Shown piece after piece: positions 1 to 64,000 of a stretch of DNA of 64,000 nucleotides; positions within the stretch are counted from its first letter, which is position 1; every line of letters begins with the position of its first letter. Source of the stretch: Oligoflexus sp. GTDB taxonomy: Bacteria > Bdellovibrionota_B > Oligoflexia > Oligoflexales > Oligoflexaceae. The stretch is taken from positions 1 through 64,000 of the forward strand of contig JACMOC010000050.1 in the NCBI GenBank assembly GCA_014378195.1. The letters run 5' to 3'. The notes below the pieces were generated by a model that did not search any database, was not told the DNA's origin, and worked only from the letters and a program-made list of their open reading frames with translations. Both the position numbers and the translations under genes were made by a program.

Positions 1-51
1 ACTTAGCAAATTGAAATCCAGTGCTCTATCCAACTGAGCTACGCGACCACA
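1..51 (-). tRNA. Partial tRNA-Arg-like gene, 5' half only
   Basis: Read on the minus strand this is the acceptor 5' strand, positions 8-9 (TA), a canonical D arm (GCTC, loop, GAGC) and the 5' anticodon stem CTGGA followed by TTTC. The anticodon loop start fits TTTCTAA, which would make a UCU (Arg) anticodon. After TTTC the sequence becomes AATTTGCTAAGT, which cannot pair with CTGGA, so tRNA identity seems to stop in the anticodon loop. The gene runs to the window edge, so a more distant 3' half cannot be excluded. Amino-acid identity is an inference. Confidence 0.5.
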
Positions 52-179
52 GAGGCGGGATCTTACTAAGCAAACCCTGCTAGGTCAACCCCCAACACAG
101 CTCCAAATAGCAGCATATATCAAAAAGGCCGAAAACTTTAAATAGATTGGCGGACTTGTAAATTGCTTTATCTCAATAT

Positions 180-236
180 AGCATAGCGTTGGATTTCCAA
201 TCTAACGGTCGTTGGTTCGATCCCAATCGCCCTCGT
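180..236 (+). pseudogene. tRNA-Gly-like 3' half (anticodon UCC)
   Basis: An anticodon arm TTGGA-TTTCCAA-TCTAA gives anticodon UCC (Gly). It is followed by a variable region, a T arm (GTTGG-TTCGATC-CCAAT) and a 3' acceptor strand CGCCCTC. The matching 5' acceptor GAGGGCG and a normal D arm are absent upstream; the sequence there is AT-rich and only loosely D-arm-like. This is best read as a decayed or truncated tRNA gene. Confidence 0.45.
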
Positions 237-300
237 TTTGAATACCAATCATCTCAGTGCTTTACATCCTATCCCGCTTCTCCGAGATCGTACTCGGTAG

Positions 301-915
301 ATCGCAAAGATAGGGAGGTCAGACTGGGAGATTAGAGACAGGGCCTACTGGAAACGCACTAGCACCGGCTTAATAAAAGGCTGGGAATCCTGCAAAACCT
401 CAATCAAGCGTGACGCCCTAAGACACCTCGATAATCTCTCCGATGAAGCTGTTGAAGCTTACTTTCAAAACCTAAATGCATCCCGTATATCTCGCAAAAT
501 TAGTCCCGAAATACTTACAGAAGTATCCCGAAACTATATTGAGCTATTCCTAAGTTGGTTATCCGGCAGAGGACGTAGCCGACACACTATCTCTCAGCAC
601 AGAACCAACCTTCAAACTGCTGCCCTTTATTTCGACTGTCAAGGCTCGCTGTCTCAGTGGCCTCGATACTCGGTTAAACTACGTGTCTACCTAAAAAATA
701 ATGGCTACTCCGAGAACCATATAAACAAGATTCAGATGAGTACTGGCCAGCTTTGGAAGTACTTACGGAAGCATGAGCGAGCCGTTGAGGGTCCAATAGA
801 CTTTGATGAAACCGTAGGGCACGCCAAGTCTAAGGACACCCCGCTCAAGAGGCATTTAACTCCTCAAGAAGTCCTTGAATGGGTCCGCAAGTGCCAGGAC
901 TTACACGTTCGCTTA
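301..915 (+). pseudogene. Recombinase-like N-terminal fragment, no start codon, truncated 3' end
   Basis: One reading frame is open from just after a TAG at 298-300 to the TGA ending at 987. It has no ATG, GTG or TTG until 736, although a GGGAGG motif at 313-318 precedes an ATT codon at 331. The translation is hydrophilic and helical. It includes a stretch around 530-640 that resembles the SAM-like core-binding domain of tyrosine recombinases (FLSWLSGRGRS, then HTISQHR). No catalytic R-H-R-Y domain follows, because around 900-920 the sequence switches to a Fic-protein frame. I call this a broken integrase-like gene; the family assignment is tentative. Confidence 0.4.
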
Positions 916-1509
916 CGGAAAATTTCAGGAATGTCGCGCACCATAGATTCTTTATGCCGCTTGTTCGCAAAACAGAAAAAATCATAGAGTTTCAACAAAA
1001 GAAGCTGGATGCAATCGCGCGCAATACAATCACAAAATACCCTAATCAGCTTTTGCACAGAGCGGTCGGATATCTCTACACAAAAGAAACGAAGGCATCC
1101 TTCCTCATTGAAAAAAAAGAGCCAGAAAATAATCGAGCCGAGAACTTTGTGCGGCTATTAAAGCAGGCTGAAGAAGAGAATTTCTTTAACAAAAAATCTT
1201 TGATCGAATTGCAAAATGCAATTGTTGATACGAGGTTTGCGGCAAGCGATTATCGTAACTTTCAGAATTATGTAGGGGAATCCTATGGTTTTGGTCAGGA
1301 AAAAATCCATTTTATCTGCCCCAGGCCTGAGGATGTCGAAAGCTTGATGAGCGGAATAATGGAAGTGACCGAAGTGCAAGGAAAACAGAGATTTGACCCG
1401 TTTTTGTTGGCGGCAATCGTTTTGTTCGGTTTTATTTTCACACATCCCTTCGACGATGGTAATGGTCGGATTCATCGATTTCTTATTCATAATATCTTAT
1501 CGAGGTCGC
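915..1509 (+). pseudogene. Fic-domain protein fragment
   Basis: This frame encodes the typical core of Fic-family AMP/NMP-transferases. An N-terminal helical part (YLYTKETKASF, about 1060-1120) is followed by the Fic signature HPFDDGNGRIHR at about 1444-1479, which matches HPFx(D/E)GNGRxxR. The gene lacks a credible start: the frame can be extended upstream to 879 but the sequence there belongs to the recombinase-like fragment. It also lacks the C-terminal third, because after HNILSR (about 1500) the DNA continues as an antisense NHL-repeat fragment. It is therefore truncated at both ends. The catalytic loop is intact, but an active protein is unlikely. Confidence 0.7.
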
Positions 1510-1790
1510 CTGCTGAAAGGGTGAGACCGGCGGGATATTTAAAGCTTGCCACAGTCCCTAGTCCATCCGTCGAGCCGAGGATGCCCGCTGCGCCAGCGAG
1601 TGTGTCTATCACAAAATTGGTGAGTGATACGCGACGAATGACGTTGGCCGAAACGTCTGTGAAGTAGAGATAGTTGGCATCCGAGGTGAAGCCAACCATG
1701 GTTCTCATGCGAACGGCCCTGCCAACGGCATCAGTGTAGCCGGCAACACCGGCTTGACCTGCTACTGTCGTGAGGCCTGTGGCCGTCTGC
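1510..1790 (-). pseudogene. NHL-repeat protein fragment
   Basis: On the minus strand about 95 codons encode two NHL-type beta-propeller blades: TTVAGQAGVAGYTD, then YLYFTDVSANVIRRVSL, then DTLAGAAGILGSTDG. The pattern of 'TLAG ... G..DG.G....F..P.G..' matches extracellular NHL proteins. There is no signal peptide, start site or remaining repeats. It is an internal piece of a much longer gene, inverted relative to the fragments on both sides. Confidence 0.6.
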
Positions 1791-2287
1791 GTGCTGTCGT
1801 GGAGCGTGTTACCCAAAATTTGGGCTGGAGCAAGCGGTCAACGGTTAAGGGCAAATCACTGGGTCTTGCGGCCCATCGGAGCTTTCTGAGTTATGCCGCA
1901 GTGGTCGCATCCGTAGTGAAAAGAAATGATGGGACATACCGGGTCGATGAAGTCTGGGTTGTACTTGATGCCGGCACAATAATTAACCACGATCGGGTCG
2001 TCGCTCAGATGGAAGGCTCCTTCATGAAGGGTATGCACCTCGCATTATACGGTTGTGTTTCGCACAAAAACGGGCGCGTGGAACAAAATAACTTCCACGG
2101 CGTAAAGCTTGTGCGCATGGTTCAAGAGCCACGGAAAATGAACGTCGAAACTTTGAACTCTGATCTTGCGCCAGGCGGGGTAGGTGAGCTCGGTGTGCCT
2201 CCCATTGCACCTGCGGTTGCACATGCACTTTTTGCTCTAACAGGGAAAAGGGTTCGGAGTTTCCCGTTGCTTAGTGGCCTTGTTTGA
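1790..2287 (+). pseudogene. Molybdenum hydroxylase large subunit (IorB-like), C-terminal fragment
   Basis: About 160 codons correspond to the C-terminal end of the molybdopterin-binding large subunit of the isoquinoline 1-oxidoreductase/xanthine dehydrogenase family. Recognisable parts are AAHRSFLSYAA, VWVVLDAGTIIN, QMEGSF and the substrate-pocket motif GGVGELGVPPIAPA near the end. The frame ends with a normal TGA, so the natural 3' end is preserved and the first ~75-80% of the gene is missing. It could be translated from an upstream ATG at 1754, but the product would lack the cofactor core. Confidence 0.7.
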
Positions 2288-2378
2288 ATTATTCAGTTGC
2301 CGAATAATAGTACGTGAAATCGCCCATAGCTTTGTGACTGAACGTTGCCAGACGAAAGGTAACACTCTTTTAATCATC

Positions 2379-2430
2379 GCCTCGCAGGTCTCTGTCTTTT
2401 TACGCAGACAGAATTAATGCCTAGCGAGGC
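2379..2430. other. Nested hairpin in non-coding DNA
   Basis: An outer stem GCCTCGC-AGG (2379-2388) pairs with CCT-A-GCGAGGC (2420-2430) with one bulged A. Inside it a perfect inner stem TCTGTC (2391-2396)/GACAGA (2407-2412) carries a T-rich loop. It lies between the molybdenum hydroxylase fragment and the kinase-like lipoprotein gene. It has no T-tract directly after the outer stem, so it is not a standard terminator. It may be a small RNA or a recombination-site-like structure. The rest of 2288-2600 shows nothing recognisable. Confidence 0.45.
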
Positions 2431-2600
2431 GGATCCCCTGAAAACGTCACACATTCTGGGCCTTCGCGAGTGTGAATTTCAGTAGCTCACAAATTAGCCA
2501 TATATTTTTTTAAACCATCCAAACACTAAAATTCCTTTGTAAAAGAACGCCCTAAGGTTTTCTTAATACAAGATGAACAAAAAAAGACCACCAATTCGCT

Positions 2601-2628
2601 GAAGTTTTTCGTTATAGTGCGAAACTTC
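2601..2628 (+). promoter_or_regulatory. Inverted repeat around a possible -10 box
   Basis: GAAGTTT (2601-2607) and AAACTTC (2622-2628) form a perfect 7-bp inverted repeat whose spacer contains TATAGT (2613-2618), a good -10 hexamer. The repeat ends one base before the AGGAGGG ribosome binding site of the next gene. This could be an operator or a 5' hairpin hiding the ribosome binding site. I see no convincing -35 box. Confidence 0.35.
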
Positions 2629-2640
2629 AGGAGGGTTTGT

Positions 2641-3936
2641 ATGCGTTTCATTGTTATTTATGCTTGTTTCATAGGTCTTTTAGGGTGTGGTCAGGAAGCA
2701 AAGAGCACATTAGAGAGCACTATACCAATCGCGGATAATCAAAAGCCGGCTCTGATTGATCAAGGACACGTCTTAGCGGATTCTATGAATAGAGTGGCAA
2801 CTTATACACCTGAAATGATCAAGCGAGGACCACTTGATACGACATTTACTCTGGAATCAGGCGGCAAAATTCCGATTCCTTCCACGGTCATCTGTTCCTT
2901 TATGGAACCTGATCCCTCGAGTCCAATGAACGGGAAAACGCCTAAATTCAATTGTAAAGACGATCGAGGTAGAGTCTATAAGGTCAAATACGGTGCTTAT
3001 AATCCCGAGGTTTATAGCGAAGTGTTTGTATCGCGCCTACTTTGGATTCTCGGATACTATGCCGACCGCAACTATCCGGTAAGTGTAACGTGCAAAAACT
3101 GTCCCGAAGATCCTTGGCACTATATCAACAAAGCAAACCAGCTTTTTGCCAAAGGGACATCAGTCGAAACTATTAAAGCAAAGTTAAGCCTCGAGCCCCA
3201 TTTTGTATCCAAATATTTTGCGCAGGCTACGATCGAAGTCAAAACTGGAGATAAACTTGAGGTTAAGGACACAGGGGACTCAGGTTGGGGTCTAGACGAG
3301 TTGAGACCTCGTCATCTGCCCGATGACGCACAGTGTGTGTCTGGCCATTGCGAGCGAGTGTTTCGTGAGGGTATGCTGATATTATCCTCTTTGATCGTTC
3401 ATGCAGATAATAAGCCGGAAAATCAAAAAATATTTTGTATTGAAGACGGCGTGAAAGCGAAAAAAGCATGCCCCGCAAACCATGTGGGTCTGATGATACA
3501 GGATGTCGGAGCAAGCTTTTTTGGGTATCAAGCTCCGAAAGGCGACGTGTTTGATGCTCTCTCCCTCCGGACTGAACTCGAAGTTTGGCATGATCATGCG
3601 GTCTGGTCCTTACACCGCCCTTGCCACATAGCATTACCTCATGCAGTGTTTCATCAAGGTCCTGCGCAAAGCTTGACGAAGGCCGTTGTTTCCGAACCGG
3701 CGCGACACTTCATAGCGAATCGACTTAAGTCTTTGAGCGACGAACAAATCGATGCACTCATCCAGGTGTCTCGGATGGATCATCGCGCCCACCCTGATGC
3801 GGCTACCACAGATGGCGATAATGCTGAATACGCGCGACACTTCCGTAAGATTCTAATGGACAGAATAGAGACGATCGAAACTACGCAATGTTCGGATCCA
3901 ATTCACATGGATATCAGTAACTACTCGAAATGGTGA
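2641..3936 (+). CDS. Lipoprotein with a protein-kinase-like active-site pattern
   Basis: Predicted 431-residue exported lipoprotein. The ATG at 2641 follows AGGAGGG, and the N-terminus ends in a lipobox (LLGC, Cys16). I do not know the family, but the middle of the protein carries a pattern like the eukaryotic-like kinase fold. There are candidate ATP lysines at 114-116 (KVKY), then a Glu-containing helix (SEVFVSRLLWILG). HADNKPENQ follows at 254-262, closely like the catalytic loop HRDxKPEN. IQDVGASF at about 286-293 is placed and spelled like the DFG loop. HipA- and FAM20-type atypical kinases show similar relaxed spacing. Several Cys pairs (CKNC, CVSGHC, and Cys either side of the insert between the two loops) fit a periplasmic protein with disulfides. 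Kinase activity is an inference from these motifs only. The gene stands alone. Confidence 0.6.
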   Translation: MRFIVIYACFIGLLGCGQEAKSTLESTIPIADNQKPALIDQGHVLADSMNRVATYTPEMIKRGPLDTTFTLESGGKIPIPSTVICSFMEPDPSSPMNGKTPKFNCKDDRGRVYKVKYGAYNPEVYSEVFVSRLLWILGYYADRNYPVSVTCKNCPEDPWHYINKANQLFAKGTSVETIKAKLSLEPHFVSKYFAQATIEVKTGDKLEVKDTGDSGWGLDELRPRHLPDDAQCVSGHCERVFREGMLILSSLIVHADNKPENQKIFCIEDGVKAKKACPANHVGLMIQDVGASFFGYQAPKGDVFDALSLRTELEVWHDHAVWSLHRPCHIALPHAVFHQGPAQSLTKAVVSEPARHFIANRLKSLSDEQIDALIQVSRMDHRAHPDAATTDGDNAEYARHFRKILMDRIETIETTQCSDPIHMDISNYSKW

Positions 3937-4286
3937 ATAGATTCTGATTAGTAGGGATTGAGATAGCGGCGGGACTCAGGGGCCTGCCTTTGGATCAGAT
4001 CCCAGTTCCCAGCCCATCTCTTCAAGTTCTATGCTGCTTTAATTCCTCTTGGAAACATCCCCTTATCTTGTTGATCATCTTATACTTTTTTTGCTCACAA
4101 AATAATAATTTTATCCAAGTCATCAAAATCCGAAAGGTATAGAAGGCTTTCGGGTATTATTAGAAACGGAAAAGATGCAAACATCAGCCTTTTTCAATAG
4201 CCTTGACTGTCCTCAAAACGCGACAAGTTTCTGGGCTGGAATTAATTTTGATTTGACTACACACCATAATTCTGGAGTTTGAATTG
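3937..4286. other. Non-coding stretch between lipoprotein genes
   Basis: About 350 bases with stops in all frames and no recognisable RNA gene or clear hairpin terminator. A TTGACT at about 4254 may be part of a promoter for the downstream lipoprotein, but no good -10 follows at normal spacing. Confidence 0.4.
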
Positions 4287-5366
4287 ATGCTCAATACGAA
4301 AGCTTGTATCGTTAGCTTCGGGTTTTGCCTTACTTTCAATGCAGCTTGCGGTCCTTCAGGACCAAAGTATTTGGGCGATTCATCAAAAACGCCTGGCAAT
4401 AGTTCCGATGCCAACGATACGGCCTATGGCCTCACTGCAAATACGGTAACAAAGAAAGTAACACTCAAAACCTTATCGCCGACATATTTTCTTTCCGCCG
4501 AAAATCAAGGGGGTAGCATTATTTCAGCGAACCGAACTGCAGCGCAGGGCTGGGAGACATTTGACCTTCTTGATAGCGACGGAGGGGAACTTGTAAGCGG
4601 AGATTCTGTGTATTTAAGAAGTAGCGGTGGTTTCTACCTACAGCTTACTGGTGGCAATGGAACGGCTCTCAACATATCAAACCAAAATCCAGGTCTTTGG
4701 GAAACTTTCAAGATTGTTAAACAATCGGGAACCGGCGTTATTCAGCCAGGGGATATAATTGGTCTACAGTCCGCTGTAAGTAATCTCTGGGTATCGGCAT
4801 TGAACGGTGGCGGATCGGGAATTGATGCTCACGGTATTAAGCTTGATGCCTGGGAATCGTTTGCAATTAATTTTGTTTCATCAATGCCCGTGACCTCGAA
4901 TATTCCTACAGCATCCTCAAGCTCAAAGCTCGGAACTGAATTCGCAGCTCTCTCTGGTACACTGAAAGGCCTTGCCTCGTGGTATCGCGCGAATGCATCA
5001 GCTGATAGCACAAATGGCACCGGATGGTGCGGCAGGCCTTATACAAACGACACAAAAGGGTTTGCGCCACCATTTATTAAAATGAGTCCGACACTTGCAA
5101 CCTGGACGTCAAACCCAGAGCAGTGGAAGAAGGATACTGCGAAATGGTGTGGGCTCGAAGCGCGCGTCACCAATCCGAAAACTGGCAAGTCCGAGCTTCT
5201 CTATATTGTGGATGCATTTGAGCCGACTTGGGTAAGGACAGAGTTCGCTATCGACATCTTGATCGGCCCATTTATCAGCCTCGTGGGTAATCCTAATGGA
5301 GATAAAAACGTCGTTGTTCAGGATATGCAATGGGAACTGACCGGGAATAGAAAGTTGGACTGGTGA
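4287..5366 (+). CDS. Lipoprotein with fascin-like trefoil and expansin/RlpA-like barrel
   Basis: Predicted 359-residue secreted protein. The ATG at 4287 has GGAG nine bases upstream (a TTG directly before it is less likely). The N-terminus has a signal with Cys in FNAAC, followed by a Ser/Asn-rich linker. Residues ~55-195 carry three repeats of the fascin/actin-crosslinking-like beta-trefoil type (VTLKTLSPTYFLSAEN, VYLRSSGGFYLQL, IGLQSAVSNLWVSA), a fold often used for carbohydrate binding. Residues ~220-355 begin LKGLASWYRAN and contain WCG, TAKWCGLEARV and LYIVDAF, matching double-psi beta-barrel (expansin/RlpA/barwin) proteins. The likely role is binding and loosening of a polysaccharide or peptidoglycan surface. 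The domain pairing is inferred by eye. Confidence 0.6.
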   Translation: MLNTKACIVSFGFCLTFNAACGPSGPKYLGDSSKTPGNSSDANDTAYGLTANTVTKKVTLKTLSPTYFLSAENQGGSIISANRTAAQGWETFDLLDSDGGELVSGDSVYLRSSGGFYLQLTGGNGTALNISNQNPGLWETFKIVKQSGTGVIQPGDIIGLQSAVSNLWVSALNGGGSGIDAHGIKLDAWESFAINFVSSMPVTSNIPTASSSSKLGTEFAALSGTLKGLASWYRANASADSTNGTGWCGRPYTNDTKGFAPPFIKMSPTLATWTSNPEQWKKDTAKWCGLEARVTNPKTGKSELLYIVDAFEPTWVRTEFAIDILIGPFISLVGNPNGDKNVVVQDMQWELTGNRKLDW

Positions 5367-5379
5367 GACCGGTACTAAG

Positions 5380-5421
5380 AAGAAAGAGATAGCATCACAA
5401 CTGTGACGCTATCTCTTTCTT
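5380..5421. terminator. Bidirectional Rho-independent terminator
   Basis: A 14-bp stem (5380-5393 with 5408-5421) is extended by an inner TCACA/TGTGA stem and flanked by A- and T-rich runs on both sides. It lies between convergent genes. Its left part also encodes the last residues of the minus-strand YecM-like gene, whose TGA is at 5395-5397. Confidence 0.85.
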
Positions 5422-5928
5422 TATTATATGTTCTAAGGACATATTATGAAATTTAAGTGATTTCCCGCTGCTCAATAGAATCCGGACTTCAGGATTTGTA
5501 GGCTTCGCACACGCGCTCGTATCGAACGTTACCTCGCTGTATTGCCTCATCAGCTCAGCAAGCGGGATATTGACGACAAACTCCGCGTGCTCAAATCCAT
5601 CGTCATAAGGTACTCCCGGCTTGGGCTGAGGGACTTCAATGACAAAGATTTCTCGTCCAGCTGCTTTGATAGGAAGAGTCAATTTAAAAGTCGTTATCAA
5701 ACGGCCGTTGACAGGAGCCTCGATAAGTCTCTGACTCCCTTCTAAAAGGATGTTGCAGATCCTGCTGTATTGATCAAGAGAGCTGACTCGGTAGCAGATG
5801 TGGTCCATCTCAAAGTCTTCGAGGCTCAAGTCGATCCTGTCAGCTTCGATCAATAATTCTTCAACAAAACGTACTCCGTCCCGCTTGAGTTCCAAAAAGC
5901 CCAGCTGTCGACTGGGCGCAAAACTCAT
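5395..5928 (-). CDS. YecM-like VOC-family protein
   Basis: A 177-residue protein resembling E. coli YecM, a vicinal-oxygen-chelate-fold protein that probably binds a metal. DHICYRVSSLDQY supplies a metal-ligand His, and REIFVIEVPQPKPG and HAEFVV are conserved blocks of the family. The start ATG overlaps the stop of the upstream ompA-like gene (ATGA, 5925-5928), so the two are probably translationally coupled. The last codons run into the terminator hairpin. The biochemical function of the family is not established, so no role is proposed. Confidence 0.75.
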   Translation of the reverse strand: MSFAPSRQLGFLELKRDGVRFVEELLIEADRIDLSLEDFEMDHICYRVSSLDQYSRICNILLEGSQRLIEAPVNGRLITTFKLTLPIKAAGREIFVIEVPQPKPGVPYDDGFEHAEFVVNIPLAELMRQYSEVTFDTSACAKPTNPEVRILLSSGKSLKFHNMSLEHIIKKEIASQL

Positions 5929-7316
5929 GACGCGGGGGCCGATTTCAATTCCGTAGTATCCCGCACCAATGGTTGGCGATAGTAGATCTTGAAGTTAACG
6001 CGGCGGTTCATCACGCGGCCTGGACGCGTAGCATTGCTTGCCTTAGGAAACTGTTCGCCCCAACCGATAGAGGAGAGTTTATTGCTAGCAATTCCGTAGT
6101 CATGAATCAGCATCTGTTCGATCGAATGGGCGCGGCGGCTGCTCAGTGCGAGATTGTAATCATCGGAGCCGAGGTTGCAGGTATAACCCTGAACAACAAC
6201 TTTTTCAATGGGCTGAGCGTCTAAGGCTTTTTTTAGATTCGCCATGTTTTCATAAGCCTTTGGATCACGAATTTTGGTTGAGTCGAACTGAAAGTAGACA
6301 TCATCCCATTCAATTATAGCATCGGGCTGACGTAGTTTTTCCTGCACGATAATCTTGGGTTGGACAGGTGCCACGGTAACTGGGGTCTTCTCTTCTTTTT
6401 TACCAATTACCCATCGAATGCCTGCGTAGACACGATAATCCGCCGTGCTTACAGAGTGTGTGAGCTCGGCGCCCAATCCAGCATGAAACTGAAAATTCTT
6501 CCAAAAATTCCGTCTTACACCAAGCAAACATTCGGCAATAGTTTTGCCGCGTGGAGATTCATCAGAAAAGTCTTCACGATTTTGCGCGCCGTATACTTCG
6601 GAAATGAGGTCCCAGTCAGTTGAAGGCAAATCGATTGCTACACCGGTTGAAGCCAGCCATTGGTCGCCAAAGGATTTGATTGGTAGGTCTTGCATTTCTT
6701 GTAGTGATGGGTCTTCCGTATGTCGCCAACGATGGCCGAGGTTCACAGACCACTCTACGGGGCCAACTTCAGTTCCAAGAACAAGTTCGAGGGACACACT
6801 TGGCCATTTTACGTTGCCTGTGTAAGGGTTGCCTTGAATATTGTTATAGCTTCCCGTTCCTACCAATCCGAGGTGAAACGCTTTAGCGTCAAGAATTTCT
6901 ACTTTGGTGGAAAAACGAAGCTCGGTATTGCCCAAATCTGCGAAATAGCCGTGAGGTGCATCTTCGTTGCGGATTGACTGAGATATGACCGATGGGATTG
7001 TTATGTTGAGGTCCCAGTTTGAAAGGACTCCGTAGGTAAGCTGTACGTCTGTTCCCGTGACCGTATCGTTGAGCTTTTTGTTTGCGTCACGATTCGATGT
7101 AACCGAGTTATCAAAATAAGGGAGTGTATTGGTTGCGGAGTTTATGAAAATACCGAGTCCAAATCGTCCTTGACCAATCGTGCGCGAACTATGAACGGTC
7201 GCTAGGTCAGTGACTGACAGGGAAGGATTGAAATTCTGCAAATCATTCCCGATGATATTGCCGAAGAGTGGTTTCGTCAGCAAAACCAATAAAAGATAGA
7301 GCCAAACATTTTTCAT
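5925..7316 (-). CDS. OmpA-family outer membrane protein
   Basis: A 463-residue protein with an N-terminal signal peptide (LYLLLVLLTKPLFG). A ~280-residue region of alternating amphipathic strands probably forms a beta-barrel. It is followed by a Pro/Val-rich linker and a C-terminal OmpA peptidoglycan-binding domain from about residue 335. The OmpA domain shows YFQFDSTKI, VVVQGYTCNLGSDDYN, LSSRRAHS and NRRVNFKI, matching the diaminopimelate-binding D...R pattern. It probably anchors the outer membrane to peptidoglycan. It is co-transcribed with the YecM-like gene, which it overlaps by 4 bp. Confidence 0.85.
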   Translation of the reverse strand: MKNVWLYLLLVLLTKPLFGNIIGNDLQNFNPSLSVTDLATVHSSRTIGQGRFGLGIFINSATNTLPYFDNSVTSNRDANKKLNDTVTGTDVQLTYGVLSNWDLNITIPSVISQSIRNEDAPHGYFADLGNTELRFSTKVEILDAKAFHLGLVGTGSYNNIQGNPYTGNVKWPSVSLELVLGTEVGPVEWSVNLGHRWRHTEDPSLQEMQDLPIKSFGDQWLASTGVAIDLPSTDWDLISEVYGAQNREDFSDESPRGKTIAECLLGVRRNFWKNFQFHAGLGAELTHSVSTADYRVYAGIRWVIGKKEEKTPVTVAPVQPKIIVQEKLRQPDAIIEWDDVYFQFDSTKIRDPKAYENMANLKKALDAQPIEKVVVQGYTCNLGSDDYNLALSSRRAHSIEQMLIHDYGIASNKLSSIGWGEQFPKASNATRPGRVMNRRVNFKIYYRQPLVRDTTELKSAPAS

Positions 7317-7732
7317 GCGAATCTAAGTCCTAGATATGATTCTTGGGCAGGACCGTTTCTCAAGTGAGAAAGTCCCGACAAAAACCTTGGTTGGTTTCTT
7401 GGTATCACGTCCATATGGCCATGTAGCGCGGAACCTAACACTGAAGGTTTGGATAAGCAAAATATATTTTGATCGGAGAGCAGATTTTTCGAAGCGATTG
7501 ATGTGTAGATAGGAAGGTGGCAAAAGTTTCGCAATTTTGGTCCAGCGTTCTTTCACTCGTGAATAACGCATCAGCTTAAGAGTTCGATATTTTAAGCATT
7601 ATGACTCCTACCCCCGTCCCGATAGGAGTTTCGCAGCATTTGAGGATGGGTAGGGGTTTACTTCGAAAGGTCCTCAGGGCTAGATACGTAAAGTGCCTCT
7701 ACGATAAATAACTTCCAATAAGGATTACGGAA
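7317..7732. other. Non-coding stretch with hairpin upstream of ompA-like gene
   Basis: No convincing gene. A perfect hairpin TTTCTC-AAGT-GAGAAA sits at 7356-7371, in the presumed 5' leader of the ompA-like gene, and may act at RNA level. A second inverted repeat ACTCCTA/TAGGAGT is at about 7604-7629. A minus-strand open frame at 7323-7571 has no family features and was not accepted. Confidence 0.4.
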
Positions 7733-7882
7733 ATGGCTAGTAATAGTAATCAGGGCCGCGGTCAAGACGGAAAAAAAGTCGATAAAAACATTCCAGCACA
7801 TAGCGAAACCGAAGGCGGTCGCCATGCGCCAGCAGATCCGCACAAAGCGCCTGCGGACAAAGGACAGAAACGCAGCAAATAG
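7733..7882 (+). CDS. Small hydrophilic basic protein (49 aa)
   Basis: An ATG at 7733 preceded by AAGGA about 11 bases upstream opens a 49-codon frame ending in TAG. The product starts MASNSNQGRGQDGKK and is rich in Lys, Gly, His, Asp and Pro, with no hydrophobic residues able to form a core. It is probably disordered. The composition is reminiscent of small stress- or desiccation-induced proteins or nucleoid-associated tails, but no family is recognised. The coherent composition over the whole frame argues that it is real. It is isolated between ompA and the biosynthetic operon. Confidence 0.5.
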   Translation: MASNSNQGRGQDGKKVDKNIPAHSETEGGRHAPADPHKAPADKGQKRSK

Positions 7883-8033
7883 GCATTCATAAAATAGGCC
7901 GCCTCATTTGCTATCTTGGTACTCAGAATTGTGTTCTCGCTCGGCTATCTGGGAAAACGTTCTTTTTTTCTTCCGAGCGAGTTCACGCTCTTGCACTGTC
8001 CGTTTGGATTCAAAAGTGATTCTATTTAGCTCA

Positions 8034-8079
8034 AAACATCAGCGGCCTCGCAACGTGAGCTGCGAGGCCGCTGATGTTT
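8034..8079. terminator. Strong Rho-independent terminator of the biosynthetic operon
   Basis: A perfect 19-bp stem (8034-8052 with 8061-8079) with an 8-base loop; the outer pairs form A/T runs on both sides. It lies 15 bases after the stop of the last gene of the minus-strand operon and would also stop transcription arriving from the plus strand. Confidence 0.9.
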
Positions 8080-8093
8080 GTGCAGTTCTGTGA

Positions 8094-8327
8094 TTACTTT
8101 GATTTTGAAATGATCATCTCGATGAGATTGGCAACCGTTTCGATCTTAGGAAGCTCGTCCTGAGAAATAATGATATCAAAAGTATCCTGAAGCTCGATGA
8201 CCAACTCTATGAGCAGAAATGATTCTGCTACGAGCGTTTTGAGAGGATACTCATCTTTGATCGCATCGATATTGAGGTGGAGGACCTTAGCCATTTCCTG
8301 GCGAATTTTTTCAGCAGTGGCTTTCAT
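8094..8327 (-). CDS. Acyl carrier protein (first of two in the cluster)
   Basis: A 77-residue acidic helical protein of the ACP/PCP family. It begins MKATAEKIRQEM after AAGGAG, which places the start at 8327 rather than at an in-frame ATG at 8351. The phosphopantetheine-attachment Ser lies in LVAESFLLIELVIELQ, where ES replaces the usual DS before the long helix II. FDIIISQDEL and ETVANLIEMI match helices II-III of ACPs. Encoded last in the nine-gene operon together with its own phosphopantetheinyl transferase, so it is probably a pathway-specific carrier, not the housekeeping AcpP. Confidence 0.85.
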   Translation of the reverse strand: MKATAEKIRQEMAKVLHLNIDAIKDEYPLKTLVAESFLLIELVIELQDTFDIIISQDELPKIETVANLIEMIISKSK

Positions 8328-8344
8328 GTTATGCTCCTTTGTAG

Positions 8345-8926
8345 TTACCAAGCTTTGAATGCTTTTTTGTCCATAAGTTCTTTAAGATGCTCGCCGTGCT
8401 CTTTGAGAGTCTTTTCATAAACGGCTTGATCGGCCTCGTGATACTTTTTAAGAGTCGAAATCACGACCTCTTTCGTGAATTTCGTTTCCATTTCTTTAAG
8501 GGACTGCGTAATCCACTCTATGTGCCATTTTTCGTCTTCCATGATGAGGTCGAGCGTCGCAGCCACATAGGGATTAATGTCCTTGAGGCCACGATGGACT
8601 CCATACTGGCCTATCACACGACGCTCAAATACTTGCGTGATTGCGAGGACTTCCATCATATTGGTAGGGAGACCCACGGCCGCCACATACTGATCTTGGT
8701 AGCTCTCCATCACGTTGATAGGATCCATATTCAGATCACCTAAACATTTGGTCCAAAGCCAGGCATGCTGGCTCTCGTCTGCAAAGTGTTTGGTGAGGTC
8801 ATATTGAATCTTTTTGTCTTTCATGTTTTTGGCGAGGCGGCCGAAAAACTGCGCGCCATTGATCTCTGAGACGCGGTAGAAACTGAGTAACCAGCGTTCG
8901 CTTTCCGTAATCTTCATCGCTTCCAT
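8345..8926 (-). CDS. Ferritin-like diiron protein (putative oxygenase/oxidase)
   Basis: A 193-residue all-helical protein beginning MEAMKITESERW after CAGGAG (an upstream ATG at 8941 is possible but lacks a site). Metal-ligand-type residues occur in the order of a four-helix diiron bundle: E in EINGAQFF, E..H in ADESQHAWLW, E in QVFERRV, and E..H in EDEKWHIEW. These ExxH pairs are characteristic of ferritin-like oxidases and oxygenases such as MiaE-type and aldehyde-deformylating enzymes. The substrate is unknown; the context between the PPTase and ACP genes suggests action on a carrier-bound or released acyl group. Second diiron enzyme of the operon. Confidence 0.75.
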   Translation of the reverse strand: MEAMKITESERWLLSFYRVSEINGAQFFGRLAKNMKDKKIQYDLTKHFADESQHAWLWTKCLGDLNMDPINVMESYQDQYVAAVGLPTNMMEVLAITQVFERRVIGQYGVHRGLKDINPYVAATLDLIMEDEKWHIEWITQSLKEMETKFTKEVVISTLKKYHEADQAVYEKTLKEHGEHLKELMDKKAFKAW

Positions 8927-8941
8927 TGTAGGCTCCTGCAT

Positions 8942-9562
8942 TTAAATTGACCTTAGGGCTATGCTCACAAAACCTTGGGAGTGTCGGTACGATCTATAGG
9001 ACCATTGTCGAGATCGTTTGCGGCAGATGGCCTGTCCCGCGTGGCCATCATCACTGAGAATTTCATACGCCGTGAGAGATTGCGTTTGATTCTCGGCGTC
9101 GGCTTTAAAAAGGGCTTCTTTTATCGTCCAAAACCTCAACGGATCACTTTCTGTCCGCATAAAAGTCTGATCGATCTCACTCAAATAGAACCGCAAAGCC
9201 TTGGCACTAATAAGCCTATCGTCCTCGAGGTCGATGCCAAGACCTAGCAGAGGCGTGGGGCTTCCGACAGCAACTGCACGTTCGTTGGTATGCGTAAGCG
9301 AGAGGGCGTTATCCGGGAAAGACAAAAGAGAACTGTCGCCGGAGCGCCCGATTCGAGGCAGAAGTTCGTGGAGCGCGGCGCGGCCTAAACACCAGGAAGG
9401 TCTCCGAACCTCACTTAAAGTTTCATATTGAGTCCTTTCACAGGCCGTGAGGCACACGAGCGAAACGGGCAGACGAGTAAAGGCAACGTGAAGAGTCTGG
9501 GCGAAAGTATCGCTTAATAGGGCTTCAAACGCCTTGCTGTCGTCTAAATTCATAGCCCGCAT
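8942..9562 (-). CDS. 4'-phosphopantetheinyl transferase (Sfp-type)
   Basis: Transfers phosphopantetheine from CoA to the Ser of carrier proteins. The 206-residue product has the Sfp/AcpT signature: LGRAALHELL, SLTHTNERAVAVG, the Mg-binding LGIDLEDD and FWTIKEALFKAD. The ATG at 9562 overlaps the stop of the upstream reductase gene (TGATG), favouring this start over an in-frame ATG at 9577. Its presence in the operon implies that the two ACPs encoded here need dedicated activation. Confidence 0.85.
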   Translation of the reverse strand: MRAMNLDDSKAFEALLSDTFAQTLHVAFTRLPVSLVCLTACERTQYETLSEVRRPSWCLGRAALHELLPRIGRSGDSSLLSFPDNALSLTHTNERAVAVGSPTPLLGLGIDLEDDRLISAKALRFYLSEIDQTFMRTESDPLRFWTIKEALFKADAENQTQSLTAYEILSDDGHAGQAICRKRSRQWSYRSYRHSQGFVSIALRSI

Positions 9563-10662
9563 CAATTCAACTTCCATTTCTGTTCGATCATTTTGTTGAT
9601 CAGTTGGGGGAGTACTTCGTTAAATCGGGCAGCTTCATAGTCAGGCATCACGCTCCGCAGCCGAGTATTTTCGAAATTCTTTTTTATGAAGAGCTGACGG
9701 GCGAAAGGAACCATGCTTCCGACCGCATCTTTAAGGACAGCACCACCAAAACCCGATATTCCATCGGCTAAAATGGCGAAAGACTCCAAATCCACGAGGA
9801 GCGGTTTTTGAATGCCTCGTTTTTTGAACGATTCGTCGCTTAAAAAGGCCTTGTAGCCTATGTCCATGAGACTTTCGACCGTGAGACTCTCGGAGGCTTC
9901 ATGACAGACATGATAAACTTGGTGTCGATCGTTACTATCAAGCGCAGCCAGGATTCCTTTTTCGACAAAATCTCCACACACGAGATAGATAGGAACCGCA
10001 GCATCACCTGGTACAGTAGAAATAAGGCCATAATAGAGGAGTTTCAAGGTATTGTGGACGGCGTTCATCTGGGAATATTCGCCGGTTTTGTTGTCTGCTA
10101 AAACAGTCGCCACTCGCATGATCGTCCAGGGTAGATCCGAAAAATCCGTGTTGAGCGCATGTTCGGTTTCCCATTTGGATCGTTCGTAGTGATTGACGAA
10201 GCCTTCAGGACGGGCGAGGATTTCTTCAGGAACCAGGCCTTCAGTCATGCCTGCAGCATAAACAGTGCTGATGTAGGCGAATGTTTTGAGTTGCTTTGAC
10301 CTTCGGCCGAGGTGAAAAAGGGAGATGCTGGCGTCGCGATTTTCACGATCCGCGACGTCCGCTTCGACGTTGAACTTGGTCGTGGCGGCTGAGTGGATGA
10401 TGATCGTGCAATCGACGGGAAGGCGTTTAACATCCTCTGGCTTCGCGATATCACACGCGATCACTTCGATAGACCCCTGGCCAAGTTTGGCAAGCAATTC
10501 GTCACGACGTTGTGCGAGATGTTCGTCGTCTTTGGCCCTCACAGGAAGGACCAGTCTTGCACCGGTCCGTAGCAAAGCTTTCGCGAGACGAAAACCCACG
10601 TAGCCTGTGGCTCCGGTAATGAGAACTTTTTCGTTTGATCGAATCGTGTCTATGTTTGGCAT
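9562..10662 (-). CDS. Thioester-reductase-like extended SDR
   Basis: A 366-residue NAD(P)-binding protein. The ATG at 10662 follows GAAGGA; a TTG at 10695 would start inside the preceding gene's end. It shows the Rossmann motif GATGYVGFRLAKALL, HSAATTKFN, FAYISTVYAAG and the catalytic YERSK. This is the pattern of the NAD_binding_4 group, which includes the reductase domains of carboxylic acid reductases, NRPS release domains and fatty acyl-CoA reductases. It would reduce an acyl-thioester, here probably acyl-ACP, to aldehyde or alcohol. The C-terminal ~120 residues are less typical. It is flanked by an ACP gene and the PPTase gene. Confidence 0.75.
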   Translation of the reverse strand: MPNIDTIRSNEKVLITGATGYVGFRLAKALLRTGARLVLPVRAKDDEHLAQRRDELLAKLGQGSIEVIACDIAKPEDVKRLPVDCTIIIHSAATTKFNVEADVADRENRDASISLFHLGRRSKQLKTFAYISTVYAAGMTEGLVPEEILARPEGFVNHYERSKWETEHALNTDFSDLPWTIMRVATVLADNKTGEYSQMNAVHNTLKLLYYGLISTVPGDAAVPIYLVCGDFVEKGILAALDSNDRHQVYHVCHEASESLTVESLMDIGYKAFLSDESFKKRGIQKPLLVDLESFAILADGISGFGGAVLKDAVGSMVPFARQLFIKKNFENTRLRSVMPDYEAARFNEVLPQLINKMIEQKWKLN

Positions 10663-10691
10663 TGCGTTAGTCTTTCCTTCGAGAGGCCACT

Positions 10692-10934
10692 TCAAGCGAA
10701 AAAATTCTGGTAAATGGTATCGATCGTCGCAAAAGACTGAGGCGTGAGTGTCTCGGGATCAAATTCATTAGCCCCGATGCTTTCCATAAAAAGAATGAAA
10801 TCGAGCATTTGGACAGATGTAATGAGCTTTTGTGTGATGAGCGGTGTTGAATCCGACAAAGCCGATAGATCAGTCGTTGGATTTTTGCCAATAATCCACT
10901 TTTTCAATTTTGCTTTAACGTCCTGGTCGCTCAT
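10692..10934 (-). CDS. Acyl carrier protein-like protein (second of two)
   Basis: An 80-residue helical protein. The start ATG at 10934 overlaps the stop of the diiron-oxygenase gene (ATGA), so the long in-frame upstream extension is rejected. The candidate phosphopantetheine Ser is in LITSVQMLDFILFMES, with TS replacing the canonical DS, followed by the usual hydrophobic helix II and ESIGANEFDPETL. TPQSFATIDTIYQ matches the helix III region. It is divergent from the other ACP of the operon, which suggests a different partner enzyme. Confidence 0.7.
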   Translation of the reverse strand: MSDQDVKAKLKKWIIGKNPTTDLSALSDSTPLITQKLITSVQMLDFILFMESIGANEFDPETLTPQSFATIDTIYQNFFA

Positions 10935-11791
10935 AGGTCTGGCTCCTCGGTAATGATACCCGTGTCGAGAAAAAATCGTATACATTTGGATGACGCTTCG
11001 CGTCGGAGGTTCTTTTGAGCCTCACAATTCCAGGCTTCGGTCATCATTTCATAGGAGTCTGACAGGCCGGCGTCTCGATACATTTCAGGATTGTAGTATT
11101 CTTTCCAGGTAGCAACCATGTAGCTCAGGAGGTAGATGCTGATCCCCTGCAAGGTCTCAGTAGACCAGACGGTTTTTTTCTCTTCAAAAAGTTCAAGGAC
11201 GAGTTGGCGGCCGAAGGTGAGGTGGCGCGCCTCATCCTGATGATGCAAAAGGTTGATTTTTCGAGCAACCGGATGAAGATTTTCGTCGGCAGCTTGAAGT
11301 ATATTAAAGTAGTCAGCGATTTCCTCAAAAATCACGACCTTGGCGAAGAACAGAAAGTCCTCTTCGCCTTCGACGTAAGTCCTTGGGAAACTTATTTTTT
11401 TGTCTTTATAAACCTTGCCGCTGTAGCTCATGCAAAAGCGCCCAAAAAACTGCATGTGCTTATTTTCTTCATCCAGAAAATGATGAAGATAAGGGAGCAG
11501 GCGGGCCTGACCCTTGGCGTAAAGTCTTTTGTTAAGGCCTTCCACGAGTGGTTTTTCGCCGTTGATGTTCAAGCTGTAAAAATTTACGGCTTCAAAAAAG
11601 CTCAGGCGGCGCCGTGTTTGTTCATTGAGAGACGTCTCAAATGATGTTCCCGCTATCGTCATAAGTTTGGGCGATGTGAACCAGGCAGAGCTTGGCTCCA
11701 CTGATTCGGGCCATTCGATTGTATCAACAGGAGCCTTGTGTATTTTTGCCGATACCTGGCTGAGCCGCTGCGTAACGTTTTTGAGTGACAT
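10931..11791 (-). CDS. AurF-type diiron N-oxygenase family protein
   Basis: A 286-residue protein matching the AurF (p-aminobenzoate N-oxygenase) diiron family. An FFEAVNFYSLNINGEKPLVEG helix is followed by ligand helices FLDEENKHMQFFGRFC, IFEEIADYFN and HHQDEARHLTFGRQLV. The last, DEARHxxFG, is diagnostic. Known members oxidise aryl or alkyl amines to hydroxylamine or nitro groups (AurF, CmlI) or hydroxylate carrier-bound substrates (CmlA is a different fold). In this operon an amine on a carrier-bound acyl or amino-acyl group is a reasonable but unproven substrate. The gene is translationally coupled to the following ACP gene. Confidence 0.8.
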   Translation of the reverse strand: MSLKNVTQRLSQVSAKIHKAPVDTIEWPESVEPSSAWFTSPKLMTIAGTSFETSLNEQTRRRLSFFEAVNFYSLNINGEKPLVEGLNKRLYAKGQARLLPYLHHFLDEENKHMQFFGRFCMSYSGKVYKDKKISFPRTYVEGEEDFLFFAKVVIFEEIADYFNILQAADENLHPVARKINLLHHQDEARHLTFGRQLVLELFEEKKTVWSTETLQGISIYLLSYMVATWKEYYNPEMYRDAGLSDSYEMMTEAWNCEAQKNLRREASSKCIRFFLDTGIITEEPDL

Positions 11792-11800
11792 AATACGTTC

Positions 11801-12763
11801 CTATACCTTTTCTATGATTACGGCTTGCCAGTTGAGGCCGTAGCCCGCCATGCATAGAAGAATTTTGTCGCCGCTTTTGAGGCGTTCATCCTGCTCGAGG
11901 GCTACGAGATTAACGATATTATCCGAGGAGATGATATGCCCGACTGTTGAAAGACTTGGAGCATAAACACGGTCAAATGGAATGCCGAGTATGCGCGAGA
12001 GAATCTGCCATGCTTTCATGTTGGTATTCTGAGGAACGACCCAATTTAAAGCGGATGCAGTGAGTCCGGCATTCGACAAAGCAGACTGGATTACCTTCCA
12101 AGTATAGTTGAAGTACGTTCCAACAGTTTCTTCATCGTTTGCACGAGCCAGAGCTCCATTGGTGATGGCGGCTGTTGAAAGGATGCGAAACCCGGCTGGC
12201 TTTCGTGAAAGAACAAAAGCGGACGCACCGTCAGCGATCAGGTTGAAAGCCTGTTCGTAGAGCGCGCCTTCGGGAAACCGATCCGCACTTACGCAGAGGA
12301 CTTCCCGGAGGGAAGGCTCGGCGAGAAAAAGTCCGCGGGCAATCCGAATTGATCCCAGCACGCTTGTGCATGCCTGTTGATTCAGGCCTATTGCTGAGGC
12401 CTGCTGCAATCCAAAATGAGATTGCAAGTGGGAAACAGGATAATCGAGGAGATGCTTGACATCGCGTGTCTCTAGAAAATCGTCCCAAAGGCCCATGTTG
12501 CCGTTGAGTGTCAGGCATGTGGAATAAACGATTGTGTCGACTTCGCTCAAGTGCTCCTTGATGGGTTCGACGGCCCGTACGGCCAGATCGTAAGCATGGG
12601 TGCCGGGCGCGGCGATCCAGTGTTGTTTGAAACCTGCTTCAAGAAACGCCTGAAGGTCAGTGATCGTGCGATCGTCACGAACACTATCTTCAATGGAGAC
12701 GGCATGGTCACCCAGGGCATAACTCGGATAATTCAAATAAACTTCGGTCATAACGATCCCCAT
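11801..12763 (-). CDS. KASIII-like 3-oxoacyl-ACP synthase with altered triad
   Basis: A 320-residue thiolase-fold protein related to FabH. The nucleophile Cys132 is in NQQACTSVLGSIRIA, and the C-terminal half ends MAGYGLNWQAVIIE like FabH-type enzymes. The usual His of PHQAN is replaced: the motif reads VVPQNTN (residues ~243-249). The GN of the Asn motif is replaced by GHIISSDN (~275-282), giving a His at the Asn position. Such rearranged triads occur among acyltransferase-type KASIII relatives. It may therefore form an ester, amide or C-C bond with a non-standard acyl acceptor rather than start fatty-acid synthesis. ATG at 12763, or at 12751. Confidence 0.75.
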   Translation of the reverse strand: MGIVMTEVYLNYPSYALGDHAVSIEDSVRDDRTITDLQAFLEAGFKQHWIAAPGTHAYDLAVRAVEPIKEHLSEVDTIVYSTCLTLNGNMGLWDDFLETRDVKHLLDYPVSHLQSHFGLQQASAIGLNQQACTSVLGSIRIARGLFLAEPSLREVLCVSADRFPEGALYEQAFNLIADGASAFVLSRKPAGFRILSTAAITNGALARANDEETVGTYFNYTWKVIQSALSNAGLTASALNWVVPQNTNMKAWQILSRILGIPFDRVYAPSLSTVGHIISSDNIVNLVALEQDERLKSGDKILLCMAGYGLNWQAVIIEKV

Positions 12764-12766
12764 CCA

Positions 12767-13330
12767 TCAAAACTTTGGAAAAAATCGGCCTGTTGTTTTG
12801 ATGTAAGGCACGTATTCTGCGCCGAGCTCTGAGGCCGACAGTTTACCTTCTTCTTTTTTTGCGGTCTGATTTTTCGCGACATATCCGTAGACCAGGATAG
12901 CAATCGTTGCAAAAGACGGGGCAAGGCAAACGCCACCGAGTAGGCTTAAGAGAAAGCTGGTGTAAAAAGGGTGACGAATATATTTGTATGCTCCCCAGGT
13001 TACGATAGTCCGAGGCGCGTCGTTGTCTTGGTGCCAAAGGGCTAACGGAATTCGGTGGGTACCGAGAGTCATTGTCATCAAACCGACTGAAGCCATAAAC
13101 AGGATTGCACTGAAACCTTGGAGAACTAGATAAGCTGTGGATTGATCGTTAATCGATATGGGGTTGTGTCCCGTAAAACTTAAAATACAGGCGAGCCCAC
13201 TGAGGAAGTAAGGAGCTCCGGTAAGGATCCATTTGAGGTTGTAGGTCCCGTCCTGTCTAAAGAATATTTTCGGAAGAGCAGCAATGAGTATAAAACAGAA
13301 CAGCGCATTGATCAGTGCGGTACTTTGCAT
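12767..13330 (-). CDS. ICMT/PEMT-like integral membrane methyltransferase
   Basis: A 187-residue protein with about five hydrophobic segments. Its C-terminal half has WGAYKYIRHPFYTSFLLSLLGG and a terminal EYVPYIKTTGRFFPKF. The RHPxY and EE...Y..Y..T.RF.P pattern is that of isoprenylcysteine carboxyl methyltransferase and related bacterial phospholipid/NnrU-type methyltransferases, which use S-adenosylmethionine at the membrane. In this operon it could methyl-esterify or O-methylate the lipid product. It lies between the ligase and KASIII genes with short gaps. Confidence 0.7.
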   Translation of the reverse strand: MQSTALINALFCFILIAALPKIFFRQDGTYNLKWILTGAPYFLSGLACILSFTGHNPISINDQSTAYLVLQGFSAILFMASVGLMTMTLGTHRIPLALWHQDNDAPRTIVTWGAYKYIRHPFYTSFLLSLLGGVCLAPSFATIAILVYGYVAKNQTAKKEEGKLSASELGAEYVPYIKTTGRFFPKF

Positions 13331-13360
13331 GGGATGTCCTCGTGTTCGTGTTCGATGAGC

Positions 13361-15061
13361 TTATACAAAAGAGCCGGCTGTGAGCATGCTCTTGAGTTGT
13401 GACGTCTTAACTTTGTGCGTTGAGGTTCTTGGTAGATTCCCAACCAGAATTAGAACGCGCGCCGGATGTTTGTACTGCGCAGTTCCTTTAAGCAAGACAC
13501 GTGCATCAGTATGTATCGCGCTTCGCATACCTTCTAAATCGTCACCATATCGGAGTCTTGTGTCAGGTGAGGGCACGGCAACTAAAACAACTTCTTCCCA
13601 GTCCCCTGACGAATGCGAAGTTACTGCAAACTCACTGGTCAGCTTGAGATCAGCGAGGTCTTGCTCAACTTCCTCAGGAAACACCTTTTTTCCACCGCCG
13701 AGAACAATAATATTTCTCGAACGACCCGTAATGAAGAGATAGCCATCCTTGTCCAGATAGCCCTTGTCACCCGTATGGAGCCATCCGTCATCGTCAATAA
13801 CAGAGCCTGTTGCGCCGGGATCGTCTTTGTATCCTAACATCAATTGTGGGCCTTTTGCGATTATGTCGCCGATGCCGCGTTCATCCGGATTGAGTATCCG
13901 GATTTCGGTATCAACAAGTGCCTGTCCGCAACTGCCGCGTCGGTCGCCTTCAAGAGAATTCAAGGTCAACACAGGGCTTGATTCGGAAAGCCCGTACCCT
14001 TGTATGACCGGAACGCCTATTCTGTCAAAGAATTCATGGATGTCGGGCGGTAGAGCCGCTCCGCCCGAGCCGAAATACTGGATACTGCCGCCAAGTTTTT
14101 TGCGAAAGGGCATTAACTTTGCGCGCCAACTCTTGGGCATAAAAAATGCCAGGGCTAACAGAAGTGAAGTGATCATGCGTTTGGATCTCGGCAGTTGGTT
14201 GATTTTTAGTTCGATACTTCTCTTCATGGCTTTAAAAAACAACGGCACGGCGACCAAGCGCGTGATTTTCAGTTTTTCCAGGAGAGCGATGATTTCGTGG
14301 GGCATCAGAGTATTGGCATAAGTAACAGTAGAGCCTACGTAAAGAGGGGCGAGAGTACCCGCGGCCAACTCGAATAGGTGGTTTATCGGAAGTACCGATA
14401 GGCTCTGATCGTAAAAGCTGGCATTCATTCGCTCCGCAATCGAATGGGCCTGATAGAGCAGACTCCTCGCCGATATGACGATCATTCGACTCACGCCGCT
14501 CGTGCCCGAACCAAAAACATTAAGAAAAGGCCGATCAAAATCGAGATCGTAGACCTGATCAGCTTGGTTAATAGGGCTGTGCCTATGTGAATCAACCCAG
14601 GTTTCCATCGCCATGATCGAAACGAGCGATTCGAATGAAGCAGATCGATCCTCCTGCTTTTTACTTACAATAAGGTGTTTGGATTGACTGCGAGTGAGCA
14701 GAGACTGAAGTTCGGTATCCGTTAAATGCGTATCAAGAGCAATTATCTCTATGCCTGCGAGAAATCCCGCGGCCAGCACTATCGTGAATTCCGGTCTTGA
14801 TTCGGACAGTATAGCAATCTGAAGTGGTTTCGGTTTCATAGTGATGAGTTCGTGAGCCAACGACTGGGATGCAGACATGATGTTGCCAAAGGTGTAGTAG
14901 CGAATATTGCCGCCTTCGGAAATTCCAAGCGCATTCTTACTATGGTTAAGTTTCCAAAGAGCCAGGAAGGGTGCCACACGTCCGTCACTCGATTTCATCG
15001 AGACTATGTGGTGCGGGTCGTTCTCCACCCGGACCGGATTTAATCTTAAGTTGTTTGGCAT
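13361..15061 (-). CDS. AMP-forming acyl/aryl ligase (ANL superfamily)
   Basis: A 566-residue adenylate-forming enzyme. ATG at 15061 follows CAGGAGATTTCG. Motifs appear in order: a degenerate P-loop NVFGSGTSGVSRM (canonical TSGTTGxPK, with the Lys missing), IQYFGSGGAAL, GYGLSESSPV, GWLHTGDKGYLDKDGY and FITGRSRNIIVLGGG-KKVFPEEVE, ending with LPRTSTHKVKTSQL (A10 Lys). It probably activates a carboxylic acid and loads it on CoA or an ACP. The unusual P-loop may mean altered catalysis or a transfer-only role. It is the first gene of the minus-strand operon. Confidence 0.75.
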   Translation of the reverse strand: MPNNLRLNPVRVENDPHHIVSMKSSDGRVAPFLALWKLNHSKNALGISEGGNIRYYTFGNIMSASQSLAHELITMKPKPLQIAILSESRPEFTIVLAAGFLAGIEIIALDTHLTDTELQSLLTRSQSKHLIVSKKQEDRSASFESLVSIMAMETWVDSHRHSPINQADQVYDLDFDRPFLNVFGSGTSGVSRMIVISARSLLYQAHSIAERMNASFYDQSLSVLPINHLFELAAGTLAPLYVGSTVTYANTLMPHEIIALLEKLKITRLVAVPLFFKAMKRSIELKINQLPRSKRMITSLLLALAFFMPKSWRAKLMPFRKKLGGSIQYFGSGGAALPPDIHEFFDRIGVPVIQGYGLSESSPVLTLNSLEGDRRGSCGQALVDTEIRILNPDERGIGDIIAKGPQLMLGYKDDPGATGSVIDDDGWLHTGDKGYLDKDGYLFITGRSRNIIVLGGGKKVFPEEVEQDLADLKLTSEFAVTSHSSGDWEEVVLVAVPSPDTRLRYGDDLEGMRSAIHTDARVLLKGTAQYKHPARVLILVGNLPRTSTHKVKTSQLKSMLTAGSFV

Positions 15062-15221
15062 CGAAATCTCCTGATTCGTTCTTATCGCTGCAACTGCTAT
15101 ACCCCTTAACGCATTGACCAAAATGTAATTATTGAGAAGTATTCAAAATTCTCGCCAAACGAAATTCACTCGCAGATTTCCAATGATTTTGAGATGATAT
15201 GAAGATGTGGGGGAATAATTT
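15062..15221. promoter_or_regulatory. Divergent promoter region of the biosynthetic/export locus
   Basis: 160 bases separate the start codons of the ligase and adenylation-domain genes, so promoters for both operons must lie here. An inverted repeat GAGAA (15134-15138)/TTCTC (15149-15153) with a 10-base AT-rich spacer lies near the middle and is a candidate operator. TATAGC on the minus strand (about 15096-15101) and TATGAA on the plus strand (about 15198) are possible -10 boxes. Both are weak matches. Confidence 0.4.
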
Positions 15222-16802
15222 TTGCTGCAAAAAAATCTGCTTGTGCCGTTTCTTGACGTCTTTGATCAAACGGTGCGTTCGTTTCCTAATGCACCTGCTG
15301 TCGAATTTGTAGACGGTTGCCTAGACTACCAACAGCTCATGGCCTTGGCTTTGCAGGTAGCGGGATATCTCAAAGTTCATGCAACGGACTCCCCCTATAT
15401 CGGACTGTTCTCATCGAGAAGTCTAATGACATATGCCGGAGCATTAGGAATTCTGCTGGCAGGTAAGGCTTACGTACCTCTCAATCCTGGTTTCCCTTCC
15501 GAACGTCTCAACGTAATTATCAATAAAGCCGGCCTCACGACCGTGCTTGTGGGCAAAGAAACAGAAAAAGTATGGGGTATTCTCAATTCCCATCCATCTG
15601 TTTCGCATCTCCTGTTCGACTCAACGGCCGCGCAAGGTCTATTTGCGAATGACAATGGCAAGCACCTTTCAGCCATAGAAACATTCGAGCCGCTTGCCGA
15701 AAATCGTTGTTCTATTCAACCGAGTGACCCCGTATACCTCCTTTTCACTTCGGGTACGACCGGGCAACCAAAAGGCATCGCGATTCCCCATCAAAACGTG
15801 AATGAATATGTGGCTTGGGCCCGCTCGGAATTACCGCTGACGCATCAGGATCGCTGTTCCCAGATCTTTGAGATGAGTTTCGATTTAAGCGTACATGATC
15901 TTTTGGTGACGCTTTGCCAAGGGGCTTGTCTGGTCATTCCTCGCGATGGGGATTTGCTTTTTCCGTCGCAGTACATAACAAAGAGGAGACTCACGGCTTG
16001 GTTTAGTGTCCCTAGCATGGGTTCTCAGATGAAACAGCTAGGTCTTCTCAAACCAGGTGCCTACCCGAAACTGCGTCAGGTGCTTTTCTGTGGTGAAGCC
16101 TTGCCAATCGCTGTAGCAGATGCGTGGAGCAAGGCCTCGCCGGACGCGCGCATCCTGAATTTATATGGGCCTACGGAGGCGACGATCGCGATGGCGTTGT
16201 ATGAATATAGGGGTGATAAGCAATGGAGCTCGGGAGTGGTGCCGATAGGTAAGGCCTTCCCGCATATGGAAGCTGAGGTGTTTGATACTGAGGGAAAAGT
16301 CCAACTAAAGCCAGGACACGAGGGCGAACTTTGGTTGAGTGGGCCGCAACTGGCGTCTGGCTATTTTCTCGATCCTGTTACGAGCAAAGCTGCTTTTGTG
16401 CAGCTGAACGGCAAAGACTGGTACCGTACTGGCGATCTCGCAATGCGAGATGCTCAAGGTGATCTGCTGTTTCTGGGACGCATCGATCAGCAGATTAAAA
16501 TCCGCGGCTATAGAGTCGAAATAGGTGAGATTGAGCACGTTCTGCGAAAATCGAGCGGACGTGATGTATGGGTCGTCGTACTTTATCAAACCATTCGTGA
16601 TGAGCAGCTCATTGCGGTCCATGAAAATTTCACGGAACCTCTGGATAACGTAAAATGCCTTACGGACTGTGAGGCTTCCCTGCCAACGTATATGATTCCG
16701 TCAGCGATACTCAGCATTCCTTCGATTCCAAGAAATGCGAATGGCAAGCTTGATCGCAAAGCTGTCTTAGAACTTGTAAAAAATCACTTTGTGACAGAAT
16801 GA
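15222..16802 (+). CDS. Free-standing amino-acid adenylation domain (DltA/NRPS-like)
   Basis: A 526-residue adenylation enzyme starting at TTG 15222 behind a GGGGGAAT motif. All core motifs are present: LLFTSGTTGQPKG, YGPTEAT, WYRTGDLA, KIRGYRVEIGEIE and the final NGKLDRKA Lys. MSFDLSVHDLL around A4 keeps the Asp that binds the alpha-amino group in amino-acid-specific domains, as in DltA. It should activate an amino acid (or D-Ala-like substrate) as AMP ester and load it onto a carrier protein. No carrier is fused, so one of the two ACP-like proteins of the divergent operon is the obvious partner. First gene of the plus operon leading into an ABC exporter. Confidence 0.8.
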   Translation: MLQKNLLVPFLDVFDQTVRSFPNAPAVEFVDGCLDYQQLMALALQVAGYLKVHATDSPYIGLFSSRSLMTYAGALGILLAGKAYVPLNPGFPSERLNVIINKAGLTTVLVGKETEKVWGILNSHPSVSHLLFDSTAAQGLFANDNGKHLSAIETFEPLAENRCSIQPSDPVYLLFTSGTTGQPKGIAIPHQNVNEYVAWARSELPLTHQDRCSQIFEMSFDLSVHDLLVTLCQGACLVIPRDGDLLFPSQYITKRRLTAWFSVPSMGSQMKQLGLLKPGAYPKLRQVLFCGEALPIAVADAWSKASPDARILNLYGPTEATIAMALYEYRGDKQWSSGVVPIGKAFPHMEAEVFDTEGKVQLKPGHEGELWLSGPQLASGYFLDPVTSKAAFVQLNGKDWYRTGDLAMRDAQGDLLFLGRIDQQIKIRGYRVEIGEIEHVLRKSSGRDVWVVVLYQTIRDEQLIAVHENFTEPLDNVKCLTDCEASLPTYMIPSAILSIPSIPRNANGKLDRKAVLELVKNHFVTE

Positions 16803-16832
16803 GAAAACAACGAAAATACACAGGGGAAGCCT

Positions 16833-17510
16833 ATGAGTGATCTTGCCATTGAAGCCACCGATGTCTGGAAAAGTTATAAACTGGGTGACACGAAGGTTGA
16901 TGCCCTTCGAGGTTTGTCACTTCAGCTTAAATATGGAGAGCTCGCAGCTCTGGTGGGCGCGTCTGGCTCCGGAAAAAGCACACTGCTCAACCTCCTGGGG
17001 GCGCTCGACAAGCCGGATCGCGGAAGCATAGCCATCAATAATAGACAGGTCGAAGCGATGTCTGACGAAGAGCTGGGCCAGTTGCGGAATCGCAAGATCG
17101 GCTTTATCTTCCAGGCTTTCCATCTGATACCTGTCCTAAAAACGCGCGAAAACGTCGCGCTTCCACTGCAGCTTTTTGATGAATTAAGCAGCAAAGACCG
17201 CAAAATGCGTGTGGAATCGGCGCTCGAAAAGGTGGGTCTTTTGGATTTTGCAGATTCGATGCCGACGCGTCTTTCGGGTGGGCAACGCCAGCGTGTAGCA
17301 ATCGCTCGCGCTTTAGTCACGGAGCCCGATTTGATACTTGCCGACGAGCCGACGGCCAACCTCGATTCTAAAACAGCGCATGCGATCATTGATTTGCTGG
17401 AGGAACTGAACTCCAAACAAAAGGCGAGTTTTCTGATTTCTAGTCACGATGAAAAACTGATTGGACGCGTGAAACGCGTTTTGCGAATTCAGGATGGTAC
17501 CATCGTATGA
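16833..17510 (+). CDS. LolD/MacB-type ABC transporter ATPase
   Basis: A 225-residue ATPase: Walker A GASGSGKST, Q-loop FIFQAFHLIP, signature LSGGQRQRVAIARAL, Walker B LILADEPTANLD and the H-loop SSHD. This is the LolD/MacB/FtsE-type subfamily that drives type VII (mechanotransmission) ABC systems. AGGGGAAG precedes the ATG. Its stop overlaps the start of the first permease gene by 4 bp. Probably powers export, or extraction from the inner membrane, of the product made by the divergent operon. Confidence 0.9.
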   Translation: MSDLAIEATDVWKSYKLGDTKVDALRGLSLQLKYGELAALVGASGSGKSTLLNLLGALDKPDRGSIAINNRQVEAMSDEELGQLRNRKIGFIFQAFHLIPVLKTRENVALPLQLFDELSSKDRKMRVESALEKVGLLDFADSMPTRLSGGQRQRVAIARALVTEPDLILADEPTANLDSKTAHAIIDLLEELNSKQKASFLISSHDEKLIGRVKRVLRIQDGTIV

Positions 17511-18838
17511 AACGATTCTTCTGGCTCCTGCGGCTCGCAAGCCTCAATCTGCTGCGAAACAGCAAACGCAATCTCATCACTGGTATCGCCCTGGCGAGTT
17601 CGTTTTCCGGTATTTTGCTCTTCACGGGCTACGTGGTTTGGGTGGAGAAGTATCTCCGGGCGAATACAGTTTTCGTCAACCAGTCTGGGCATTTACTGAT
17701 CTCGCGCCCCAACGGACTTGAGGATCAACTGACCAAACCAAGGACTGCACTCCTCAAAAAAGACGAACAGGAAAAGATTGAAGCGATGCTGAAAGGCGAC
17801 GCCGATGTTTTAGCCGTGGGAAAAGGCCTCCAGAGCATGATGATGATCATCAAGGACTGTCGAAGTCGAGGCGTAATCGCCATTGGCCGAGACGAAGGGA
17901 TCGATCGATTGAGCCTCGGCCAGCCGGATGTTTTGAAATGGGATTATGAACTCTTGAAACCTGAGCAAATCCCCGTGCTGGCAAAATTTCGGCAAGTCTC
18001 CCCGAAAGAAGCTGCGGTTTTCCCATCGCCCATTCTTCAGAAATTTATTGATCGTAAAACTAGCAGCAAACAGGCCGGATGTGAAGAGAGTGCAAACGGA
18101 TCTCTGCAGCTGCTGGGTCGCACCACAACAGGGGAAGTCGCGGCAACAGACGGACGGGCCCTGGGTACGCAGAGCACTGGCCTCGCGATCCTGGACGAAC
18201 GGGTGATTTATATGCCGGTGAAAGATCTACAAACATTCATTGAGACAGATTCGGTTGGATACTATACGGTCTATGTAAAATCGCTTTTGGCTTTGCCCTC
18301 GGTATGGAAACGTTTGCATGAAGACGTGAAGGCATCCGGTCTTGACTTACAGATTCAACCGTTTTTCTCCGAAAACGTTGGGCTCTACTATATTGGTTCA
18401 GTGGGTTTCCTGGGGACCATTGCCGCATTTTTTGTGCTTTTGGTATCGTCAGTTGTCGGCTTGAGCCTATTCAGTCTCTTCAGCATGTCTGTGACGGAAA
18501 GAAGCATGGAGATAGGGCTTTTGGCAGCTCTTGGGTTCCCTGCGAAAATCGTGATTTGGCTTTTTGAGATTGAGGCCGTTCTGCTGTGTCTTTTGAGTCT
18601 TGGGACGGGTTTACTCGTGGCTATCGGTCTTGGCGACTTGATATTCAAGCAGAATATTCGTTTTTCTCCACCTGGTATCGCTGGGGACACACACTTTACG
18701 ATAGCTTGGGAACCTTGGGTCATGGTCGTGATAGGGCTGACGTTTCTGCTTGTTTCGTATGTTTCGATTCGCATAGTGACTGTGCTTAAACTCAAAAGAT
18801 CGGCCCTGAGCCTCCTTCAGGATGCCGGAACCTTATAA
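17507..18838 (+). CDS. FtsX/LolC-like ABC permease
   Basis: A 443-residue permease with the MacB/LolCE layout: one N-terminal membrane helix (ITGIALASSFSGILLFTGYVV), a ~280-residue periplasmic domain, then three C-terminal helices. The cytoplasmic coupling segment RSMEIGLLAALGFP matches the FtsX-family E-G-LRALG motif. With the next gene it would form a LolC/LolE-like heterodimer. Translationally coupled to the ATPase gene. Confidence 0.85.
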   Translation: MKRFFWLLRLASLNLLRNSKRNLITGIALASSFSGILLFTGYVVWVEKYLRANTVFVNQSGHLLISRPNGLEDQLTKPRTALLKKDEQEKIEAMLKGDADVLAVGKGLQSMMMIIKDCRSRGVIAIGRDEGIDRLSLGQPDVLKWDYELLKPEQIPVLAKFRQVSPKEAAVFPSPILQKFIDRKTSSKQAGCEESANGSLQLLGRTTTGEVAATDGRALGTQSTGLAILDERVIYMPVKDLQTFIETDSVGYYTVYVKSLLALPSVWKRLHEDVKASGLDLQIQPFFSENVGLYYIGSVGFLGTIAAFFVLLVSSVVGLSLFSLFSMSVTERSMEIGLLAALGFPAKIVIWLFEIEAVLLCLLSLGTGLLVAIGLGDLIFKQNIRFSPPGIAGDTHFTIAWEPWVMVVIGLTFLLVSYVSIRIVTVLKLKRSALSLLQDAGTL

Positions 18839-18858
18839 ATTCGCAAGGAATTGATTTT

Positions 18859-20166
18859 ATGAAAAATCCTATGACCGACACCATCTCGCGTCTCGCCATA
18901 GCCAACAGTCTTGCGCATTGGCGATACAGCCTATCGACGATATTGATCATGGGCATCGGACTTTTGTCGATATGGATGTTCCGCGGCTATATGCTTAAGG
19001 TCGGCGATCTCTATCGGGATCACTTTACCGTTCGATCGATGTTCGGCGAGATACTAATCGAGCCCGAGAACGCAGACAATGATGACAAGATCGGTGGAAT
19101 TACTGGCAATCAGCAGCAAAGTCTGCAGACTTTTTTCGCTCAGGATGCCGATTCCATCGAGGCTGTGGTTCGGTTTCTAAAGGTCGACGGGCAGATCACC
19201 TTCGGAGCCGAAAATTCTTTGTTTGACGGTCTAGCGTACGATATTACCTCAGGCGAAAAAATCAGAAGTGAAAAGTGGTCCTGGAATGCGGTCGCAGGTC
19301 GACCACTCAAAGCGCCCGGAGAGATCGTCCTCGGCCGGGCCATGGCTCGGCTTTTGGCTTGTGAATTTGACAGCGAGCACTATTTGGAACCATCCGATAA
19401 TGGTCACGCTTATATTGCCAAAGAACGACCATTTACCTGCGGTTCTAACGAGGGACAGGTGTCTGTGGTCACGGATAAGGGGCAGATTCGATCACAGTCG
19501 ATGAAAGTTGTGGGTTTGATGGATGTAGGCTTTCGTGATTTGGATCGAACCTGGATGATGATGGATATTCAAGATGGTCAACTTCTTTTAAAAACCAACG
19601 AGTTGTCCTGGATCAGTCTGAAAGCGCGAGGTTCTAGTGTCAAGCTTCTCGATGATGTGCGTGTTTACCTTGCCGAGCATCGTTTGCCGCTCGTCGCGAC
19701 GCCGTGGGATAAGCATCGCTACACTGACCTCTATCGCCGCACTATGGGTCTGCTACGAGTGTTTGAAGTTTTTGTTTTGAGCATTTTGTCCGGTATTGTC
19801 GGCATTTCAGTTTTCAATCTGATGTCTAAGATAGTCAGTGAGCGACGCCGAGAAATCGGGCTTTTGAGAAGTGTTGGATTCAATTCAAGGAAAATTCTCC
19901 GCCTATTTTTGACGGAATCCATTTTCACTTCGATTCTTGGTTTGTCGATCGGCGCGGCCGCTTCTCTGGGTTTCGCGAATGTCGCAAATCGTTTGGGAAT
20001 ACTCTACAAGGCAGGCATTCTCAGCGAACCTGTACCGTTTGCAATAAATCCAGAGCTATCGCTTTTCGTAAGCACGGCACTGATCCTAGGCGGAGTCAGT
20101 ATCATAGCGAGCCTGACGGCCGTTCGGAAGGCGCTTAGAAAAACAGTTATTGAATGCTTGATGTAG
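18859..20166 (+). CDS. FtsX/LolE-like ABC permease
   Basis: A 435-residue permease of the same architecture as its upstream partner: an N-terminal helix near residues 20-40, a large periplasmic domain and three C-terminal helices. The coupling segment RRREIGLLRSVGF is canonical for the family. AAGGAATT precedes the ATG. Last gene of the plus-strand operon; no terminator hairpin is obvious immediately after it. Confidence 0.85.
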   Translation: MKNPMTDTISRLAIANSLAHWRYSLSTILIMGIGLLSIWMFRGYMLKVGDLYRDHFTVRSMFGEILIEPENADNDDKIGGITGNQQQSLQTFFAQDADSIEAVVRFLKVDGQITFGAENSLFDGLAYDITSGEKIRSEKWSWNAVAGRPLKAPGEIVLGRAMARLLACEFDSEHYLEPSDNGHAYIAKERPFTCGSNEGQVSVVTDKGQIRSQSMKVVGLMDVGFRDLDRTWMMMDIQDGQLLLKTNELSWISLKARGSSVKLLDDVRVYLAEHRLPLVATPWDKHRYTDLYRRTMGLLRVFEVFVLSILSGIVGISVFNLMSKIVSERRREIGLLRSVGFNSRKILRLFLTESIFTSILGLSIGAAASLGFANVANRLGILYKAGILSEPVPFAINPELSLFVSTALILGGVSIIASLTAVRKALRKTVIECLM

Positions 20167-20170
20167 CGGA

Positions 20171-20545
20171 TTAAAAAGTGTGACAAGGGGCGGCAAGCTG
20201 ATGAGGTTTGAACTTCCACACTAAGTGTTCGGCCATTGTCTTCGCAAAATTAACCGATAGACTCCGGACGAAGTCTCCACCGAAGGCCGGGGTTTCGTTA
20301 TCCACTTCATGCCGGGCGCCATCACAGAGATAAGCAAATACGGACGATTTAAAGGTTTCTTTTTGCTTCTTTATCCAACCCGTGGTCCCAGCGCCGTTAA
20401 CGAAACGATCGTCACTGCCAGTGAACAGCCAGTGTCAGAATTATGTTTTGAAAAGCGGCCGGCATAGTCAGGAATCTCCAGAGGCTCAGTGCAGATTTTG
20501 TGGATCCACGATTGCAACAGTCCTAAGAAAACGCAATGTCATATT
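20171..20545 (-). pseudogene. PldB-like alpha/beta-hydrolase pseudogene (C-terminal, frameshifted)
   Basis: The minus strand holds two adjacent reading frames that join into one plausible protein end. One part reads QSWIHKICTEPLEIPDYAGRF. The other reads FTGSDDRFVNG and continues to CDGARHEVDNE and a TAA at 20171-20173. GS-D-D and DGxRHE are the Asp and His regions of lysophospholipase L2 (PldB)/monoglyceride lipases. The frame shifts near 20440, and no start or nucleophile region is present further upstream. The remaining DNA to 20837 shows no coding features. Confidence 0.5.
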
Positions 20546-20837
20546 TATGAACGAATTCTGAGAGGCTTGTGTGTCAAATTATTCCTTAGGTAATAAGGCC
20601 TAAAATGGCCAAAATGCTTTTAGTCGCACGAGCCTGCCCTGGAGTTTTTATCCACCGCCTCAGCTTTGGTGAATTTTAATTTAAGCCAAATCAGCTTGGA
20701 ATAGTACGCGATATCCGTCTGTTATTTCTAATTAAAATGCGACTGTGGCGTAAGGCTTAATTTGTTTTCTATGTAATTGGCGAGTTTAAGCCGAATGAGT
20801 GATTAGGCCTCATACTGGGCCACTGGAGGAACTTACT

Positions 20838-21701
20838 ATGAATCGCGTTAAGATTTCTCACGTCCTGGTGCATGTAAGCTGCGCTCTATTATACACAGGG
20901 TGTTCTGACTCTACTCAATTTGCAGAAAAAACCACTCCCATTTCTTTGGATGCTGCCAAGGCTGCAAGCGGTGTTACAAGTCCCGATGCGGCGACTGATG
21001 GATCGACCACTGCGGATAAGACTGCGGCTCCTGGGGCGACAGTTGCTGCGACCGGCACTGGACCCTCGGCAAGAGAACCGTCAGTAAGCGGCACCGCTGT
21101 CACTCCCACTGCGGGAGCCGGCGGAGGGACGAACTCAGTTCCAACGAGTTCACCAGGAACTGGCTCGACGTCGCATGGCACATCGACAACAGGTTCAACG
21201 GGAAGCGGAACACCGGTTATTCCCAAGTGCAATCCAGGCGAGGTTGGTCTTACAAAAGTCACTTTGTTATCAACGGGCATCGAGCAATTCTCTGATAACC
21301 AAACTTTGCGGTATGAGCTATCTGTCGTCAGTTGTGCAGACGGAAGTGTGATTCCTATCAAGAACCAAGCGGTTTGGTTCGATTTAAATGCTATCGCCAC
21401 TGATGGTTTTCAGAGCAGCAGCTACACAATTTATGATTCGTCAGACAAGGCGTATTTGGCGTCGGGTGATCTCAAGATCGTTCGCGGACGGGATCTTTTC
21501 AATCATTCCGGTAGTTCTTACGCTCACTGGGAGACAGCGACTCTCTCTTACTCCACCGATATAGAGAAACTTATTCTGGAGATTGATTTGAACGGCAATT
21601 CCTTTAAACCTTACACAGCTGGTGCTGCGACGATCGCGAGCTATCTCAAGGTCGCTGGGGCGCAAACCGTGACTCAAGATCTAAAGATCACTAACCGTTA
21701 G
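20838..21701 (+). CDS. Lipoprotein of unknown function with low-complexity linker
   Basis: The ATG at 20838 follows GGAGGAACTTACT; a GTG at 20799 upstream is rejected. The 287-residue product has a lipoprotein signal (LLYTGC) and then ~95 residues rich in Ala, Thr, Gly, Ser and Pro that look like a flexible spacer. The C-terminal ~165-residue domain is beta-rich, with one Cys (VVSCADGS) and repeated aromatic strands. I do not recognise it. It is probably on the outer membrane or cell surface. A terminator follows at 21777. Confidence 0.7.
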   Translation: MNRVKISHVLVHVSCALLYTGCSDSTQFAEKTTPISLDAAKAASGVTSPDAATDGSTTADKTAAPGATVAATGTGPSAREPSVSGTAVTPTAGAGGGTNSVPTSSPGTGSTSHGTSTTGSTGSGTPVIPKCNPGEVGLTKVTLLSTGIEQFSDNQTLRYELSVVSCADGSVIPIKNQAVWFDLNAIATDGFQSSSYTIYDSSDKAYLASGDLKIVRGRDLFNHSGSSYAHWETATLSYSTDIEKLILEIDLNGNSFKPYTAGAATIASYLKVAGAQTVTQDLKITNR

Positions 21702-21776
21702 GCTATTATTTAGAGAATTTGCTCAGCGAAGTTAGATTTATTGTATTACGAATCGTTTTTTCAAAGGGTTCCGACG

Positions 21777-21810
21777 AACGAAGGCTGAGATTGACCTCAG
21801 ACTTCGTTTT
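21777..21810 (+). terminator. Rho-independent terminator
   Basis: AACGAAG-G-CTGAG pairs with CTCAG-A-CTTCGTT around a 6-base loop with one internal mismatch, followed by TTTTG. It lies 76 bases after the lipoprotein stop. Confidence 0.75.
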
Positions 21811-21971
21811 GTCATTTTAAAATTGGTTTAACGGTCATTTGCGGCTAAACTCTACAGAACAAGTCCCGCGTCTCAAAAAGTGAATAGATAACTAATATTG
21901 TTGATTATATTTTATATTTTATGACATGAAATTGGTGCCCATAGGGGGCGCGTGATTGGAAAGGATACAGG

Positions 21972-23126
21972 GTGTTTGGATCGAGTACCTCCGTTGCGCT
22001 TGTAATGCCGACTCAAAGCGAAATTCAGTTGTGGATGGGGGCGCTGGGAGCCTGTGGCCTCAAGCGTGTCACGAGTTTCACCTCGACAAAGGAAGCTTAC
22101 GAGGTTTGCACGCGCCAGCAATTTCCGCTTTTTATCATTCGTATGGAAATGCCGGAGTTGAGCGGCGTTACACTTATTCAGAAACTGCGTATGACGGGAA
22201 ACTATGGACTTGAGCCGCAGATGCTAGTCTGCGAGAAGCTCGATACCAAGCTAGTCAACGTCATGGCAGAATACGATCTCGATTATGTGACAACCGCGCC
22301 TTTTGCTAGTGCAGCGGTTGTGCAGAAGATTAAGCATATGCTACAGGTTGAAAACAATCTCTCACCGGGCGAACTTCAATATCGCGAAGCGAAGTCGGCA
22401 TTTTCGAGCGGTATTATAGAAATGGCTGAAGAGAAGATAAAGGATGTGTTGAAGGAAGCACCTTCCCTCGAAAAAGCCATCCTGCTCAGTGGCGATATCG
22501 AAGCGAGCCGTGGTGCTTTTGATGCCGCTAAGTCGCTTTACACCAAAGCTTTAGGTATCAATCCCAAATCCACCTCGGCAGCCCATAAGCTGGCACAAAT
22601 GTATACGAAAATGGGCAACAACAAAGCGGCTGCCGATTTGTTGACGAAGCTCGCTGAGATCAGCCCCTATAGCATCAAGCTGCTTGAAAACGCGGGTTTA
22701 TCTAACTTCGCTGATGAGCGATTTGATGAAGCCAAACGCATCATGGGCAAACTGACAAAACTTGATGATACCAATAAAACAGCCGCTTCAGTCACCGCTG
22801 AGATCAAGGTAAAAAACGGTGAATTTGAGGGCCTCGTTGAATCTCTGAGAAAGAGCCACGATGAAAAAGCAATTATACAGTTTTTGAACAACGCAGGTGC
22901 CAAGCTTTCCAAGGGCGAGGATATAGATGGTGCCATCAGCATGTATAATGCCGCGATTGAACAGATCACAGACAATAAGTTTCTCTATGCGATTCATTTC
23001 AATATGGGTATTGCCTATAAAAAGAAGAGCAACCTGGCCCAAGCGGGCCTTCACTTCAAACGTGCGCTGAAGCTCAACCCGAGTTTTGAGAAAGCCGCGG
23101 AAGAACTGAAGAAAATGGCTAATTAA
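21972..23126 (+). CDS. Pseudo-receiver/TPR protein
   Basis: A 384-residue cytoplasmic protein (GTG start after GAAAGGATAC). Residues ~6-125 have the alternating layout of a CheY-like receiver, but the phospho-acceptor position reads FIIRMEMPELSG, with Arg where Asp is expected, so it should not be phosphorylated in the normal way. Residues ~130-384 contain about six tetratricopeptide-type repeats, for example SLYTKALGINPKSTSAAHKLAQMY and the C-terminal HFKRALKLNPSFEKA. It is likely a protein-protein interaction scaffold, perhaps in gliding, motility or chemosensory control. Similar REC-TPR proteins are known in deltaproteobacteria. Monocistronic, with a terminator at 23159. Confidence 0.75.
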   Translation: MFGSSTSVALVMPTQSEIQLWMGALGACGLKRVTSFTSTKEAYEVCTRQQFPLFIIRMEMPELSGVTLIQKLRMTGNYGLEPQMLVCEKLDTKLVNVMAEYDLDYVTTAPFASAAVVQKIKHMLQVENNLSPGELQYREAKSAFSSGIIEMAEEKIKDVLKEAPSLEKAILLSGDIEASRGAFDAAKSLYTKALGINPKSTSAAHKLAQMYTKMGNNKAAADLLTKLAEISPYSIKLLENAGLSNFADERFDEAKRIMGKLTKLDDTNKTAASVTAEIKVKNGEFEGLVESLRKSHDEKAIIQFLNNAGAKLSKGEDIDGAISMYNAAIEQITDNKFLYAIHFNMGIAYKKKSNLAQAGLHFKRALKLNPSFEKAAEELKKMAN

Positions 23127-23158
23127 CGCGGCCTTATGAACTCAAATTGCATGTGTAG

Positions 23159-23183
23159 TGCCAGGCCTTTGTCTGGCATTTTT
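23159..23183 (+). terminator. Rho-independent terminator
   Basis: TGCCAG (23159-23164) and CTGGCA (23173-23178) form a perfect stem with an 8-base loop, followed by TTTTTGCG. It lies 32 bases after the REC-TPR gene. Confidence 0.85.
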
Positions 23184-23325
23184 GCGTTTGTTTTCGTTTG
23201 ATGTCTTAAACACGATCAATCAAGGTGAATACTGTGTGTTGGCGCTTCTCTGACTTGCATATCGCCTTTACATCGGCCTCAGAACTGTGGCAATTTCGGG
23301 CCAGATTGTACCTATGAGGCGCCGC

Positions 23326-24492
23326 ATGAATACTACAATGACTGATAAGTTCGAACTCCCTGCCCTATCTCGACTGGCGATGGGATCACCCTCGAAGGAA
23401 ATCAAGCAGTTCAAGACTTGGGTGCCATCCGGTCTAACCGTTCGCCTGGGGCTTGTTCTAAGACGTTTACTCCTCACGCTTGCCGATCGAATCGTTCCCG
23501 TTAGCCTGCCGCTTTTTGAGCGTTCAACGGGTCTGATGGACACTGTGATACTTTCGATCGTGTCAAAACACGAGATAGCAGATCATTTGGAGCAAAGGCC
23601 CCAGACGGCAGCTGACTTGGCCCGCATCACCGGAACCGATGCGGATGCGATGCATAGAATCCTTCGGGCGGCAGCGAGCCGCGGAGTATTTCAGCTTGAT
23701 CAAGACGGTCTATTCCACAACAACCGTCTCTCCAAAGCCCTTCTCAAAGGCAACGCCACTGCGAACAGAGAGTGGTCTCAATACTTTGGATCCCAGTCCA
23801 ATATGCTTGCCTGGATGAACCTCCCCCGGGCTGTGGTCGAAGGTCAGCCTAGCTTCGATCACGTTTTTGGAATGAATGTCTGGGAATGGTTTGAGCACCA
23901 TAACGACGAACAGGAAATGTTTGCGCATAGCATGATGGGTGTGACAGCGCTCCAGGCACCTGTGATAGCGCGCCTCTACCCATTCGCCGAAGTGAAATCG
24001 ATCTGCGATGTCGGTGGGGGACGCGGAACATTGATGTCCGAATTGCTCACTCGCCACCAACACCTCAAAGGCATACTTTTTGATGCGGCTGGTGTGTTGA
24101 AATCAGCTGAAGAGCTTCTTAAAGCGCGGGGAGTTGCCGAACGGGTTGAAAAGGTCGAAGGTAGTTTTTTGATAAGTATTCCAAATGCCGACGCCTATCT
24201 TTTCAAAAACATCTTTCACGATTGGAATGATGAATTCTGCTCGAGTATTCTTCAGACTCTCAAAAAGTCGATAAAAGCCGGGCAAAAAGTGTTGATCATA
24301 GAGCAGCTCGTCGAGAAAAATAGCATCCAGGGCATAGGTCCAGCCTCTGACGTACAGATGATGGTTGCCTGTTCAGGAGGTCGAGAACGTTCTTTGGCTG
24401 AAATACAGGGCTTGCTCATGACAAATGGCTTTCAAGTTGGAAGAACCTTTTTGCATCCTTTGATAAGCGTTGTTGAAGGAACCTTCCACTAA
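23326..24492 (+). CDS. O-methyltransferase (Methyltransf_2, small-molecule type)
   Basis: A 388-residue enzyme. The ATG at 23326 has GAGG six bases before it; further in-frame starts exist upstream. The N-terminal ~100-220 region contains a winged-helix dimerisation domain (PQTAADLARITGTDADAMHRILRAAA, in parts). It is followed by the SAM motif ICDVGGGRGTL, the catalytic NIFHDWND with the conserved His-Asp, and GRERSLAEIQGLL. It is the class that methylates hydroxyls of aromatic natural products and carotenoids. It lies 3 kb from the exporter operon, separated by other genes, so a role in that pathway is only possible. Substrate unknown. Confidence 0.8.
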   Translation: MNTTMTDKFELPALSRLAMGSPSKEIKQFKTWVPSGLTVRLGLVLRRLLLTLADRIVPVSLPLFERSTGLMDTVILSIVSKHEIADHLEQRPQTAADLARITGTDADAMHRILRAAASRGVFQLDQDGLFHNNRLSKALLKGNATANREWSQYFGSQSNMLAWMNLPRAVVEGQPSFDHVFGMNVWEWFEHHNDEQEMFAHSMMGVTALQAPVIARLYPFAEVKSICDVGGGRGTLMSELLTRHQHLKGILFDAAGVLKSAEELLKARGVAERVEKVEGSFLISIPNADAYLFKNIFHDWNDEFCSSILQTLKKSIKAGQKVLIIEQLVEKNSIQGIGPASDVQMMVACSGGRERSLAEIQGLLMTNGFQVGRTFLHPLISVVEGTFH

Positions 24493-24555
24493 GAGCCCAA
24501 GGTCGTCCGACGTCCCCTTAAATCGGGACTCGACGCGGCTTCAATTGTGATTTTT

Positions 24556-25895
24556 AGGGGAATCTGTCCCCCTAACTTCCAAGGGACTTTGTCCCCTGTA
24601 GATATCGCCATACCGGGGATTTAGTTTAGCTGACTCTCTTAAGATAGCTCAATTGAGCCATTCGCCTGTTGGGCTGTTTGACCTCCTCTAGGCCCAGCTG
24701 GAGAATGCCGTAGCAGGCTCGGAGAGGTCCTGCAGTTGGCTCTACAATCACAATTTCTTTGTTAGCAATGGAGCCTTCCCAGATGCCTTTTAAGGCATAG
24801 AGTCGATTATCGAACATCACCGTATGATCTTTTCTTACCTTGCGAGGATATTTCATACAGAACACATCGTTCAGATTTATAGCTCGATCGAGCTCGCGAT
24901 AGCGACTTTCAGAATTTCTTGCCTCTACCGTATTTCTTATCTGCCAGTACTTTGGTATAAATGTTTTCTGAAGATATGTGTTGGCAGCTTCCATAGCCTT
25001 GATGCCTTCGATTCGAAGCTCAGGTATCAGGCGATCTTGGAATGTCTGCCACGTCCTCTCGATTCGGCCTTTGGCCTCAGGAGAATTTGCGTAAATTACG
25101 CGAATGCCCAACTCTTCACAGGCTCGGGTAAATTGAGAAAAATGCTGTCGCTTCATGCCACCGAACCATCCCGCGTGGTCAACATAAAGCGATTCTGGAA
25201 TTCCTCGAACTTCGATTATTCGCTGTAAAACGCCCTTACAGTTCAATGTATCTTCGCTTCTATAGAAGCCTGCAAATGGAATATCGCTGGTCGCGTCGTC
25301 AATCGCTGCGATGAGAACCCATTCATCTTGCCCATTCCATTTATGATGGGATCCATCCATTTGGAGCATTAGCCCCTCATTGCTTAGACGGTCGCGATAG
25401 ATTCGCTTTTTAGCGGGTCGCCGCCGCTTACGCTTGCCGATCCCGCTGCTTCTGCACCAGCTATGAAAAGTCGAATAACTAGCCCTAAGGTCGTGCTTGG
25501 CCACGAGAATTTGGTAGCAATGAGTCATGTTAAAGTCGTAGTAGACCTGACTCGCAAGCTTCAGAATCGCTGCCTTTACACTGTCGCCCACCTTGTTCAC
25601 AGGGCGAAGACCGCAGTTACCATGTTTGATACCTTCAACACCTTTAAGCTTAACCCTCTTTGATTTCCGTTGGACTGACTTCTCCGAAATGTCCAACAAC
25701 GTTGCTGCCTCTTTCCTTGAAACCCTGCCTGCTCTGTAATCTTCGATAATCCGAACCAAGTACTGCTCATTCTTCGTCATTACAATAGCCCCATCCATGA
25801 AACCACTCCTTATTCAGACAACTGCCTGGAATTAAGGAGAGATTCTAACCTAGGGGACAGAATCGCTTGGAAATTAGGAGGGGACAGAATCCCTT
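24556..25895 (-). mobile_element. ISNCY-like insertion sequence
   Basis: A single transposase gene is bounded by imperfect terminal inverted repeats of about 46 bp. The left end (24556-24601) and the reverse complement of the right end (25849-25895) share the core GGGA-TCTGTCCCC followed by CCTAA-TTCCAAG and a second GGGA-TTTGTCCCC/GCGATTCTGTCCCC copy. Each end thus carries two TGTCCCC-containing boxes, possibly transposase-binding sites. I could not see an unambiguous target duplication. One copy only in this window. Confidence 0.75.
24626..25798 (-). CDS. ISNCY-family transposase (DDE)
   Basis: A 390-residue transposase. An N-terminal helix-turn-helix (RVSRKEAATLLDISEKSVQRK) is followed by a second DNA-binding segment and an integrase-type catalytic core. 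The core has the Asp in LQMDGSHHKW, the Asp in LYVDHAGWFG and the Glu in SPEAKGRIERTWQTFQDRL. This DGSxHxW...D...SPxAKGRxER pattern is typical of the ISNCY group. AAGGAG precedes the ATG. The reading frame is full-length and appears intact. Confidence 0.85.
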   Translation of the reverse strand: MDGAIVMTKNEQYLVRIIEDYRAGRVSRKEAATLLDISEKSVQRKSKRVKLKGVEGIKHGNCGLRPVNKVGDSVKAAILKLASQVYYDFNMTHCYQILVAKHDLRASYSTFHSWCRSSGIGKRKRRRPAKKRIYRDRLSNEGLMLQMDGSHHKWNGQDEWVLIAAIDDATSDIPFAGFYRSEDTLNCKGVLQRIIEVRGIPESLYVDHAGWFGGMKRQHFSQFTRACEELGIRVIYANSPEAKGRIERTWQTFQDRLIPELRIEGIKAMEAANTYLQKTFIPKYWQIRNTVEARNSESRYRELDRAINLNDVFCMKYPRKVRKDHTVMFDNRLYALKGIWEGSIANKEIVIVEPTAGPLRACYGILQLGLEEVKQPNRRMAQLSYLKRVS

Positions 25896-26053
25896 GTTAA
25901 TTACACCTACTCGCCATAAACCTCCTTCGAATTTGCATTATAAAATTAAGTATAAGCCATTGAAAACTATGATTATTATCGATGGTTTGACAAGAGGTAT
26001 AAACTCCCGGCTCGTTTCGACCGATTGTAGGGTTGAATCCAAGGGGAGCTGTC

Positions 26054-26956
26054 ATGAGAACGTATTCCAGCATCGCACTTTTAAGTTTCGTACTTGCTTG
26101 TTCAGACTCAAAGTTTAGCGGTACGACCCCCACAGTGCCTGACGAAGCTTCAGCGACTGCTACCACAAGCAATGCTGTTCCCTCAGTTAAAAAGTCGGAG
26201 CCAACCGTTCCTGCTCCTGCCGCTCAGGTACCTATATCAAGCGTGACGATAGTTAGCTCCGTTACCCCCGTGACGATCGACATTCAAGCCAACTGTGCGC
26301 AGACCGCGAAGGTCGTCTCTCTGCCGCCTCAGAAAATAGTATTTGCGGCTCGACCTCAAATCAAGGGTTCAACCTGCAAATTTGGAGTCGCTCCGAACAT
26401 CGCAGCAGAAGATGGCACGCTCACGGCCATGGCTATGACATCACGATCGATTTCTCTTCCGCCGCCAGGGTCCGTTATCTGCTCTCTTGGTATGAAGTCA
26501 GAAGATAATGCTCAATTTAAATACGATGACATGTTAGTGATGAAGATCGAAAACAATATCATTTTTGCAAGTACCGACAACCTCCTTTTGGAGAAATTTG
26601 TCGGCCCTAAGCCTAGCGACGGAATTTATCAGTGGGACTGGAGCAAACTCGTCGGACATAAAGATTCCGAAGGTCTCAGGTTTCATACAGGGAACGCTTA
26701 TTGTCTCGATAACACAGCGGCCTGCATTATTCCGCACACCGAGCAAACGGGAAATGTCTCGGTGAGTTTGGGCGCAAGTGTATTCAGTCCAATAGCTGCG
26801 AAGATTTTCAACAAATCCAATGCAACTCTCGATCTGGTTGTGATGGGCGATAATGATGACGGAAACCTGTATAATGGAGTTGCGACGAATCCAACGGATT
26901 GCACACATGCGGAACTTACGATCGACGTAAACATTAGCTATGTTCCTGCTATGTAA
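26054..26956 (+). CDS. Lipoprotein of unknown function
   Basis: The ATG at 26054 has AAGGGGAGC upstream; a TTG at 26033 is less likely. The 300-residue product has a lipobox (VLACSD, Cys) and a Thr/Pro/Val-rich linker of ~60 residues. The beta-rich C-terminal domain has five or more Cys (VICSLGM, AYCLDNTAACIIPH, TDCTHAEL), so disulfides are likely. No family is recognised. The layout resembles the neighbouring lipoproteins at 20838 and 29024. Confidence 0.7.
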   Translation: MRTYSSIALLSFVLACSDSKFSGTTPTVPDEASATATTSNAVPSVKKSEPTVPAPAAQVPISSVTIVSSVTPVTIDIQANCAQTAKVVSLPPQKIVFAARPQIKGSTCKFGVAPNIAAEDGTLTAMAMTSRSISLPPPGSVICSLGMKSEDNAQFKYDDMLVMKIENNIIFASTDNLLLEKFVGPKPSDGIYQWDWSKLVGHKDSEGLRFHTGNAYCLDNTAACIIPHTEQTGNVSVSLGASVFSPIAAKIFNKSNATLDLVVMGDNDDGNLYNGVATNPTDCTHAELTIDVNISYVPAM

Positions 26957-26996
26957 CTGCGCAATAGCTTTCTAAAACAAGACGTCGATACGGTGT

Positions 26997-27023
26997 GGCC
27001 AAGGTTATCCTTGGCCTTTTTTT
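26997..27023 (+). terminator. Rho-independent terminator
   Basis: GGCCAAGG-TTAT-CCTTGGCC, a perfect 8-bp stem with a four-base loop, followed by seven T residues. Confidence 0.95.
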
Positions 27024-27209
27024 ATTGTCTGCGGCTGGAAAAAAAGATAGCAATGAGAATCACTCGCACTATGGCCTATCGCCGCAAATACACAGAAAGG
27101 TGTTTACTTAGTTTGAAGGTGCTTTTGTCTAAGACCCGATGATATGAAAGATCATTCAGAAAAACCAACTGAACACCAAGTGATCAAATCGTCGGTAGGA
27201 GATTCAGTA

Positions 27210-28016
27210 ATGATCAAGAGATCAAAGCAGTTGTCTGTGTGGATAGGATCAGCCACTCTTTTGTTTACGGTCACAAACTGTAGCGTGCGTCCGGATGTGA
27301 AAAACCCCGTCCCCAGTGCAAGCTTGAACTCCCCTTCAAGTGCAGGAGGACATTCACAAGCAGACGGTCCGGCGACGCCTGGAGCAGACTCCCAGGTCGT
27401 CATTGACTGGGCCTATGTGAATAAAACGGTATTCACTCCCAATTGTGTGAAATGCCATTCAGCTGCGGGAGGAAACTCCGGGCATATCAACGTCGAATCC
27501 TACGCGAACGTAAAGGCAAATATCGCGAAAATTGAAGTGGAAGCTATTACGGATCAATCGATGCCACCTTCAGGCGCTCTCGATACAAGCACAACAAGTG
27601 TGCTCAAAGCTTGGATTGATGCAGGTTCGCCCGAAACAATCGGCGTCCCCACTCCGCAGCCAGTTCCAACACCGATACCTGCGCCTGATCCCGTTCCCGT
27701 TCCAGCTCCAATACCAGTTCCGATACCAGATCCGATACCAGTTCCAACGCCACCGGCCGTTGTGGTCGACTATGCTTACGTAAATAGGGCTGTTTTCACT
27801 CCCTATTGCACCAGCTGTCACTCGTTGGCAGCAGGGAATAGAGGGGGGATTAACCTCGAAACCTATGCAAACATCAAACGGTTATTGAAAAAAATTAAAC
27901 GTGAAGCTGTCACGGATAAGTCTATGCCACCTGACGCGCCTCTTGCGGATGAGGTGTCTTCCATCCTAGATACCTGGATAACGGCTGGTGCTCCGGAGAC
28001 AGTCGCGGCCCCGTGA
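27210..28016 (+). CDS. Lipoprotein-like protein with two cytochrome-c-type domains
   Basis: A 268-residue exported protein (ATG 27210 after GTAGGAG; an ATG at 27144 without a site lies upstream). The signal ends near FTVTNCSV, a non-canonical lipobox. Two homologous domains follow. The first (~70-150) has FTPNCVKCHSAAGG and MPPSGAL; the second (~190-265) has FTPYCTSCHSLAAG and MPPDAPL. Each has one CxxCH haem site and a downstream SMPP Met as distal ligand. They are joined by a ~45-residue Pro-rich repeat (PVPIPDPIP type). It may be a periplasmic or surface electron-transfer protein. The near-identical layout points to an internal duplication. Confidence 0.8.
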   Translation: MIKRSKQLSVWIGSATLLFTVTNCSVRPDVKNPVPSASLNSPSSAGGHSQADGPATPGADSQVVIDWAYVNKTVFTPNCVKCHSAAGGNSGHINVESYANVKANIAKIEVEAITDQSMPPSGALDTSTTSVLKAWIDAGSPETIGVPTPQPVPTPIPAPDPVPVPAPIPVPIPDPIPVPTPPAVVVDYAYVNRAVFTPYCTSCHSLAAGNRGGINLETYANIKRLLKKIKREAVTDKSMPPDAPLADEVSSILDTWITAGAPETVAAP

Positions 28017-28377
28017 CGGTAGAAAAGCCCCTCGGAGCGAATGCTCTTACTTTGCTCCTGCTCCTACTCCTACTCCTAGAGGCTTTCTTATTTGTATTTT
28101 TCGCCATGAACAACTGTAATCAGGTGGACCCAATCCAAACTATCCATTCGCGGGAAAGCAGCCTCAGGGAAGTTCCGGTTCGACACGGGATTCACTTCCG
28201 GCTCGTGGTGCAGCCGCAACAGGAGCGGGCGTGACTGATTCTAACACTAGTACTGCCTCGGGAGCGACCGCCACTCAAGGTGCGGTAAACATGGGCAATA
28301 GCGATGACAGCCTGCACCACGAAGAACTCGTGCCACCGTCAAGACAAAATACTCAGACACAAAATTCAGGCAAGTAA
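28013..28377 (+). pseudogene. Small Ser/Thr-rich gene, apparently frameshifted
   Basis: An open frame from 28013 has a poly-Leu segment encoded by CTCCTA-type tandem repeats (28056-28080), a hydrophobic stretch and MNNCNQ. A second frame from about 28125 to the TAA at 28375-28377 continues with a coherent Ser/Thr/Gln-rich tail (PNPNYPFAGKQ, then ATGAGVTDSNTSTASG, ending NTQTQNSGK). Joining them needs a frameshift near 28120. It may be a former small secreted protein. The hexanucleotide repeat could also be a slippage site. Confidence 0.35.
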
Positions 28378-28435
28378 AAATAGTCCCGGGAGAGGAGCCG
28401 TTATGCGAATACATCATCTAAACTGTATTTCAAGC

Positions 28436-28728
28436 TGTCCCATCGGTGGGCGCTTAATGGATGGCATTTCCAAATCAGCTCTGCCTCGATTGAGCATCGC
28501 AACGATATTGCCGATAATTTCAGGATGACTTAATTCCTCGGTAGCAATATCCATAAGTAGGTCTTTGCGTCCGGGATCCAGTTCGCCAATTGATTGGTTG
28601 AAGTAGCGGCCCGCCGCTGCAAGTTCGCCTTGAGGCCCACCAAATTGTTCGAGCAAAAGATTAGCTAGGCCCGAATTGGTTTTGCCAACACGTACGGTAT
28701 CTTGAAGCCGTTTATTATGTATAAACAT
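28436..28728 (-). pseudogene. Manganese catalase N-terminal fragment
   Basis: About 98 codons begin MFIHNKRLQ after AAGGAGATTCT and match the N-terminus of dimanganese catalases. LLLEQFGGPQGELAAAGRYF carries the first metal Glu, and GRKDLLMDIATEELSH the second Glu and His. The similarity stops after EIIGNIVAMLNRG. The remaining two thirds, including the second half of the active site, are missing, and the frame ends in TGA near 28414 after unrelated residues. Truncated, not functional. 28729-29023 has no convincing gene. Confidence 0.7.
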
Positions 28729-29023
28729 AGAATCTCCTTATGACACGAATTAAGGCTAAAAACAGCCTTCTTTATCGTCCTTTTATTCTTTGTAATTCCA
28801 GATCCATACCCCTGCCAATCGTAGGTGAAAAAATCTCAAAGTACTTTGAAGTAGCGAATAGTGAATGCGTATGTGGTCCAATTCTCTGCTACTTCCACCA
28901 CATGCGGCTCGCGAAATGTATGCAAGATACTGTAAGGACGGATCTTTTTAAAATTGAAATATTCCTCTCAAGTAAAGCTCAACGTTCTAAGCTGCTGACC
29001 GATGAGTTCTTTGTGAGGCAAAC

Positions 29024-30427
29024 ATGAAATATTTTCTTATTACACAACTTTTCGGCATGTTTCTCGGCAGCGCTTGCAAAAGCGAACTGACCGTTACGGA
29101 CTCGTCGCCACGATTAAGCCGAGTGGACAGCTTTGATCGCTCTGCCGCGAAATCGGGAGATATCGTAACGTTTTCAGGCAAAAACCTCAATTCGAGTATG
29201 AAGCTTTTTATTGGTTCGAAGGCGGTACCCTTTACCCTTAATGGTGACTCAAAAGCTAGTTTCACAGTACCAAGTGATATTCCATCTGGTGTTTTGAATG
29301 TGACCTTCACCAACGGTACCAACACGATCCTCACAATGCCGCTGATCAATTCCAGCACGGTTGCTGCTTTGCCCCTGATGACAGCGGATCCTGCAACGAT
29401 TTGCAGCGATGTTCTTTATACAAATCCCGACGGCGTCATAGCTCGCGGCCTTCGCAGTTGCCAGCTTGATTTGTGCACACATGATGGACAGAGCGACTGC
29501 AAAGCGAACGTCGACTTTCCCGCAGTCGATGCGCACAATCTCCTGCTCGCAAAAAACATTCGAAAAGGGTTGGTTATAGGCGGTGTAACCGGAAACTTTC
29601 CGAGTGCGGACGCTCCTTTGACCACAGGTGAAGCCTCCGATCTTTCCGTTAGTCTTGGAATCAATGCTAACTCTATCTCGATAGGGTCATCGGTCTTGGG
29701 TGTTTCCGGATCGGCCCCGGTTTATTTGCTGTGTGGGAGCGATGGGCAAACGGGTTGTATCACAGGCCCACGTTTTAAAGCGGTTGATGTCTCACTCCTA
29801 ACCATATGGGATATCCGAAGGGGCAAGTCAGCGGGCGGTATATTAGGAAGTCTGGACTACAAAAAGAACATGATTAATACGTCTGTGTTTAACCGAACAG
29901 TAGGAACAGATGCCCTGGCCGGTGCTGATGCTTACGATACAATTGATGACTATGGAGGCGGGGTACTGCCGACCACTCCGATCCCCGGTACAGCGGCCTT
30001 CGATGCTTCGAATTTTCAGCGCGACCCGCTCAGCGATACGGGAGTTGGTGGAGGGATTGCAGGTAATGGATTGTGTGACGGAACGGAGCATTGTGTTTAT
30101 GTCGACCATTTCACGGGACTATATTTTAGTCCGATTTTTGCTGCCTCACCTTGGGAAGCAGCAATCACTACCTGTAGTGCGCTGATCTTTGGCGGCTACA
30201 CCGATTGGCGGCTGCCTACTCAAAAGGAATTGTTTCAAGCGTCAATCGATAGCTTTTCATCTATCTCGCTTGCATTAGGCGACAATCCCATCGCCGGTCT
30301 ATATTCGTGGACTGGCACGACGATAAGCGGTGCACAAGGTTATGCATATTCTGTCGCGCCTTTCGCAATGTTTACGGTGTATCACGATAAGGTAAGTGTG
30401 TCTCATCAATTTCACTGTGTTAGGTAA
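29024..30427 (+). CDS. Lipoprotein with IPT/TIG and Lcl (DUF1566) domains
   Basis: A 467-residue exported protein (GAGG before ATG). The signal ends at GSAC, then an IPT/TIG-like immunoglobulin domain (~25-110; SAAKSGDIVTFSGKNLN). Two copies of a ~70-residue repeat follow, spelled C-x-DGQ-xx-C, AVD, IR-x-G-xxx-GG-xx-G (around residues 145-190 and 235-275). The C-terminal ~140 residues have TGLYFSP, WEAAITTCS, YTDWRLPTQKEL and LYSWTGTT, matching the Lcl C-terminal/DUF1566 domain of surface and collagen-like proteins. It probably works as a surface adhesin. A close relative of this arrangement is common in lipoproteins of deltaproteobacterial lineages. Confidence 0.7.
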   Translation: MKYFLITQLFGMFLGSACKSELTVTDSSPRLSRVDSFDRSAAKSGDIVTFSGKNLNSSMKLFIGSKAVPFTLNGDSKASFTVPSDIPSGVLNVTFTNGTNTILTMPLINSSTVAALPLMTADPATICSDVLYTNPDGVIARGLRSCQLDLCTHDGQSDCKANVDFPAVDAHNLLLAKNIRKGLVIGGVTGNFPSADAPLTTGEASDLSVSLGINANSISIGSSVLGVSGSAPVYLLCGSDGQTGCITGPRFKAVDVSLLTIWDIRRGKSAGGILGSLDYKKNMINTSVFNRTVGTDALAGADAYDTIDDYGGGVLPTTPIPGTAAFDASNFQRDPLSDTGVGGGIAGNGLCDGTEHCVYVDHFTGLYFSPIFAASPWEAAITTCSALIFGGYTDWRLPTQKELFQASIDSFSSISLALGDNPIAGLYSWTGTTISGAQGYAYSVAPFAMFTVYHDKVSVSHQFHCVR

Positions 30428-30473
30428 ACTGTAAACTATTGAGCATAAGCAATGATTTGATTGCCTCTACACC

Positions 30474-31061
30474 TTACTTTGCCGACGCGATTCGCGACCA
30501 ATACGTGTTCATGCTCTCTGATCCACGCGCGAGCTCCTTGCCCACAATTCGGCCTTCTCCGCCGATCTCATTTAAAGCCTGCAGTATTCTATATTGAACA
30601 AAGAGCGGCTCCTTTGCCCGGGAGTTCTGCTCCACCGCATAGGCCGTGCGTAGCAAGCGGATAGCTGGTGCATGACCGGTGTTGGTAAACCTTTGCCCGA
30701 GGCGCGTAGCTGCCTCTGCTCTCACAACCAGCGCCTTATCAAAAAGCCCGTTTTGCATAATGTTGCTGCAATCCTTGGTACTTGAAAGTGTACAGCTGCG
30801 CACCCAGGCCAATTTCCATTCCCATGACATCGCCTCAAACACCAGTCCCTCTTTTTGCAGATTGGTCCAGGTCTGGGCTTTTTGCTCAGCGCTTATTTTG
30901 AAAAATTCCTTCCAGTTCTCAGCACTTGGAGAGGCCTTCCAATCGATTGGGGTAGGTCTCGCGGTGGCCTCTAGGTGAAGGCTACTGAGAGCCAGGAACC
31001 CCAAAAGAATGTAAGTGCCTGATACCTGGAATGTTGTTCTGCTTATCTTCCAAATGCTCAT
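30474..31061 (-). CDS. Secreted protein of unknown function
   Basis: A 195-residue protein (ATG 31061 after GAGGG). The N-terminus is a signal peptide-like helix (TYILLGFLALSSLHLEATA). The mature part is helical (FFKISAEQKAQTWTNLQ, ALVVRAEAATRLGQRF, AIRLLRTAYAVEQN) and resembles HEAT-type repeats. It has one Cys pair (CTLSSTKDC). No family is recognised. Divergent from the GYF-PilZ gene. Confidence 0.6.
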   Translation of the reverse strand: MSIWKISRTTFQVSGTYILLGFLALSSLHLEATARPTPIDWKASPSAENWKEFFKISAEQKAQTWTNLQKEGLVFEAMSWEWKLAWVRSCTLSSTKDCSNIMQNGLFDKALVVRAEAATRLGQRFTNTGHAPAIRLLRTAYAVEQNSRAKEPLFVQYRILQALNEIGGEGRIVGKELARGSESMNTYWSRIASAK

Positions 31062-31258
31062 CGGATATGCCCTCATTAGAATCTTTAAGAAAAAGTTTAA
31101 CTCACTGATTTTATATGCGAATTCAATTAATTTTAACTTAGCAACTAAAGCCTTGTCTCCATTGTGCCGATTTCTCCTGTGAACGGTTTTCGTTTCAAGT
31201 GCTTAACACTCTCACACGGACTGAGAGCTCTACTTACGGCAGATTGGGGAGAGACGGT

Positions 31259-31843
31259 ATGAGTGATCAGATCTGGTATCTATATCAGAACGGACAGCAA
31301 GTGGGCCCCTTTGAAACGGAGCAGGTCACTCAGTTATATATCAATAACATGATCTCTAAAGATGGTTATCTTTTCAAGGTCGGATGGAAAGACTGGCGAC
31401 CTTTGGAAGATGGCTACGAGGCTCTCGGTATTCCCAATCCAAACTCCGCGAAGTCGGTCGATGCCGGGTACCAGGAGGATCTTGAGAAACGCCGTGAAGT
31501 GGCTCCCCGTGCTTCGATCGTTGGACGTGTCGTTGTTCATAATAATGGACAGCTCGCCGTCGGTCACGGCGTAAACATATCAGTGGGCGGTATCTTCGTT
31601 GAAACCAGCGATCAGATGTTTACAGTAGGCGAAACACTTCGCCTCTCTATTCGGGTCGACGGACTTTCGAAAGCTTTCAATGCCGAAGCTGTCGTGATTC
31701 GGTTCAACACTGACAAGCGCTTCTCTCTCGGGTACGGAATGAAGTTCGTTAAGATCGATCCCGAGATTCAGAAAAGCATACAGGGTCTCGTGAATGCAGC
31801 AAATGAAGGTGGCGACCGCGGTCGATTTGCTAAACAGGTTTGA
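31259..31843 (+). CDS. GYF_2-PilZ domain protein
   Basis: A 194-residue cytoplasmic protein (ATG 31259 after GGGAGAG). The N-terminal ~60 residues (IWYLYQNGQQVGPFETEQV, VGWKDWRPL) form a GYF_2-type domain. Residues ~80-185 form a PilZ domain with NISVGGIFVE matching the (D/N)xSxxG c-di-GMP motif. The upstream Arg cluster (RREVAPR, then GR) deviates from RxxxR, so c-di-GMP binding is uncertain. It is likely involved in motility or surface behaviour through c-di-GMP. Followed 52 bases later by a helical protein gene, probably one operon. Confidence 0.8.
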   Translation: MSDQIWYLYQNGQQVGPFETEQVTQLYINNMISKDGYLFKVGWKDWRPLEDGYEALGIPNPNSAKSVDAGYQEDLEKRREVAPRASIVGRVVVHNNGQLAVGHGVNISVGGIFVETSDQMFTVGETLRLSIRVDGLSKAFNAEAVVIRFNTDKRFSLGYGMKFVKIDPEIQKSIQGLVNAANEGGDRGRFAKQV

Positions 31844-31895
31844 TTAAAAGACGTTTTTGAATTGACACGGACAGACAGAGAATTAGGGGAAAATC

Positions 31896-33104
31896 ATGGA
31901 TTCAGTCAGAGAGAACGCAGAAGCTACATGGAAATCGATGTTGACTATCGAAGATGCCAAGCATCTCGTCGATCGGGGCATCCTACTCACTTGGAAGGAT
32001 TTCAAGACCCTTCGTAAATCCCTCGGCGACGAAGAGGTTATTGATCTCGTAGTATACTGTGCAGCTCGTCTGTCTGAACGTGTGGAGAGTCGTCTTCCTG
32101 CGGAGATACTCACGGAGAGCCTCCTCATCATTTTTGCCAATGTGCAGGATGAAAACGTCCTTGTAGCTTTTCTTCAAGAAGTATTGATGCAGCCGAACCG
32201 CGCATCGACCTGTGCAATCCTCGTTGAATTGGCGATCACCGCCGATGTTTCGGACGCCGACAAATCGGAAGAAATCTTTGCGATCGCGGTCGCTCTGGTT
32301 TGCGAGCTCGGCACTATGATTCGCCAGATGCAGGTCCAGGACCCCGAAGAGTTTGGATCGTCTGGTCAAAAACTGCTCGATCATATCTCAACCTATCTTC
32401 TTTCCGTCAGCAATAGCAGCGACAACTGCATACGCCTTAGCCTTCTTCACTACTTCGGTAGTCTTGAAAAAGGCAAAGTTCATAAGGTTGGTTTCAACCG
32501 CATCATGGGGCGCTTCGGCCACACAGTTTTAGAGCATCTTTTCGTCCTGCTCTTCAATAAAAAGACGGAGAGCGTGGCTCTCCAGTTTCTCCTTGAAAAC
32601 GTGCCCTATATCCTTGAAGCTGATGATCATGCCCAGACTATCCTGCAAGAGACTTGGAAACATTACCTGCTGAAAAAACCGGAGCGATTTGCTCTTTTTG
32701 TTCAGGCCCTTTCTAACTACATCCAAGCGATGCCTGAAGAAGAGTCACGTCAATGCCGTAGAACCTTTATGCAGCACCTGACCCTCCTCATCAAAAAAGT
32801 CGCCGAAGTCGATCACAAGGAATTGGGTCGTCAACTCCTCAGCGCCTTAGCTGGTTTCCAACAGGAGCCTGGCTTTAAGGAAATCGTGGGTCGCCTCGCT
32901 AAAGACACCACTCTCCGTGAATCCTTTAAGAGCCTCGTGGTGAAGATGGTGGACGCCAGCAACTCAGGTAACGTCGTTGGTGACGCCGAAGGTTTCCGCT
33001 CATCGAAACGTGGTCGTCGTCCGAGCTTTCAAAAGTCGGGCAAAACGCGTGTTATTTATCAAATTAAGTTTCTTGGTCAATACGATGCGGCGAAAGCCTC
33101 TTGA
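31896..33104 (+). CDS. Helical repeat protein of unknown function
   Basis: A 402-residue soluble protein (AGGGGAAAATC then ATG). It is almost entirely amphipathic helix in a HEAT/ARM-like rhythm, with no membrane or signal segment. The C-terminal 40 residues (FRSSKRGRRPSFQKSG-type) are basic and possibly disordered, able to contact nucleic acid or membrane. I do not recognise a family. It follows the GYF-PilZ gene closely, so it may act in the same surface or motility process. A strong terminator follows. Confidence 0.65.
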   Translation: MDSVRENAEATWKSMLTIEDAKHLVDRGILLTWKDFKTLRKSLGDEEVIDLVVYCAARLSERVESRLPAEILTESLLIIFANVQDENVLVAFLQEVLMQPNRASTCAILVELAITADVSDADKSEEIFAIAVALVCELGTMIRQMQVQDPEEFGSSGQKLLDHISTYLLSVSNSSDNCIRLSLLHYFGSLEKGKVHKVGFNRIMGRFGHTVLEHLFVLLFNKKTESVALQFLLENVPYILEADDHAQTILQETWKHYLLKKPERFALFVQALSNYIQAMPEEESRQCRRTFMQHLTLLIKKVAEVDHKELGRQLLSALAGFQQEPGFKEIVGRLAKDTTLRESFKSLVVKMVDASNSGNVVGDAEGFRSSKRGRRPSFQKSGKTRVIYQIKFLGQYDAAKAS

Positions 33105-33129
33105 GCGTCTGACTGCCCTAGAAGAAAAA

Positions 33130-33158
33130 GCCCTCTCGATTGCTCGAGAGGGCTTTTT
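33130..33158. terminator. Bidirectional Rho-independent terminator
   Basis: GCCCTCTCGA-TTGC-TCGAGAGGGC, a perfect 10-bp stem with a four-base loop, flanked by AAAAA and TTTTT. It lies between convergent genes (33104 stop and 33168 stop). Confidence 0.95.
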
Positions 33159-33167
33159 CATGATTCA

Positions 33168-33764
33168 TTAAGGAGCAGGAGGCGGGGTGGTGACGCCACC
33201 CTCAGCGGGAATTGTCTCTTCCGCGGGGGCTGCTTCTTCCGATGGAGGTGGCTCGTCAATACCGGGTCCTGGTTTGGCTTTGACTTCTTCGTCGAGCAGA
33301 AAGTCGATCGAAGTCTTTTTGCCGATTACATCACGAATGTACCAAGCCTTGTCTTCTTTCACGACCGAGAGAGTGTTCTCCGTGGTTGTTTTCGGAGCCG
33401 TGTCGGCATTCGCGTTTTTGTCCGGACCGAGGTTTCGGTAGGTGAGAAGGAAGGTGATTTCCGTCTCACGCGGCGTACGGTCACGTCGTTCAACGACGGA
33501 GTAACGCTCCAGTTTGTAGTTCTGTTTGATGAAGGCGGCGGAGATGATATCGTCCGGCGCCTGCACCAAGGCGTTTTTAAGATTGCCTGTCGTGAGCTTC
33601 ATCAGATCTTGTTTCTGCTCGACTTTCGTCATGTTGAGCGAGATATCAAGATAGGTCTGAACGACTTGCTCGGGTGTCATGTCTTCCCGACCCGAACTGC
33701 ACATTTTGCTGCAACCAATTAGAATAAAAAAGCATAGCAAGGGAGCAAAGTTTGCGCGTCGCAT
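33168..33764 (-). CDS. Lipoprotein, NTF2-like fold (DUF4878-like)
   Basis: A 198-residue protein with lipobox LIGCSK, GGAGG ribosome site and a core that starts MTPEQVVQTYLDISL and continues with KQDLMKLTTGNLKNAL, TFLLTYRN and NTLSVVKEDKAWYI. This is typical of small SnoaL/NTF2-type lipoprotein domains of the DUF4878 group. The ~45 C-terminal residues are acidic and Pro-rich. The preceding gene's stop is 16 bases upstream, so the two form one operon. Confidence 0.65.
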   Translation of the reverse strand: MRRANFAPLLCFFILIGCSKMCSSGREDMTPEQVVQTYLDISLNMTKVEQKQDLMKLTTGNLKNALVQAPDDIISAAFIKQNYKLERYSVVERRDRTPRETEITFLLTYRNLGPDKNANADTAPKTTTENTLSVVKEDKAWYIRDVIGKKTSIDFLLDEEVKAKPGPGIDEPPPSEEAAPAEETIPAEGGVTTPPPAP

Positions 33765-33780
33765 TATAGGCGATCCTCCG

Positions 33781-34731
33781 TCATGGGCTGCTGGGACCTG
33801 GTGCCGCAGGAGGGTTGGCGAGTGCCGGTGCAGTGTAGTCCCATGCTTTCGCCGGTGGTCCGGCGGGAGGTGGGGCGGCTGCTTCGGGTCTGCTTAACGT
33901 CTCGTTTACGGCCTCAGGCTTCTTCACGTCATTGGGCACAGGAACTGGAACAGGCACGGATATAGTATCAGGTGGTACAGGCGGAGGTGTCTGCGTAGGA
34001 GTCTCCGGAGTTTCCGGAGGTGGGACTGTACCCTTCTTACGCATTTCCTCGACTTGTTTCCATTTCGGGATTCGAGGGAGTTCGCGCAGCACACCTTCGG
34101 GTGCTTTGGTTCTCGGGCCTCGTCTATCGTAATTATACGAACCTTCCGAATCACCCTGGAAGGGCTCTTTCGGTGTCCGACCGTTTTTGAACGCTTTCGG
34201 ATAGGCGATCTCCGGCGCCTCCATCACGCTTTTGAGCCAGCTTACAAAAGCTTTGACATCAGCCGGTGACGCTTGGATCAGTTCAGCACTTCCAAGTCTC
34301 TGCAGGGCATTCAAATCCCGCGTAACTCCGTAGAGCTTCTGATCCACAAAGAGGAGCGTTGGAGTAGTATACCCTGTTCTTGGTCTTAAAAATGTCGGAA
34401 CACCCTGGCCTCTCAAATAAGGCAAACGCGATCCCGAGGCACTCAGCTGATCCCGACCGAGATAAACCTTCACATCAAGGTTACGGTATTTCGCTAAAAA
34501 AAGAGCCGAGGCTATTTCCCCATCGGATAAGTAGTCCGTGAGCAGCCACACTCGTTTCCGGCCTGAGCCGATCAGATCAAGTATATTATGACGCAAATCG
34601 TCAAAGTTTGCAGTAGCCTTAAAATTAAATCCTGGAGTGCTTATAGGGAGCTGCGGCGCGGGAATTGGCTGTGGCGCAGCTGAGGCCGAGATCGAAAATA
34701 GGACCAGGAGAAAAAGTGTTTTGGAGAGCAT
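33781..34731 (-). CDS. Secreted phospholipase-D-like protein, catalytically degenerate
   Basis: A 316-residue protein with a signal peptide (LFLLVLFSISASAAP) and one PLD-like domain at ~35-165: NILDLIGSGRKRVWLLTDYLSDGEIASAL, KYRNLDVKVYLGRDQL, TPTLLFVDQKLYGVT. The catalytic His-x-Lys of PLD is replaced (VDQKLY), so hydrolase activity is doubtful. The last ~110 residues are Pro-rich and may span the periplasm. Operon with the following lipoprotein gene. A role as a non-catalytic scaffold is a guess. Confidence 0.6.
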   Translation of the reverse strand: MLSKTLFLLVLFSISASAAPQPIPAPQLPISTPGFNFKATANFDDLRHNILDLIGSGRKRVWLLTDYLSDGEIASALFLAKYRNLDVKVYLGRDQLSASGSRLPYLRGQGVPTFLRPRTGYTTPTLLFVDQKLYGVTRDLNALQRLGSAELIQASPADVKAFVSWLKSVMEAPEIAYPKAFKNGRTPKEPFQGDSEGSYNYDRRGPRTKAPEGVLRELPRIPKWKQVEEMRKKGTVPPPETPETPTQTPPPVPPDTISVPVPVPVPNDVKKPEAVNETLSRPEAAAPPPAGPPAKAWDYTAPALANPPAAPGPSSP

Positions 34732-35037
34732 TCACAGATCCTTCAGTAACTATATGTAACTATTGCGGTAAAGTGCAATTTCATGATTAATGTCATATTA
34801 AATTCAAGAATATTACCAAAGGTTTCGATACTTTAGAGGCATTTCTCTGAGCTTCCATTTTTCCAAATCTTAAGCCGAAGTCCGAGTCTTAAAAAAAGCC
34901 ATACTATCATGGACCCTGATAAGTTCGAGCTCTCTCTTCGTAGTGGCTGTGGGAACGGCAGATTATACGTCGGATGGTATCGTGGGCAGGAGGTTTATAC
35001 CGGGTCTACCTTCAAGCAGATAGACCCGTGTTTTAGC
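34732..35037. other. Non-coding stretch between convergent/divergent genes
   Basis: About 300 bases. It holds a hairpin CGGGTCTA/TAGACCCG at 35001-35028 just after the rsmB stop, which may end rsmB transcription although the T-run is poor. Otherwise I see no gene, RNA or repeat. Confidence 0.4.
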
Positions 35038-36423
35038 TTAAACGAGAGGTTCTTTCAGACGGACGATAAAGGCGCCAAAGCCATCCATATCATCCTGATT
35101 TCCTGCATATACCGCAAAAAGTTGGTCATGCGTCACGTATCGTTTGTAATAATCAGGCAGACGGCTGACCGGTGAAACAACTTCGATCTTATCGCCCATC
35201 TCTGTCTTGAGACGATGAAGGTGGGCTTCGGTCTCCTCGATTTCAAAGGAACACACGGAATAAACGAGCTCGCCGCCCACTTTCAGTTGCCTCAAAGCAT
35301 GCTGAATCATAGTCCATTGCTGCTCAGCCATCGACTCGACGAGTTTGATGGTCTTATGCCATTTGCCTTCGGGATGACGACGCAAAACACCAAGACCGCT
35401 GCATGGTGCATCGAGAAGTATCTTATCGAGCTTCTCCGTGGGCGTCCAGGTCATGAAATCTTCGTGGACCCAGTGAAGTTTTTTGAGGCCCAGTCGATCG
35501 AGGGTTTCTTGCGCACGCAGGTACTGACCGTGATCTTTTTCGACCGCAAAAAGCTCTATTTTTTCTTGGCCCAATTCGTAGATATGGGAAAGCTTGCCAC
35601 CAGGACCCGCACATGCGTCCGCGATCTTTTGATGGGCTTCGGGCGCCACGAGATAACCAATCAGCTGCGAGGCTTCGTCCTGAACCGTGAAATAGCCTTC
35701 TTGAAACATCTTGGATTCGGCCAACTGCGGTGGCTTCGTTAAACGCAGAGACGAACGAAGGGGGCGGCGCTCGCTCGTCAGTTTTTCTTCGCGCAAGAGC
35801 GTTTCTTGCAGCGTTGCCGATTCGGTCAAGGGTGTTTTCAGGCTGTTAATGCGGATACTGAAAGAGGGCGGTTGGTTGTTGGCCGCAAGCATTTGTTCCA
35901 TGCGTTCAAAACGGAATCGTTTCAGCCAGCGATCGACAAGCCATAGAGGGTGTGCGAATTGCAGCGCAAGATATTCTTTGGCTTTGGTTTTTTTGTCTGG
36001 TTTCGGGAAGTATTCGGCTCTTCGTCCAATCTGGCGAAGGATGCCGTTCACGAACGTGCAGGCCTTGGCTTGACCCTTTTTACGGACGTATTCCACGCTT
36101 TCGTTGACGGCAGCGCGATCGGGCACGCGATCCATGTAGTAGATCTGATAGGTGCCGACGATCAAGGCTGCGCGGATCTCAGGAGTCGAGTCATCGAGAT
36201 TACGCTTCGAGGTGTTCTGAAGTATCCAGTAGATTTTGGAATACCAACGAAGACTTCCGAACAAAACCTCCTTAATAAAGGCTTTGTCGAGGCGCGTAAT
36301 TTTCTGTCCGTGAAGGGCGTACATCTCGCTGAGAATGGTCTCAGGCTTACGTTTGTTGTCCATGACGGCAACAAACGCATCGAACGCAACTTCGCGCGCT
36401 AGGGACAGGGATGATTGACTCAA
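35038..36423 (-). CDS. rsmB: 16S rRNA (cytosine-967-C5)-methyltransferase RsmB
   Basis: Methylates C967 of 16S rRNA with S-adenosylmethionine. The 461-residue protein has an N-terminal NusB-like RNA-binding domain (~1-140; AREVAFDAFVAVM, RAALIVGTYQIYYMDRVP, FVNGILR). The C-terminal RsmB catalytic domain has motif I DACAGPGGKLSHI, the motif IV nucleophile region LDAPCSGLGVLRRHPEGKW and the motif VI YSVCSFEIEETEAH. The start is TTG after GGAG, 21 bases after the lapA-like gene, so probably one operon. Confidence 0.9.
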   Translation of the reverse strand: MSQSSLSLAREVAFDAFVAVMDNKRKPETILSEMYALHGQKITRLDKAFIKEVLFGSLRWYSKIYWILQNTSKRNLDDSTPEIRAALIVGTYQIYYMDRVPDRAAVNESVEYVRKKGQAKACTFVNGILRQIGRRAEYFPKPDKKTKAKEYLALQFAHPLWLVDRWLKRFRFERMEQMLAANNQPPSFSIRINSLKTPLTESATLQETLLREEKLTSERRPLRSSLRLTKPPQLAESKMFQEGYFTVQDEASQLIGYLVAPEAHQKIADACAGPGGKLSHIYELGQEKIELFAVEKDHGQYLRAQETLDRLGLKKLHWVHEDFMTWTPTEKLDKILLDAPCSGLGVLRRHPEGKWHKTIKLVESMAEQQWTMIQHALRQLKVGGELVYSVCSFEIEETEAHLHRLKTEMGDKIEVVSPVSRLPDYYKRYVTHDQLFAVYAGNQDDMDGFGAFIVRLKEPLV

Positions 36424-36444
36424 GTGTATACTCCAAACTCTTGC

Positions 36445-36801
36445 TCAGAAGTCTTTGCTATCGAGGCTTTGTATGGACGGCTCAGGCTGGGTAACCGGCT
36501 CGTCTTCTTTGAGAAAGCGTCTTACTCTTTTGTGAGGCTGACGGCGAGAACCATTTAGATCTTTTCGAAGCTTACGCAGTTGCATAGATTTGCGGATATG
36601 CTCAAGCGTGCTCATAACCGTGACTATTAAGGCGCCGAGGATGAATGCGCCCAAGTAAGCTACGAATCCTGGGACTCTGTAATCACCGAAAAACGGTAGG
36701 TTTATCGGCAATGCTTCCATGTTTCGGACGGAGAAGAATATGGCATAAATTAATCCGGCCAAGGCAACGAGACCTGTGAATATTCTACGGATTAAAAGCA
36801 T
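36445..36801 (-). CDS. LapA-like small membrane protein
   Basis: A 118-residue protein with two hydrophobic helices (FTGLVALAGLIYAIFFSVRN; VAYLGAFILGALIVTVMS) separated by a short NMEALPINLPFFG periplasmic turn. This is the DUF1049/LapA pattern; E. coli LapA acts with LapB in LPS quality control. The C-terminus is basic and then acidic. No lapB neighbour is seen. AGAGGAATC precedes the ATG. Confidence 0.7.
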   Translation of the reverse strand: MLLIRRIFTGLVALAGLIYAIFFSVRNMEALPINLPFFGDYRVPGFVAYLGAFILGALIVTVMSTLEHIRKSMQLRKLRKDLNGSRRQPHKRVRRFLKEDEPVTQPEPSIQSLDSKDF

Positions 36802-36846
36802 GTAGATTCCTCTTCTTACTGAGTGGCTGACCAGTTAATGTCCAAT

Positions 36847-36938
36847 AGAAAGGGCCCCTTTTCTTTCCTGACGGATTTTGCTCCGCAAAAACAGAAAGGG
36901 CCCCTTTTCTTTCCTGACGGATTTTGCTCCGCAAAAAC
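36847..36938. repeat. 46-bp tandem direct repeat (two copies)
   Basis: Two exact head-to-tail copies of a 46-bp unit (36847-36892 and 36893-36938) lie between the lapA-like gene and rpsA. Each unit contains a GGGCCCCTTTT box and a hairpin TTTTGC-TCC-GCAAAA. The 3' copy is followed by a diverging AGAAAAGGCCC start of a third unit. The sequence looks like terminator-like hairpins that have been duplicated. Confidence 0.8.
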
Positions 36939-36944
36939 AGAAAA

Positions 36945-36968
36945 GGCCCGGTTGAATATAACCGGGCC
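36945..36968 (-). terminator. Rho-independent terminator (second after rpsA)
   Basis: GGCCCGGTT (36945-36953) and AACCGGGCC (36960-36968) form a perfect 9-bp stem. On the minus strand it is followed by TTTT. It lies downstream of the first rpsA terminator, adjacent to the tandem repeat. Confidence 0.8.
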
Positions 36969-36990
36969 CAAGCAATTCAATCTAGTTTTT

Positions 36991-37016
36991 AAAAAGCCCG
37001 GACTTACGTCCGGACC
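36991..37016 (-). terminator. Rho-independent terminator of rpsA
   Basis: On the minus strand GTCCGGAC-GTAA-GTCCGGGC is followed by TTTTTAA, 8 bases after the rpsA stop codon. Confidence 0.9.
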
Positions 37017-37023
37017 TGTAAAA

Positions 37024-38784
37024 TTAGATCTTTTGTTCTTCTTTTGCTTTTGCTTTCGCAAAGGCATCGGCCAAGCCGGTTTTTGGTTCAGCAACGTTGC
37101 TGATGTATTGGCTAAGCTCAGCGCCTTGAAGTTGTTTCAAGAGAGCTTTGCGAGACAAGGAGAACTTACGTTCTTCGTGATCGCTGGCGAGAATGATGAA
37201 TTCAATCTCGTCGCCTTCTTTAACGACATCTTCAACCTTCGCGACGACTTCGTCAGCGAGTTCGCTGATGTGAACCATACCTTCGATACCAGGAGCGAGC
37301 TCAACAAATGCACCGAAATCAACGATTTTAGTGACTTTGCCTTTGCCTTTGGTGCCTGGGACGAGGTCACGGGCAGCTTTGACCCAAGGATCTTCACCGA
37401 GTTGTTTGATACCAAGCGAGAAGCGCTCGTTCTCAGCATCGATCTGGAGGATCTTCGCTTCGAGTTCGTCGCCTTTTTTGAACAGGTCACCAGGGTGATT
37501 GATGCGGTCTGTCCAAGAAATGTCGCTGATGTGGATCAAGCCATCGATGCCGTCTTCGATGCCAACAAAGATACCGAAATCAGTGATATTTCGGATTTTG
37601 CCCTGGATAATATCGCCTTCTTGGTATTTCTCGCGAACGATATCCCAAGGATTCGGCTCGATTTGTTTCATGCCGAGGCTAATGCGACGGTTTTCAGTGT
37701 CAATCGCGAGGATGACAACTTCAACTTCGTCGCCAACTTGAACGACTTTAGACGGGTGCTTGATGCGTTTCGACCAAGACATTTCGCTGATGTGGATCAA
37801 GCCTTCAACGCCCTGTTCCATTTCAACAAATGCGCCGTAGTCTGTAAGGCTAACAACGGTGCCTTTGACGCGTGCATTGACTTGATAGCGTTCGCCAACA
37901 GTCAACCATGGGTCATTTTGCAGTTGTTTGTAGCCCAAAGATACGCGCTGACGGCTTTCGTCGTAGCTGAGTACCTTGACTTCGATTTCTTGACCAACTT
38001 CGAACATTTGCGAAGGATGGTTGATGCGGCCCCAAGACATATCGGTGATGTGGAGGAGACCGTCGATGCCGCCGAGATCAATGAAGGCGCCGTAATCAGT
38101 GATATTTTTGACGATACCCTTGAGAACTGCGTTTTCTTTGAGGTGGGACAAAGTTTCGCTACGAAGCTTCTCGCGGTCTTGCTCAAGCAATACGCGACGG
38201 CTCAGTACGATGTTTCCACGTTTTTTGTTGAATTTGATGATCTTGAAGCTGAGTTTGTTGCCAATCAGCTTGTCGAGGTTGCGTACAGGACGCAAGTCAA
38301 CTTGCGAACCTGGAAGGAACGCCTTAACGCCGATATCAACCGAGAGACCGCCTTTGACGCGTGCAATAACACGGCCTTCGACGATTTCAGATTTCTCATA
38401 TGCGTCAGAGATGCGGTCCCAAGCGCGGAACATTTCTGCTCGCTCGCGACTAAGAACCATCTCGCCTTCATTGTCTTCGAAGGAGTCGAGATAAACTTCA
38501 ATTGTATCGCCTTCGCTTACGCCAAAAGAGCCGTCTGCGAGGAAGAATTCAGACTTAGGTATTTCGCCTTCAGACTTGTGACCGATGTCGACAATGACTG
38601 AGTCATCTGTGAAACGAACGACGCGACCGCTAACGATCGAACCTTCTTTCACGGAAGCAGAACCTGCCTCGTCCAGTAGGTCGGCAAATTCTTGGCTTTG
38701 GCTTTTTTGGTGATCAAAATCAGTGTCTTCGTCTTCCCAACTGATTTTACCGATACCTGCAAGCTTGGAATCTTGTAGTTGCAT
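37024..38784 (-). CDS. rpsA: 30S ribosomal protein S1
   Basis: A 586-residue protein with six S1 OB-fold repeats, including [29 protein letters not shown]-type blocks in repeats 3-6 (I quote only parts). It starts [16 protein letters not shown]. The ATG at 38784 has AGGAG upstream, and an in-frame upstream extension to 38874 lies in the promoter. It binds mRNA on the 30S subunit and helps initiate translation. Typical S1 proteins are ~550-600 residues, so this is full length. Two terminators follow on the minus strand. Confidence 0.95.
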
Positions 38785-38845
38785 GATTAGTGTTAACTCC
38801 TGATATTGTCCGCCCATCGGACATATTTTTCGCTTAGAGCTTGAA

Positions 38846-38874
38846 TCGTTAACATGGAGCCCTGTAAAAGTCAA
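38846..38874 (-). promoter_or_regulatory. Putative rpsA promoter
   Basis: On the minus strand TTGACT (38869-38874) and TAACGA (38846-38851) are separated by 17 bases, a sigma70-like arrangement about 60 bases before the rpsA start. Confidence 0.55.
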
Positions 38875-38942
38875 TGAAAGCGCGCTAAGATACGGACTAC
38901 TGTGAATCGGATAATACTCACACGACGAGACAGGAAAATAAG

Positions 38943-40001
38943 ATGATTTTCAAGCGGATGAATCGCAGCATTTATGGAGCCAGCCTCCTCACACTTTTGA
39001 CCTATCTTGCCCCTGTCGCGCACGCTGCGGATGCCCTGCCTCCGAGTGCCGTCGAGACACCGCAAACCTGTGCCCCTGTCAAAGGTCCTTCGCCAGATCT
39101 CAGCCGATCGGAAGTGTATAAAGGGCTGCCCTTTCAGCCAGGCGAGGAAGTTCGGTACATCCTCAAATATGGCGCTCTCAAAGTCCATGTTGGTTATGGC
39201 TATCTTAGAGTCCAGGCGCCGATCAAACAGCAGATCAAAACCCTCGGTGGCGACGGCAAAGTGCTTGAGGAAAGTCGCTGGCATCGCATTTTCTCAGCCG
39301 AAGCCTATACCGGTGATTGGTACAAATATATCTTCGCGGGTCGCGACAGCCTTCAATCGTTCGTTCGTCCTTGGGACGGTAGCGTGACAAAGTTTTATAT
39401 CAATCAAAAGGAAGAAAAACCGTTCGTACGAAATTTCATAGCCGAAAAATGGCTTGATTTTGACCACTCGAATTGCGTTGTGACCCAGAAGTTTGTCGAT
39501 CACAAAAAGAATAAAGAGGAGATCACGACGAGCATGATCGACCCGGGCGCGGTCGATGCCATGTCAGCGGCTTATAAATTGAGAACTTTTAACTACACAC
39601 TCAGCAAGACCGAGCGTTTCCTGGTGTATACGTCGGAGAAAAACTGGTGGCTCGAAGCTACGCCCGTCGCGAAGGAATCCATCGTGACCGCGATCGGTAC
39701 GCATGATGCCTACAAACTTGAAGTGAAGACATATCTCGGTAAGGAATTGCAGCAGCGCGGAAGCCTGTTTGTTTGGGTCGCGATCAATCACCCCAATCAT
39801 CCTATTCTCCGCATCCAAGGGGAAGTGACATTTGGCGGCATCTATACAGAGATCGACCGTTACACACCCGGAATACCGCTAGATGGCTCAGTGACAGCTC
39901 CGCCTGTTCCGATTGGAGCGCCGGCTGTACCGCCGGCACCAACGACTCCGGTGCCAGCAGAAACGCCAGCACCGAAAGCTGTCAAACACAAGAAAAAATA
40001 A
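38943..40001 (+). CDS. DUF3108 periplasmic protein
   Basis: A 352-residue protein with a signal peptide ([16 protein letters not shown]). It has a beta-rich core with [21 protein letters not shown], a recognisable opening of DUF3108 proteins, followed by [21 protein letters not shown] and DMT-like strands. The C-terminal 40 residues are Pro/Ala-rich and end in HKKK. Function of the family is not known. AGGAAAATAAG precedes the ATG, and it is divergent from rpsA. Confidence 0.7.
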
Positions 40002-40889
40002 TTAGAGTCCCGCTTCCGCCATGGCCTCGATAGCGCTCTTTTGAGCGGTATTGAGGTCTTTTTTTACGTCGAGATCAACAACAGCATAGAGATCGCCCTG
40101 ACCCTGCGCCGTAGCAAAACCGAGACCTTTTAAACGAACCTTTGTGCCCGCTTTAACACCGGCGGGAATTTTGATCTTCTTTTCCCCTTCCGGCGTGATC
40201 ACGGATTTACTCGCTCCTAAAAAGGCTTCGGATACCTTCAGGCTCAACGTCACTTCGATATTATCGTCTACGCGTTTGAACTCAGGATGCTCAAGTACAC
40301 TAACAATGATGAATAGATCACCCGGCTGGCCGCCGCCACGTGAGGGCGCACCGCGTCCTGGGATTCTCAACTTCACTCCGGATTTGACTCCTTTCGGAAT
40401 CTTAACCGTCATTTCCCGTTCCGTACCGTCAGTGAGTTTGAAGGAAATGGGTTTCTCCACGCCTTTATAAGCATCTAGGAAACCGATGCTCACAGGGAAT
40501 TCCACATCCTGGCCTTTGGCGGGTGCCTGGCCGAATCCTCCTGCGCGCCCCGCTCCGCCTTGACCACCAAACATGCTTGAGAAAAAGCTATTGCGACCGC
40601 CGAGGCCCATCTCATCGAAAATCGACGAGAAGTCGGTGCCACGGAAGATATCTTCAGAGCTGTACTGCTGATGGAAGCGGCTATCACCAACCGTATCGTA
40701 CTGGCGTTTTTTATCCGCATCCGAAAGTACGGCGTAAGCTTCATTGATCTTCTTGAATTTCTCTTCCGCTGTTTTGTCATCGGGATTACGGTCAGGGTGG
40801 TACTGCATCGCCAACTTGCGATACGCCTTTTTGATTTCGGCTTCGCTTGCTGTCTTGGCCACTCCAAGTAAATCGTAATAATTGTCCAC
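40002..40889 (-). CDS. DnaJ-type co-chaperone (CbpA-like)
   Basis: A 295-residue protein. An N-terminal J domain ([20 protein letters not shown], with the HPD motif in [11 protein letters not shown]) is followed by a G/F-rich region with [18 protein letters not shown] and the two C-terminal DnaJ substrate-binding domains (SDLFIIVSV...; [16 protein letters not shown]). It lacks the zinc-finger CxxCxGxG repeats, which separates CbpA/DjlA-like proteins from DnaJ. The start is GTG at 40889; a TTG at 40934 would lie inside the promoter -10. Works with DnaK. Confidence 0.85.
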
Positions 40890-40930
40890 GGTTAAACCCC
40901 TTTGATAACCTAACTGCCTTATCTCCTTAG

Positions 40931-40960
40931 TCAATATGTGTTCGGACCTCTGAAAGTCAA
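40931..40960 (-). promoter_or_regulatory. Putative dnaJ-like gene promoter
   Basis: On the minus strand TTGACT (40955-40960) is followed after 18 bases by TATTGA (40931-40936), close to sigma70 consensus. It also argues that translation begins at GTG 40889, not within the -10. Confidence 0.6.
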
Positions 40961-41001
40961 GTGATGAACATTTCGAATTGCACCCAAGGGATAAGAGGAA
41001 A

Positions 41002-41010
41002 TGGTATAAT
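41002..41010 (+). promoter_or_regulatory. Extended -10 promoter element
   Basis: TGGTATAAT (41002-41010), a perfect extended -10, lies 33 bases before the ATG at 41044. No -35 hexamer is needed for this class. Confidence 0.6.
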
Positions 41011-41043
41011 TATGAGGTTTTTCCACCTTCGAGAGAGGACTGC

Positions 41044-41514
41044 ATGGGTCATAGAACGCGCATTGCGCTGCTGCTTATCAGTGTAGCCTCAGTGTGTGCT
41101 TGTCTTGGCTATACCGCGTACCATCAGTTTTATCAGCGTGGTGTGGAAGCCGAGGCGAAACTGATGATGAGTTATGCCCATACCCTCGAACGCGTTTATA
41201 AGTTGGAAAATAGACATTTCATTTATTGGGACGCGCTTTATGGGGCGACAGAAAACGGCAACGATAACTGCCTGCAACCGGAAGCCGCAGCGGAAGTAGG
41301 GTTCATCGTTCCGGGTTGTCACCGTGCGAGCGCATTGATACCGCGCTTCGCCTATCGCATCGTCTCCGAGTCCCAAGGCGAGCGTTACCGTATCGAAGCC
41401 GTTTCAGGAAGTGACAAGGCCGGAAAGAGCTATGTTTGTTTTAATTCTTCGGGCCATGAGCTTTGGCAAAGTTCGCAAAACATGGAATTTACTCAAGTCG
41501 TTTCCTGCTGGTAA
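41044..41514 (+). CDS. Membrane-anchored pilin-like small protein
   Basis: A 156-residue protein (ATG 41044 after GAGAGGA). It has one N-terminal hydrophobic helix (IALLLISVASVCACLGYTAY) followed by a soluble domain with LMMSYAHTLERVYKLENRHF and several Cys (NCLQPE, PGCHRAS, YVCFNS, VSCW). The placement of the helix and a Tyr/Glu-rich region resembles minor pseudopilins, but no prepilin cleavage site is seen. Function unknown. Read upstream of the CheA-like kinase gene. Confidence 0.55.
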   Translation: MGHRTRIALLLISVASVCACLGYTAYHQFYQRGVEAEAKLMMSYAHTLERVYKLENRHFIYWDALYGATENGNDNCLQPEAAAEVGFIVPGCHRASALIPRFAYRIVSESQGERYRIEAVSGSDKAGKSYVCFNSSGHELWQSSQNMEFTQVVSCW

Positions 41515-41612
41515 GTCTCGCTCAGTCTCCGTCCTTGTCAAGATTTTCTCAATGAATTTGCTCCAGGGGCCGAAACCCTAAGTGACGCAAAACATTTTTT
41601 CACTTGGCAGAT

Positions 41613-44228
41613 ATGGACGACAAGTACTCTCAACTCAAATCCCCATCGAGCCTGAAATTCCTTGCCGGAGTCTTGGTGTCTAACCTCGTTCTGGTTGGGT
41701 TTTGGATATCGGTCTCCACGTCCTGGCTGCTGCAATCGTTTGGACTGCTCTTCAGCTTTTTATCTCTGGTCGGTATTGCCAAATACCTTTGGGAATATAA
41801 GCTGGCAAAGTATCGGGTGCCCGTATCGGCGTTGGATGCTCCCAGTATGTCGAGCGAAGAACTTCAAGGTCTGCTGGTCGACCAGCTTCAATTCGCGGTC
41901 ATCTCCGTGAATCCTGAGCTTGATTACCAAATCGAAACACGCACCTTCCCCGAATCAATGGGCACCTGGCGAATGTGGGAACGCCGTGAGCTCGGCGAGC
42001 TTTTGCGCGCGATCACGAGCCTTCCGAGCAAAGAAATAGACGCGCTTAAATTCCAGCTCCGTCTGGCGTTCGGCATGGACGCGATCCAGTGGCAGGTCAC
42101 AGCTCTTGGCCTACCAAGGGAAGCGCAGCTTAAAATCGCTCACGGGCATTTTGTGCGCCTCAATTATGTGCCGCTTTATGTCAACGGACTGCTAAGCAAC
42201 GTGCGTTTAATCCTGCAGGATATCTCCGAAATCAAACAGCGCGAAGAGCAGGCCAATTCTCAGCGCAAGGAGATGGAAAAGTTCTTCGCACTCCTTCAGG
42301 TATCGGATTCGCTCTTTGAATTGTTCATGGGCGAAACCAGGCGACTCTTTGACGATATCCGGGCCGACCTCAAACAATTGAAAAACGCCAATGCGGAAGT
42401 CGCCAAGGACCATGCGTCGCGTCTCTTCCGTGCGGTCCATACAATCAAGGCGAACGCCCGTCTGTTCAAGCTCGACAGTATTCAGGACGTAGCCCACCAT
42501 GTGGAAACCTATCTGGATGAACTGCGGCAGGGCAAAATTAAGATCAATCCTAATACGCTCCAAGAGCTGACTTTGCGTATGCAATCGATCAGTGAGGAAG
42601 TGTATTCCTACGCGAGCCTACGCAAAGAAATTTTGAACACGACAGATCGAAATTCCGGTATAAATCTGCGTTATCGGGTGCAATGGGTTCGGTCTTTGAT
42701 GAGTCAGTTTGCGACTCTCATCAGCGATCCCGTTATAGAGAAAGAGCCCTTGGCACTGATTCAAAAGGAATTCGGCCGTGCCATGTCGAGTTTTGACCGC
42801 TCATCTTTGAGAGACTATATTCGCGGTTATGACGCCATGCTTCAGGAAATGAGCGTGGAACTTGGCAAGGAAGTTGTGCTGCTGACAGAGATTGAATTTC
42901 ATCATTTTGATTCCCTGATCTTGACCCGCGTCAATGATATCCTCCTTCATTGCATGCGCAACGCCATCGATCACGGGATAGAATTCCCGGACGACAGGGA
43001 AAAACTGGGCAAACCCCGCAAGGGCACGATTACCATCGCTACCCGTGAACGTAATGGTATGGTGGAAGTTGTCTTGAAAGATGATGGACGCGGCATCGAC
43101 GTCGATAAGGTGAGGCAGCGTGCTGTTGAATTGGGGATCTTAGGGCAAGACCAGGCGCGTTTGATGAGTGACGAAGACATTGTCCCTCTGCTTTTCAATG
43201 TGGGTGTGTCGACGGCAACAACTGTTACCGAAATTTCCGGACGCGGTCTTGGCATGGACGTGGTCCGTGACGCTATTTACGGTATGAATGGGCAGTTGAA
43301 GTTGAGCTTCGAAAAAGGGCAATCGACAATGATTTCCTTTTTGCTGCCGACCGCAAGCGAGGATTACATGGCCCCGCTGGCGATCCATGACATCCGCGAC
43401 CTTATTGAGGACGTCCTCAGAGAATATCGAAAAGATTCAGCGATTAACGTCATCGTTGAAACAGGATTGCTCGGCCAGACGACAGTGTTTGCCGATCGCG
43501 CGATCCTGTTTGAATCCATGCTTTTAAGTTTTAAAGAAATGGGCCCACGCCTCAAGCCTGGCCGTTCTCTGCATCTTTCCCTTGAAGAGCATCTAGGAAA
43601 ACGTAAAATCGACAGCTTTGTGTTTTACCGCCTTAAAATCGGCGATCCATCGGAGAACCGGGCCATTGAAGAGCGGATCAAGCCTTTTGATCGCGCGACT
43701 GAATTGATTCGCAAAAGTGGGGGATCGCTCTACATCCGAAACCGCTCCGCTATTGAAATGAACATACCATCGAATATGCCCGTGCCATTCGCGGACTATA
43801 CGTTCAAGGTCTTGATTTTCTCAACGCGTGGCAAGGCCTATGAGCACCAGGTTGAACATTTCTTCAAGCAGGTCATGGGCGGCTGGCATTACCGGGTTTA
43901 TTGCATCAATGTGTCCGTGAACCTTCCTCCCGAACTCCAAACGGCCGCCTGTCTGGTCCTGCTTGATAGCGCATCGATCGAACATTACGTAACAGCGCGA
44001 AGCGACAAAGAGCGCACGCGGGACGGAATTATTCTCTTTTCCCAAGACGACCTTGATATCGATACTTTAAATGAGTCAGGGATCCTGCCCGAAAACCTCC
44101 TGTTCGCACCCTACTCCTTTGACGAGAAACATCTGCATCGCTGCCTCGTCTCCATCATTTTCCGCCGCTTCCTCAAGGAAATGGTCAGAGAGAAAAACGA
44201 AGCCCAAAGTCTTCGAGCCGCCTCTTAA
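41613..44228 (+). CDS. Membrane CheA-like histidine kinase with pseudo-receiver tail
   Basis: An ~871-residue protein (ATG at 41613; a TTG at 41604 is also possible; no clear ribosome site). Two N-terminal helices (FLAGVLVSNLVLVGFWISVS and LLQSFGLLFSFLSLVGIA) are followed by a sensor segment (~80-215), an Hpt domain with FRAVHTIKANARLF (His ~ residue 275), a linker, and a HATPase with LLHCMRNAIDHGIE, DDGRGID and GRGLGMDVV. The last ~130 residues (FKVLIFSTRG, CLVLLDSAS) resemble a receiver domain lacking the phospho-Asp. No CheW domain is seen. The combination suggests a membrane-linked chemosensory or motility kinase of non-standard layout. Confidence 0.75.
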   Translation: MDDKYSQLKSPSSLKFLAGVLVSNLVLVGFWISVSTSWLLQSFGLLFSFLSLVGIAKYLWEYKLAKYRVPVSALDAPSMSSEELQGLLVDQLQFAVISVNPELDYQIETRTFPESMGTWRMWERRELGELLRAITSLPSKEIDALKFQLRLAFGMDAIQWQVTALGLPREAQLKIAHGHFVRLNYVPLYVNGLLSNVRLILQDISEIKQREEQANSQRKEMEKFFALLQVSDSLFELFMGETRRLFDDIRADLKQLKNANAEVAKDHASRLFRAVHTIKANARLFKLDSIQDVAHHVETYLDELRQGKIKINPNTLQELTLRMQSISEEVYSYASLRKEILNTTDRNSGINLRYRVQWVRSLMSQFATLISDPVIEKEPLALIQKEFGRAMSSFDRSSLRDYIRGYDAMLQEMSVELGKEVVLLTEIEFHHFDSLILTRVNDILLHCMRNAIDHGIEFPDDREKLGKPRKGTITIATRERNGMVEVVLKDDGRGIDVDKVRQRAVELGILGQDQARLMSDEDIVPLLFNVGVSTATTVTEISGRGLGMDVVRDAIYGMNGQLKLSFEKGQSTMISFLLPTASEDYMAPLAIHDIRDLIEDVLREYRKDSAINVIVETGLLGQTTVFADRAILFESMLLSFKEMGPRLKPGRSLHLSLEEHLGKRKIDSFVFYRLKIGDPSENRAIEERIKPFDRATELIRKSGGSLYIRNRSAIEMNIPSNMPVPFADYTFKVLIFSTRGKAYEHQVEHFFKQVMGGWHYRVYCINVSVNLPPELQTAACLVLLDSASIEHYVTARSDKERTRDGIILFSQDDLDIDTLNESGILPENLLFAPYSFDEKHLHRCLVSIIFRRFLKEMVREKNEAQSLRAAS

Positions 44229-44294
44229 TAAGTCAAAAAAACATCATATGCAAAGAACTTTCCAGGCCGTTTGACATGGAATGAGAGGAGGGGT

Positions 44295-45401
44295 ATGGAT
44301 AAAGTGCTCTGTCTATCAGGGCAACTATCTATGTCATATGGAGTTGGTATGGCCTCATCTTACTCGGCTAGTCGTAACATTCGAAGCTGGCTTCTTCTCA
44401 CGACCTTTACGATACTTGTCATGATCGGCGTGGGCGGGCTCACGCGTCTCACGGAATCGGGACTTTCTATAGTGGAATGGAAACCTGTTACCGGTGCCCT
44501 TCCCCCTCTCAACCACGACCAGTGGGAAGCCGAATTTGATAAATACAAACAGAGCCCGCAGTTCAAAACCGTCAATGTCGATATGCAACTCGAAGATTTC
44601 AAAACGATCTATGCGTGGGAATATTCGCACCGTCTCCTCGGACGTTTGATCGGGGTGATTTTCGCGGTTCCCCTCATGTATTTTGCATTTCGTCGCCGCA
44701 TCAAAGGAACCTTGGCGAAAAAGCTTTTTGTAGCCCTTTGTCTTGGAGGACTCCAGGGAGTTGTCGGCTGGTATATGGTGAAAAGCGGTCTGGTGGATAT
44801 GCCGCGCGTCTCGCATTACCGTTTGGCGACGCATCTTGGGCTTGCCATGTTTCTCATGGTCTTTCTCTATTCGAGCGCTCAGGACATTCGTTTTCCGCTG
44901 AGAAAAAGCGCGCTTGAAGCCAAATCACCTTTGTTGCCTTACACGATCGCGTTTCTGGCCCTGGTTTCCCTGCAGATTTTTTACGGGGCGCTGACTGCTG
45001 GACTGAGAGCCGGGCATCTCTATAATACTTTTCCCTTGATGAATGGCGCAATAATCCCGGCCGGCCTTGATTATATGGGGGGGCTTCGTGATCTCTTTGA
45101 TAACCCCGTAACGGTTCAGTTCATTCATCGCTGTCTCGGCTGGTCGGTGTTTTTTGCGGCACTCGCCCTTGCCTTTGTGGGAACAAAAACCCGAGGTATC
45201 ACAGCGCGACAGAGAGTGAGCCTGCAGATCATCGGTGGACTGGCCGTGCTGCAATTCACTTTGGGTGTGGTCACGCTCTTGTATATGGTGCCCGTCGCCC
45301 TGGGTTCCATGCATCAGATAGGTGCGAGTCTATTGCTCCTCGCGACTGTTCACGCAGTGCATGCCTTCCGTGAGTCCCAGGTTCGGCTTATGGCCGTTTA
45401 A
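44295..45401 (+). CDS. ctaA: Heme A synthase (COX15/CtaA family)
   Basis: A 368-residue integral membrane protein (ATG 44295 after GAGGAGGGG) with eight or so helices. It oxidises heme O to heme A for cytochrome oxidase. It contains the family motifs VGGLTRLTESGLSIVEWKPVTG, the heme His regions YSHRLLGRLIG and HYRLATHLGLA, QIFYGALTAGLRAG and IHRCLGWSV. Its presence implies an aa3-type oxidase elsewhere. It is a solo gene in this window; no ctaB or cox genes are next to it. Confidence 0.9.
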   Translation: MDKVLCLSGQLSMSYGVGMASSYSASRNIRSWLLLTTFTILVMIGVGGLTRLTESGLSIVEWKPVTGALPPLNHDQWEAEFDKYKQSPQFKTVNVDMQLEDFKTIYAWEYSHRLLGRLIGVIFAVPLMYFAFRRRIKGTLAKKLFVALCLGGLQGVVGWYMVKSGLVDMPRVSHYRLATHLGLAMFLMVFLYSSAQDIRFPLRKSALEAKSPLLPYTIAFLALVSLQIFYGALTAGLRAGHLYNTFPLMNGAIIPAGLDYMGGLRDLFDNPVTVQFIHRCLGWSVFFAALALAFVGTKTRGITARQRVSLQIIGGLAVLQFTLGVVTLLYMVPVALGSMHQIGASLLLLATVHAVHAFRESQVRLMAV

Positions 45402-45491
45402 TCGTTAGCCCAATGCACTTCATATATTCTCAACCGTAGATCCTCTTTTATCTGGCAAGATAGAAGTCGATCTACATGAGGAGACGACGGC

Positions 45492-46763
45492 ATGACTTTT
45501 AGAACTTTGGCTTTTTTCTTTCCCCTGCTCCTGGCTTCCCCCGTGTTCGCCGCCGCAATAGATTTTGGGCCCAAAAGCGACGTTGATTACCAATCAATGC
45601 CGAAGGTCCTACTCGAGACAAAAGATTCTTATATTTATCGACTGCCTGACGCGACCGAAGCTGATTTTGCCGATCTTTACTGGGTGAATCTAGAAGACTC
45701 GCTTTACGATCGTTTCACTCTGGAGACAGTCGGCCGGGTCGAACTGATGTCTGAAGGCCATTTCGCAGTCCTTAAGATTCCTGCCGACCGGATCGAAGCG
45801 GTCGCGAAGCTCCTTCATGATGAACGCTCAAGTTGCGGACAGCTTCATCGCCTTTTTGGAGACGAGGTGCCGGGCAACAGATCGATCCCCGCGGCGGTAC
45901 CGATCATCCCTGTAACCGAGTCGATAGCGGGTTTGGCCGCGCTGCAAGCTCAGGCGGATCCAGCGAAGATCCGCGCCACGGTCGAATCCATGATTGCACT
46001 CCCGACACGCTACGCGAAAAACGCGGCGGCGGGCAAAACGACCGCTCTGCTTACCGCGACCTATAACACGTGGAAACGCTCGGATGTGACAGTCAAAACC
46101 TTCGCTCATCAAAGTACGCCTATGCAGGCCAGTGTTATCGTCCGTATCGAAGGAACCAAACACCCGGACGAAGTCGTGATAATCGGCAGCCACATCGATA
46201 GCATTTCAACGCCAAGTACCTTCGCCCCGGGAGCGGACGACAATGCTGCCGGAACCGCTTCGAATATGGAGGTGTTTCGGATCATCATGGAGAATGATCT
46301 CCATTTTGATCGCTCGATCGAGATCCATGGGTATGCTTCGGAAGAGCTAGGCTTAATCGGAAGTCAGGATATCGCGAAATCCTATGCAAACAACGGCACG
46401 CAAGTAATCGCGATGCTGCAAAACGATATGAACATGTATAGAGAAAATGCCAAGGACACGATCTGGTTGATCACCAATGATACCGATCCAGCCCTCACAT
46501 CCGATGTCTCAACCCTGGTCTCGCGGTATCAGTCGGTAGAGCTGCATTCGGGCCGTCTGGATGCAGGCACAAGCGATCACCGTGCCTGGACTCGTCAGGG
46601 TTTTGCCACCGTTTTCCCCACGGAAAACCCAACGAAGTACAACCACAATCTTCATACACCGCGCGACACAATCGCAAATTCCGGTGTTTTTACGCAGTCG
46701 GCTGAGTTTTCAAAACTCAGTCTCGCTTTCGTCGCTCACTTTGCCGGGCTCGAACGCAAATAG
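45492..46763 (+). CDS. Secreted M28 zinc aminopeptidase
   Basis: A 423-residue protein with a signal peptide (LAFFFPLLLASPVFAAA) and GAGGAG site. The zinc site is complete: SHIDS, GADDNAAG, EELGLIGS, NDMNM and HTPRDT, resembling the Vibrio/Aeromonas leucyl aminopeptidase (M28 family). Residues ~25-105 form a propeptide-like N-terminal region. Likely an extracellular or periplasmic peptidase for nutrition. Confidence 0.85.
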   Translation: MTFRTLAFFFPLLLASPVFAAAIDFGPKSDVDYQSMPKVLLETKDSYIYRLPDATEADFADLYWVNLEDSLYDRFTLETVGRVELMSEGHFAVLKIPADRIEAVAKLLHDERSSCGQLHRLFGDEVPGNRSIPAAVPIIPVTESIAGLAALQAQADPAKIRATVESMIALPTRYAKNAAAGKTTALLTATYNTWKRSDVTVKTFAHQSTPMQASVIVRIEGTKHPDEVVIIGSHIDSISTPSTFAPGADDNAAGTASNMEVFRIIMENDLHFDRSIEIHGYASEELGLIGSQDIAKSYANNGTQVIAMLQNDMNMYRENAKDTIWLITNDTDPALTSDVSTLVSRYQSVELHSGRLDAGTSDHRAWTRQGFATVFPTENPTKYNHNLHTPRDTIANSGVFTQSAEFSKLSLAFVAHFAGLERK

Positions 46764-46773
46764 TTTTTGGGGC

Positions 46774-49305
46774 TCAGGCTTCGATTTGCAGCTCGGGTTT
46801 GCTCCCGAGTATGCGAATCGTAGCACCCATGGCCGTCACGAGGCAGAGACTGACGAGCCCAAGGCTCAGATATATCGGTAGAGCGAACTGCGCATGCCAT
46901 ACCCCTTTAAAAACCATCTTCGCGATCGCATAACTTGTTATGAGGCCGATAGCCGCTCCGACGAGACTTGCGAGGCCGGAGATGCTTACGAATTCGATGG
47001 CCGAGGCTTTGAGGAGCACGGGGAATTCGGCACCAAGAATTTTCAGGAGGTTGTGGTCCCAACGCCTCGCCAAGGCCTGGTGCTGGGCGATGGAATAGAT
47101 CACAAGCATACCGGTAAAACTCGTTAAATAAGCCATCACATTTAGCACCAAAGCCATCTGCTCGACGATCGATGTGATCTTAGCAACCAAGGCTGTCACG
47201 TCAATGACGGAGACGTTTGGAAAGGCCTTGACGATGGCCAGTTGAGTCGGGATTTTTCTGTCAGCCGGCAGATCAGGAATGTTCATAAGGAATGTTTTGG
47301 GAGCGTCATCGATGATACCAGGCTGTAAAACAATGAAAAAGTTGGGTTCGAAAGTGTTCCATTTCACCTGACGAAGACTTGTGACTATCGCCTTAACTTC
47401 GAGTCCCTGCACATCAAAGGTCAAAAGATCGCCTAATTTGATTTTTAATCGACTTGCATAATTAGTCTCAAGAGACACTTCGCCCGGACTGTCGCCGGTA
47501 TGAATGCCCTTGAAAAATTGTCCGGCATCAATCGACTCGCCTTTGGCTAGCTCGCTTCGGTAAGATAAATTCACGCCGCGGTTTCGAGAACTTTGCTCCC
47601 TTTCCGCCTCGCGTGTTTCGACATCGCTTTTCTCATCATGGTCGCGCGAAAAATCCTGATCGTTCACGCGCGTGAGTCGGGCCATGATCATGGGCGAAGT
47701 CGTCTGCGGCTTTGAATTCAGAGTGGTCAGGAGCTGCTGGAGTTCGTTGACCTGGTCCTCCTGAATATCAAAGAGGAAAAAACTTGGTAATTTCTGTCCG
47801 GCCGGATTGTCGAGTTCCCGCAGGAGACTGCTCTGCAACTGAGGAATAAGGTTGATTAATGTGGATCCGAGTCCGATGGCGATGAATGCACTCAGAGTCG
47901 ATGATGGGTGTGCGCGCAAAAACATTGCGCCAAGGCGCAAAGGCAGTATTCGGCTTCGGCTAAACGACCGCGCCGCTGTAAGAAAACACCAGGCTATCCC
48001 AGCGAATATAAGAACGACGAGGACCGACATCCCGAAAAAGAGGCTTCCGACCTGCAGCGAGTGGGCTTGCCAGATCGAGAGACCATAAAATGCAAGGAGA
48101 AGTGGAATATAGGCGATGAGGCCGCGGGCTTTTAGACCATCTGTTTCGGTGCTTTGTTCATGGAAGAGTAAGGCGGGTTTGAGGTAACGAAGCCTCTGCA
48201 GCATCGGCAAACAGATAAATACGGATCCGATTGCGCCGATGACTATAGCGAGGACCACAGTTTGCCAGGGCAGATAAGCGTTAAAAGAAACCGGAGAAAA
48301 GTCTTTGAGCAGCACCATAAGGGATGGGATGAGGCCAAGTGCAAGGAGGGATGAAATAATCGCGCTGATGATACCCAGGAAACAGACCTGAAAGAGATAG
48401 AGCAAAAGTGCTTTGTTGTGTGTAAGGCCAAGACTGATGAGAATAGCGATCGATGAGCTGCGCCGCTCGAAATAGTCACGATAAAGGTAAGCAGCCCCTA
48501 TACCAGCCAACGAGAATGCAACCAGGGCTACAAGACCGAGATAGTCGGACAGATAACCGAGCATGCGTCCGTTGTCCTGACCTGATTCCTGGTAGCTTCG
48601 CACTCGAATCGAAGCGTCGGGAATAGCGGTTTTAAGGGCGATTCGGCTCGTTTCGATGGAAGCTTCACTAGGAATTTCGTAAAGCATGGAATGTGTTGCT
48701 GTATTCCCTTTCGCCATGAGACCTGTTGATTCCAGCCATTTTCTGCTCATATAAATACGAGGGGCCATGCCAGCGCCGATAGAACTTGCGGTGTCTTCCT
48801 TTATGAGGTCCGCAATCCGGAATTTCTGTGTGCCTATGGTGACCTCAGAGCCCTGTTTGAGGCTGAGTTTCATGGCTAATTCCGGTGCGATCCAGAGCGA
48901 AGGGCTGGTGCTGAGTGGAGGCGCGTTTCGATGTGATGGCGAATGCTCTAAAATGATGTCGCCGTAATAGGGATAGGGATCGTCGATCGAACGGAGTTCC
49001 ACCAAACTGCTTTGGTCTCCCGTTGCGGCCATTGTATAAAGGCTCACGGTCGTCTGGGACTTGGTACCGCGAGGCAGACTCTCCAGAGCGATTTTCGTTT
49101 CGTTTTCGCTGAGAGGCCGACGTGCGCTGATGGAAAGGTCAGCGCCTAAGAGTGTTCGCGCTGAATCCTGAAGCCTATCATCAAAATTGCGTTTAAGGGC
49201 ATCGAGGCTGATAAAACCCAGGAGGCCCAAACTCATATTTAAGATAAAGAGCAGGGCGAACCGAGGGCCATTGCGAAGTTCCTTCAGCATATAACGAAAG
49301 AGCAT
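46774..49305 (-). CDS. ybbP: YbbP-like ABC permease
   Basis: An 843-residue FtsX-family permease with many helices in two halves, each with the FtsX fold. It begins MLFRYMLKELRNGPRFALLF and shows RRSSSIAILISLGLTHNKALL and RRWDHNLLKILGAEFPVLL as the two coupling segments. With the following ATPase and lipase genes it forms the ybbP-ybbA-tesA neighbourhood known from many proteobacteria. Substrate unknown. AAGGGAA precedes the ATG. Confidence 0.85.
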   Translation of the reverse strand: MLFRYMLKELRNGPRFALLFILNMSLGLLGFISLDALKRNFDDRLQDSARTLLGADLSISARRPLSENETKIALESLPRGTKSQTTVSLYTMAATGDQSSLVELRSIDDPYPYYGDIILEHSPSHRNAPPLSTSPSLWIAPELAMKLSLKQGSEVTIGTQKFRIADLIKEDTASSIGAGMAPRIYMSRKWLESTGLMAKGNTATHSMLYEIPSEASIETSRIALKTAIPDASIRVRSYQESGQDNGRMLGYLSDYLGLVALVAFSLAGIGAAYLYRDYFERRSSSIAILISLGLTHNKALLLYLFQVCFLGIISAIISSLLALGLIPSLMVLLKDFSPVSFNAYLPWQTVVLAIVIGAIGSVFICLPMLQRLRYLKPALLFHEQSTETDGLKARGLIAYIPLLLAFYGLSIWQAHSLQVGSLFFGMSVLVVLIFAGIAWCFLTAARSFSRSRILPLRLGAMFLRAHPSSTLSAFIAIGLGSTLINLIPQLQSSLLRELDNPAGQKLPSFFLFDIQEDQVNELQQLLTTLNSKPQTTSPMIMARLTRVNDQDFSRDHDEKSDVETREAEREQSSRNRGVNLSYRSELAKGESIDAGQFFKGIHTGDSPGEVSLETNYASRLKIKLGDLLTFDVQGLEVKAIVTSLRQVKWNTFEPNFFIVLQPGIIDDAPKTFLMNIPDLPADRKIPTQLAIVKAFPNVSVIDVTALVAKITSIVEQMALVLNVMAYLTSFTGMLVIYSIAQHQALARRWDHNLLKILGAEFPVLLKASAIEFVSISGLASLVGAAIGLITSYAIAKMVFKGVWHAQFALPIYLSLGLVSLCLVTAMGATIRILGSKPELQIEA

Positions 49306-49317
49306 GGAAGGATTCCC

Positions 49318-49980
49318 TTATTGGAAACGGCCGGTTTGGAGTGTGAGCTGACGATGGCAACGTGAAGCGAGACCCGAGTCATGGGTTACGAGGATCATGG
49401 TCATGCCGCGTTCTTTCACGGCATCAAAGAGCTGATCCATAACACGGGTGCCAGTGGCCAGATCGAGATTCCCCGAGGGTTCGTCAGCAAGTAAGATGCG
49501 GGGTCTTCCAACGCAAGCGCGCGCGATTGCGACACGCTGCATTTCGCCACCACTGAGCTGCTGAGGCAAATGACGAGCGCGATGGGAAAGCCCGACAAGC
49601 TCAAGAGCGGCCAGGGCCTGCTCTTCGGCATGGGACGCGCCGGCGATGTCGAGGGGGAGCATGACGTTTTCCAGAGCAGTCAGGCCTTTCATCAGGTGGA
49701 ACTGCTGAAAAATGATGCCGATGTTTTCCCCTCGAAAACGGCTTAATTCCGATTGATTGAGGCTCGAGATGTTTTTGTCACCGATAACGATACGGCCTTG
49801 ATCAACTTGATCAAGGCCTGCGAGAAGCGAGAGCAAGGTCGATTTGCCCGAACCCGATTGCCCGACTATGGCGAGCGTCTCGCCGGCCTCAACGGCGAAG
49901 CTGAGGCTCTGAAGTACGGTGATTTCAGTGTCAGCCTGCCGAAAGCTTTTGGCTATGTTTTCTACGGAAACGATGCTCAT
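49318..49980 (-). CDS. ybbA: YbbA-like ABC ATPase
   Basis: A 220-residue ATPase with GQSGSGKST (Walker A), IIFQQFHLMKG (Q-loop), LSGGEMQRVAIARA (signature) and ILLADEPSGNLD (Walker B). It drives the YbbP permease. The start overlaps the tesA stop by 4 bp (ATGA, 49977-49980), so tesA-ybbA are translationally coupled, and the ybbP start follows after 12 bases. Confidence 0.9.
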   Translation of the reverse strand: MSIVSVENIAKSFRQADTEITVLQSLSFAVEAGETLAIVGQSGSGKSTLLSLLAGLDQVDQGRIVIGDKNISSLNQSELSRFRGENIGIIFQQFHLMKGLTALENVMLPLDIAGASHAEEQALAALELVGLSHRARHLPQQLSGGEMQRVAIARACVGRPRILLADEPSGNLDLATGTRVMDQLFDAVKERGMTMILVTHDSGLASRCHRQLTLQTGRFQ

Positions 49981-50600
49981 AGCTGACCCTTAATTACGGG
50001 ATAAATCTTGGTCACGATTTTTTCGTAACCCTTGGGATTGGGGTGAATGCCATCGGCCTGATTCAAGCTTGGGTCACCGGCAACCCCTTCTAAAAAAAAC
50101 GGTACGAGTGGGATCTTTTTTTCGCTCGCCACGCGGCTGTAGATCTTTTCAAAATCCTTCGGGAATTTTTCCCCGTAGTTGGGCGGGGCTTTCATGCCGA
50201 AGAGTAGCACTTTTATGCCCGCTTTTTGGATCTCGTCGATAGCCTGCGAAATGTTTTTATAGGTCGTTGCTGTGTCTATAGCCCGCAGTCCATCATTGGC
50301 GCCCAATGCGTAGATAATGAGATCGGGTTTGGATCTTTTCAGATGGAATTTAAGGGTGCTCAACCCAACCGCAGTCGTCGCTCCAGAGGAACCGCCGTTG
50401 ATGACTTTAGCGTCCTTCATGCCATCGGCCTGCAATTTATTTTGCACAAGTTGGGGCCAGGTTTGTTCAGGAGGAACGCCCAAACCGAAGGTCAAAGAAT
50501 CACCAATCGATAATATGACTGGTTTTGCACAGAGAGCTGGTGCAAAAATGAAGAAGAACCACGCGATACTTGCTTTCATAACGCGATGTTGGGCTTGCAT
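49977..50600 (-). CDS. tesA: TesA-like GDSL esterase/lysophospholipase
   Basis: A 207-residue secreted SGNH hydrolase. The signal peptide (IAWFFFIFAPALCA) is followed by the blocks ILSIGDSLTFGLG (nucleophile Ser), NGGSSGATTAVGL (oxyanion Gly), YALGANDGL (Asn) and DGIHPNPKGY (Asp-His). AAAGGTG precedes the ATG at 50600. In E. coli tesA lies beside ybbA and ybbP, matching this order. Hydrolyses acyl esters or thioesters in the periplasm. Confidence 0.9.
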   Translation of the reverse strand: MQAQHRVMKASIAWFFFIFAPALCAKPVILSIGDSLTFGLGVPPEQTWPQLVQNKLQADGMKDAKVINGGSSGATTAVGLSTLKFHLKRSKPDLIIYALGANDGLRAIDTATTYKNISQAIDEIQKAGIKVLLFGMKAPPNYGEKFPKDFEKIYSRVASEKKIPLVPFFLEGVAGDPSLNQADGIHPNPKGYEKIVTKIYPVIKGQL

Positions 50601-50719
50601 AAGACACCTTTTGACATGGTCGTGAATGAAGCTCGAGACTTTAGTCTAAGAAGGTCCGAGTTAGAATTCGAGTAGAACATATTTTCCGGGCCAGTTACAG
50701 ACTGAGCTGAGAGGACTCC

Positions 50720-51961
50720 ATGGAACACTTTAGCGTTCGTCACGGTGAAACCCACTGCGAGAATGTAGCTTTAAGAACAATAGCCGAAGCTGTCGGCACG
50801 CCGAGTTATGTCTACTCAAAAGCCAGCATCAAAAGTCAGCTCCAAAAGCTCAAATCGGCGTTCGCTTCGTATCCTACGCATATCTGTTATGCGGTGAAGG
50901 CGAATAGCAATCTCACTCTACTGTCCGAGATTTTTGAAGAGGACGTGGGCGCTGATATCGTTTCGCTCGGCGAACTCGAGCGGGCGCTCAAAGCGGGTGT
51001 TAAACCATCTGCAGTTGCGTTCTCAGGCGTTGGCAAACGAGATGACGAACTGAGGCGTGCGCTTGAGGTCGGGATTTTTTCGTTTAACGTGGAATCGCTT
51101 GCCGAGGTGGAAAATCTCGCACGTGTCGCCAAAGAGTTGGGAAAGATTGCGCCCATTTCACTGCGAATCAACCCCAATATCGATGTCAAAACCAATCCTA
51201 AAATAGCCACCGGGCTGTTTTCTACCAAATTCGGTCTGGTGGAAGCGGAAGCCTTGGAACTTGTTCAGACTATAGCAGAGCAGAAACATCTTCGTCTCAA
51301 AGGCGTCGGCTGTCACATCGGAAGCCAGATCCTCGATTTGAGTCCGATGAAGGAGGCGGCGGAACGCATGGCTTCATTTGCCGCAAAACTTGTGGCGCTG
51401 GGGCAAAAGCTTGAGTTTATCGATATGGGAGGTGGACTTGGGATTCGTTATAAAAACGAGGAGCCGCCCAGTATTAAGGCCTACGCTGAGACACTTATCA
51501 ATGCTATCAAACCAACGGGTCTCAATCTCATCATCGAACCGGGACGCCTCGTCGTTGGCAATGCAGGGGCTTTGCTTTGTTCCGTACTCGCGACGAAAAA
51601 GACTCCAAAAAAATCATTTGTCATTGTGGATGGCGCTATGAATGATCTGGTGCGGCCGGCGATGTACGACGCTTATCACGGCATCGCCTGCGTCGCAAAA
51701 AAGAATGGACCGGAAGCTCTTTACGATGTCGTAGGGCCAGTATGCGAAACAGGCGATATCTTTGGAGAAAACCGAAGTTTGCCTGAGCTTAAATCGGGCG
51801 ATCTTATTTATCTCGAAAGTGCGGGCGCCTACGGCTCATCGATGGCTTCCAATTACAATACCAGGCCACGAGCTGCCGAGGTTTTAGTGGATGGGGATCA
51901 TTTCAAAATCGTGAAACGCCGCGAATCGCTGGACGATCTTTGGCGGGACGAAATTCTTTAA
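50720..51961 (+). CDS. lysA: Diaminopimelate decarboxylase
   Basis: A 413-residue PLP enzyme making L-lysine from meso-diaminopimelate. The PLP Lys is in CYAVKANSNL (~ residue 58), followed by KCHIGSQI-type HIGSQIL, the GGGLGI loop, EPGR and the active-site Cys in GPVCETGD. Length and motif order are normal. AGAGGACTCC precedes the ATG. Confidence 0.95.
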   Translation: MEHFSVRHGETHCENVALRTIAEAVGTPSYVYSKASIKSQLQKLKSAFASYPTHICYAVKANSNLTLLSEIFEEDVGADIVSLGELERALKAGVKPSAVAFSGVGKRDDELRRALEVGIFSFNVESLAEVENLARVAKELGKIAPISLRINPNIDVKTNPKIATGLFSTKFGLVEAEALELVQTIAEQKHLRLKGVGCHIGSQILDLSPMKEAAERMASFAAKLVALGQKLEFIDMGGGLGIRYKNEEPPSIKAYAETLINAIKPTGLNLIIEPGRLVVGNAGALLCSVLATKKTPKKSFVIVDGAMNDLVRPAMYDAYHGIACVAKKNGPEALYDVVGPVCETGDIFGENRSLPELKSGDLIYLESAGAYGSSMASNYNTRPRAAEVLVDGDHFKIVKRRESLDDLWRDEIL

Positions 51962-51990
51962 AAGATTGGGCGCAAATCTTGCGTCCGCTA

Positions 51991-52650
51991 TCATTTACAA
52001 TCAAGACACTGCCACTCGACAACCCCATCACCGCCACCGAACCTCACATTCGTGTATTTTTCGATATCGATCAAAAACCCTGTTTTTTTGCTGTTCGCAG
52101 TGCAACATCCGTCACAATCGGAGTCGGAGCATTCGTCATATACGGTCGCGTCGATTGTGTGAGTGCCTTGGCGTAAACGAAGCGTCTTAAGTTTGTACTG
52201 CGCAAAATCTTTGGCATGGATCGATATGATGTTGTGCTCTTTAACCCATGTTTCCGGCATTTTGTCGGGAAGCGCCGCAAACTGGCCCTCCCATGTACAG
52301 CCATTGTACTGCACACATTCTTCGCTGCCCGGATCGGGATAGGATTCGTAATTTGTGAGATCAGCTTTGGACCACGTGCCTGAATCCGCTTGCATGACTT
52401 GTGTCGCAGGGGAAACGGGTGCCGGAGTCGAAGGCCTAGAGGATGCGGGCGTTTGAGCCGGACTTTGAGTTTCGGTTTGGGATTCGGTCTGATTTTGCGT
52501 TTGCGATTCTGTCTGCGTTTCAGCATGAGCTCCCTGAGTCGATACCGACAGCGGCACTACTGAGGGCGCTTTTGAGGTGCAGGCCGGAGCGGAAACAAAA
52601 GTGAGTGTAAGTATGGAAATAAAGGATGATTTAACGAGTGATGATATCAA
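51991..52650 (-). CDS. Lipoprotein with Gln/Thr repeat and expansin-like domain
   Basis: A 219-residue protein starting at TTG behind GAGGAAAC. The signal has a lipobox APACTS. A linker made of TESQTQNQTESQTETQ-type repeats follows. The C-terminal ~120 residues contain TYESYPD-type, VQYNGCTWEGQF, TIDATVYDECSDSDC and CCTANSKKTGF, with many Cys and a VRFGGGDG tail. They resemble the double-psi barrel of expansin/barwin-like proteins, as also seen in the lipoprotein at 4287. It may loosen a polysaccharide or peptidoglycan network. Family assignment tentative. Confidence 0.6.
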   Translation of the reverse strand: MISSLVKSSFISILTLTFVSAPACTSKAPSVVPLSVSTQGAHAETQTESQTQNQTESQTETQSPAQTPASSRPSTPAPVSPATQVMQADSGTWSKADLTNYESYPDPGSEECVQYNGCTWEGQFAALPDKMPETWVKEHNIISIHAKDFAQYKLKTLRLRQGTHTIDATVYDECSDSDCDGCCTANSKKTGFLIDIEKYTNVRFGGGDGVVEWQCLDCK

Positions 52651-52708
52651 GAAGAGTTTCCTCGCCGAGGTTTGGAAGGCTCTTCTATTCTATCATACTA
52701 CTGCGGAA

Positions 52709-55318
52709 TTAAGATTTGGGTGTTTCAAGAAGGCTTTTCGAAACCACTTCGTAAACATCGCTCGACAGTGGTCCGTGTTCCGAGATTCTCTTTAAATTCG
52801 TGATCATAAGGCCTTGTCGAACGGCATCAAACTTCTGGTAGCGACTCAGGAGTCCGGCAAGCTTTGCCGCTACTTGTGAGTTGGTCCTGTCGATTTTGAT
52901 CACGTAATCCGAAACCAATGCATAACCCGCACCGGAAGGATGATGGAATCCAAACGGATTGCCTTTGGCAAACGAGCGGAATACCGAGTACACCCGATTT
53001 GGGTTGTACATATCAAAATCCCGGTGTTTTACAAGCGCTTGAACATGCTGCAGAACGTCGGGGTGATTGGAACCGGCTTGCGCTGCAAACCATTTATCAA
53101 TCACGAGTGGGTCGTGGTGCCACTTCGTGTAAAAGTCTTTCAAAAATACATTCCGTTCGGAGTCGGTCGACGACGCGATAAGTATGAGGGCTGCTATCGA
53201 ATCCGTCATAGTCTTGGCTTCGCGAAAGTGTGTCTTCACAAGTGCCAAAGCTTCAGGCGATTCGGTGGCGGCGAGGAGTCCCAAACAGGTGTTTCGCAGC
53301 TCGCGACGGGCACTGGATGCCTGGTCCATCGCTGCCGCATCTGCGTTCTTCAGAGTCTTGTAAGTCGCCTGGAGATCGGGAGCCACGGCCGTCGCGAGTT
53401 GGTTGAGATATCGTTTATGATCTTGATACAGGCGATCGATGTCGATTGACTCCTGGCTGTTCAGCAAGGTGTCGACGGTGGGGGTCTGCAAAGTTAAAGA
53501 ACTTAGATAAGGGTCTTTTTCAGGTGTTTTGAGCAGACTGCGAAAGGCTTCAACGTATTCTCTCGGCAGTTCTGCTTTGCCGATCATGTGTTCCGCCAGG
53601 GTTTGGGCGGCTTCGTATTTATTGAACGAATCGGTCTCGGCAGCAAGACTGATCAGGAGCTCGTTTTGAGTCGTTTGCGTTTTCAAACGAACGGGCGCCG
53701 TGAAGCCGCGGAGAAGGGAAGGGATGGCATTTGAAGAGATACCTGTGAACGCAAAACTCTGCTCTCTTTCGGTGATTTCAAGGAGATGTTCGTGTTGCGA
53801 CCTACCGTTGATCGTACTCGTCAAGGCCTTTTGGTCCACGCCGAGGAATGCGACGCGGAAGGGAATAAGAAGGGGTTTTTTGTGTGTCTGGCCCGGTGTG
53901 TCGGGCTGCTCTTGTTTGATAGTGAGGGTCACACCATCAGGCGAAACGCTACGTGACACCTGCAGAGTCGGAGTGCCGGCTTGCTGATACCACAGTTTAA
54001 ACTGATCCAGTTTTCGACCGGTCGTCTCCTCGATGACTTTGATCATATCTTCCACGGTGACGGCCTGACCATCAAAACGGCGGAAATATTCCGTCATGGC
54101 TTTGTGGTAAAGGTCTTTGCCTAAAAGCGAATAATACATTCGTACGATCTCGGCGCCTTTTTCATAGACCGTCGCTGTATAGAAGTTATTGATCTCAATA
54201 TAACTTTCGGGTCGGACCGAATGCGACATTGGCCCATCATCCTCAGGAAACTGATGATCGCGCAGGCGTCTCACGTCGAGAATGCGTTTCACCGCTTCTG
54301 AACCATGATGAGCCGAAAATTGCTGGTCTCGGAAAACAGTCAGACCTTCTTTGAGGCTCAACTGAAACCAGTCGCGAAGCGTGACGCGGTTTCCCGACCA
54401 GTTGTGGAAATACTCATGGCCGATGATACCGAGTATATTTTCGTAATCTTTGTCGGTCGCTGTTTCGGGGCTGGCAAGCACGTATTTTGAGTTAAAGATA
54501 TTGAGGCCTTTGTTTTCCATGGCCCCCATATTGAAATCATTCACCGCGACTATCATAAAACGATCGAGGTCATATTCCAGGCCGTAGGTTTCTTCGTCCC
54601 ACTTCATAGACTTTTGAATGGCCGTAAATGCAAAGCTGCACTTCGCGAGATTTTCTTTTTCAACATAGATATGAAGTCCAATTGTGCGGCCGCTCTTGGT
54701 GATATAGGTATCGTTCCGGTGGCCTAAATCGCCTGCAACAAGAGCAAAAAGATAACAGGGCTTGGGAAAAGGGTCGTGCCACCGAACTTCGTGACGACCA
54801 TCAGGAAGCACGTGTTCTTCCATGAGGTTGCCGTTGCTGAGCAGAACCGGGTATTCAGCTTTGTTCGCACGAATGATCGTCTCAAATTCCGCCATAACAT
54901 CGGGGCGGTCGAGATAATAGGTGAAACGACGGAAGCCCTGGGCTTCGCATTGCGTGAAAAATGCACCGCGTGAGAGGTAGAGGCCTTCCAGCGCGGTGTT
55001 GTTTTTGGGGCATAAATCCGTGGCGATTTCGAGTGAGAAACGTTCCGGCAGATCATCGAGATGAAGATGCTCCGCATCATGGAAAAAGCTGTCCAGAGGC
55101 TTGGTTTTGCCGTCGATTTTGAGACTTGTGAGCCTTAAGTCTTTGCCATCGAGCTTAAGGCTGTGATCATGGCCGGGGTTGTGTTCGTATTCAACCCGCG
55201 AATGGACCGTTGTGTGATCAGGATCGAGGTCGATGGTAAGGCACACTTTTCTCGCCCAATATGAAGGCTGGCGATAGTCGGACAGTTGGATGGCTTTGAT
55301 TTCGTCACGGTTTTTCAT
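52709..55318 (-). CDS. pepN: Aminopeptidase N (M1 family)
   Basis: An 869-residue zinc metallopeptidase: GAMENKGLN substrate motif, HEYFHNWSGNRVT zinc His/Glu and SLKEGLTVFRDQQF with the third ligand. The N-terminal DHSLKLDGKDLRLTS and the C-terminal HPDVLQHVQALVKHRDFD match E. coli PepN. AAGGAAAATCC precedes the ATG. The upstream 467-residue gene ends 18 bases before it, so they may be co-transcribed. Confidence 0.95.
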   Translation of the reverse strand: MKNRDEIKAIQLSDYRQPSYWARKVCLTIDLDPDHTTVHSRVEYEHNPGHDHSLKLDGKDLRLTSLKIDGKTKPLDSFFHDAEHLHLDDLPERFSLEIATDLCPKNNTALEGLYLSRGAFFTQCEAQGFRRFTYYLDRPDVMAEFETIIRANKAEYPVLLSNGNLMEEHVLPDGRHEVRWHDPFPKPCYLFALVAGDLGHRNDTYITKSGRTIGLHIYVEKENLAKCSFAFTAIQKSMKWDEETYGLEYDLDRFMIVAVNDFNMGAMENKGLNIFNSKYVLASPETATDKDYENILGIIGHEYFHNWSGNRVTLRDWFQLSLKEGLTVFRDQQFSAHHGSEAVKRILDVRRLRDHQFPEDDGPMSHSVRPESYIEINNFYTATVYEKGAEIVRMYYSLLGKDLYHKAMTEYFRRFDGQAVTVEDMIKVIEETTGRKLDQFKLWYQQAGTPTLQVSRSVSPDGVTLTIKQEQPDTPGQTHKKPLLIPFRVAFLGVDQKALTSTINGRSQHEHLLEITEREQSFAFTGISSNAIPSLLRGFTAPVRLKTQTTQNELLISLAAETDSFNKYEAAQTLAEHMIGKAELPREYVEAFRSLLKTPEKDPYLSSLTLQTPTVDTLLNSQESIDIDRLYQDHKRYLNQLATAVAPDLQATYKTLKNADAAAMDQASSARRELRNTCLGLLAATESPEALALVKTHFREAKTMTDSIAALILIASSTDSERNVFLKDFYTKWHHDPLVIDKWFAAQAGSNHPDVLQHVQALVKHRDFDMYNPNRVYSVFRSFAKGNPFGFHHPSGAGYALVSDYVIKIDRTNSQVAAKLAGLLSRYQKFDAVRQGLMITNLKRISEHGPLSSDVYEVVSKSLLETPKS

Positions 55319-55336
55319 AGGGATTTTCCTTGTGAC

Positions 55337-56740
55337 TCACGCCAGACGGCGACGCACGAAATAAAGGGTGCCAAGAGTCAAAAAGAGCCCTAAGCCGACT
55401 GTTAAAATGAAGTGGTTCCGAAACATTTCGAGGCACAGTACCGGGGCCCATAGTATACCGCGTGTCAAAGCCCGGGCCCATTCGTGCGTTTTGATCCAAG
55501 CGGCCAAAGGCGGGCTGCTTCGGTAATAGGTCTGGACCAGATGTTTCCCTAAGCTTGTTTTGAGCAGGTAAGCATCACGAAACCAACGCAGGATATCGAT
55601 GTGAGGATCGAGAGCCGAACCGTAGGCTGCAGTTGCAATAAAACATGAGGGATCACCGGTTGTGGGTTCGGGGCCTCCATTGATTTGGACAAGAGTTGCG
55701 GCATCGGATGGGGATCCGATGACACACGACAACGCAGTGCCTTCCGGAAGATACTGGAGAACGATAGCGTAAGGACCGTTGGCAACTGTAATGCCTGTAA
55801 ATCCGAGGCTCGATTCTGTTAGGGATGCCGTGGTTTGGCTTGCGATACCAGCGGCTGCGATGCCTGCTGTATTGAGTGTTATGGCTACGTCCGCAGGTGT
55901 ACAGGTTACCGAGCAGGTAGGGCTATCCGTGTCGAGTCCGGCAGGAACGACGTTACAGGACGCTGGTGAAGGAGGCGTGGCAGTCGGGTCGGCAACATAG
56001 GTCGTCGCTGGAATCGAAGGAAGAGTCTCGGCGTTATTTAAATTTGGAATCAGTATCCCATAAACCGCCGTTGGGGCGTTGGTTGACCCATCTTTGTAAG
56101 CAACAGTTGCTTTGGGGGACCAGGCGGCTATGAGTGACTTGGGAGTCGGATAAGCGCCAAGGACACTGACCGGATCTTTTACGCCTGAACCGAGAGTGGC
56201 AACAATATCGAGTTTGTCCTTGTTGCCGTTGGCCGAGATCTTTTCGGGAAACAATCGAAGGAATACCTTCTGACCGACAGGAAAGGCATTGACCGCATCG
56301 TCTAAAAGAATGGTGACGACATAAGAGTGAATCGTAGGATTAGCAATGTCGGTTGTAACTATCGTGCCATTTGTAGCAAAGTTAGCGAGTTGGGTTGTTG
56401 ATACATAAATTCCTGTCTGAGGCGTCGGCTTTCGAGTCAAAGTATAAAGGACTTTAACGTCTGTTTCGCCGCATACAGTCTGGGTCGGTAACGTAGGCAG
56501 ACAGATGTCGAGGTGATTCGTCATCGCCTGCTGCACTTCTGAAACCGAACTCGTCAGAACGCCGAGAGCAGAATTGTCAGTCGGAGTTACGCTCGTAAAA
56601 TTGAGCGTCAGAGCAATTTCTTTAGGATTGGAACGATTCCGTGTCGCCGTCACGGTCCCGAAGTCCAAAGCGAAAGCGGTTGAATAAAGCGTGAAGGCTA
56701 GAGCGAAAAAAGAACAGTTTAATAAGCTGCGTTTAAACAC
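55337..56740 (-). CDS. CFI-box C-terminal surface protein
   Basis: A 467-residue protein (GTG start) with a signal peptide (SFFALAFTLYSTAFA). The long beta-rich Thr/Ala/Val region has Cys pairs (CLPTLPTQTVC, CNVV...CSVTC). The C-terminus has the CFI-box signature: CFIATAAYGS, then LRWFRDAYLLKTSLGKHLVQTYYRSSPPLAAWI (partial quote: RDAYLL, YYRSSPP). It is followed by a membrane helix (FILTVGLGLFLTLGTLYF) and RRR. This tail is a recognised C-terminal sorting-type domain of unknown partner. The protein probably goes to the cell surface. Precedes pepN by 18 bases. Confidence 0.75.
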   Translation of the reverse strand: MFKRSLLNCSFFALAFTLYSTAFALDFGTVTATRNRSNPKEIALTLNFTSVTPTDNSALGVLTSSVSEVQQAMTNHLDICLPTLPTQTVCGETDVKVLYTLTRKPTPQTGIYVSTTQLANFATNGTIVTTDIANPTIHSYVVTILLDDAVNAFPVGQKVFLRLFPEKISANGNKDKLDIVATLGSGVKDPVSVLGAYPTPKSLIAAWSPKATVAYKDGSTNAPTAVYGILIPNLNNAETLPSIPATTYVADPTATPPSPASCNVVPAGLDTDSPTCSVTCTPADVAITLNTAGIAAAGIASQTTASLTESSLGFTGITVANGPYAIVLQYLPEGTALSCVIGSPSDAATLVQINGGPEPTTGDPSCFIATAAYGSALDPHIDILRWFRDAYLLKTSLGKHLVQTYYRSSPPLAAWIKTHEWARALTRGILWAPVLCLEMFRNHFILTVGLGLFLTLGTLYFVRRRLA

Positions 56741-56848
56741 AGGAGATCTCGCTTTCTAGGGATGCGTTGAGGTCATTTGTGTCCTACGCATCTTCTCTAG
56801 GAATCGTCTGTTGTGTCAAGCAGCTTACGGTGGAAGGAAAGATGGGGT

Positions 56849-57850
56849 TTATTTCAGCTGGTCACGTATTGTCAGCTTTTTCAGGTCGAACTCCATGCCG
56901 TCGTAAGCAAGGAGTATGTTTGGGCCTTCGGGTTGCTTCAAATCCTGCCAAATCGCCTTGTAGCCGGCGAGTTTAGTTGAGCGGTAATCGATGGCCTCGG
57001 TGAGCATGGACCGCTCTTTATCTTCGGATGCTCTGGGGTCGTGATGAGTCATGATGATGTTGCGAATTCCCTCGCGCAACGCAAGCTCGACACCGATAGG
57101 AGGGCTGCAGTGACCCCAATCATAACGGCTGGCAAGCTCGTCCATTTCGTACTGACCGTCGAATACCAACACGTCGAGGTTCTGGTAGAACGGCAAATCA
57201 CGGTCTAGATCGGAACGTGTGAAGCGCTTGTATTCGCCATCAACGCCTATCGCAAGCGAACAGCCTTCCGCATCAAAGCGATAACCAAACGATCCGCCAG
57301 GATGGTCCAGTGAAAAAGGTGTAATTGTAAGCCCATCAAAACTGATGGGCACGTAAGGTTTGATTTGCTTAAATTCAATGCTTGCGCCCAGCTTGGCCCA
57401 CTTCACTGGAAAATTAATTCCGTTAAATTGAATGCGCACATATTCAGGCGCATGCGGATGGACATGATAAATAGTTATTTTTGTCCCGGGTATATAGAGT
57501 GGGACAAAAAACGGCATCCCCATGATGTGGTCCCAATGGAGATGGGTCAAAAAGATATGAAATTCCGTTCGACCCTGAGCCATGACCTCTGATGAGGCAT
57601 CTGCAAAGCCTGTGCCCATGTCAACAAATATACGCGAGTTTTTATGGTGGATTTCGTTGCACGTGGTATTGCCTCCGTAGACGAGAGGCGTTGATAAGTC
57701 ACCGTCTCGGATGGCATTACGGAATTCACTGATGGTACTCAGCCCGGCTTTTTCAGCATCTTTGGCATACTTATCCACGAGATTCACAAAGGTTTTGTGA
57801 TCAATCGCTCTGGGTAAAGACCCACGTGTTCCCCACATGTGCAACTTCAC
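56849..57850 (-). CDS. Metallo-beta-lactamase-fold phosphodiesterase-like hydrolase
   Basis: A 333-residue enzyme (GTG start after AAAGGG; an ATG is 12 bases on). Zinc motif HLHWDH (in FLTHLHWDHIMGMPFF), FVDMGTG, DHPGGSFGYRF and TDHHDP-type NIIMTHHDPRA. The layout resembles class-II cAMP phosphodiesterase/PhnP-type hydrolases. The substrate cannot be told. Divergent from rpsP. Confidence 0.75.
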   Translation of the reverse strand: MKLHMWGTRGSLPRAIDHKTFVNLVDKYAKDAEKAGLSTISEFRNAIRDGDLSTPLVYGGNTTCNEIHHKNSRIFVDMGTGFADASSEVMAQGRTEFHIFLTHLHWDHIMGMPFFVPLYIPGTKITIYHVHPHAPEYVRIQFNGINFPVKWAKLGASIEFKQIKPYVPISFDGLTITPFSLDHPGGSFGYRFDAEGCSLAIGVDGEYKRFTRSDLDRDLPFYQNLDVLVFDGQYEMDELASRYDWGHCSPPIGVELALREGIRNIIMTHHDPRASEDKERSMLTEAIDYRSTKLAGYKAIWQDLKQPEGPNILLAYDGMEFDLKKLTIRDQLK

Positions 57851-57963
57851 GGTGGACCCTTTCTGGATAGCCGGTACTGATATACAAATCTTACCAAAGG
57901 CCTCTTCTAAGTACTATATCTTGATTAATTGACATACATCATCTAGCGCTGCCCTTCTCAAAT

Positions 57964-57992
57964 TTGACTGTGCTCGGGCAGGAGTCTAAAAC
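57964..57992 (+). promoter_or_regulatory. Putative rpsP operon promoter
   Basis: TTGACT (57964-57969) and TAAAAC (57987-57992) are separated by 17 bases, about 135 bases before the rpsP ATG. The remaining leader to 58127 may contain control elements, but I see no recognised riboswitch. Confidence 0.5.
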
Positions 57993-58127
57993 ACCACGTT
58001 TTTGGGCTAGAAAGTCGACCAGGACTTTGCTATAGAGTTGTTCCTTATAGGAATCGGCACACCGCAAGGTCGTGCAACTGAAATCTGTTGCTGACAGATC
58101 AGACACCTGAGAGAGAATGGAGTTATA

Positions 58128-58394
58128 ATGCTGACCATACGTCTACAGCGCCACGGATCAACTCATCGTCCTTTTTACCATCTCGTTGCAACAGATTCTC
58201 GCAACTCACGCGATGGCAAATTTATTGAAAAACTTGGCTACTACGATCCAAGCGCTGAGCCTTCGATTGTTGAGCTCAAAGTTGACCGTATTACTCATTG
58301 GTACGAACGCGGCGCAAACGTATCAAGCGCTGTAGCAAGTATCTTCCGTGCGAAAAGCATCAAGCTTGAGCGCGCTAAAACACATAAGCATTAA
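58128..58394 (+). CDS. rpsP: 30S ribosomal protein S16
   Basis: An 88-residue ribosomal protein. It begins MLTIRLQRHGSTHRPFYHLV and contains KFIEKLGYYDPSAEP, a hallmark of S16, with RITHWYERGANVS. GGAGTTATA precedes the ATG. First gene of the rpsP-rimM-trmD operon. Confidence 0.97.
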   Translation: MLTIRLQRHGSTHRPFYHLVATDSRNSRDGKFIEKLGYYDPSAEPSIVELKVDRITHWYERGANVSSAVASIFRAKSIKLERAKTHKH

Positions 58395-58408
58395 TCGCTA
58401 GGAACGCT

Positions 58409-58939
58409 GTGCAAAAACGGTGGATTCAGCTTGGCATCGTTGGTAAGGCTCATGGCCTCAACGGTGCGTTTTTCGTTTCTCAAAGAGACGAGGAAATCCC
58501 AGACGGGCTCAAAACTCTTCGCATCGGTCCCTCTGTCGAGACGGCCAAGACTTTTACAATCAAATCATCGCGTTGGCAAAACGATCGGCCTGTCATGCTC
58601 TGTAGCGAAATTGCATCGCGAGAAGCAGCGGAAGCCATTTGTCACCAGCCTATCTGGGCTGACCGCGACGATATGGAAATTGACGAAGAGGAAGAGTACT
58701 TCTGGAGCGATATCGTCGGCAAGGAAGTCAAAGATTCCCAAGGCACATTCTTCGGCACTATCAGTGAAGTAGCCAATTATGGCGCCTCTGATATTGTGTT
58801 GATCGAAGATGGTAAAGGCCGGACGGTCGAAGTTCCTTTTGTAGAGTTCTATTTTGACATGGGCTTTGACTTAGATGGGACCGAGATTCGTTTGATCGTC
58901 CTTTCCGAAGTTTTTGATGACACTTGGACGACTCAGTGA
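58409..58939 (+). CDS. rimM: Ribosome maturation factor RimM
   Basis: A 176-residue protein (GTG start with TAGGA). The N-terminal barrel (LGIVGKAHGLNGAFFV) is followed by a PRC-barrel domain (FWSDIVGKEV, EVPFVEFYFD). It aids 30S maturation by binding S19. Stop overlaps the trmD start (GTGA). Confidence 0.95.
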   Translation: MQKRWIQLGIVGKAHGLNGAFFVSQRDEEIPDGLKTLRIGPSVETAKTFTIKSSRWQNDRPVMLCSEIASREAAEAICHQPIWADRDDMEIDEEEEYFWSDIVGKEVKDSQGTFFGTISEVANYGASDIVLIEDGKGRTVEVPFVEFYFDMGFDLDGTEIRLIVLSEVFDDTWTTQ

Positions 58940-59649
58940 CCGTCAGAACATTCGCTTTCATCACTGTCCATCCCGCATTTATCGAAGCCTACGCGAAGTT
59001 CGGTGTGTTTCGCGCTGCGGAACGCGCCTCCATCGCGATTCAGCCCATCAATCTCCGGCAATTCGCAGTCGATAAACATGGTTCGGTCGACGACGCTCCT
59101 TTTGGGGGTGGCGACGGAATGGTGCTCAGGCCCGAGCCGCTCGTTGCGGCTCTAGAGCCTTTTACGCGTCCCAGGAAAGTGTTTGTCACAAGCCCGAGCG
59201 GGCGTCCCTGGACGCAAGCGGACGCAGCGCTTCATGCTGCGAGCGGCGACGATCTCATCTTTATCTCGGGGCGGTTTGCGGGCATCGATGATCGTTTTCT
59301 TGCGCTTTATGTCGACGAAGAAATCTCACTGGGTGACTTTGTCATTTCGGGGGGCGAACTCGCTTGTCTGACGCTTGCCGACTCCGTGCTGCGTCTCATA
59401 CCGGGTGTCCTTGGCAACCAACAGAGTGCGAAGGAGGATTCGTTTGGCACCGAGCTCGACAGCCTTCTGGAGTATCCTCTCTATACAAGGCCGCTTGAGT
59501 TTGAAGGCCTGACGGTTCCTGATGTGTTGCTCTCCGGTGACCATAAAAAAATCGCCGAATGGCGCAGAGCCGAGGCTTTAAAAAAGACCGAGCGCCTTCG
59601 GCCCGATCTTTTTGAAATCTATAAAACCAAAAATCCATCTAAAAGATAA
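58936..59649 (+). CDS. trmD: tRNA (guanine-37-N1)-methyltransferase
   Basis: A 237-residue SPOUT methyltransferase. The start is best taken as GTG at 58936, overlapping the rimM stop by 4 bp; a TTG at 58924 also exists. Motifs GGGDGMVLRPEPL, ISGRFAGIDDRF and ISLGDFVISGGEL form the trefoil-knot SAM site. It methylates G37 of tRNAs. The usual rplS does not follow: the next gene is on the opposite strand. Confidence 0.95.
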   Translation: MTVRTFAFITVHPAFIEAYAKFGVFRAAERASIAIQPINLRQFAVDKHGSVDDAPFGGGDGMVLRPEPLVAALEPFTRPRKVFVTSPSGRPWTQADAALHAASGDDLIFISGRFAGIDDRFLALYVDEEISLGDFVISGGELACLTLADSVLRLIPGVLGNQQSAKEDSFGTELDSLLEYPLYTRPLEFEGLTVPDVLLSGDHKKIAEWRRAEALKKTERLRPDLFEIYKTKNPSKR

Positions 59650-61026
59650 TCAAGGGTTTTGAGCGGCATTCAAACGTCGATACACTTGCTCTAAAGCTCG
59701 TTTCGATTTCGCTTTGCTGATCATTAGGCCGTTCAGCATGCTGCGCAGTTCGGCGTCCTGCTGCAGGTCTATAGCTTTCGGAAAGCTCGGCTGATCCATT
59801 GTTTTGTGGATGGGCGCGATCAGGAGGTCCTTCATCGCGACAGTCGTGAAATTACTTGGAAAGACAGCTCCTAAACGCGCGAGACGCTGCCATGTAGCAG
59901 GCGGAAGTTTAGCCGCGTGCCCGTCGAGAATCACGCTGGTCCCGCCCAGCGTCTTCACGAAACTTCGCCAAAGGCGAAAACGCATCGGCATTGAAATCGC
60001 ATTGGTCTCGCTGAAGGTAAACCAGGCTTTGGGCGGCATTCTCAGCAACCAGCGCGTTGGATACCGGAGAGGTACGAGAGCCTGTGGACTTGTGGCGGGC
60101 GGTGCCTTTTTCGTGAGGAAGACTTCAAAGTTGTTTTCAAAACGTCGATCCGCAACGCGGCTTTCAAGGTCTTTAAGTTTTGGAAAGATGAGCAGTGGAT
60201 TTTTCAGGTCATCAAGTTCGGCATAACGATCAAAGAGGCCCATGCATTCGAGATCCGCACTCGCAAAAGCTTCGAGCCAATAATTGACGGGCAGGCGCGC
60301 TTCGCGGGCATGAAAAAACGTATCCACAAAGCGTGCGGAATGGTGGAGTATGCTTGCTTTCATGGGTGTTAATCGCTCGGCAAACATAGGGTTTGTGCGC
60401 ATTAAGTGAATCAAAATCTTGAGTGCCGAATCAAGGTCCTTGCGATCGAAAGGCGAGAGCCCAAGCAAAGCAAAGCTTCTTTGGATATGGCGAATCCAGG
60501 TCCTTGCCCCACTATTATAAACCATCACACGCATCGTTGCGCCAGGCAGCATGAGGTCATGGAGGCGTTTTAAAGCATGTTTTGGGTTGGCAAGGTGATG
60601 CAATACACCGTAGCTATCGATGTGCCCTATATTTTCCGGCATTTTAAACAAGGGGTCTTCGAGATTTCCGGCTCGCCAGTGAAAGGCGTGCGGTCTCAGA
60701 AAGGAGCGCATGCGCGCCCTTTGTAAGTTGCGTTCGGAGATATCGATCGCGAAAATAGGATGCGTGATCGGTTCCCAGAACGACAATACAAAGGGGAGGA
60801 TATCACCGCTGCCGGCGATTAGGATCGGAGCATCGACTCGCGTAAAAACGGGAGCGGCGCGACCTCGCTCCTTGAGGAGCTGCGCACTAAACAGAGAATT
60901 GGACGCATAGGCTTCTTGCGTCCTCAACGGAATGAAAAGACTGTAATCGGGATAGGGGTAAGTCTCATACTGTATCTTGACCCGCGAGTTGATATCGAGG
61001 CCAACGCTGTTCCGCACATTATCCAT
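59650..61026 (-). CDS. Class I SAM-dependent methyltransferase
   Basis: A 458-residue protein (AGAGGGA before the ATG). The core methyltransferase lies at ~60-200: APILIAGSGDILPF (SAM loop), IFAIDISERNLQRARM, SYGVLHHLANPKHALKRL and LPGATMRVMVYN. A long C-terminal helical region (~200-458) is unusual and may bind substrate. Its stop is immediately beside the trmD stop. Substrate unknown; it resembles protein- or lipid-modifying methyltransferases only in general form. Confidence 0.7.
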   Translation of the reverse strand: MDNVRNSVGLDINSRVKIQYETYPYPDYSLFIPLRTQEAYASNSLFSAQLLKERGRAAPVFTRVDAPILIAGSGDILPFVLSFWEPITHPIFAIDISERNLQRARMRSFLRPHAFHWRAGNLEDPLFKMPENIGHIDSYGVLHHLANPKHALKRLHDLMLPGATMRVMVYNSGARTWIRHIQRSFALLGLSPFDRKDLDSALKILIHLMRTNPMFAERLTPMKASILHHSARFVDTFFHAREARLPVNYWLEAFASADLECMGLFDRYAELDDLKNPLLIFPKLKDLESRVADRRFENNFEVFLTKKAPPATSPQALVPLRYPTRWLLRMPPKAWFTFSETNAISMPMRFRLWRSFVKTLGGTSVILDGHAAKLPPATWQRLARLGAVFPSNFTTVAMKDLLIAPIHKTMDQPSFPKAIDLQQDAELRSMLNGLMISKAKSKRALEQVYRRLNAAQNP

Positions 61027-61052
61027 CCGATCATCCCTCTATCTCGTGACCA

Positions 61053-62144
61053 TTATTCCGGCTGAATACGGCCCTTAAATTCTTCCGCCCCTTGGATGCT
61101 ACGCGTGATAGGGATGGGGCGCATGAAGATCCGGTCCTTGGTAAAATGGCCGATCCCATAAATTCCGCCCAGATCCTTGGTCTGCATCGACTCTAGCATA
61201 GGCTTGTTTTTGACGGAGAGCGAGAGGAAATAAGCCTGCAATATTATGCGGATGCTTTCGTAGGCGGCCGCGGCCAGCTCATCGGGTTTCTGCCCGTAGC
61301 GCTTTTCGTAAAGAGCCGCAAAGTCTTTCACGCCTTGATGCGGATCAAGGTTGGTATAACTTTGCACTTGATAAAGGGTGGCGACTGGCGATTTGCGCAA
61401 AAATCTCTTTCCCGTTAGAATATCGGCCTTGGTGTTGAGTATGGCTTCTAGCAGAGATTCTTTGGAGCCGAGGGCTGCGGGCACGAAATAGGTGTCGGGT
61501 TCGGTCATTTTAATATCGTTCCACACATTCCTTTGGTCGGTGTTCCAGGTGCCGACGACGAATCCCCCTGCCTTCTGAAAAGCTTCCTTGAAGCCTTCTG
61601 TCATTTCGGTGGAAATCTCATCGTCAGGATGAACGATGATAGCGGCGCGTTTTTTCTTGAGGTTTTGGGCTGCGTAAAATCCTAACATGCGCCCGTACCA
61701 ACGATGGCTCGGGACCATCGCATAAATCTGCCGTCGTTCGATCAATTCGCTACCGGATGATCGCACGAGAAAAAGCGGGATTTTATTAGAATCGAGTAGG
61801 GGAGCCAGAGCCTCGTTGACGATGTTGGAGTACGAGCCAATAAAAAGATTCACCTTTTGAGCCGCGATAAGGCGTTCGGCAGCTTTGAGGCCCTCGCTGG
61901 CCAGGCTTTTATCATCAGCCACGACAACGGCAATATGAATGGCTAACTCAGGATGGTCGGCACGAAATTCTTCGAGACCGAGTTTCACGGCTTTGGCCTG
62001 AGATTCGGCATATGGAGCAAGAGGGCCACTTTTAGGATAAATAAGTCCGACCTTGAAATTGGCATCTTGAAGATTACCTTGGGCCAGGGCCGCACCACAA
62101 AAGTACCATGAGGCTAAGATGATTTTTGTTAGATAATCTTTCAC
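61053..62144 (-). CDS. Periplasmic binding protein (branched-chain amino-acid type)
   Basis: A 363-residue protein with GTG start after AAAGGAC and a signal peptide (ILASWYFCGAALAQ). It has the Peripla_BP_6 fold: FKVGLIYPKSGPLAPYAESQAKAVKLG, VADDKSLASEGLKAAERLI, LFIGSYSNIVNEAL, PVAT-like KAIADILTG and LAAAAYESI. Typically it would bind amino acids or small organic ligands for an ABC transporter, but no permease or ATPase gene adjoins it, so it may be an orphan receptor. Confidence 0.75.
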   Translation of the reverse strand: MKDYLTKIILASWYFCGAALAQGNLQDANFKVGLIYPKSGPLAPYAESQAKAVKLGLEEFRADHPELAIHIAVVVADDKSLASEGLKAAERLIAAQKVNLFIGSYSNIVNEALAPLLDSNKIPLFLVRSSGSELIERRQIYAMVPSHRWYGRMLGFYAAQNLKKKRAAIIVHPDDEISTEMTEGFKEAFQKAGGFVVGTWNTDQRNVWNDIKMTEPDTYFVPAALGSKESLLEAILNTKADILTGKRFLRKSPVATLYQVQSYTNLDPHQGVKDFAALYEKRYGQKPDELAAAAYESIRIILQAYFLSLSVKNKPMLESMQTKDLGGIYGIGHFTKDRIFMRPIPITRSIQGAEEFKGRIQPE

Positions 62145-62262
62145 GAGTCGTCCTTTTCTGGCAACGTGAAGAACACGTTTCGCTTTGCTAAACTACCGAG
62201 AAAATGGCCTGAGGGAAAAGCTTTTCCAATGCCGGTCATTTAAACCAGTGCATGAGGACACA

Positions 62263-64000
<1,738 letters not shown>

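Follow-up and report, generated by a model that had tools for sequence, protein, structure and literature searches.

A conserved nine-gene operon in Oligoflexus predicted to direct carrier-protein-based synthesis of an acyl-amino-acid-like lipid

Gene content of the divergent locus

We analysed a 64,000-nucleotide stretch of DNA from Oligoflexus sp. (contig JACMOC010000050.1; the window). Within it, nine tightly packed genes form a minus-strand operon (8094-15121, intergenic gaps of -16 to +30 bp), and a divergent plus-strand operon (15222-20166) carries the genes for an adenylation enzyme and an ABC transporter, with ~100 bp separating the start sites of the two. All genes lie at the positions given in a preliminary description of this DNA, most of them with Pfam or NCBIfam matches (Table 1), and the nine-gene operon is further supported by synteny in a second genome (JANQPW010000206.1). 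The same description reported a perfect 19-bp terminator stem 3´ of the minus operon. The stem is exact, with 100% complementary arms and a loop of 8 nt, but the minus-strand T tract holds only ~4 T and the stem was not listed by the terminator scan, so a role as terminator is at best plausible.

Table 1. Features of the divergent locus, in window coordinates
Feature	Position	Strand	Basis
Inverted repeat, possible terminator 3´ of minus operon	8034..8079		arms 8034-8052 and 8061-8079
ACP2, canonical acyl carrier protein	8094..8351	-	PF00550 1.2e-7; Ser in LVAESFLL; ATG start possibly 8327
Ferritin-like diiron protein	8345..8941	-	ligand set complete; Rubrerythrin match sub-threshold
Sfp-type phosphopantetheinyl transferase (PPTase)	8942..9577	-	PF01648; motifs GIDLE, FWTIKEALFK
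Stand-alone thioester reductase, SDR	9562..10695	-	PF07993 3.6e-31, 109 vs 20 bits; motifs GATGYVG, YERSK
ACP1, small carrier overlapping AurF gene	10692..~10937	-	aligned to known carriers; phosphopantetheine Ser kept
AurF-family diiron oxygenase	10931..11791	-	PF11583 2.2e-30, 106 bits vs cut-off 29.6
KASIII-like acyltransferase (predicted)	11801..12763	-	PF08541 and PF08545; Cys132-His276-Asp281
ICMT/PEMT-type integral membrane methyltransferase	12767..13330	-	PF04140 8.3e-7
Acyl-AMP-forming ligase, long-chain acyl type	13361..15121	-	PF00501 8.7e-47; ATG start possibly 15061
Free-standing amino-acid adenylation enzyme	15222..16802	+	TIGR01733 333.7 bits vs 317.4 cut-off
LolD-type ABC ATPase	16833..17510	+	PF00005; TIGR02211 LolD best match, 251 vs 308 bits cut-off
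FtsX/LolC-E-type permease 1	17507..18838	+	PF02687
FtsX/LolC-E-type permease 2	18859..20166	+	PF02687; lolCE best match, 56 bits, well below cut-off

Most family assignments follow directly from the profiles. The thioester reductase scores above the PF07993 cut-off and has the Rossmann GxxGxxG and YxxxK motifs, with a TIGR01746 score (94.7 bits) below the 213-bit cut-off. The AurF protein combines a score above the curated PF11583 cut-off with the diiron ligand set (E109, H112, E156/E157, H183, E187 and H190), which is invariant across nine sequences. ACP1 has no Pfam match; it belongs to one family with the carriers adjoining AurF genes in Tistrella and Streptomyces, in which the Ser is invariant. 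In the ligase, the GYGLSE motif is intact and the P-loop (SGTSGVSR) is degenerate, the PRK06187 match (193 bits) falls below its cut-off, and profile scores favour an acyl-CoA ligase over a FAAL, which, along with the P-loop, counts against the pathway that we propose below. By profile score the transporter is LolCDE-like and not LolCDE, as neither the ATPase nor the permeases (56 and 24 against 362 bits for lolCE) reach the equivalog level. Transporters of this type are common in the class and not specific to the operon, a further point against our model.

Conservation of the operon and its link to the adenylation enzyme

All nine genes occur in identical order in a Silvanigrellales MAG of another order (JANQPW010000206.1), where the contig end cuts the ninth gene, leaving the ACP2 orthologue as a partial frame at the equivalent place (LVIESFVLVEMIIELQ). 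The orthologues are 60% (KASIII-like), 56% (ferritin-like), 53% (ICMT-type methyltransferase), 51% (AurF) and 44% (thioester reductase) identical. Given this shared gene content and order, the operon is not a chance grouping, and the conserved neighbourhood argues against the possibility that related genomes keep these genes apart. No other copy of the operon was found among ~57 genomes searched in the phylum, and a scan for the KASIII-like alignment across 84,980 species (one genome per species), which relied on two strict peptide patterns and so may miss distant copies, returned the Silvanigrellales contig as its sole match. The ferritin-like protein had no relatives in a plasmid search, and viral contigs held no relatives of either the ferritin-like or the AurF protein.

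In the adenylation enzyme, which scores above the TIGR01733 cut-off, Asp221 occupies the place of Asp235, the residue to which the alpha-amino group binds. Its specificity pocket, DLHFLCLIAK, is identical in the second genome and differs by one residue in an Azospirillum adenylation domain, whose gene has carrier and AurF genes close by (locus A-carrier-MT-AurF). The pocket corresponds to no assignable amino-acid code, which counts against our model. An orthologue of the adenylation domain is present in both operon-bearing genomes, and such a domain was found in 3 of 56 genomes (p ~0.002). In the second genome it lies on a different contig from the operon, with no divergence visible, again counting against our model; no transporter is visible beside the operon there, since the contig ends.

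Given these observations, we considered whether the locus consists of two unrelated adjoining operons, with the adenylation domain and ABC transporter serving another pathway and the amino or other acyl group of the nine-gene operon coming from elsewhere. The separate contig with different transporters in the second genome and the wide distribution of the transporter family fit such an arrangement. Divergent adjacency with so short a distance between start sites, the co-occurrence and identical pocket in both operon-bearing genomes, and the Azospirillum locus with a domain of the same type speak for a functional link, as the preliminary description had supposed, and we consider unrelated operons unlikely. 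The orthologue in the second genome lies with MMPL and LolA-like genes, so that export genes of the kind that handles lipids accompany the adenylation domain in both genomes.

Active sites and predicted chemistry

To place the AurF protein, we drew on plasmid-borne relatives (E<=1e-36, n=6 loci). An amino-acid loader was found at all six loci inspected: a class-II aaRS-like enzyme at four, an adenylation domain at one and an A-T-TE NRPS at one. (A Nostoc A-T-TE protein was separately compared with the thioester reductase and is unrelated to it.) Because the AurF/ACP1 group sits near a loader in every case, the AurF substrate here is probably a carrier-bound amino acid, by analogy with HamC, the AurF homologue of the fragin pathway, which oxidises valine tethered to an A-T-reductase NRPS (PMC11659414). 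AurF relatives with other chemistries are known, which counts against our model, and the enzyme could instead act on a carbon of the tethered amino acid through hydroxylation, desaturation or halogenation, leaving acyl transfer, reductive release and export unchanged. By fold, AurF falls within the broader R2-like/ferritin-like diiron group; among solved sequences, R2-like ligand-binding oxidases come nearest, and the dimetal halogenase CylC is distantly related (PMC8406957). The closest same-family precedent on a tethered amino acid is nevertheless the N-oxygenation by HamC (PMC11659414), and three of the six AurF relatives adjoin genes annotated as nitronate monooxygenase, which suggests nitro or nitronate chemistry. 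Chemistry at carbon therefore seems to us a minority possibility.

The Cys-His-Asn triad of condensing enzymes such as FabH is absent from the KASIII-like protein; in both orthologues, the FabH His is replaced by Gln245 and the Asn by His276. Both instead have a Cys132-His276-Asp281 triad, in which the His and Asp align to ChlB3 and the Asp lies five residues past the His, the spacing seen in ChlB3. ChlB3 (Cys113-His296-Asp301) is, like CerJ, an acyltransferase of the KASIII fold (PMC9573744), and AfcL, whose triad is also Cys/His/Asp, bears the peptidyl thioesters of the AFC-BC11 pathway (PMC12186527). Given that the acyltransferase triad of ChlB3, CerJ and AfcL replaces the condensing triad, acyl transfer is probable, and the enzyme would probably form an amide, ester or thioester rather than a C-C bond; the "condense" of the preliminary description thus probably means acyl transfer. 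The triad was read from sequence, an AlphaFold2 model having been discarded for low confidence (pLDDT 46), and it is what places the protein with CerJ, ChlB3 and AfcL, since sequence similarity to ChlB3 (E 4e-8) does not exceed that to FabH (best 9e-16).

A Claisen-type reaction that joins the fatty acyl and oxidised aminoacyl groups, giving a beta-keto lipid, would suit a single KASIII-fold enzyme fed by two ligases and two carriers, and the alpha carbon of the aminoacyl group would be acidic if nitro. NocG of the nocuolin pathway joins two acyl thioesters (PMC11837247), and DpsC retains C-C chemistry with a Ser-His-His site (PMC9573744). The replacement of both FabH residues and the acyltransferase triad in both orthologues weigh the other way, and we consider C-C bond formation improbable.

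For the ferritin-like protein, the ligands E26, E56xxH59, E106 and E137xxH140 are all present and invariant relative to the 56% identical orthologue. The AlphaFold2 model (pLDDT 79) is nearest in fold to aldehyde-deformylating oxygenases and PaaC-type proteins, with 6jzu_B as the top Foldseek match (E 5e-3, TM 0.69), although these matches are not significant and also include bacterioferritins and PaaC. This ranking, with a top match co-crystallised with acyl-ACP reductase, and the acyl-thioester reductase encoded in the operon raise the alternative that the ligase, ACP2 and thioester reductase generate a fatty aldehyde, which the ferritin-like protein converts by deformylation or otherwise, with a separate AurF branch. 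PF11266 matched neither this protein nor any other in the genome at thresholds up to E 10, in a search whose control detected the family above cut-off in 1 of 14 genomes. Such a route would also leave the adenylation domain, the AurF-ACP1 unit and the KASIII-like enzyme unexplained, and we regard it as very improbable.

Proposed pathway and comparison with known systems

From the gene content and order, conservation, active-site residues and AurF-carrier-loader association described above, we infer, tentatively and with somewhat less than even confidence, a carrier-protein-based pathway that uses no condensation domains and yields an N-oxygenated acyl-amino-acid lipid, with reductive release and export. 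The two loading routes of the preliminary description are supported. The long-chain acyl ligase would activate a fatty acid, passing it to ACP2 or straight to an amine, and the adenylation enzyme would load an amino acid on ACP1, both carriers having been primed by the PPTase. AurF would oxygenate the amine of the ACP1-tethered amino acid, and the KASIII-like enzyme would transfer the acyl group from Cys132 to a nucleophile (N, O or S). Reductive release by the thioester reductase would give an aldehyde or alcohol, which the ferritin-like protein and ICMT-like methyltransferase may tailor, and the LolCDE-like transporter would extract the lipid from the inner membrane. The amino acid and the order of these steps are likewise part of the model.

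The pathway is compact, syntenic and uncharacterised, and the bacteria that harbour it are little studied. It would pair two separately known ideas, carrier-protein amine oxygenation and acyl transfer that needs a KASIII-fold enzyme but no C domain. If correct, the model would add a further way of making N-oxygenated lipids, and the kind of substrate used by many uncharacterised AurF proteins could be predicted from the AurF-carrier-loader association. More speculatively, and with low expectation, the products could constitute a new class of membrane lipids or lipid signals in bacteria. On this reading, an amino acid bound to a carrier would be N-oxygenated (to a hydroxylamine, nitrone, oxime or nitro group), acylated by a KASIII-fold acyltransferase and reductively released, and a dedicated exporter of the LolCDE-like type would send the product toward the outer membrane.

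As the preliminary description had anticipated, no characterised cluster with the identical gene set was found in the libraries and literature searched, and the operon combines known enzyme types in a set that matches no characterised pathway found. AFC-BC11 (afc) of the Burkholderia cepacia complex, assembled by a FAAL, a free adenylation domain and a free carrier without a condensation domain (PMC12186527), has in common with the locus an acyl-AMP ligase, a free adenylation domain, a free carrier, a KASIII-like Cys-His-Asp acyltransferase, a methyltransferase and a diiron oxidase, and no condensation domain was found in our locus either. The afc cluster has one carrier, a PLP decarboxylase, a citrate synthase, an AlkB-type oxidase and release onto lysine, whereas our locus has two carriers, AurF, the ferritin-like protein and the thioester reductase, the likeness shown being one of gene types; PLP decarboxylase and citrate synthase are absent among the genes of 8094-20166. 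A plasmid match to the KASIII-like protein in Burkholderia cenocepacia was inspected as a possible afc cluster, and its gene set (several KASIII-like genes, a decarboxylase and a GNAT) looked different.

Plasmid clusters of AurF (33-38% identical), a carrier and an aminoacyl-tRNA-ligase-like enzyme (Tistrella, Streptomyces, Agrobacterium vitis) share the ACP1-type small carrier overlapping or adjacent to AurF and, in three of four, a PPTase. Their carrier is loaded by the class-II aaRS-like enzyme, a nitronate-monooxygenase gene occurs in three of the four, and KASIII-like, thioester reductase and ICMT partners are missing next to AurF. The pathway of nocuolin A (noc; PMC11837247) resembles the proposed one in its fatty-acyl loading on an ACP, a ketosynthase joining carrier-bound groups and a lipid product containing N and O, but uses a FAAL-ACP fusion, and NocG forms C-C bonds.

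In the ham (fragin/valdiazen) system of Burkholderia cenocepacia (PMC11659414), the amino acid is tethered to a carrier when the AurF-type N-oxygenase acts on it, and release is reductive, both as predicted here; the genes likewise form two opposed operons. Its fused A-T-reductase NRPS corresponds to three activities on separate genes in our locus, and its haem-oxygenase-like protein, cupin, cyclase, starter C domain and aminotransferase are not in our operon; Pfam domains of the HamA (haem-oxygenase-like) and HamB (cupin) types are absent from the locus. By analogy, the logic of the proposed pathway would be that of AFC-BC11 combined with that of fragin, in a system that belongs to neither.

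Gene content and conservation of the operon

Since the nine minus-strand genes, assigned with Pfam and NCBIfam domains, are spaced by -16 to +30 bp, they are arranged as in a single operon. Downstream, the perfect 19-bp stem reported in the preliminary description was confirmed as an exact inverted repeat, and a short lysine-rich frame, MASNSNQGRGQDGKKVDKNIPAHSETEGGRHAPADPHKAPADKGQKRSK, lies immediately past the operon end. The assembly (4.66 Mb, 85 contigs) is 82% complete. A PF00891 O-methyltransferase gene 3 kb downstream of the locus may or may not be part of the pathway; a transposase-like gene with an integrase core nearby is a possible sign of mobility.

Features in the window and in other loci inspected (L), with genomes (G) and contigs (C)
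Feature	Location	Strand	Content
Minus operon	15121 -> 8094	-	in transcription order: acyl-AMP ligase, ICMT-like methyltransferase, KASIII-like, AurF-family, ACP1, thioester reductase, PPTase, ferritin-like, ACP2
Plus-strand operon	from 15222	+	free-standing amino-acid adenylation (A) enzyme, ABC ATPase, two FtsX-type permeases
Inverted repeat	8034-8079		19 bp
Lysine-rich frame	7733-7882	+	
O-methyltransferase	23287-24492	+	PF00891
Transposase-like gene	24626-25798	-	integrase core
Tistrella methyltransferase	L025 17259-18260		PF00891
DL[HF]FLCLI[AC]K A domain	L029 7073-8611		
DL[HF]FLCLI[AC]K A domain	L066 8977-10575		
DL[HF]FLCLI[AC]K A domain	L067 8971-10530		
DL[HF]FLCLI[AC]K A domain	L060 4614-6092		
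DL[HF]FLCLI[AC]K A domain	L061 9486-11075		
Oligoflexus cluster (C72)	L055 1-10278		two KASIII-like genes, two AMP ligases, SDR, own LolCDE-like ABC transporter
G006 cluster (C78)	L031 7320-16774		PabB/TrpE-like, TrpG-like, DAHP synthase, AMP ligase, condensation-like protein, thioester reductase, divergent AurF, TenA-like protein
G006 cluster	L062 9377-19339		several KASIII-like genes, GNAT, ATP-grasp, two acyl-CoA dehydrogenases, AMP ligase
G005 cluster	L064 7799-17677		as L062

A 6.4-kb contig (JANQPW010000206.1) from a Silvanigrellales bacterium, of the same class and another order, carries this gene set with its order unchanged. Identities are 60% (KASIII-like), 56% (ferritin-like), 53% (ICMT-like), 51% (AurF), 44% (thioester reductase), 38% (ligase), 36% (ACP1) and 32% (PPTase); the ACP2 frame is partial, cut by the contig end (LVIESFVLVEMIIELQ vs LVAESFLLIELVIELQ). 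Of the 56-58 genomes searched (the phylum or chosen relatives), no others had close relatives of the AurF, KASIII-like or ferritin-like protein. Given this synteny and the lack of other close relatives among these genomes, the operon is a genuine unit of sparse distribution.

Both signatures are present in the PPTase, and the Rossmann and YxxxK motifs in the thioester reductase. In the ligase, GYGLSE is intact and the P-loop (SGTSGVSR) degenerate; the P-loop of the second genome's ligase is canonical. All diiron ligands are present in the ferritin-like protein; the folds closest to its model (pLDDT 79) are aldehyde-deformylating oxygenases, PaaC-like proteins and bacterioferritins, with no match significant. 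By profile, it does not belong to the aldehyde-deformylating oxygenases.

The KASIII-like and AurF-family enzymes

Condensing FabH enzymes have Cys, His and Asn as catalytic residues. The KASIII-like protein retains the Cys (Cys132), with Gln245 replacing His and His276 replacing Asn. In alignment, His276 and Asp281, five residues further on, coincide with the His and Asp of ChlB3 (Cys113, His296, Asp301), which like CerJ is an acyltransferase of KASIII fold (PMC9573744); in AFC-BC11 biosynthesis, peptidyl thioesters are carried by AfcL, with a Cys/His/Asp triad (PMC12186527). The other KASIII-like proteins compared, likewise from carrier pathways, share the His-x4-Asp pattern; one of them has no Cys. 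Because Cys132-His276-Asp281 matches the ChlB3/AfcL triad and the pattern recurs in those proteins, we read the protein as a putative acyltransferase, despite an overall similarity to ChlB3 no higher than to FabH. The family assignment originally made stands, and the role is probably acyl transfer rather than condensation. Among other KASIII-containing clusters, L055 resembles olefin or beta-lactone lipid clusters, and a Burkholderia cenocepacia megaplasmid (L071) has a gene set similar to those of L062 and L064.

The genes for AurF and ACP1 overlap. Six plasmid loci with the best AurF relatives (31-38% identity, E of about 1e-36 or lower) were inspected, from Tistrella, two Streptomyces, Agrobacterium vitis, Nostoc and Azospirillum. 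All six have an amino-acid loader: four class-II aminoacyl-tRNA-synthetase-like enzymes (called by annotation or PF00587 match, some under cut-off), one free A domain and one A-T-TE NRPS. ACP1 is related to carriers at these loci (E 2e-8 and 1e-5), with the phosphopantetheine Ser invariant. Aminoacyl-tRNA-synthetase-like enzymes are described as loading carrier proteins with amino acids (Mocibob et al. 2010, via PMC2922099), and the AurF homologue HamC oxidises valine while it is tethered (PMC11659414). From the loaders, the ACP1 kinship and these precedents, an aminoacyl carrier would be the natural inference for the AurF substrate, and N-oxygenation the reaction with the best precedent. The Tistrella AurF gene also has a PF00891 methyltransferase nearby. 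The L031 cluster looks like an aminobenzoate N-oxygenation pathway.

The divergent adenylation enzyme and transporter

The plus-strand A domain exceeds the TIGR01733 cut-off, and by alignment its specificity pocket (DLHFLCLIAK) is identical to that of the second genome's best A domain; the A domain near the Azospirillum AurF has DLFFLCLIAK. A domains of the same kind (E<=1e-60) occur in 3/56 genomes, including both that bear the operon (p about 0.002). The A domain is accompanied by a LolCDE-like transporter in the window and by an MMPL transporter and LolA-like protein in the second genome, neighbours that point to a probable link with lipid handling. The LolCDE-like family is widespread in the class, and the plus-strand transporter falls under LolCDE cut-offs. 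Free-standing A domains with the pocket DL[HF]FLCLI[AC]K form a family spanning distant phyla, some adjoining carriers, citrate-synthase or ATP-grasp genes.

A proposed pathway and known systems

In the proposed pathway, there would be two activation routes and two carriers, the amine would be oxidised while tethered, and acyl transfer by the KASIII-fold enzyme would replace a condensation domain, with reductive release, tailoring and export as further steps. This predicted scheme would be a variant form of thiotemplated lipo-amino-acid biosynthesis. It would work like AFC-BC11 biosynthesis with fragin-type chemistry added; however, it is a member of neither the AFC-BC11 nor the fragin system, because the defining genes of both are absent.
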